Shown here piece after piece: positions 1 to 34,212 of a stretch of 34,212 nt of DNA. The DNA is from Isohypsibius dastychi (taxonomy: Eukaryota > Tardigrada > Eutardigrada > Parachela > Isohypsibiidae). A program made the translations under genes and the position numbers. The stretch covers positions 1 through 34,212 of the forward strand of contig JAQIWT010000113.1 in assembly GCA_034696485.1 (NCBI GenBank), in the 5' to 3' direction. Below the pieces are notes generated by a model. That model did not search any database. It was not told where the DNA came from and saw only the letters and a program-made list of their open reading frames with translations. Position 1 is the stretch's first letter; each line of letters begins with the position of its first letter.

Positions 1-90
1 ATTGCACATTGCATTGCACCGACTCCCGTTTGCAATTGCAATGCAATGCAATTTGCATTGCATTTGCAATGCAGAAAATTTGCAATTAAC
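1..90. repeat. TTGCA/TGCAA low-complexity tract
   Basis: The first 90 bases are made almost wholly of overlapping TTGCA, TGCAAT and ATGCAA words on both strands, so the tract can pair with itself. No coding potential. It lies just upstream of the first Kazal gene and may be satellite-like or part of a repeat cut by the window edge. Confidence 0.6.
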
Positions 91-242
91 ATCCATAGTC
101 TATAGTTCCATGTGCGCGATTGTTTGCCCATTGAATCCGCTTCAACCGGTTTTTGTTGCTGTGAGCTGAAGTAAACATCTCCGTAGAGAAAACACAAAAT
201 CGAAGTTTTTTGTTGAACCCACTGTCTTTTTTCTTCACAATT

Positions 243-535
243 ATGAATTTCGGGATCAGCATAATCTTTACTGTCATCTTTTTATCACGTACTGGTAAGT
301 CGTTTGCCGCAAGGATACACTATAAAACTTTGGTTTAATATACTTGTGTGACGCTTTGCTCTACAGTAATATTTGCTATGCAGTTAATTCAACGTTCAGA
401 TTTGGAGGCACCACTGGCTGCATTTGTACACTTGAATTTAAACCAGTTTGTGGGGACGATGGACATACTTATGCAAATACATGTGAAGCTGAATGCGCTG
501 GCACATCAGTTTCTTCCAGCGGGAGGTGTCGATGA
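243..535 (+). CDS. Secreted single-domain Kazal-type serine protease inhibitor
   Basis: Two exons: 243-294 and 384-535. Exon 1 encodes a hydrophobic signal peptide (MNFGISIIFTVIFLSRT) and ends in phase 1 at a GTAAGT donor. The acceptor TATGCAG at 377-383 restores the frame. Exon 2 holds one Kazal domain with the signature PVCGDDGHTYANTC and the closing GxC, then stops. The predicted protein is about 68 residues, normal for a one-domain inhibitor. The reactive loop reads CTLEFKPVCG, so P1 is Leu and P1' is Glu, as in avian ovomucoid third domain. From family knowledge, a Leu P1 points to chymotrypsin-, elastase- or subtilisin-like targets. The start is chosen because it is the only ATG giving a signal peptide in the right splice phase. 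Probably exported. Confidence 0.85.
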
Positions 536-771
536 TGGCAGTCGACTAGATCAGCCGCCCAGCACCGTGAAGTCACTACAGATTTTTGACTTACAAACTT
601 TGTTTTCGTATATTTCGTATATTTTGTTTCTGACAGGAAGAAGGTGCTACTTTTTTAGTTCATTGCGGCTTTTGGATGTCAAGCGCTACTTGTATGCACA
701 ACGTTGTTGAACAATATCAAATGATTCATGTGCGTGAATCATAGTTACGTTGTGCTGAAAATCTGCTTGGT

Positions 772-2647
772 TTAGCACCATTCTAACAAAGCGGCGCTGC
801 GACATGGAGTGGCAGCGTACTCTGAACGGTAATCATAATAGAGTTTCGCCGCACAAGTTTGGACGGTTCCTTTCCAGACACCGGAGACCAAGGCGCAGTT
901 GCAGATATACGGCGTACACGCAGCTAATGGATATCGGACCGGAGCGATACCCATACGCCCATTACAGTTGACAGTATTGCACTTTAACGCCAGATCTGTA
1001 GGGACGACTGGCCAGCTTGCGGGTGGATTGGTGACGATGGTGGTAGCATTGCAGTACGTCGCACTTGGTAGCTGGCACGTTTTCGTTGCACCGTTGAACT
1101 TGTAGCCTGCAGGGCAAGCGATCTGCTTGTGCCTCGGAGTGGTAGCTGGGTTGCATTGGCAGTAGTTACTGCTACATGGCTGCACCTGGTAGTTAGCAAA
1201 CACTCGACTGTTACAGAACAGTGGGTCGCATCTATCGTAACCCGCGGGTCGACCAATCGGCGGAGGTGTGGTCATCGCGGTGGTCGGTGCGGCAGTAGGA
1301 GCTCGGGTCGTTGTGGGAGTGGTAGGTGCAGCAGTTGAGGCTCTTGTTGTTGTGAGGGTGGTAGGTGCTGCAGTAGTCGGTGCAGCAGTTGGGGCTCTTG
1401 TTGTTGTGGGGGTGGTAGGTGCTGCAGTAGGGGCTATTGTTGTGGTGGGAGTTGTGAGTGGAGTAGTTGGAGCTAAGGTGGTAGTTGTAGGAACTGTGGT
1501 GGGAGCTTTTGTTGTGGTCGGAGTTGTTGGTGTTGTAGTAGCGGCCGCTGTTGTTGCAGCGGTTGATATTGGAGTAGTGCTTCCCGTTTTCGCTGAAAAA
1601 TCAACCATAGAATAAAAGACATGGTGGGATTGGGATCTGAATGAGATCAATTGAAATGTGCGTACCACACAGTTTTCCATTTTCACAACTTGTTCCCGCT
1701 GGGCATGCCGCACATGACGTTCCTTGCAGATACGGGTATTGTCCAATGTAGTTACCACTATTGGTCAGGTTTGAGATCAGCTGGTTTAGAATAGATCAGC
1801 CATTACTTACGGTGGACAGTAATTGCAGACGTAGAAAGCGAATGTAGGACATTTTTTGAAAGCACATCCCACCTGGAAACTGTTGGCCCAAACAATCTGA
1901 AAAAAGTAGAGCATTTTCATCGCAGCTGAACAAGAGAGGAGAGTGACCCAAGAACAATTCACATAGGCGGAAATTTCTGTGAGAGAGTAACTACCTGGGT
2001 GTAATGGCCAGTCGCCGGGCTGGTGCCAACACTTGGCGTCGGTGAATAGTTGTAGGTGTTCACCTCGTTGTAAAACATATCGATAATTTGTTTCCAAGAG
2101 AAGAGGCCGCTTCCAGACGCAATATTCTGGCCACATGGATATTCTAGAGGGAGAAAACGTGAAGCATATAAAGCGAAGCATTCTCTATTGTTCCATGGTC
2201 ATCCATATTGTAAAAAGTATAAAAGAAGTGCCCCCCAAGACTTACCCGAAGTCGTTCGTTCGGCGACGGTATTGTGCTGGTAAACGCAGTTGTTGGCCCA
2301 CGTCTGCGCCTGAGCGGCAGCCTCTGCGTTCCACTGCATTTTCATCATGTTAGTAGCCTGAGGTTTGGTTCTCAGGCAGTTATGCTTTCTCACGACATAA
2401 TCTGCGATAGCTGCACCTGACACTCCTTCTGTGATGAGTTGTGACTCCGTTAAACCACTCGGCTCGGAGAAAGTAACGTTATCCAACGGCCAGGATGACG
2501 GGTTGCTCCATGAAAAGGGTGAAGTTTGTGGAATGCACAGATCGACCACAGCCGAAGAGCTCGTTGTTGGCATAGAAGTTGAGGCTGAGGCAGCTGTGGG
2601 AGTGGTCGTTGCTGCGACCGAAGTCATCGAAGTTGCTGTGGTCGGAG

Positions 2648-2705
<58 letters not shown>

Positions 2706-5700
2706 CATTAGCTCCGGACAAAAAGTAGATGTTGGGTAACGACAAGTGTTAGTAGCAACATCAAAGTAGCTACCCGTATTACAGGTCCACTGTGTTACCT
2801 GGCGGCATAGACAATAAGAACTGGAGCATGGGCTCAGTTCCCAATACGTTGTGCCGGCTTTATTCGAACAGAAACTTGCATCACATGTGTACCCTGAATA
2901 CGGTGTTGTGGGAGTCAGTGATGCTGGGGTAACCGTAGTTGCTGTTGTAGCTGCAGTTGTGGCTGCCGGACAAAACAGGTCGCTTGGAGATTGACAGGTT
3001 TTTGTGGCTGGGTTGTAAAGCATTCCGGTGGCACAGGTGTATTTCGTGAACTCTTTACATCCACAGAATGACTGGTTGCAGCCGGGTCGAATGGAATAAC
3101 GTCCGCTAATGCGGCTGGAACAAAATGCAACATCACAATTGTAGTAGCCTGGTGGCAGTGTAGTGGTCAAAGCAGTCGTAGTTGGTGCTGTGGCTACGGT
3201 CGTGGTTGGGGACGTTGGAATAGTGGATGGCATTGGTTCCGGACAGAATGTAGAAGTTGGGTACCGACAACTGCTAGTAGCGACATCAAAGTAGCTACCC
3301 GCATTACAGGTCCATTGTGTTACCTGGCGGCACAGACAGTAAGAACTGGAGCATGGGCTTAGCTCCCAGAACGCGGTGCCGACTTTGCCTGAACAAAATG
3401 TCGCATCACACGTGTACCCTGAATACGGTGTTGTGGAAGTCAAGGTTGCTGGGGTCACTGGAGTTGCTGTTGGAGCTAAAGTTGTGGCTGCTGGGCAAAA
3501 CAAGTCGCTTGGAGATTGACAGGTTTTTGTTGTTGGGTTAAAAAGCATTCCTGTGGCACAAGTATATTTGGTGAACTCTTTACATCCACAGAATGTCTGG
3601 TTGCAGCCGGGCCGAATGGAGTAACGTCCATTAGTACGACTGGAACAAAATGAAACATCACAATTGTAGTAGCCTGGTGGCAGTGTGGTGGTCAAAGCAG
3701 TTGTTGTTGGTGTGGTTACGATGGTGGTTGGTATGGTGGTTGAGGTCGTGGTTGGTGTGGTAGCTATGGTCGTGGTTGGGGACGCCGGAATAGTGGATGG
3801 CATCAACTCCGGACAGAAAGTAGAACTTGGATAGCTGCATCCCTGCGTTGCTAGGTTGAAGTACGATGTTCCGCCGCAAGTGAATCTGCTATATTCATAG
3901 CAGTAACAGTAACTAGCGGAACATGTATTCAGTTCGTAGAAACCCTTGACTTTCCCTGAACAGAAAACCGCGTCACATTTATTTCCTGTAGAAAGTGTTG
4001 TTGATACAAGGGTTGTGGTCGGACTCTGCGTAGTGCTGGATGGGCAAAATGATCCACTTGGAGCTTCACACGACCTGCTGACTGGATTATATAGCAATCC
4101 AGAAGCACAAGTGTATTGGAAAAATTCGCCGCATCCGCAAAATGTCTGGTTACAACCCGGACTAACTGCATACCGCCCAAGTGCACGAGTTGAGCAAAAG
4201 GCGGAATCGCAGTTGAAATAGCCGGGTGGAAGGGTGGTTGTTGTAGTTGTTGCACAAGTGGTGGTTGATGGTGGTGGAATACTTTCCGGGCAGTACGTAG
4301 CGTTGGCCTTTATGCACTGCTTTCCATCAAATACGGCGCCCCCGTTTGTGGAATATGTTCGTCCACAGCTAGTCTCTGGCAAGAAGCAGCCAGGCATTTG
4401 GCTCAGCACACAATCGCAGTAGGAAGTGGCGCACTGTGCGAGCTGATATTTTCCAGTTGGATTCGTCTTACCAGCGCAGAAGTTCCAGTCACACGTTTGC
4501 AGCATCGGTGCAACGGTTGTAGTAGTGGAGCAAAAAGTAGAATTCGGCAGCTGACAGGACGATGTGGCTTCATCAAAAAATGTGCCGGTCGGGTAACAGG
4601 TTCTCTTTGATGCCGCTTTACATTGACAGTACCAGGAATTACATTTACTGGTGTTGATATAAAACCCCGGCGCGCGGCTGGCGCAAGTTTCTGCGTTACA
4701 CGGTAGCACAGGTGCTTCTGTTTGGGCAGTCGGTACGGCAGGGAACCCGGGGATGACGGCGCGAACGCTGAATATTCGATTCTCAAAACCTGCATGGTTT
4801 GAACCTCTGTGGATCCGGAACAACCCTTGCTCACCCCAATATGGGCCCCAAGAATTCACCGCGATCCAGTAAGGAACTCCAGCTTCTGTCCCCCATCCGA
4901 TCAGTTTCACGGCGTGGCTCCCACAACCGGTTACATTCGGGGTCATTTGATAGACGCCTAGAAGAGGAGTTATAGCGGATTCTGTCATCCAAATGACAAG
5001 TTCAAGTTTACCAGTTTTGTATGAATAAAAATCGTTGTAGACGGTGAAAGAAGCGGTAACTGGACCGTTGTCATAGATTTCCTGCTTAATGAGGCTTTCA
5101 ACGTCTAAACTTGCTGCGATATTTGTTGTCCAGACCCAGCTCATGCTATTGTAGTCATACAAGGTATGTGACTGATTTCTTGCATTCGTCCCGAAACTAT
5201 AACCGATTCCGATTATATTCGTACCTGTTGAATACGGTTTTCAATTCACGGAGGTCATATGCCTTATCTGGGCAGAGTACACACTGCACTGCACACTTAC
5301 CAAAGCTTTTGTCACTCAAATACGCTTTTGAGTAGCCAGAATTTGTACAGGTTTTTGTGCAGTTCCGCGTGTCACCGTCGCCAGAATACGAAGTGTAAGG
5401 CATGCATCCAGTGGTTGGCTGATTCCATTCGCCACCACTTACCAGGCCTTGGTTGACGAACATCCGCATTGCTTCTTCCACGTAATATCCACCACTATAG
5501 CGAAAGCATTTTCATTTCGCAGAACTTCACGCTACTAGAAATGTTGCGTACCATAAGTCAGTGCTGTTGTACATCGTGAGTCTCGAGCTCGGTGGCATGC
5601 ATGTGATTTGATCCTGGACAGAGAGTTTCTTGGCGATTGTGTTCCCCGAAGCTATGCAAATGCGATCGGATGCCACCGAGGCAGCAGCGTGCGCCTGAAA

Positions 5701-6584
5701 TACGAATTAATTCCAGAATTTATAAAGCATTAGAGAAATAAATGTAGATTAAAGCTTCATAGCCGACAATGCCATCAGAAAATATGGTTATTCTAATGCC
5801 CAATCAATTCTTTCTCAAGTAGACGGGACTAAATTGTGGGTGGTTGGGAATATTTTACCGGAAAGGTACTCAAAAGTTTCCGGACAGCCGTTATTGGTCA
5901 CCTCGATTTGCCAGGAAACATGATTCTACTCTTAAGATTTTGGTCAGTTCATCAAAACACCAGTCACAGTGCCAGTTACAGTGCTATAGGTTTCTAACAG
6001 TTAGGCCAATCTTCTCTCATTCTATACTAGTCTAGTACCTTTCTTTGCGTACTGAAAGCATCTGGTATAAGCCAGCATCTCCTTCACTCTCATTCAACTT
6101 TGGTCTAAATGGCTTTCAAGACATCAATACTCACCCAGCAAGAACCACAGCTCTTTTGATCACGAATGTCGCTGATGGTAGAGTTGCAGTTGGGCCAGTT
6201 TGTACGTGAATCGAAGCTGAGCGGCAAAACCGATCGTTTTTTTCTTGATTCGGTTGTGATTTCTGTATCCTCGGTGATGGGCATTACTACTGGATCTCTC
6301 GTCTTCAGACCCAGAAACGCAACCTTGTCCCTCTTTTTCATCCGGAAAAAGTTATTCTTTTCCGCTCTCCAGGTACTTTTTCCTCTTCGGTGAAGGTCGT
6401 TGACACGACTGAAAACAGGATTTCAGAATTAATGTCACAGATGGTAAACAACCTCTTACGTGATGACAGATTCATCATCCTCGTCTTCTACATCCAAATT
6501 CGGCTCATCTTCCTCCCTCTTCTTTGCCAGCCCGATGCTGAAAAGAACCGCCAAAACCAAAAGAACCAAAAGTTTGAATCTCAT
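772..6584 (-). CDS. Chimeric secreted cathepsin B-like protease / chitin-binding-like modules / CAP domain protein
   Basis: Nine exons: 6460-6584, 6135-6408, 5552-5694, 5301-5494, 2246-5224, 1995-2143, 1811-1896, 1666-1757, 772-1592; all phases match, giving 1,620 aa. Order: signal peptide (1-20); acidic spacer; C1 propeptide ([12 protein letters not shown]) ending in RKKR (97-100), a furin-type site; peptidase C1A domain to about 405 with Cys132 (CGSCW), His349 ([12 protein letters not shown]) and Asn369 (NSWG), so the catalytic set is complete; eight 8-Cys modules resembling CBM14/peritrophin (pattern CDxxFC...CGC...C...C...FC) on Thr-rich mucin-like linkers; a CAP/SCP domain (about 1188-1347) with GHYTQIVWANS and [11 protein letters not shown]; another Thr-rich linker; two more modules. 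Exon 1 and the 4-5 junction rest on splice logic only. Likely an extracellular enzyme anchored to chitin or mucus. Confidence 0.85.
2647..2705. repeat. (GTT)n microsatellite coding poly-Thr
   Basis: About 20 uninterrupted GTT triplets on the + strand. In the protease gene on the minus strand they read as ACA and lengthen the Thr linker between module 8 and the CAP domain. Slippage would change linker length without breaking the frame. Confidence 0.95.
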
Positions 6585-6637
6585 ATTCGCAAAAGCCGAG
6601 AAAAGTGGCTTGAAATATTGTGCCCACACTATTTCTT

Positions 6638-6645
6638 CTTATATA
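6638..6645 (-). promoter_or_regulatory. TATA box of the chimeric protease gene
   Basis: TATATAAG on the minus strand, about 54-61 bases upstream of the chosen ATG at 6584. Its position supports that start and the short first exon with the signal peptide. Confidence 0.55.
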
Positions 6646-7412
6646 GTGTTTACGTGACAAACCATTTCTTCGCGTGGACACACTCAAGATAAAAAAGTGT
6701 TTACTATTTGTAAAATGCACTCAAAAATTTGGGAAACAACCCTGGCGGGCGAAGCACGATTGGTTCAGTAAGGAAATCAAGTGTTCTGAAGACACTCTGA
6801 AGTTAGCAAAGACGAAAACAGGACACTTTGGTCAGATAGGAATTCTCGTAAAGATATCGTACCAAATACCGTTGCGAAAGAAGAACGAAATTTTTTCATA
6901 CCGATTGGTGACCAGAAATCAATACCCCCCCCCCGCACGCATGATACCGCAACGTTAAGGTTTGAGTTCAATTCAGTATAAAAATGTACAGCCGGAAATC
7001 ACTGTCGAAACTTGGCTGATTTTCCGGAATTCACATCATTTATTCAAGTATTATTGCTTCCAGAAAATTGTTCAAAAACCATATCGCATCCTCGGCTGAG
7101 TTTTTTCTAGCAGATCGAACTTGAAAACGAAATGGAATGGTCACGCAATTCTCTGAGTGGCTGTCAGCTCTCGGTGTATTGCACGTTCACCGTGATGTTC
7201 AGTTCTCTGGACATCATCAACTGCATGTTCATTTTGAGGTCAGAGCTAGAGTCACGGAAATTAACAAGCATGTTTGGCCGGGTAACTTGCATCCTTGTGC
7301 GCAAAGTACACTTGCTCTTCTCAATCTTAAGTCTTCTTAATGTTGGATGAATATGATAGTTGAGAGAAGTGTTCGATTCTGAAATGCAGGGACGTGTGGG
7401 CAATTGCAGCTG
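6646..7412. other. Intergenic, no gene seen
   Basis: No reading frame here has a signal peptide, a domain or usable splice sites. There is a short C-run near 6926-6934. Frames around 7132-7350 lack any recognisable motif. Confidence 0.5.
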
Positions 7413-7418
7413 TACGTG

Positions 7419-8498
7419 TGTAGCCGGCAAGATAGTTGCGCGCAACTAGCAACTAACTTGCCGGACATCTCGGCAAGATAGTTGCGTCGGCAAGTTAGTT
7501 GCGCGCATTTCGGCTAGATAGTTGTGCACTGCGGAAATATTCATCATTGACATTTTTGATTCCATGGAGAGCTCTTTGGATTTCATGAGTAATATCAGCT
7601 GTTATTTATCACACCAAATGTTTAACTGAAAATGACACCTGATGGACTCAATCGATTCTAACAACATGCCACGGCATCACGAATACCAGCGAGCAAAATT
7701 TTAAAATAAAAAAGTTGGCTGAATTTCTTATCATACACTAATTAAATCTGCAGTCAGTTTTGGTGTCTTCTTGAGAGTGTTATGAATTCAAGTTTGCCTG
7801 TTGCTCTTTGCCTTTGTTCTTTGCTCATACAATGGTAAAAGACAGACTCTTCGATCTTACCGACTGACGCAACTATCTTGCCGGAGAACGCAACTATCTT
7901 GCCGGACGGCGCAACTAACTTGCCGAGCGGCGCAACGATCTTGCCGAGGAACACATGGTTCTGCTGTTGAGCAATTTTTTCACATATCTCAATATATTCT
8001 ATTCAAATGAATGCAGCCCGACGAGAATGTTCCCTGGACGGGGGGTGTGTGCCTCTAACAACCTTATTCTCCATTGTGAAAATAAAGCGCAAGATGTCTG
8101 AAGTTTGGTGAGAATGCATCACAAGTTCACCTCGGATCTCTACAACCAAATATTTGGTTGAAACTTGAGCTGAATCTAGCAAGAAGACATGACGACGTAT
8201 TTTTGGAATATTTATTGGCAACTGAGTGTTTCCACCAGAAAGAATTTAGATGTTTTTTTTGGGGGGTTGATAAGCATTGTTTTTAATTGCAGGAGCCAAA
8301 TTGGCTTCCGACTAAGATTAACCCAGTAAAATTGAAGCATTTTTACGTTTTGATTAAGTCAAACAAACTCAAATCGGAGGCTCTGCAGCACGCAACTATC
8401 TTGCCGAAACACGCGCAACTAACTTGCCGACGCAACTATCTTGCCGAGATGCCCGGCAAGTTAGTTGCTAGTTGCGCGCAACTATCTTGCCGGCTACA
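7419..8498. mobile_element. TGTAGCC-family non-autonomous DNA transposon, copy A (complete, 1,080 bp)
   Basis: The element starts TGTAGCCGGCAAGATAG and ends with the exact inverse, CTATCTTGCCGGCTACA. It is flanked by perfect 6-bp direct repeats TACGTG at 7413-7418 and 8499-8504. Each terminus is itself a hairpin: GGCAAGATAGTTGC pairs with GCAACTAACTTGCC. The 15-mer GCAACTATCTTGCCG, or the variant with TAACTTG, recurs many times at the left end (7425-7525), near the middle (7868-7945) and at the right end (8393-8494). There is no long ORF, so it must be mobilised by another element. A 6-bp target duplication rules out Tc1/mariner (TA). I do not assign a superfamily. Confidence 0.85.
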
Positions 8499-8504
8499 TA
8501 CGTG

Positions 8505-9106
8505 CTGCATTGCATTACATGACACGTCACAACGATTCCAGGAGAATTTCCATTTGAGCATGTCCTGCAGCGTCGACGTAAAACAGGCACGTTTACTTTT
8601 GATGGTACTCATAATCTGAATTGTCAGCAGAAGACAAGATGTGGAGATCTGCATTCGATTAGCTACGAAGCCGTGATATAACCAGGCATCAAGTACTAGC
8701 TTGCACTGGAGCGCGATTTTTCCAGCTTGTTCAAGAAGTTTGTTTTCTGTAACAGAAAACTACCACAGCGTTTTCTGCCACAAAATGTCGATATTTATTA
8801 GCAGAATGTCGACAATCACCGACAAAATGTCGTGCTGGTGTGAAGTGGGCATATATGGTCTTTGCCGAAGTACACTGCTTTCGCCGTAAAGTGAACATAC
8901 GGAAGAAGTCATATCAAAGCGCACATGCAAGACTCCGTTGTAATGCCTAGCTCGAAACACAAAAAGAGCTAAATTGTGGCTACCTGCTTCTGGTTGGTTA
9001 GCTCAAAACTCACTTAGAAGTCGTCAGAACCACTAGTTTTCTTGATTATTACGTTCTGGCTCGTTTTCGTGTTTACGGATCTTTTCCTCGTTTTTGATTG
9101 ATCACA
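8505..9106. other. Spacer between the two TGTAGCC elements, no gene seen
   Basis: No supported gene. A short cluster of an (A)AAATGTCG-like word occurs near 8783-8835 (CAAAATGTCG, GCAGAATGTCG, CAAAATGTCG), with unknown meaning. Confidence 0.4.
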
Positions 9107-9420
9107 TGTAGCCGGCAAGATAGTTGCGCGCAACTAGCAACTAACTTGCCGGGCATCTCGGCAAGATAGTTGCGTCGGCAAGTTAGTTGCGCGTATTTCG
9201 GCAAGATAGTTGTGCACTGCGGAAATACTCAGCAGTGACATTTTCGATTCCATGGAGAGCTATAAAAGCTCTTTGAATTTCATGAATAATAACAGCTCTT
9301 ATTTATCACACCAAATATTCGACTGAAAAAATCACCTGATGGACTCAATCGATTTTAACAACATGCCACCGCATTACGAATACCAGCGGGCAAAATTTTC
9401 AAAATAAAAAGTTTAGTTTA

Positions 9421-10707
9421 CTGTGCGATTCAGTTGCATTGATACACTTTTTCAGAAATTTATTTCTCCACAACCGCTCAACCGATTTTCACAAAAATGC
9501 TTCTATCTGATAGCCCTTTTTCTCTACCATAAGATCAACTCGTTTAGGCCATGATCGAAGAGCACGCTTAATTACAGAAATATCAAAACCCGCCCACACC
9601 CGCTTCGCATTGCGCACCAGTTGCTGCTGCGTGGTCGCCTTCTTCCTGTTGCATCTTTTCTTAAAAATCGAGTTCATCGCGTAATCCATCGGGGACAGAT
9701 CTGGAGGATAGGGTGGCCATTGCTCTTTCGTAATCCATTTCTTTTTGTTAACTGTAAGCCATTCAACTACCTCTTTGCACGCGTGAGAAGGAGCGTAGTC
9801 CATGTGGAGGATAACTTTGTCTTCTTCTCCCGGATATAATCGCGGGACGTCTTTCTCGTACAAAGGTTTGAGAACCAAGTCAATGAAGTTCTTGCCATTC
9901 ACCTTGATTTATCAGGGACGAAATACAAGCTTGTTTGGCCACGCATGCAGATTCCCATCGTCACCATTTTTTTCATCGACCAACCTCCTCCACTTTTATG
10001 CTTCCACTTATCTGGTCGTTCTTTCCCTTTTTCCTCGTAGTATCCGTCCCGCTCTCCAGTCATATCGTTCAGGGTAATCATCGTTTCATCAATTGTGAGC
10101 AGAAAAGGAAGATTCCGTCTGCTGATGAGGCGTCGGAAGCCTGGACCGCGAAGGAGTCGTTTCGCAGCTTGAGCATCGGTGAGCTTGTGAGTTTTGGTCT
10201 TTTTCTTGTACTTCATTCCGAGATCCTTCGTCAAAACCCGATTTATTGTTGACTGGGAGACTCCATACCTCGATTCCAACTCTCTTTGCGTCGGAGGATC
10301 AGCTTTGTTGACAATATTTTCCACGTTTTTGATCAGGCGCTTGGTTCTTACTTTTGGCAGTCCTGGGCTATTCGTCTTTTTGGTCTTTCCAGATTTTTTT
10401 GAATTTCCATTCTCCTTCTCAGCAAGAAGACGATTGATCGTACAATGGGAAACCACGATTCGATCTTCCGCTAGACGTTTCTGGATTTTCCGAGAAGTAG
10501 GAATAAACTGGCTAAGAGTCAAAATACGGGACTTGAGTTCAGAACTAATTTTCGGAGGCATTTCTTCATCTCGACCGTTGGAAACAATTTTAAACAGTTG
10601 GAAAATGACAACAGTTTCAAGAAAGTGGGTGGGATTGATTGGTTTGGTACAATAACGAGCGCGGGGAATTTTTTTAGGAAGTGTATCAATGCAATTGAAT
10701 CATACAG
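9421..10707 (-). mobile_element. Mariner-like element (DD37D) inserted in copy B
   Basis: The 1,287-bp insertion has terminal inverted repeats of about 29 bp. The left end begins CTGTGCGATTCAGTTGCATT and the right end is the inverse of CTGTATGATTCAATTGCATT, so there are a few mismatches. It is flanked by TA at 9419-9420 and 10708-10709. Removing it restores the sequence of copy A (which has GA at that site), so the insertion is directly visible. It carries one transposase gene, on the minus strand. Confidence 0.9.
9489..10561 (-). pseudogene. Mariner (maT-like, DD37D) transposase, one frameshift
   Basis: Two overlapping minus-strand frames make up one transposase. 9899-10561 holds the N-terminal paired-type helix-turn-helix domains (SRYGVSQSTINRVL) and the first catalytic Asp (LTIDETMI). 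9489-9902 holds the second Asp (HMDYAPSHAC) and the third (YPPDLSPMDY), with 37 residues between them. That spacing is the DD37D signature of the maT group of Tc1/mariner. The frames part at about 9899-9905, where a one-base deletion puts a stop after VPDKSR. Otherwise the gene looks recent: no other stop or gap is seen, and all three catalytic residues remain. A sequencing error at this base is possible. Confidence 0.88.
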
Positions 10708-11441
10708 TAATTTCTTATTATACCCTAAATAAATCCTTAGTCTGTTTTGGAGTCTTTTTGAGAGTGTTATGAATTCAAGTTTGCCTGTTGCTCTGCCTTT
10801 GCTCTTTGCTCATACAGTGGTAAAAGACGGATTCTCTGATCTTACCGACTGACGCAACTATCTTGCCGGAGAACGCAACTAACTTGCCGAACGGCGCAAC
10901 GATCTTGCCGAGGAACACACGGTTCTGCTGATCAGCACATTTTCACCTTATCTCAATGTTTTCTATTCAAATGAATGCAGCGCGATGAGAATGTTCACTG
11001 GACGAAGTGGGGACAAAAAAACATTTGTTTTGTGTTTCCAACAACGTTATTCTCCATTGTGAATATGAGGGGCAAGATGTATGAAATTTGGTGAGAATGC
11101 ATCACAAGTTCACGTCTGATCTCTGCAGGTATATTTGGTTGTACCTTGAGCTGAATCTAGCAAGAAAACATAACGACGTATTTTTGGAGTATTTATTGGC
11201 TGCTGAGAGTTTCCATCAGAAAGATTTTAAATAAAAAAATTTCGGGGGCTGACGAGCATTGTTTTTAATTGCCAGAGCCAAACTCGCTTCCAACTAAGAT
11301 TAACGCAGTAAAAGTGAAGCATTTTTACGTTTTGATTAAGTCAAACAAACTCAAATCGGAGGCTCTGCAGCGCACAACTATCTTGCCGAAACACGCGCAA
11401 CTAACTTACCGACGCAACTATCTTGCCGAGTTGCCCGGCAA

Positions 11442-11979
11442 CCCAAATGGACCAAAATCATTGAGACCGACACTCACCCGTACATTGTAAAATGAATCCG
11501 CGATGAGGGCTGTGAGTGTCACGGTTAATGATCACAGTTTCGGTGTCCAAGTGAGGTGACAGTTGATGTGAGGATCAAGCCACACTCTGTGGCCTTTTCA
11601 ATGTCGATCAGACTGTCATCTGAAACACAGCTGCGTTATCCATTTCAGCTTACTGCTGCTGTTCGGACTAAGAGCGGCTGTATGACATATGAATTGTTCT
11701 CTGAATACGAAAGGTCACCTTTCGGTTTTTTGCACTTTCCGACTGATTTTTATGTGTTTTCGATTTCAAGATTAATCGAACAGTTTGTTCTACTTATTTT
11801 ATTATTTGAAGAATAACATCGCGAATGTATTCCACATATCTCATTTCATGACAATGAAAACGATGGATACCGAAAATATTAAATTACACATGACAAAAAC
11901 GGAAAGCGACAAAATAAAATAACCAGCGAAAATGAAATAAGGAGAACCCGGATCAGCCTCGAATATTAGGTTAATTGAT
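11442..11979. other. Left subterminal region of the large insertion, no gene seen
   Basis: The outer 80 bp contain GACACTCA (11469-11476) and its inverse TGAGTGTCA (11513-11521). No convincing ORF is present. The 3' end of the Tudor-like gene follows on the minus strand. Confidence 0.45.
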
Positions 11980-14924
11980 TTACTCATCTGAGTCGTCTGC
12001 TTCACCGGCATCGGAGTCCGGGGATGAATCACTTGAACTTGGAAGTCGGTACGCTTTCGCGTTGAGAATCTTTTCCTTGATGTGCTCGGACTCCAGCGCT
12101 TTCTCAAACAAATTATTCACTTTGGAGTTGAAGCGACGAAGTGTAGAGTCGCGACCGAGTTTCCGGGGTCCTTGCAAATTGAAAGTCTTGTTCACATAAG
12201 CTGAAAAATGAAAGATTTATGCGTTAGCCAAATAAACAGGTGTTAGCGATGTGACTCACTCAGAATGGCCGGTACAGCTTCTTCGTTACTGAGCAGCGAA
12301 ACGCTGCCAACATCGCGGAACTTGCTTTTCATTTTGATGATTTCGTTGCTTCCTCCGCACATATGGACAAACAAGCGGTTTGCGAAATCGTTGACACAGC
12401 TCGCGCTTGTTCCTTTCCTTTCTGGGCCATGGTCATCATTCAGAGACGCTAGGAAACTGCGGTAGATGTAGCAACGAAGTCCCGGAACGAGCGTTTTAAC
12501 AAGTGCTCTTTTCTGTTTGTCAGTCGGTTTCGTTTGCCAGTAATGTTGACGGAAAAGCTTATCTAAGAAAAAACCACTGTGTAACCGAGAATTAGAACTA
12601 TATCAAGTCTTACTCCGCATGGACGGTCGGTTGTCGTTCTGTCGAATTTTGTCACGTGTGGATGGTTTACCTAAACATGTCGAAATTTTATTCAAGTGAC
12701 AGATTTTACAACAAAGATTCCCCTGTATCATGCAAGTTTACCTGTCTTTTTTTGACCGGAAGAACGTTTCTTGACCTGACCAGAAGGCCCTGGAGCGATG
12801 CTGCAGGAGTTGGCAATAGAATTATTGTCACCAATAATTGATCCATTTGCAGTTCCGATTTCTGCAAAATAACACTTGGCGATTTTAAGAACCGCGAACT
12901 GCATCGACGTCATTACCACTGCGCTCTTCTTCGTCATTTCGGGGCACAGATCCTGTGGCGGATAAAGCAAGGGGTCCGGAATAGTCGACACCGTCGCCTT
13001 CCTCTTCTGAGTGAAACAATAAAAATTAGATGACCAGCAGCCCATCTTTTTTTACCCTGTGCCGGATCAGAAGTCCGAACGGCATTCTTCTTGGTGGATT
13101 TCTTCGCTTTTTTAGCCATTCCTGAATTTTCCCGTGCTGCAAAATAAAAAACTGGAAGCGACCAATTCGTGCAGGATACAATTTAATGCACCTGTTGGCC
13201 GCTCAGTCACAGAAGCCGTCGTTGGGTCATCCGTTGAAGCTATACGATTGCGCTTGTCCCTGGTGGCCGAAACTTTACTGCCTGCCACAGAATTAGAATT
13301 ATACCCCAGAACAAAATCGGAATTACCGAAACTGGAATCACCGAACCTTGAGAAGAACCGGCCTGCTCAACTTGTTTTTTCCTGTCTGAATTCAATTCTG
13401 GTTAGAAATATCCGATGCAAGTAACTGGTCATGCTTACTTTTTGTCAAGTTTGGTCTTCCTACTGAACGCATTTTCAAATTTTTATTTTCAAGTATTTTA
13501 TTCTGGAAATACATGGCTGTTTCTCACCTGGCAATGGGACTGGAGTTGAGTCCCGGGAACTCGACGGGGTGTTTATCGGTGAGTGACTCGGCAATCGTTT
13601 TGACCCCGACTGTTTACCGGGGTTTCCTGCAATGTCGAGAAGCTAAGTGAGGTCTTTGTTGTGACTTTTTCTAATAAGTGATACTCAATAATAAATTTCA
13701 ACGCTGAATTATGAAATGCGAAACCATGAATGCGAAACCATACAAATTGTGTTGTTTGAAAATAATCCAGTTGCACGTACCGTTGGATGGAATCGGGGTT
13801 CCTTCTCGGGAAGTGGTTGGTGTTCTCGCGGCTGAAAAATCCGGTGGTTGCTGTGATGTTGATGTAATGTCGGTTCCTCGTTTTCTGGCTTTTTCGCGTT
13901 GGTGGACAACAACTTCTGGAACGGAAACCAAAATGGCAACGGGAAAAACATACATAATACCCCCATGTATTGAAATTTACTTGGAGATGGATCCGGCTTC
14001 TTAAACGGGGCGGTTACACCACGAGTAGACGCAACTCCATTTGGTCGGCTCGAGCGGGCTCTTTGTAGTGATGATAAAATAGGTGATTCGTGAGGTGGTT
14101 CTAACTCTGCAATAGCAACTGGTCGAGCCGGAAATAAAAAGAAAAACCAAACTATCACCTGAAACAGTAGCAGTTCTTCCTCCTTTATCGCTTCGGATTT
14201 TAACGATGTCCTCCAAACTATCGTCACTGTCAGCCAGACTTTCAAATTCGCTCGCCTGCAAGAATGAATATTAAGGTGTGGATTAATTTCGCCGCAGGTA
14301 CCGATCGAGCCATACCTTTTTGCTATTCGTGTTGACTTTGTTCAGTTCATCTCGTGTCCGAAACGCTTCACCGACATCTTTGGTTATCAGGACAATATCA
14401 GCTTCATACCAGTCGGTTTTCCTGTGTTATTGTAAGAGTGCATAAAACGAGGACAAAACTTTGACTTCATGAATCTTACTTTTGTCCAAAGGGAATCCAA
14501 GGAACTTTGATCGAATCCCCTATCTGATAACACTTGGCATCGAGGCGCTTTTCACCATATGATACGCGGAATCGAGGGGTAATTTTGGCAGTGAAATCCA
14601 AAATAGCGGAATGATTATCTTGTTGGACAGTCACTACAATGAAATCTAATCCACACGTTAAACTCGCTGGCATCTTTCGAATTTAGATTAACATGCAGCA
14701 TTACCTTTGTGTGACTTGTGAAAATCGGCCACTCGTTTCTTGTACACCTCGTCATCTTCCTCATCGAGAAGCGAGGCAGATGAAATATTAGACGCCGTCC
14801 TGCATCGCGTTGATCTTCTCTGGTTCACTATCGCATCTTCAGTTCCAGAGGTATTCTGCAGACGGGATGCTTTGTCTGTCCCACCCGGTGTAGCACCTTT
14901 GCGACTTCTATGTTTCGGATCCAT
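11980..14924 (-). CDS. Unknown nuclear-type protein with Tudor/SH3-like N-terminus, 653 aa, 15 exons
   Basis: Exons: 14705-14924, 14480-14645, 14316-14421, 14159-14255, 13981-14106, 13781-13915, 13528-13626, 13347-13397, 13192-13281, 13056-13136, 12917-13006, 12742-12861, 12614-12670, 12260-12562, 11980-12200. All phases agree with no in-frame stop. Residues 1-74 are basic/acidic and disordered. About 75-145 look Tudor-like by pattern only: GDSIKVPW (116-123) followed by WYEADIVLI. About 165-480 are Ser/Thr/Pro- and Lys-rich with nuclear-localisation-like runs (KKAKKSTKK). About 481-620 form a conserved-looking folded region (LVPGLRCYIYRSFLASLN) that I cannot place; the C-terminus is acidic (SDSSPDSDAGEADDSDE). 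It is divergent from the helix-hairpin-helix gene, 243 bp apart. No function is claimed. Confidence 0.75.
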
Positions 14925-15167
14925 GTCGGAAGTCAGTGGGAACTCACCCGCATAACAAAAAATGAATAAGGTACTGGAAAGTCACCGAAGTTCCCGAAAG
15001 ATGTGCAGCTCCTCGATTGAGGCGAAGCGGGTGATTTGTTGTGGTTTCTGGTGAGAGCTTAGCGAAGCGCAAGCTTGTTGCCGTAGTTCGTCCAGTAGCT
15101 GACTGGGTTTTTCGATATTTCCGGTGCTAGCATTAATATTGTCGAATTGGAATCCACTGCCTGGAAA
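14925..15167. promoter_or_regulatory. Shared divergent promoter region
   Basis: A 243-bp gap separates the ATGs of the Tudor-like gene (-) and the helix-hairpin-helix gene (+). Any promoter for either gene must lie here, so co-expression is likely. I see no clear TATA box. Confidence 0.45.
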
Positions 15168-15925
15168 ATGTCAATGGCGAAGCAGTATCCGGCGACAATG
15201 ACGATTCAGGAATTGCACATCAAAAATGAGGTGAACCGTGGACTCGTATGGGCATTTCTCGCTGAAGGTGAACGTCGTGATCATGAATTTGTGAAAAATG
15301 AGAGCTTGGGCTCTGGGACAATTTGGCGTTGTTGTGCAGTGCGTATCGCAGCCGCGGAGCAACTCATTCAGAGCAGTTTGGATGCAAAGGAGTTTGCTGG
15401 CGTCGGCGCATGGTTGACCGAGTTTATCGATCGATTCTTCGCAAAGACTTCGGACTGTTCGAAAGATACTTCAACCGGTTCAGGTAGGCTATTTTCGTGT
15501 ATTTCGTGTTGCTCCTACCTGATAATCGTATTTTTTCAGTTAAACAAGAAATACCGGAAGGAGACCGCCCGCAAAGAAGCGAGACACAAGGAGCAAAAGT
15601 TGTCAACCCGCTGAATGCAGGTCTTCACGAATTTCTGGTCCAAGAAGCTATGAAATGTCGGGAAAACAACAGAAAGCACCCAGGAACGGATTGGCAGAGT
15701 GTATCGTATTTTAAAGCGGCCCGCAGTGTCGCGAATGCTGAAATTCACATTGGGGACTACAAACAAGCTGTCGGTTTGCGTGGAATTGGAAAAGTGATTG
15801 CCGGAAACATTCAGGAAAATTTCTTCACTCGCATCACAACTTCCGCCAGCCGAAAGCACAGATTACTTTCCGAAGATGCCGAAGCCGAAAAGCCTTCTTT
15901 GAAAAGAGTTGAATGTTCAGAATGA
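15168..15925 (+). CDS. Helix-hairpin-helix (Pol beta/MUS81 N-terminal type) protein, 233 aa
   Basis: Two exons: 15168-15483 and 15540-15925, joined in phase 1 across a 56-bp intron ending TTTTTTCAG. Residues 128-200 resemble the HhH domain at the N-terminus of DNA polymerase beta and MUS81: NPLNAGLHEFLVQEA, then WQSVSYFKAARSVAN, then the hairpin LRGIGKVIAGNI (185-196). This fold binds DNA without sequence specificity. Polymerase and nuclease domains are absent, so it cannot be Pol beta or MUS81 itself. Residues 1-105 are not recognised. The C-terminal tail is basic/acidic. A frame upstream of the ATG is open but begins with no ATG. AATAAA lies at 15968-15973. A structure-specific DNA-binding role is an inference. 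Confidence 0.75.
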
Positions 15926-15967
15926 ATGTTGTTTGCGATTGAAACTTCTATTTCTTTCATGCCTCAG

Positions 15968-15973
15968 AATAAA
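15968..15973 (+). terminator. Polyadenylation signal AATAAA
   Basis: Canonical AATAAA 43 bases after the stop codon of the helix-hairpin-helix gene. Confidence 0.6.
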
Positions 15974-16182
15974 AAAAGATTGAAAGCACTGAAACTGGTT
16001 TTATGATGGATGTCACTGCAGTTCGTTCAAGAAAGATTTCAAAAAGCAAAGATTTCTGAAAGCAACAGACTAAAAACATAAAAACACATGTCGAAACAAC
16101 ACAGCAAAAAAGACAGGAATATCGCATGAAAAAACCATGATTTCTCAGAAAATGTTACTTAGCATGCAATAACAATCAACCT

Positions 16183-17677
16183 TCAGTTTTTACATGGCTG
16201 TACATGAAGCTTTGAGGTTGGACCGACCGGAAATCCATGGAGCTCGATAACAGCATTGAAAGCCTGAAAACCGATATCATGTGAACGAAATCTCCAAACA
16301 AATTCAGTATTGTACCTCCGGACCGCTCGACATAGATACGAGAGCTTTTCCATTACCAGTTGAATGCCCGATGTCGATAACCTGAAAAAAGTTCGCGGTA
16401 ATTTACAATACTGTAACCAGCTCAGGTCATACCTTGACGGAAGTTACGGTTCCATGGCCGCTGAAAAGTTCCCAAAGCGATGCACCATTGAGGAAACTCG
16501 GAAAGCCAGTCACACTCAACCAGAACGAGCCAGATCCAGATGTTGGCAAACTTGGCTGCGACGATCCGGATGCAATCGGGAACAGACTTGTGGTGTTAAG
16601 TGTAGTGACTTCCGGTTGGGATGCAGCCATCACAGAATGAATAGCTGAGACCGAATGAGAGCTTGAGCTTTTCTTTTTCTTGCTGTGAGCGAATTCGGCC
16701 TTCACTGGATGGGGTGATTCTGACGGATAATAAGCATTCATCGATGAGAGAGCAGATTCTGCCATGGATTTGGCTGGGTAGCGAATGAATCCAACGCCGC
16801 GACCTTCACCTACACATAGGAACATGAACACTGAAAGCTCACAACGGAAACGAAATTTACCGTTGATGGAGTTCAAGAGAAGCTTCACGCTGTTCGGTGT
16901 TCCGAAAGCAATTGCCAGCTCGGCGAGTTTATGTACACACCACGTGACCGGAAACGACGAAACATAGAGTAATCCGTAAGAAGCACCTTTTTGAAAGCGT
17001 CGCGCCATGAACACCTGAAGAATAAATGCACATTAATATTCCCAATTTTCGAAATTGACATTCGGATCTGCAAAGCATAAACAACAGTCATACCCGTAAT
17101 TGTTTTCCTTCGAGTGAAAATCCGTTCAGATCCCTGATTGCCTGCTTGCAGCTTGCATGTGTTGAGTAAGTCACAAATGCGTAGGCGAGAGCTGAAAATA
17201 ACAAACAAATCAGAATTAGTGGCAAATTGTCGATATCAAATAGTTAGATTCTAAATTTGAATAAGATAAGGGAATTCAGTTCGCTGAAAAATTCTTGACC
17301 TACATCGACTTTTCACGACTTGGACAGGTGCTGCGAATTCGCCTTTGGATCCAAAGAGCGTCTGCATGTATTCCGCCGTGACCTAAATAAATAAATAGGT
17401 CATGAAATGAATCCAGCTGGCATAACGTGAAACAATTTCCGGGGAAAACTCAGTGCAAGAACGATAGCAGCAAACATTGACATGCATTCAGATATCTTAC
17501 GTTCACTGGCAAATATGTGACCATGATTCGGTTTTCCCCGTTTCCTTCGTCATCAAAGGTCAACTCATGATATGTATTTCCTGGGCTGCACAGCATCTCC
17601 GGAAATGGGGATTCCGCTGGTGGTATCACATTTTGACAGTACGAGCATGATGAGGGAATCGCAACAGCTGGGTCCAT
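16183..17677 (-). CDS. Divergent ELAV/Hu-like RNA-binding protein with three RRMs, 343 aa
   Basis: Seven exons: 17501-17677, 17304-17382, 17094-17191, 16861-17014, 16433-16809, 16316-16381, 16183-16263; all phases agree. RRM1 (about 50-120) has RNP2 IMVTYL and RNP1 LAYAFVTY. RRM2 (about 130-205) has LLYVSSF and RGVGFIRY, followed by an ELAV-type end (PVKAEFAHSKKK). A Ser-rich hinge (about 210-260) leads to RRM3 (about 262-343) with FWLSVTGF and GKALVSM. The RRM-RRM-hinge-RRM plan, and especially RGVGFIR in RRM2, match the ELAV/Hu/Sex-lethal family, which bind U- and AU-rich RNA to control splicing and stability. RRM1 and RRM3 are eroded relative to host ELAV proteins, suggesting fast evolution. 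It lies in the candidate giant transposon and is divergent from the 182-aa gene. Confidence 0.85.
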
Positions 17678-17831
17678 TCTTCTGATGGAATTTGACTGCC
17701 GAGTGGAATGAACAAAGTTGATGTAGGTTTGATGACAGATTTTCCTCAAAAGAAGAGAGCGCTATCGAATGCAAAGTAATATTCGATGGGGAACTGAAAT
17801 GCTACGAAGGTGAAGCGTAGCAGCAAATCTG

Positions 17832-17841
17832 TATTTATATA
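17832..17841 (-). promoter_or_regulatory. TATA box upstream of the ELAV-like gene
   Basis: TATATAAATA on the minus strand, 155-164 bases upstream of the ELAV-like ATG. A possible trans-splice or leader acceptor (CTCGGCAG) lies between the two. Confidence 0.45.
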
Positions 17842-17891
17842 TGCGTGAGTTAGGGGGAGGAGTTTTTGGGCTGGACTAATTCCTTCTGAAT

Positions 17892-17899
17892 GACGTCAG
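17892..17899. promoter_or_regulatory. CRE-type bZIP site TGACGTCA in a divergent promoter
   Basis: A perfect palindromic cAMP-response element, with a half-matching TGACGTAA at 17928-17935. Both lie between the ELAV-like gene (-) and the 182-aa gene (+). From family knowledge, CREB/ATF proteins bind this site. Whether it is used here is inferred. Confidence 0.45.
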
Positions 17900-18130
17900 T
17901 TGAGCTGCACATTATAACACAACCCATGACGTAAACTGGTGATTTTCAAGCCGTTATCCAGGAATAATTCCAGGCACGAGAATTAAGAATGACTGACAGA
18001 ACTTTATTCACATACATTCTGTGATTCCTGGTTTTGCAGAAGTCGATGTCGATTGATATCAGCCTAGTTTGTGGGGTTTTTCGGTTGTTACCTGGCATTT
18101 ATTCCCGTTGATACAGCGTGTGGAATCACC

Positions 18131-18756
18131 ATGAGCGATGTAAGTAACATTTGTCGCCTCATTGTTTAACAGTATTACACCTCGTTTTTATTCGAATTTT
18201 GATGTTGTGTTCACAGAAACGTCAAAAGTGGTACAAGGAGGTCGTGGCTTCTCCACCACCGAAGCTGCCAGAGAATCCAAGTGGGACTCAAGTCCAGAAC
18301 CACAGAGCCATTCTGGGCATGCGACGCATTGCTCGCGGTGCATTTCCGACTGGACAAAAGCTAATTACGGCTTATTTCTTTCCGTTGGATCAGTCAAAAG
18401 CGCCAGTATTTCGAGAAGGCACCGGGGGTCAACGTGTGTTACTGGAAGCGTTCAAGCCATCGCAAATCGCCCGGGCTCGAAATAAACCAACAAAGAATGG
18501 ACCGGAAGTTCTCCGAAGTAGCAAGCTGAATTTCGAGGTCGCGTATAAACCGCAGCGCACATGTGTTTGTTCCCACTATCGCCAGCCGCAATACAATGGA
18601 TTTGGAAAGAACTGTCGATTTTCTGCTCAGACGAAGGAACATGTGAAGTCTTTAGTCATGAAGCCACAGCCGAAAGAATGGCCAGTCATCGATATTGTCG
18701 GAGAGGAAAAGTCAGCTGCTAATCCAAGCCAACTCAAGCCAACCCAACAATTCTGA
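18131..18756 (+). CDS. Unknown basic protein, 182 aa
   Basis: Two exons: 18131-18139 (MSD) and 18217-18756, joined in phase 0. The tiny first exon has a strong GTAAGT donor, and the acceptor is TGTTCACAG. The protein is basic and soluble, with no signal peptide or membrane segment. It has a repeated pattern of short basic helices (RRIARGAFPTGQK, SQIARARNKPTKNG) and a Cys/His cluster CVCSHYRQPQYNGFGKNC that could bind metal. I do not recognise the family. Its position between the ELAV-like and Tnp2-like genes makes it a candidate accessory gene of the mobile block. No function is claimed. Confidence 0.6.
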
Positions 18757-19159
18757 AGAAAATTCAAAGAACAAAGAATTTCAATGATATTTCCTTGTAC
18801 TTGAACAAGTTATGTCCACGATGGAATCCGTTTCCGGTTCCCCTTTTCAGCTCAGATTCACTAGATGTCATTCGCTCCTGTTTCTCATTCCCCTGCCTGT
18901 GAAAACGCGTTCAGATTTTTAATTAGTGTTCCGTGCTCTGATTGAAAATATTCAGATTGAAATGTTCTTACTGGATAATGCAATTAAAAAAGTAAAAGTC
19001 CTTGATTTTTGATGAAACTACTCCAAAGGTCAACCCCTCAGAACAATCTTTAGTTTGATCTTCCGTACGTCTCTGCACACGCTATTCGTTTGTTGTGGTT
19101 TGCACCTTGTTGTGGTTTGCACCTTGTTTACTTGTACTCGAGCAACTCGATGTTCCACA
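18757..19159. other. Intergenic upstream of the Tnp2-like gene
   Basis: No separate gene. Near 19092-19127 the word TTGTGGTTTGCACCTTG occurs twice in tandem. A frame open into the transposase exists, but it has no ATG before 19160. Confidence 0.45.
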
Positions 19160-21871
19160 ATGCCCAGAGGTGCACGTCGTAAACCATTTGAACAGTTGTC
19201 AGATCGTGGTCTGCAATCCTTCGAGCGGCGGATTCGAGAAGCGGAAAGGACATCTACTACAGCTCCTGACAAGGAACCAGATGGATACCCCGCGGAGGAT
19301 ATTTCTGGAGGCCCATGTGACTACACCTTTTACAGCGGTTCGTCCGCCGATAATTCAGCGGATTCAGATGCCTCAGACAATTTCATGTCGGAAAATCGTT
19401 ATTTGTTGTTCCCGGGATCGCCGCATCACAGGGAAGAAGCTGTTGTTGACTTGTTATTGCTTTGCCAGCGCCATGCTCTATCTAACTCCTGTATTAGCGC
19501 TATCCTCCGATTTTTGCAGCATTATCTCCCGGTTAACAACACGATGCCGAAGTCCAAATGGCTTCTCGACAAAGATGTCCTGAACCCCAAATCCGCATAT
19601 GTTTGTTTTCGTTACTGTGAGCGTCATTCTTATGTCATCGGCAAGGAAAATGAAAAGGGTGTACCCCCGGCCATTTGTACCAAATGTGCAGAAGAAGGAG
19701 AATCTGACGAACCCTTAAATTATGCGCGATTACACGTGGCTAACTTGGAGCACAGCCTGCGGTCCGTTCTTGACGATAACTCAGTTTCCGGCTCGTTTGA
19801 TCGTATCACACCAGGGAAACTTTGCATGCACAACGGTACTGAGTTCTATCGTGGTAACATCCGGAAAGGAGACATCTCGTTATCTATGTTCGTTGATGGA
19901 GCGCCGATACATAACGTATCACGCACAAATTCGATGGTGATCGTGCTGGTATTGATAAACAACTTGCCATATCACCTGCGACATAATTATGCATTTACAT
20001 TAGCTGTTAGCGTGAGTGGGAAATCAATACCCATGAACGTTCTGTTTAAACCAGTTGTGGCGCAGCTACTCAACTTATCGTCGGATGGAATGATCGTCAT
20101 GGGAAAAAGGAGACGAGTATTTTTGCGTGCCATTTTCGCCGATTCTCCGGCGAGAAGTGACGCCATGGGGCTTTCGAGATCGAATAAGCGCGACGGACCC
20201 TGCACAACATGTGAAATTATTTCGGCGCCCGGGAATCCGTCTAATACTGCTTGCTTTCCATTCTGTGGGACTCCTGCACGAATTCGGACACATGAAAGCA
20301 TATTAGACAATTATTGGAATCTGAAAGAACGCATGAAAATGGCGACCAGTGCGACTTCATTAAAAAGTATTCAGGATGCCGGTGTTCGTGGGGTTAAGAA
20401 ATTATCAGAGCTTCAAAGGCTGGGTAAGACTAAGCTCTGGCTAGATTCATATGAGATTATCCTATTTTCCAAAATCCGGTGTTTACAGGTAAGGATCATT
20501 TGGATTTCGGGTCCGGTTTCCCACATGACATAATGCATATAATCCAAGGATTGACCAAAAATCTGCTATTTATCTTGTTCGATGTACCAATGGATCAGTT
20601 GCCATATGGCGAACTACGAACGGAATTTGTGGATTGTAGCCGGCTACAAGAACAGACGCCATGCCGGAAGTACAATGACCATCGTAATCGTATCATTCCT
20701 GCCAATGGTGTTGAAAGTCTTGACCAATTCATCAAATGCATTCGTCGACCCAGCTCCCTTCACAGGTTCGGATGTTTCGTTACATTGCAGATCCGCAAGT
20801 AACATAATATAAAATTGTTTTTGTAGATGGCCGCGTGGCAGTATTGCATCGTATCAAGACTGGAAATCATCAGAAACACTTATCTGCATTGTTTATATTG
20901 TTGCCCTAATATGCGGTGAAAATCATTTGCTCAAGGATGTCATTGATTCCGAGATCCGTCACTTGTTGCGAACGCTAAATGGAAGTTTGATATTGCTTTT
21001 GACCGATTGGTACCCTATGTCAGAAAATCATCGCTCGGCTCAAGATGTCATGAAGGATAGAGCGGAAGCTGCGACTCTGATGATTGACGAGTTCATATAT
21101 TTGAGCACTATTTATTTTGGAAAAGAGTACATCGGCTGGAACTGGCATCAGCTGACGCATCTTCCGTTGTGCTACATGAGATGGGGACCTCTGATGAATT
21201 TCGCCAATTTCGCTAATGAGGATTTCTTCCGCGTGATCAAGCGACTTCGATGTGGCAAGCTAAACGTCGACAAAGAAATCACTGCGAAACTCGATATGTG
21301 GCAGACTGTTCAACTTCTGGATACGTTCAAGCCGGCGCCTATCAAACAGAGGATCTCCGGCAGAGGTCTACCTCTGAATAAATCGCACTTATCCCCGGAA
21401 ATGCGCCAGTTTGTAATAAATAACATTGCAGCTCCACAACTGGCCCAGGTAACAGATATCCGGATTTTCGAATTTGCCGTACTCCAGTCAAGGGAAAAAG
21501 TTGACGCTGTATCGTGGAACCGGCGGCTTACGCGACCTGTCAGTAACTCTTACTGGGTCACCTCGAAACAACCGATCAAAATTCTGGAAGTGTTTGGTAT
21601 TGTTCTGCTCTGTTTCTCGGATAATGAAAACAAGATGTACCTCGTTGGTCGACAAAGACTCGATGTACAGCAAAATTTTGTTTGGCAGTCAGTTATGAAT
21701 TCAGCTAACATCTTGACTCTCGATTTCTTTGAACATTTTTGTCCATCTGATAATTTTAATCTGGCATTTTGTGAGTTTGTCGACTTAGAGCGTCAATTGC
21801 TCATAGTTGAAGAAAATCGCAAAACAAGTTTACGATGGTTCCCCGTTTTATTCTCGATATCTCGTGACTAA
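19160..21871 (+). CDS. Tnp2/EnSpm (CACTA-type, CMC superfamily) transposase, 861 aa
   Basis: Three exons: 19160-20423, 20489-20765, 20827-21871, with introns of 65 and 61 bp and matching phases. Family landmarks in order: an N-terminal helical region and LPVNNTMPKSKWLL; a Cys cluster (CFRYCERH, CTKC); MFVDGAPIHN with Asp246; VLVLINNLPYHLR; FADSPARSDAMG with Asp328, then CTTC; FPHDIMHIIQGLTK with Asp435 and His438; then a region matching the second half of animal EnSpm proteins (HLPLCYMRWGPL, NEDFFR). These are the hallmarks of Tnp2 (transposase_21) proteins of CACTA-like elements. No stop or frameshift is present. It sits inside the 15.5-kb insertion and is the best candidate for the enzyme that moves it. 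A domesticated host gene is the alternative. Confidence 0.85.
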
Positions 21872-21877
21872 AATAAA
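21872..21877 (+). terminator. Polyadenylation signal AATAAA
   Basis: AATAAA begins directly after the TAA stop of the Tnp2-like gene and is followed 166 bp later by the next ATG, an operon-like spacing. Confidence 0.55.
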
Positions 21878-22042
21878 ATCCGGCGATAACGGTTGTTTTT
21901 ATGTAGTCGATTTCCTGTACTCAAGCCACGCCTCTTCGATTGCATTCATCGTCAGCTGTTCGGCACGCGGTCTGAATGCATGACATTTAAATCAAGGTTC
22001 CAGATTCTACAGTTCGAGCTCCTCGATTTTTTTCTTGAGAAT

Positions 22043-24450
22043 ATGGCAACCGTCTATGGTGCTGTCCGAGATGGCGAAGAAACGGGATTCTTCACGGCTT
22101 ATCCATTCAACGCCGATGAACGTCAGCAAGCACGTCTCAACGAAAGCAAATGGAAACTCAGAAACGTTGATCTTGGCATTTATCGATTGCCACATCCACC
22201 GCTTCGTTTTCACCGTGTACCACCTGGCGAGGAAATTCAGAGTTTTATCGGTATCCCAGAAGGAGCGTATGTTCGTCAAGGAAAATGGGTTTTCGAGTTG
22301 ACGTATATTCCTGGCAACGGAGCGGAAGCATGGGGAAAGCTGAGTTTTCAGGTAGACGGAATATTTGTGAATTGACTTTCATCTCGCATCCACTTCATGC
22401 TCTCATCAAAAAATTTAATTCGTTATTTTGCAGGTTGAGAACGATGTATTTGCGCGCGTTCAGCAAGGTCGCCCGAACACGGACTATTCATGGGTCGTCA
22501 AGTTCGGCCGAGTCCCCCGATTGCTTCATCATAGTCCGCCGCACTACGAGGGACTCGACGATGATGAGAAGTCAGCGCTGGAGTTTATGTATTTGACAAC
22601 AACCGAAGCCGACACCGTCACGATCCGAGCAACCAGTACGTTTCAAATCGCGGAAAATCTGAATTTTAATTTCGGTGGAAATATTTGTTGTCTTGGTTCA
22701 TGCAATTTATGAAATTCTCGATCCGTAAATTCATTTCATTTCGTGATTACATTCATTGCAGGTAATCAATATGGAGCAACTCACACTCTTACATCGTATC
22801 CTGCTGAATGGCGAAACTGCAACTATTACAAGGTGCAGCTGGATGAGAAGACGGGCACGTTTGGAGGGGATTTCAAATTGACAGTCCTCGGACAAGCTAA
22901 AATGGTCAGCGACATGTCGTATCAATCTTCCAAGTCGGTGAAAGACAAACAACAGCTTCTGATGTTCGGATCTGGTCTCATTTTCGAGGTGAGAAAAATA
23001 TTCAAGAAAATTTAAAAAAACCAAGCATCATGTTGTCTCGTTCAACAGTTGACCCCGAATGGCAATCGTCTTTATGCGGTTTATGACGCGGAACATGTCA
23101 GATTAGAGCGAATCTATGGCTCGCATCATCTGTGGACTCCTCGTTTCCAGGCATGCCCGATTTTGAAGACAGCGGTGCTGAGCAACATGTTGACCAAGCC
23201 TGAAATCCAAGCCATCTTCGAGTTCCGTTCCATTACCCCGATTAGCGATCGCCCGCTGATTTACTCTATTGGAAAGGTGCCAAATATTTACAACCAGGTG
23301 CGTTCTACGTATTCTTGTTTTTTTCTTGTTTTTCAGTGTGAGAAATAACGATTTCATAAATCCTCATAAATCTATTTCTTGTCGAATAATTTCAAGTTCA
23401 AATTTGTTCCGACGAAATTATTTCAGCTTGTTTGTTTTTCACAACATATATTGTATTTTTGCAGGAAGAAGATACTCCTGCTTCAGGGATTTTCGGGCCG
23501 CCGAAAAATTTCACCGGGAAATTCTCTCAAATGGGCCGCAAATACATCCAGATTGGACATGGTGCCAGTAGCCGCGGTGACGTTTGTGTCGCGAAGCGAT
23601 ATGAGGAAGTTCATGGGAATCCAACTCAAGTTTGGCTGGTTGCGACACGCGTGAACGATTATTGGCAACAAGGTTAGTTTCACAACAGTTTTCGCAGAGT
23701 TATTCCGCTTCAAACTTGAAATCTGACAACCGCTAATTGTTTTCAGAGGAGACCTCGATGAAATATAATGTTCGCAAAAAGGCGGTCGGCTTCGAATTCC
23801 ATCCGGTTGTTGTCGGTTTGGAACAGCATCATTTGATCCGTCGACTCGACAAAACCACTCGAGAATATGGACCAGTGCGCAAAGTCACTTATGAGATGGA
23901 GGAGGTTCCAATGGATGACATGGATACTGAGTCAGATCACTCAGAGCCGCCGTCGGCAATTGAGATTTCGGACAGCGAAGTGGATGATCAGGTTTTCACC
24001 CCGCCAGAGGAGATCCCTGAGGAACCGCAGCCGTCTACCAGCGGCCTTCGACCAGCTCGCATGGCTCGTAACGGGAAGAAACTTAACTTCAATGAAAGCT
24101 CAGGAGATGATCTTATGAGTGAAGAGGATGACCCAGCAGCAGTCCCGTTAACTCAACCAAAGCCGAAGAAATCCGTCAAGAAAACGCCACCGCAAGTCAT
24201 CGACATCCCGACGTCATCTGATGAGGAACCGAAGACCGAACATCCAGTGGCGAAAGTCACTCGTGGAAAACCAGGTGTTGCTCGAAAGGTCGCCACGAAA
24301 GAGGTCAAAAAAGATTCTGCCACCGGGAAGCGACCAACGGAGTCAGTCGGCAGTTATTCCGGAGGTTCGTCGGCCAATCCAGCTGCTACGAAGAAAGGTA
24401 CTCCGAAGGTCACTTTGGCTGAGCCGAACAGCGGCAGTTCGACTGTTTAG
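22043..24450 (+). CDS. Unknown protein with acidic Ser-rich C-terminal tail, 632 aa
   Basis: Six exons: 22043-22351, 22434-22635, 22762-22988, 23049-23297, 23465-23672, 23747-24450; all phases match. The ATG follows an acceptor-like CAGATTCTACAG at 22001-22012 and is 171 bp after the Tnp2-like stop, suggesting trans-splicing or an operon. Residues 1 to about 430 look like a globular, Tyr/Trp-rich, mainly beta domain (IYRLPHPPLRFHRVPPGEEI, WKLRNVDLG, CNYYKVQLDEKTGTFGG). I recognise no family. Residues about 430-632 are disordered: Asp/Glu/Ser-rich runs, SEEDD, repeated Pro-Ser and Lys-rich patches (KPKKSVKKTPP), as in nuclear chromatin-associated proteins. It could be a structural or DNA-packaging partner of the transposase. 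That is a guess from position only. Confidence 0.75.
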
Positions 24451-24856
24451 ATTGACTTTCCTTTATCGTTGAGTAAACATTCCGTTAAATAAGCATTCTC
24501 TGTTTCTTACCAAAAGTAATTCTTGGTTCCATTCCAAAGTTCCTTGTTTGGATCTGAAGTGTTCATTCATCTCACCTTACCATGTTCTGCATCCATTATT
24601 CGCCTCTTACTTTTTTTCACCTAGAATTTGTTCACGACGTCTTGTTCGATAAAAACCTTTGATAACTGGTTACTCGCGATCAGATTCCAAATTCGAAATC
24701 CGGCAGTCGCACCCCTTACCGTAGCCAACCACCTGATTGCTCGCACACCCCAGCATATCCAGAAAATTCCAACGTTACTTTTTTCCAGGTTTAGAATATC
24801 TCACACTTGGACAGCGCCACCAGTTCTTCTTTTATCCTAACCGATTTCGCATAATC
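24451..24856. other. Spacer and upstream copy of the RING gene promoter
   Basis: No independent gene. From 24616 it holds the first copy of a 403-bp duplication, including the acceptor-like TTTTTTCCAG before GTTTAGAATATC and a leader that ends at the ATG at 24857. Confidence 0.55.
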
Positions 24857-25421
24857 ATGTCTCGGATGCTGAGGTCTCAGGTTCCGACGGATCCGAATAA
24901 CAACTATTGGTATCTGCTAAATGAGCAAACAGGTCCTCTGAAGCAGGAAGTCCGTCGTCAACAAGCCAAAACCTGCGCAGCACGCAAGAACCAGGAAGAA
25001 ACGGAGCAGAAAAACCGATTCACCTAGAATTTGTTCACGACGTCTTGTTCGATAAAAACCTTTGATAACTGGTTACTCGCGATCAGATTCCAAATTCGAA
25101 ATCCGGCAGTCGCACCCCTTACCGTAGCCAACCACCTGATTGCTCGCACACCCCAGCATATCCAGAAAATTCCAACGTTACTTTTTTCCAGGTTTAGAAT
25201 ATCTCACACTTGGACAGCGCCACCAGTTCTTCTTTTATCCTAACCGATTTCGCATAATCATGTCTCGGATGCTGAGGTCTCAGGTTCCGACGGATCCGAA
25301 TAACAACTATTGGTATCTGCTAAATGAGCAAACAGGTCCTCTGAAGCAGGAAGTCCGTCGTCAACAAGCCAAAACCTGCGCAGCACGCAAGAACCAGGAA
25401 GAAACGGAGCAGAAAAACCGA
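24616..25421 (+). repeat. Perfect 403-bp tandem duplication of the RING gene 5' end
   Basis: 24616-25018 is repeated at 25019-25421 with no difference that I can find. The unit contains the promoter or leader and most of exon 1. The join lies within the shared word ACCGATTCACC. Identity this high means the event is very recent, or is an assembly artefact from two haplotypes. Confidence 0.9.
24857..25027 (+). pseudogene. Truncated duplicate of RING gene exon 1
   Basis: The first copy starts MSRMLRSQVPTDPNNNYWYL and runs identically to the second for 54 residues. It then reads into the start of the next repeat unit and stops two residues later (FT-stop). It lacks the exon 1 donor site, so it cannot splice into the rest of the gene. 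At best it gives a 56-residue peptide or acts as an upstream ORF. Confidence 0.8.
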
Positions 25422-26318
25422 TCATACGAAGCCGAAATGTCAAAGGTAAAAATCAGCTAAAGTAATTTCGACAATCTAACTCGAAAGCATTTGTGAATCA
25501 TTGTTGTGGTTTTTCGATTTGACCGAATTTCCTTTCAGCTGGTTAGAGAACGAAACGAATTGCGGAAGCAGCTGGTAGCAGCCCGAAAACCAAAAGAGAC
25601 ACCGAAGGTATGAACCCATGAAGCAAGTTATGGACAAACCTAACTTTTTCTTTTCTAGACCGGAGAAGGACAAAATTGCCTCAAACGCAAGGTTATGGAA
25701 TATGAAGTCGATATGGAGTCCCTTCGGCAACAACTCACAGCCTCGCAAGCAGCCCTAGCCAAAGAGGAGCAAGCTGGAAAAAAGCTGCGTTTATCTCTGG
25801 AGCTGAAAGAAGTCACTGTGGAGGAATCTAAACAAGCGGAAATGTTCTGGCGCACTGAATTCAAGAAGGTACAGACAAATACACCTCCGCAGAGACCTTT
25901 TGTTAATTTTCTGTTATCAACATTACAGGTTGACTCTGAAAAACGAGATTTGGGTGAAGTCGCAGAAACACTCCAGCAAGAAATTGATCGATTGGAATTT
26001 GACATGGAATCGATGAAAACAGATCTTCAAGCTGTCATTGCTGCCTCTTCAACCTCGATCGACTGCGCGATTTGTCTGGACAAGGTAGCTACCGGAGATT
26101 CCGATTATTTACGACATTGTGATTGAAATTCATTGTAATCGCAGAAACATGAACTCCATGAGGGATTATCAGCGCTAATTTGTGGACATTGCTATTGCAC
26201 CCCATGTGTGACGGCTTGGTGGACCGCAAATCACCTCGCTCAACAACCAACGCAGTGCCCGAAGTGCCGCCGTACGAGCAAAACTCCACCAAAAAGAGTC
26301 TACATTTTCGATGACTGA
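25260..26318 (+). CDS. Coiled-coil RING-HC E3 ubiquitin ligase-like protein, 264 aa
   Basis: Five exons, all joined in phase 0: 25260-25445, 25539-25607, 25659-25868, 25929-26084, 26145-26318. Residues 1-28 are a short lead. About 30-195 form a long charged coiled coil rich in Glu, Lys and Gln (EYEVDMESLRQQLTASQ). A C3HC4 RING follows at 201-248: CAIC (201, 204), then Cys220-Gly-His222, Cys225, Cys228, Cys245 and Cys248 (CPKC). The intron at 26085-26144 cuts the RING after the second Cys. All eight metal ligands are present, so E2 binding and ubiquitin transfer are likely. Coiled coil plus RING is a common dimeric E3 plan. The target is unknown. It is the last gene before the right end of the large insertion. 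Confidence 0.85.
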
Positions 26319-26925
26319 GCGAATCTCACATCCACGATGTACGATTTCACGATTTCTCATTCCAGTTCTCCGCCGGGTACGACAACTCCATAATTTCTGC
26401 CAAATTTTTAGAGTGGATTTCTATGCCAAATTTCATTAACAAATTTCGCTGCCAAATTTCTCTGCCAAATTTCTCTGCCAAATTTACATGCGCTCATTTT
26501 GAACGTACGAAAATATCCACTTGAACTGTATTTTTAGAATAACCTTTTTCTGAGTTGCAATTTTATTCGAAGTCGGATTAACACATTTTTTTGGTTAACG
26601 CGTTTTTTGTACGCGCGAAAAGGAGGATCATATAAAATTAAAATGCGATCGCATTACAAAATTCCATGCGGCGTGTTCATAACAAAACCGGAAATCCCAA
26701 TTGCAAAGTGCAAAAAAACAAGAGTATTCTGTGGCTGACGTTTGCATGGCAGACCCGAAAAAATGGCAGAATATCACATGAATATTAAGCTGATTAAGTA
26801 TGGCTGTAATGCTGACCACCTTCTCAGTGTACAAATCACGAGTAGCGACTGAGTGCCGCAATGAGTGGGCGATAAAATCAGTTTTCCGGCTAATCGACAC
26901 TCATCGAATATTTGTCGCGCTTGGG
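26319..26925. other. Right subterminal region of the large insertion
   Basis: No gene is seen. It contains the TGCCAAATTT tandem repeats and, in the last 130 bp, several GAGTG/CACTC words (GACTGAGTGCC, CAATGAGTGGGC, CGACACTCA) before the terminal TTGGG. Confidence 0.45.
26395..26484 (+). repeat. Short tandem repeats of TGCCAAATTT
   Basis: Five TGCCAAATTT-type units, the last three at exact 13-bp spacing (TCTGCCAAATTTC), and one degenerate unit (AACAAATTT). Confidence 0.75.
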
Positions 26926-26966
26926 AAGTTAGTTGCTAGTTGCGCGCAACTATCTTGCCGGCTACA
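26926..26966. mobile_element. Right tip of TGTAGCC-family copy B (detached)
   Basis: AAGTTAGTTGCTAGTTGCG through to GGCTACA is identical to the last 41 bases of copy A. It begins exactly where the left part of copy B ended (AA shared). Its outer flank ATCGCA (26967-26972) matches the ATCACA before 9107 at five of six positions. Confidence 0.85.
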
Positions 26967-27670
26967 ATCGCATAATCAACGAACAAGTGGTGAACTCGGA
27001 CATGATGTGGCGTAACTGTCCACCGAATCCTTGATATTGATTCTACTGATCTGGTCAAGTCAACCGCCATCGAGTTTCTGGTTTCACATCTTGCGTGAAT
27101 CAAATGACACTTTGTTGACCTTTTGACCATTTGGTGTTTTCGCATCTCAGGCCTTCAGGGGATGTGGTCAGAAACGTGGATCGCTGAGTCAGCGAAGAAA
27201 AAAAGACTATCCACCTAATCAAGAACAATAGATTGTGTGTATAAGCAAGGTGACTATTATATGACTAGTAATCCACAAGTAGTCGTCAGGTCATCAGTCA
27301 AGTTTCCACGCTAGACTCCGTAACCTGGAATAAAACAATATGACAGATAAAAGGTTTCAGTTTTCCTTCGGAACTATCGTGAGTTAACTATCTGATCGCA
27401 AATTTCCAGATCTCACCTGGTCACTGATGAGCACTGCATTGTGCCCTCCTTCACCAAATTCCGTTTTCCAGATACGGAAAACTGGTTTGGCAATGCCATA
27501 GAATTGCGAGCTTAATGTTGGGTAGACTACTGGGTTACAGTTAGTTCGTGGTATTTCCCCATTTTACAATCGTCGCAATACCGGCACAAAACATCATTCG
27601 ACGGTGAATGTGAGCGCAAGGGCTCAGGAGTTTTGCTCTGTATCAATCATCACGACAGTTCAATGTTGAA
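26967..27670. other. Intergenic, no gene seen
   Basis: No reading frame with splice support or a known motif. Presumably upstream sequence of the second Kazal gene. Confidence 0.45.
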
Positions 27671-28203
27671 ATGCTTCGACTACGGTTTCATATCTTGTTG
27701 CTGTGTTTCTTCATCGGAACAATTTTTAATTTTTCATCAGAAACCGGTAAGTAAACATGGTGCAGCAAAAGTATTAAAACTGTCACCTATCGATGAATCC
27801 GTTCTAGAAGCCCTACCACAATGTTTTTGCACGAGGGAGTATATGCCGGTCTGCGGAAGTAATGGCAGAACTTACAGCAATTCTTGCCTCGCACGATGTG
27901 AAGGTAACTCGATTCAAGCTAAAATGCTCAAGTTGCATAGGTAGACAAGTTAGCCTGCATGGCATATTTGGTACAGCGTCAAGTTCATAGAACGAACTCG
28001 AATCGAAGCCGCGCGCAGTCATTGATCGAGACTTCCAATGTGACGATGAAAATTAGTCGGATGGCATGTTTTTTTTATGATGAAACCCAAATAGCTGATA
28101 AAGATAACCATCAAATAACATTTGGATAATCTTAGGTACGACGGTTGTCGCGACAGGCAAATGCAAAGAACCCAAAACAGGTAAAAGACGGTGGAGGAGT
28201 TGA
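27671..28203 (+). CDS. Secreted Kazal-type serine protease inhibitor, second gene
   Basis: Three exons: 27671-27746, 27808-27903, 28136-28203, all introns in phase 1. Exon 1 is a signal peptide (MLRLRFHILLLCFFIG). Exon 2 carries CFCTREYMPVCGSNGRTYSN and the following two Cys. Exon 3 supplies GTTVVATGKC, including the sixth Cys that a two-exon reading would lack, and ends KRRWRS. The domain then has the full six-Cys Kazal pattern. The reactive loop CTREY gives P1 Arg, predicting trypsin-like targets, unlike the Leu of the first gene. The first intron falls at the same place and phase as in the first Kazal gene, so the two are probably paralogues. Confidence 0.85.
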
Positions 28204-28708
28204 AACAGCGAGCCCAGGCAAGTAGGGCGGCTTTCTCAAGTACAAAATATACTGTAGTTTACGCTCTTTTGCTTTTTGCTGTGTTGTAGAGCTTCATGTT
28301 GCTTGCTTGGGAGCAAAAGCCAAATGATGCGTAAGATACTGGATTGTTATTGAACCAGTTCTTTGTGCTATTTCGAAGAATTCTTTCCTGTGCAAGTTGA
28401 GAACCCAGGTACCTCTGACGAGTTGGCCTCAGTAGATCAACGCCAGTTAGATTGAGGAACGAATTCAAATATGCAGTGAGATGAAAGTAGAGCTGAGGTT
28501 TCCCGTGTTCTAGATAGTTTATAATCTGCCGTTGGTGCGCCGCATGAATTCGAAGAATAACGAGACATTTCTACAGATGGAGGTAAGGAACAATGGACTG
28601 TGATTTCCCAAAACATGAGCAGATCAGAATTTATTCAACGCTTGGTTGACACGTCAAGTAATAGATAATTGAACTGAAAATTTTCTCCAGTGTCGTATTC
28701 TTGAACGT
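28204..28708. other. Intergenic, no gene seen
   Basis: No supported gene or repeat. It ends at the target duplication of the MULE element. Confidence 0.45.
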
Positions 28709-28717
28709 GGGTCCAGC

Positions 28718-28925
28718 GGCACCCCGTGCTTTCGGAGTAGGATCTTTCGGAGTGCCATATTCGGAGTGCCATTTTGGGAGTGCCATTTTGGGAGTAAAAG
28801 GTTTTTCGGAGTCCGAGGTTTGGGAGTAAAAGTTTTTCGGAGTGATGGTTTTTCGGAGTAATGGTTTATCGGAGTTGTGATTTATCGGAGTAAGGGTTTT
28901 TCGGAGTTAGGACTTTTCGGAGTAA
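28718..28925 (+). repeat. Left subterminal array of TTTCGGAGT words
   Basis: About a dozen copies of CGGAGT or GGGAGT, each preceded by a T-run and spaced about 13-25 bp apart. The inverse array lies at 30660-30857. The arrays can pair as a long foldback and are probably transposase-binding sites. Confidence 0.75.
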
Positions 28926-29051
28926 CAACACGTCCGAAATTTATTGGGTGCAGTTCAATACAGGAATCAGAAAAAGAGCAGGAAGATTTTTTTGGGGCTA
29001 GAAAAAAGAAAAAACTGAACTTCAAAATGCGCCGAAAAACTGAAAACTAAT

Positions 29052-30533
29052 TCAGGGATTAAGTTCTACGTTCAAAGCCATGCCTCGCAAAAAGCTGATA
29101 AGGTTGTTCTCATCAAATTCATCAACAATTTTCTTGATTCTAGCATTCAAAGCTTCGTACACTTTCTTTCGTTTTGCTGGAGTGTTTCCGGAATTCAGCT
29201 TTTCCAAGGCAACCTCCTGAAAACTTTGCTCCTTTTGCAGTTTTCCGAAGAAAGAATAGATGGTTGGATGAATGACGCCCAAAGTGACCGTAAATGATTT
29301 ATGCCACGCTTCCAGTCGGTTGTTGGTACGCTCAACGCCGGCAATAACACGATTGTGGCAGTTCCAAAACTCAATGGCAAATAGTGGTCGCTTCCTCCTC
29401 CCATTCCTGGCAAATTCTCCCACAAACGTTGTCTCAAAATATGACATAAGTTGTTCCCTCTCCCTGCTCTGTTCCATTGTCCAGTTAGGCATATCCTGAA
29501 GAGAAACGAAAGCTTCGACCACTTTATTGGGACGAACAAAAGCCAGGGCAATGAGCATCCGGCAATGCAGGTTGAATAATGTGTCAGATCCGTATTCTTT
29601 GGCTAAACCGAGGTCTTGAATTTTCCTGTAGATGCACTGGCCAAAATGAAACAAACAGCCTGGTAAGTAAAACAACAATTAGATTATGTACAAGCATTAA
29701 ATACACACAAGCATTTTACCTTGAATTTCGGTTTGAGGATAAACTTTCTTAAACGAGTTGAACGCAGCTTGCTCAAAATCCGTCACCATGACCTTTGGAC
29801 CGGCATAATTTTGGCAGCCCGGCTGCTGATGGATTTTGTCACGAATCATTCCAAATAGTCGTTCATATGTTGCTGCGCTTTTATTTGGCAACAAAGCATA
29901 GACGAGAGGAATAGTGGTTCCGTTGACTGATCCATGGACTGTATAGAGCTGGGTGAATAGAGGAGGAGATGCTTTGAAGGTTCCGTCAGCTAGCCAGGTT
30001 TCAGCTCGCTGAAGATACCCCAAATTCCCCTCAGTTACAAACACAATGAATCGTTCAGGGTCCTCGGGTCCACTGTCATGGAGTAAAAACTGTTCACCAC
30101 GAGATGACTGCTGTAGATACTGGGTGGTGTTGAAATCAGCTAGGCAATCCGGGTTGGGAAGAGGAATCCGGTTTCTCTGGCGAATCTTCTCGATGTTATG
30201 CTGCATTGCATGATAAGATGGTAAAGTCGCAGCCACTTCAATAGGCAGTTCTTGACTGAGAGATGCGATGATTTGCCGTGGTGGCTCCAAAGTTTCGCCG
30301 GCTCGTTTCTTGAAGTTCACTTTGAACTCGTTCTTTATGACCTCACTCTTGCTGGCTGGATGATTGTGGCGAACTGTAATAATAACAGCATCGTCCACTG
30401 GATCGTGTTGTAATCGTCCTCCACAAGTGCGGTCTTTGCAGCGCCAGAACTTCCTTTCCTTCGTATACAAGTAGTTTTCGTGAACTAAGACGGTTCCTCC
30501 ACGGTTTGTTTTAGAAAACGTAATTCCAGACAT
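29052..30533 (-). CDS. FLYWCH zinc finger-MULE transposase, 473 aa
   Basis: Two exons: 29720-30533 and 29052-29659, joined in phase 1 across a 60-bp intron. N-terminal FLYWCH zinc finger: FWRCKDRTCGGRL with Cys32 and Cys37, then HNH with His56 and His58. The MULE catalytic domain follows: ETWLADGTFKASP (Asp183), KVMVTDFEQAAFN (Asp252), GCLFHFGQCIYRKIQ, and later ERTNNRLEAWH with the likely catalytic Glu. No stops or gaps are seen, and both element ends and target duplications remain, so the copy may still be active. FLYWCH-MULE fusions are common in animal genomes, including nematodes. The start ATG at 30533 directly precedes the zinc finger. Confidence 0.9.
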
Positions 30534-30628
30534 GCTGATTTGAAAATGCGACTGACTTCACTAATGATCGTATCATAAGGGCCAGGTTGAATTATATACT
30601 GTGTTAGGCTACCGGCTATTTTCTACAG

Positions 30629-30649
30629 CCCGGATTCAACGAATCCGGG
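30629..30649. other. Perfect hairpin inside the MULE
   Basis: CCCGGATTC, loop AAC, GAATCCGGG: a 9-bp perfect stem between the transposase gene and the right subterminal array. Its role is unknown. Confidence 0.7.
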
Positions 30650-30659
30650 TTGTTAAAAA

Positions 30660-30857
30660 GATCTTCAGGCTTACTCCCAAAGCTCGGTAGGCTCACTCCC
30701 AAAGCTCGGCAGACTCACTCCGAAAGTAGACACTCCTAAATATCGTACTCCCAATTTGGCACTCCGAAAGCTCGGGACTCCCAAATGTCGGGACTCCGAA
30801 AGCTATACTCCGAAAATAGCCACTCCGAAAAAACGAGCTCCCAAAGCACGATCCGCG
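30660..30857 (-). repeat. Right subterminal array of ACTCCGAAA/ACTCCCAAA words
   Basis: Inverse of the left array: about a dozen ACTCCGAAA or ACTCCCAAA words up to the right end of the MULE. Confidence 0.75.
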
Positions 30858-30866
30858 GGGTCCAGC

Positions 30867-31399
30867 ATGATCGGAAACTGCCCTTTTGTGAGCCAGATCT
30901 GAACAAATTGGTTACTCTATCAATGGGATTTCCAGTTCCATTCCATCTATGCGTTAGTTTGGACATCTGCTCGACTTTGTTTTTTTGATATTGTTTGGTG
31001 TGAGCTCCAGGTTCAAAATTTCTGATCAAGAATTCTAACAAGTCTTCTGCATGGTGAATTTTATTGTCAGTTAGTTTACTTCGTTCCGGCTCGATTACCG
31101 GTCCTCGGACGTGATTCCACCACCACATAGTTAATGTGAGTTTCTTCTGCGCCGAAGGTGAAAAGACGCGTTTCTATCGCCATCAATCTTTTTGACAGAT
31201 AAACGTTTCTCCGTCTTAGAACCGTGGCTTTTGGTTATTAGCTAAATTCGGGGCCACAAGGACGTAACTCTATTTTATGACTTGTTTTGACTTATTTTAT
31301 GATTTATCAGCACTTCGACCCGGCCACGCTCAGAATAAATAGCCGGGGCATAAGTTTCCCCTGCATGTTAAGATTCATTGAATTGCTGCAACCTGTAAC
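30867..31399. other. Upstream region of the acetyltransferase gene
   Basis: No gene is seen. An AT-rich AATAAATAG near 31335 could serve as a TATA element about 65 bases before the ATG. This is weak. Confidence 0.35.
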
Positions 31400-31996
31400 A
31401 TGAGCGAAGCGTTGACCGAATCTGCTCCTCCAATGGATCAAACAGAGCTCAACAAAATGCTTGCTGGGGAAATGTTTGTTTCACGCGATCCTCTTCTCCA
31501 TCAAATGCGAACCAAATGCCATCGTTTACTCGAAGATTTCAACAATGAAGCCGATCCCCCCAAGCGGTCCGCCATTTTGAAACAGTTGTTCGGTAAAACC
31601 GGAGAACGAGTGTACATGGAGCCAACCGTGAGAGTCGATTACGGAGTCAACGTTTCGGTGGGAGAAAACTTTTACGCTAATTATGACTGCACGATCCTTG
31701 ACACCTGCAAAGTGACATTCGGCTATCGATGCATGTTGGGTCCGGGAGTTCACATCTACACAGCCTGCCATCCCGTTGATCCAGAAGAACGACTGAAATT
31801 GGGTCTGGGGTTCGGGAAACCGGTTGTCATTGGGAATAACGTCTGGATTGGGGGTCATGCGATCATCAATCCTGGAGTAACACTCGGAGACAACGTTGTT
31901 GTTGGTTCGGGTTCGGTTGTGACTAAGAGTTTTCCAGGGAATGTTGTCATTGCAGGAAATCCGGCGAAGGTTGTTCGAGTGATTGATAATAACTGA
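31400..31996 (+). CDS. Maltose/galactoside O-acetyltransferase-like (LacA/NodL family), 198 aa, intronless
   Basis: One exon. Residues 17-68 match the maltose acetyltransferase N-terminal helical domain (MLAGEMFVSRDP ... ILKQLFG). The rest is a left-handed beta-helix of hexapeptide repeats: VRVDYGVNVSVGENFYANYD, VTFGYRCMLGPGVHIYT, then HPVD with the catalytic His124, VVIGNNVWIGGHAIINPGVT, VVVGSGSVVTK and NPAKVVR. This is the full length and motif order of bacterial and fungal sugar O-acetyltransferases, which move acetyl from acetyl-CoA to a sugar hydroxyl as trimers. It is cytosolic, with no signal peptide. It is the only clearly host-type gene here with no intron, which suggests acquisition by transfer. 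The actual acceptor sugar cannot be read from sequence. Confidence 0.92.
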   Translation: MSEALTESAPPMDQTELNKMLAGEMFVSRDPLLHQMRTKCHRLLEDFNNEADPPKRSAILKQLFGKTGERVYMEPTVRVDYGVNVSVGENFYANYDCTILDTCKVTFGYRCMLGPGVHIYTACHPVDPEERLKLGLGFGKPVVIGNNVWIGGHAIINPGVTLGDNVVVGSGSVVTKSFPGNVVIAGNPAKVVRVIDNN

Positions 31997-32061
31997 TAAA
32001 GCAGCATGCCTTATAACTGCCGTATGTGAATGTACAATCTCTTCCTCTGCACTAACCAATA

Positions 32062-32206
32062 CTGTACTGCCGCGACCAGACGGTGCAAAAATATCACCGG
32101 GATTGAGAATTTTACCCATGCTATACTGAGAGAATTAGCCTAGCCAGCTGGGTCTTATTTTACTGATTGCGCAATATCTCTGCACCGTCTGGTCGCGGCA
32201 GTACAG
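32062..32206. mobile_element. Small hairpin MITE (145 bp)
   Basis: Perfect 26-bp inverted repeats at 32062-32087 and 32181-32206 (CTGTACTGCCGCGACCAGAC and the following six bases, and the inverse), with a 93-bp centre and no coding potential. The flanks are too short and simple to fix a target duplication (AAT is possible). It lies 65 bp past the acetyltransferase stop, so it is probably in that transcript's 3' region. Confidence 0.8.
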
Positions 32207-32956
32207 AATTTCAGTTCATTATTTCATGGAATGGTTCGTGAAATCAAATGTGTTTCAAAGTTTATCTGACTGTTGTACAGATTCTGCTCAAGTTTTCGAA
32301 GAAGTTCAAATACGCCATCTTCAAACCGGTTAGTTTGATTAAACGTGACTCCTGAATAATGTGAACTGTCTAAAAGCATACGTGACTTGAATATAAGCCA
32401 ACTTGGCTTCAACATCTTCATGCTCATAGTTTTTATATCAGCATAACACATAATCCCAACAAGTGCTTTTGCGGAAACAGTCCCGACAGCCCCCAGTCCC
32501 CTCACTACACGATGAAGCTTGACCTTTCCGGTCGAAACGTCCAACTAAACAATCAAGCAGGCCACACAATCAAGTGTTTGATTTGACTGGGCAATGCGAG
32601 AGTCGGGGGACGGATAGGGGGTCGCCAGGATTATGCCCGCAGAGCATTTGCCGGGATTACGTGGTATGCTGGTAATAAAGTATTTCATACAATAATCTTG
32701 TACAGTATTTTCTTCACTATGTATGATGGGTCTTTAAAAGCCCACATACTGCAGACCTCAGTAAAATCACACTGGGTGTAGGATTCTACCCATGTGACAC
32801 AGAGTAGCCTGCTTTGTTTCAGCATGATGTTGTTTTGGCCCGTACGTTTCCACAAGTTTTCTGACAGCCGTTGAGAAAATCGACATGAGCGATGGTTAAC
32901 CCAGCTGGGTCGGTTCGGTGTACCCGGCATCTCGGATGCAGAAGCCAGCACAAAAC
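32207..32956. other. No convincing gene seen
   Basis: A minus-strand frame at 32224-32544 has no ATG start at its head and no motif. Nothing else is supported. Confidence 0.4.
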
Positions 32957-33145
32957 ATGATCCTGAATTCCGTTTATTTGATCATTTGTGTCACTGTGTC
33001 GGTACACCAAACGAAATGTTCTCTCACTTTTCCTACAATTGAACGACATTATGAGCCACAAAAGACAAAACAAGTCACTTTATCCGAAGGTGAAACGGCT
33101 ATCACGAATACTTTGAAAAATCCATCACGAAATCTTGCGCACTGA
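32957..33145 (+). CDS. Possible small secreted peptide, 62 aa (doubtful)
   Basis: The ATG opens a frame with a plausible signal peptide (MILNSVYLIICVTVSVHQ) followed by a polar 40-residue tail with a single Cys. There is no family resemblance and no clear splice site to the frames at 33155-33379. It could be the first exon of a longer secreted protein or chance. Confidence 0.25.
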   Translation: MILNSVYLIICVTVSVHQTKCSLTFPTIERHYEPQKTKQVTLSEGETAITNTLKNPSRNLAH

Positions 33146-34212
33146 CTTGCAGCAGTGTGGCTCTCACCAAAGAAAACTCCAGATTGGATCTTCACCGTGC
33201 AAATATTTTCCAGGCGAGTGAAGTCACTGTCAATCAAAATCAATTTTATTCACAACCCTGTCATTTTCAGTCCCAAAACTGCTGACAAGAAACTGATATT
33301 TGCTGTGCCACCACATTCCGTTCTGTTTGGTCTGGGCTTCAAAACGCACTCACTCAAAAAGTGCACTTCGAAACCCTAGCCTGCCTCAGTCTAACCCGTT
33401 GTCCATCTGACACAGTTTCAGTCTGGAAGAAAGAACTAGGTTTGTGGAATCATCTTGTTCGTTTTCTGGACGAATGATCCGGAAAGAGAGTGGGAACTGG
33501 GCTACATGGCTCAAGTCGGCTATCAAAGATGTTTGATCAACCGCGCGGCCTGACACCAGATAACTCTATGCAGACAATGTGGTTGATGATACTTTAGCGA
33601 TTAGAAACAAAAGTCACTTGTGCTGCATTATCACTTGATTCATTCTCCTTGCGAAAACACTGCGTTGCGGCTGCTGCTGTAAGCCAGTTCCATGTCAGGA
33701 CATCCGGAACGTTTTCCGCAACTTGGAATGGGGATCGGAAAAATGGCGAGCATTTCTTTATGTTGTCTACTGTTTGGAATCGTCTTTGTGTCTGGGAACA
33801 AGAAAAGCATAGTGAAGGTGCACAAGCTGAAAGCGGAGATTAATCCTTGTAACAGGTAAGCAAGCAATTTGGACCGCAATTGGCAGCAACTCATTCCGCA
33901 TAATTTTTCGAGCTACGGTAGCAACTTTGATTCTTAGCAGTAAAAATGACCTTGTCTTCAGTCACCTGTGACTCTAACTTTTGCGAGAAACTGGTAAATT
34001 TTATTGTTTGAACTGAATTGCATACGGAAACACAAAGGCACCCTCTAATCGGTTCTCATCTGATCTAATTACAACGGTGAATAGACTTGTGATCAGTGGT
34101 GGATTTGACAAAAGTTATGTTTGGGGCGGGGGGCTCCGCTTTCGGGCATTCGCTTTGCTTAGCGAAGCGGGAAAACAGGGGGAAGTCGTCTCATGGGGGG
34201 GGGGGGGGGGCC
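33146..34212. other. No convincing gene; G-run at the end
   Basis: Frames at 33155-33379 and 33649-33843 show no motif. The window ends in a run of about 15 G (from about 34196), a likely assembly or gap edge. GCTTTGCTTAGCGAAGC near 34150 is a small inverted repeat. Confidence 0.4.

Follow-up and report, generated by a model that had tools for sequence, protein, structure and literature searches.

A Giant Seven-Gene Transposon of the CMC Clade, Very Probably Complete, in the Isohypsibius dastychi Assembly

Results and Discussion

The window analyzed in this work (the whole 34,212-bp stretch of contig JAQIWT010000113.1) contains a block of 15,484 bp (11442–26925, plus strand), which is very probably a complete copy of a seven-gene, cut-and-paste transposon family of the CACTA/Mirage/Chapaev (CMC) clade, with members of ~15.3–15.5 kb. 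The block is delimited by a split target, a target-site duplication (TSD) and a terminal repeat, and two further complete copies exist in the assembly. The six proteins that accompany the transposase are most likely the element's own machinery and not passengers.

Insertion Site and Ends of the Element

The element lies within copy B of a TGTAGCC element with terminal inverted repeats. The left part of this target (9107–11441, plus strand) carries a nested DDE transposon, and its right tip (26926–26966, plus strand) matches the end of copy A at 98% over 44 nt. In detail, sequence inspection showed that copy B breaks off at 11441 after GCCCGGCAA and continues from 26926 as AAGTTAGTTG, while the intact copy A (7419–8499) reads GGCAAGTTAG at the position matching the break. 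Since copy A is uninterrupted at this point, AA (11440–11441 and 26926–26927) represents the sole duplicated bases of the split copy. The junctions proposed by the sequence-only reading inside copy B are therefore exact to the base (11441 and 26926), and its claim of AA as the only duplication holds against copy A. The same applies to the outer flanks of copy B, ATCACA and ATCGCA, which match at five of six positions as had been read; those of copy A form a perfect 6-bp duplication, TACGTG. The TGTAGCC end was uninterrupted at all eight loci inspected, located on six distinct contigs (seven exact, one differing at a single base). As the sequence is part of an inverted repeat, the match at a locus may belong to either end of a copy.

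The block starts with CCCAA (11442–11446, plus strand) and ends with TTGGG (26921–26925, plus strand), in agreement with the earlier description. As the split target leaves no choice in placing the ends, an inverted match of 5 bp between them has by our own arithmetic a probability of ~1/1000 by chance, and the AA/AA match of the flanks a further 1/16. The inverted repeat between the left and right ends extends to 5–6 bp only. A subterminal motif, GACACTC, which was picked post hoc, is terminal at 3/3 of its sites in the window, at 1/4 in the copy of contig C296 and at 1/3 in that of contig C82 (see below). Hairpins at the termini are not notable (z of −1.6 and −1.0), and neither Rfam families nor tRNAs were found across the window.

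A papain-like protein is encoded in the DNA flanking the element. It gave 18 matches, ten of which are named Trichinella and one Perkinsus; the best match is among the other seven. Together with the appearance of secreted proteins encoded in the flanks, these matches suggest that the host is probably an animal.

Gene Content

The seven genes are arranged as A(−), B(+), C(−), D(+), E(+), F(+) and G(+). Their models are predictions of a simple splice-aware script, with C and G finished by hand. Gene A (11980–14924) is modeled with 13 exons and 596 aa, of which parts are charged and of low complexity, and has a conserved C-terminal domain at 12255–12566. Gene B (15174–15925, 231 aa) is a helix-hairpin-helix protein (HHH_8, E = 9e-8 in Pfam), as the sequence-only reading had labeled it. 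Gene C (16183–17677, about 343 aa) contains three RNA recognition motifs (RRMs; RRM_1, E = 7.9e-25 in Pfam), which supports its earlier ELAV-like label as far as the RRMs are concerned. Gene D (18131–18756, 182 aa) is a conserved protein outside known families. Gene E (19160–21871, 861 aa, three exons) is the transposase. Gene F (22043–24450, 632 aa, six exons) is again conserved and outside known families, with a charged low-complexity tail. Gene G (25269–26318, about 261 aa) combines a coiled-coil-like part with a RING domain, the label already given to it (zf-RING_2, E = 3.7e-5; zf-C3HC4 above the Pfam cut-off). The region before gene G and the first exon of this gene are included in a perfect 403-bp tandem duplication (24616–25422, plus strand).

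Neither Pfam, against which all seven proteins were scanned, nor further searches gave a convincing match to known families for genes A, D and F. For A, the Tudor-like label of the sequence-only reading found no support, as no match to a Tudor profile was obtained. A resemblance of A to BEN proteins, which was an impression by eye, was also rejected: none of 16 members matched the Pfam BEN model at E up to 1.

A lead for gene A is an H2B-like histone fold in its C-terminal domain, as suggested by profile comparison. The profile of the domain gave 143 PDB matches at E up to 1, and the best 60 of these 143 carry the name H2B in 59 cases and H4 in one. The best match, 8grq_D (E = 3.6e-5), is a fused double H2B in which two domains are summed; the best single-domain H2B had E = 6e-4 with nine members in the profile and 1.4e-3 with 16, that is, no gain from adding members. 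HHalign gave 58% and then 54% against H2B, versus at most 0.2% against H2A and H4. The H2B-like alignment spans 52–53 columns only, and no histone match to gene A was found in Pfam.

Immunoglobulin-like matches of gene F (best E = 4e-5 for F by itself and 2.6e-4 after three homologues were included) were treated as chance, since they weaken with depth and center on a string which we take to resemble a lambda J segment. A database of 5.8 billion proteins contained no relatives of E among the 8000 best candidates scored, and none for the N-terminal 453 residues of F.

With A, D and F outside known families, an integrated virus or a virus–transposon hybrid of the Teratorn kind might be considered. 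Such an origin is very unlikely: neither Pfam for the seven proteins nor PHROGs for F gave above-chance matches to polymerase, capsid or packaging proteins, and IMG/VR yielded no relatives for exon 1 of E or for D.

Further Copies in the Assembly

The DNA of the element's ends is single-copy in the assembly when searched at the DNA level. Consequently, further copies were found only through protein searches, and nothing points to a burst of transposition in recent times. Of the two probes that the sequence-only reading had proposed, the outer ends thus failed to reveal other copies, whereas the proteins succeeded. Besides the window's contig, matches were found on 14 contigs for E, 12 for F, 14 for A, 7 for D, 4 for B, 2 for C and 1 for G, the counts for the large families being lower bounds. 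In the case of C, the contigs are C296 and C465, and in that of G, C296 alone, where one of the partial matches to G (17960–18082) falls outside the element.

Two of these contigs harbor complete copies. The one on C296 (841–16165; 15,325 bp) is flanked by AA on both sides, its ends reading GTCAACAA followed by CCCAAG, and CTTGGG followed by AACACT. All seven genes are present, in the order and relative orientation of the window. The copy on C82 (1685–16995; 15,311 bp) is flanked by CA on both sides and reads CTCAATCA followed by CCCAAG, and CTTGGG followed by CAGAGG, with the same terminal CCCAAG/CTTGGG as C296. It contains A, B, D, E and F; for C there is only a weak match, and no G could be aligned. 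Gene models in its two gaps encode a three-RRM protein between E and D (RRM_1, E = 2.2e-34) and a RING-type protein between D and B (zf-C3HC4_3, E = 8.5e-5, below the Pfam cut-off). RRM and RING genes are therefore present elsewhere in this copy, and the kinds of genes are kept while their position and sequence differ.

A fourth right end is located at position 2130 of C1383, with TCAA on one side of the junction and CCCAAGCGCTAC on the other, and the other end of this copy is off the contig. C1383 also encodes a three-RRM protein (E = 4.3e-37). When a 29-base pattern was derived from the right termini of the window and C296, it occurred at only those two sites of the genome with up to three mismatches, and its reversed control at none. 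Ends of more distant copies were sought on C349, C650, C721, C438, C613 and C707, and none could be assigned. Compared with each other by blastn, the sequences flanking the complete copies of the window, C296 and C82 (441–1684 bp each) show no similarity at E up to 1e-3.

The sequence-only reading had asked for other members that share the ends and the gene set and are flanked by 2-bp duplications, and the copies on C296 and C82 are such members. Together with the ends, the TSDs and the unrelated surroundings, they support well its proposal that the block is a single mobile unit.

Two other explanations for the block are affected by these copies. A segmental duplication of a host gene cluster including a domesticated transposase would agree with genes that have introns and are apparently under purifying selection. 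It is, however, hardly credible, as the similarity ends at CCCAA and TTGGG with unrelated flanks beyond, a 2-bp duplication accompanies all three complete copies, and one copy is inside another transposon. Equally improbable is an assembly chimera, in which unrelated contigs were joined inside the repeated TGTAGCC element. The junctions do fall in a repeat whose end has 41 matches in the assembly search, and the perfect 403-bp tandem duplication is a possible assembly fault, yet a chimera would not produce a TSD, matching ends and a gene set shared with C296 and C82.

The Transposase and Its Classification

The Tnp2-type transposase reported earlier within the block was confirmed by a Transposase_21 (tnp2) match (E = 3.5e-6 and 7.8e-6, with bit scores slightly below the Pfam cut-off) and by the DDE residues D246, D328 and E645 of gene E. 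The other motifs of this protein are C348/C351 and H434/H438, the H(3)H of the window being read as PHDIMHI from the gene model. Motifs were surveyed in 13 copies among the 15 contigs with E matches, leaving out C354 and C1008. The catalytic D, D and E and a C(2)C motif were found in 13/13, with C(2)C always between the second D and the E. In the H(3)H motif, placed in the same interval, the second H is present in all 13 and the first in ten.

The definition of the CMCT clade followed here is that of PMC12730594. In the available text of that source, the clade is described with DDE, C(2)C, H(3-4)H and duplications of 2–5 bp, all of which also occur in this element, where the duplication is 2 bp at each of the three complete copies. 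According to the same text, the termini of the clade are mostly 5′-CA..TG-3′, in contrast to CCC..GGG here. On these motifs, transposase E is assigned to the CMC (CMCT) clade.

Several narrower or different assignments were rejected. EnSpm/CACTA in the narrow sense has CAC...GTG termini and a 3-bp duplication, and the element has CCCAA...TTGGG and 2 bp. A Starship is excluded by a transposase of the DDE/tnp2 type and by the lack of a tyrosine recombinase match in the Pfam scan. As for Maverick/Polinton elements, scanning the seven proteins with Pfam revealed no PolB, retroviral-type integrase or capsid genes. Mirage, which is defined by transposase kinship and a 2-bp duplication, may be considered, the agreement concerning the length of the duplication only.

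Co-occurrence, Divergence, and Selection

The core genes A, B, D, E and F tend to occur together in the assembly of 1647 contigs. Apart from the contig of the window, which is not counted here, 12 contigs (C296 and C82 included) have two or more of these five genes, and six have A, D, E and F. The 14 contigs with E include 7/7 of those with D, 8/12 with F, 8/14 with A and 2/4 with B. With contigs treated as equal, the hypergeometric probabilities of co-occurrence with E are 5e-16 for D, 1e-15 for F and 7e-15 for A.

The genes also diverge together. Among the loci whose sequences were available for comparison, pairwise distances between E genes follow those between A genes (correlation r = 0.76 over nine contigs, P = 0.0005), also when the window, C296 and C82 are omitted (r = 0.76, P = 0.025, six contigs), and with those of D (r = 0.66, P = 0.013, six contigs).

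Comparison of the window with C296 and C82 suggests that the genes are under purifying selection. Divergence is 0.59–0.66 at third codon positions versus 0.18–0.38 at second positions, with the exception of gene C against C82 (0.73 and 0.50, respectively, over 116 codons), where the sign of selection is weakest. Against C296, second-position divergence is 0.18 for E and 0.25–0.34 for the other genes; the value for G is based on 51 codons of one comparison. Fourfold sites differ by 0.51–0.87 and, as judged from these alignments, silent sites across copies are near saturation. The values derive from tblastn-aligned codons recovered exactly in the window (e.g., 387/596 for A, 51/261 for G and 791/861 for E); alignment by protein similarity biases them to conserved codons, and neutral sequences so diverged would hardly align.

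Purifying selection and the covarying distances give the genes the appearance of a conserved kit rather than passive cargo. The kinds of genes are conserved across copies with near-saturated silent sites, and "cargo", the term of the sequence-only reading, is probably the wrong word. A real transposon with A, B, C, D, F and G derived from the host, carried for host benefit or by accident as in Starships and Pack-MULEs, is an unlikely alternative that has some points in its favor. Both RRM and RING domains are common in host proteins, the corresponding genes of C82 are repositioned and align hardly or not at all with C and G, as if exchanged, and it is the RRM gene that has the weakest sign of selection against C82. 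On the other hand, the same seven kinds occur in all three complete copies, A, D and F have no convincing match to a known family, and the distances of A and D track those of the transposase.

Possible Roles of the Accessory Proteins

Transposase E would excise and insert the element, as its motifs and the target duplications indicate, and at least one protein among A, B, D and F may bind the ends or the donor DNA. Such a binding role is that of TnpA in plant CACTA elements. The RRM and RING proteins could act on the element's mRNA or on host silencing factors, like VANC for VANDAL. It is somewhat more probable than otherwise that the six non-transposase proteins act in regulation, DNA handling or evasion of silencing. 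A more specific proposal, tentative and rather doubtful as a whole, is an undescribed CMC lineage, probably animal, which moves with a conserved seven-protein machine (a transposase, RNA-binding, ubiquitin-ligase and DNA-binding proteins, and two or three novel ones). One part of this machine would be a chromatin-type protein whose H2B-like histone-fold domain serves to escape or reprogram the silencing that the host imposes on the element.

Comparison with Known Systems

Animal DNA transposons usually carry one or two genes. Here, seven kinds are kept, apparently under purifying selection and with near-saturated silent sites, which suggests that the element depends on its additional proteins to persist. 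The family thus offers a testable set of transposon-borne counter-defense or transposition factors. It would also extend giant multigene CMC elements, reported in algae, to a probable animal. Among the matches listed by literature searches of open-access papers, there was no animal CMC element with a comparable gene set.

Among multigene giant transposons, the fungal Starships reach about 700 kb with variable cargo, according to the available text of PMC11623301, PMC12289983 and PMC12134995. They use a tyrosine recombinase (PMC12134995), in contrast to the DDE/tnp2 transposase of this element. VANDAL/Hiun of Arabidopsis, with VANB and VANC, is likewise a DNA transposon with additional ORFs, one of them an anti-silencing factor (PMC6446971, available text), but it is of Mutator type, and the likeness is one of description.

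The closest descriptions are those of algal giant EnSpm elements. In the red alga Chondrus crispus, giant EnSpm/CACTA elements of 16–20 kb have 4–5 ORFs (Kojima et al. 2013, cited in PMC6431247), and those of the brown alga Ectocarpus reach 15.2 kb (PMC12477816). As far as the available text of these sources goes, they share with the present element the transposase clade, a similar length and several accessory ORFs. They differ in their algal hosts, and the set of RRM, RING, HhH, A, D and F is not described there, accessory proteins being compared by description only. On the same basis, the CCCAA...TTGGG termini and the 2-bp duplications belong to the element described here.

TGTAGCC Elements

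Copy A, an intact TGTAGCC element with self-complementary ends (7419-8499), is flanked by a perfect 6-bp duplication, TACGTG. A 140-base probe from the end of copy B, the element into which the giant transposon is inserted, gave 41 matches genome-wide. A unit at 9418-10710 is nested in copy B and missing in copy A. Its 44-nt inverted repeats enclose a gene for a DDE transposase, modelled on the minus strand at 9489-10561, with weak Tc3-type and HTH matches.

Tandem Duplication and Related Domains

Within the giant element, two identical units form a 403-bp tandem duplication (24616-25422), spanning exon 1 of the RING gene G and the stretch ahead of it. This perfect duplication is either a very recent event or an assembly fault.

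Four C-terminal domains of the gene A type are located on a single contig (C795, loci L087 and L088), which suggests either an expansion of the A family in a related element or the nesting of several copies. On contig C296, a partial RING match (17960-18082; 44% over 43 residues) lies beyond the limits of the second complete copy.

Neighboring Genes

To the left, a long papain-like protein (772-5463) contains, as judged by eye, SCP-like and repeated cysteine-rich (chitin-binding-like) parts. To the right, arrays of TTCGGAGTGCC-like repeats flank both sides of a transposase-like gene (28720-30850; model 29052-30533, minus strand), which by eye looks MULE-type. An intronless maltose O-acetyltransferase-like gene (31400-31996), with Mac and Hexapep domain matches, is bacterial in appearance, and horizontal transfer or contamination is possible.
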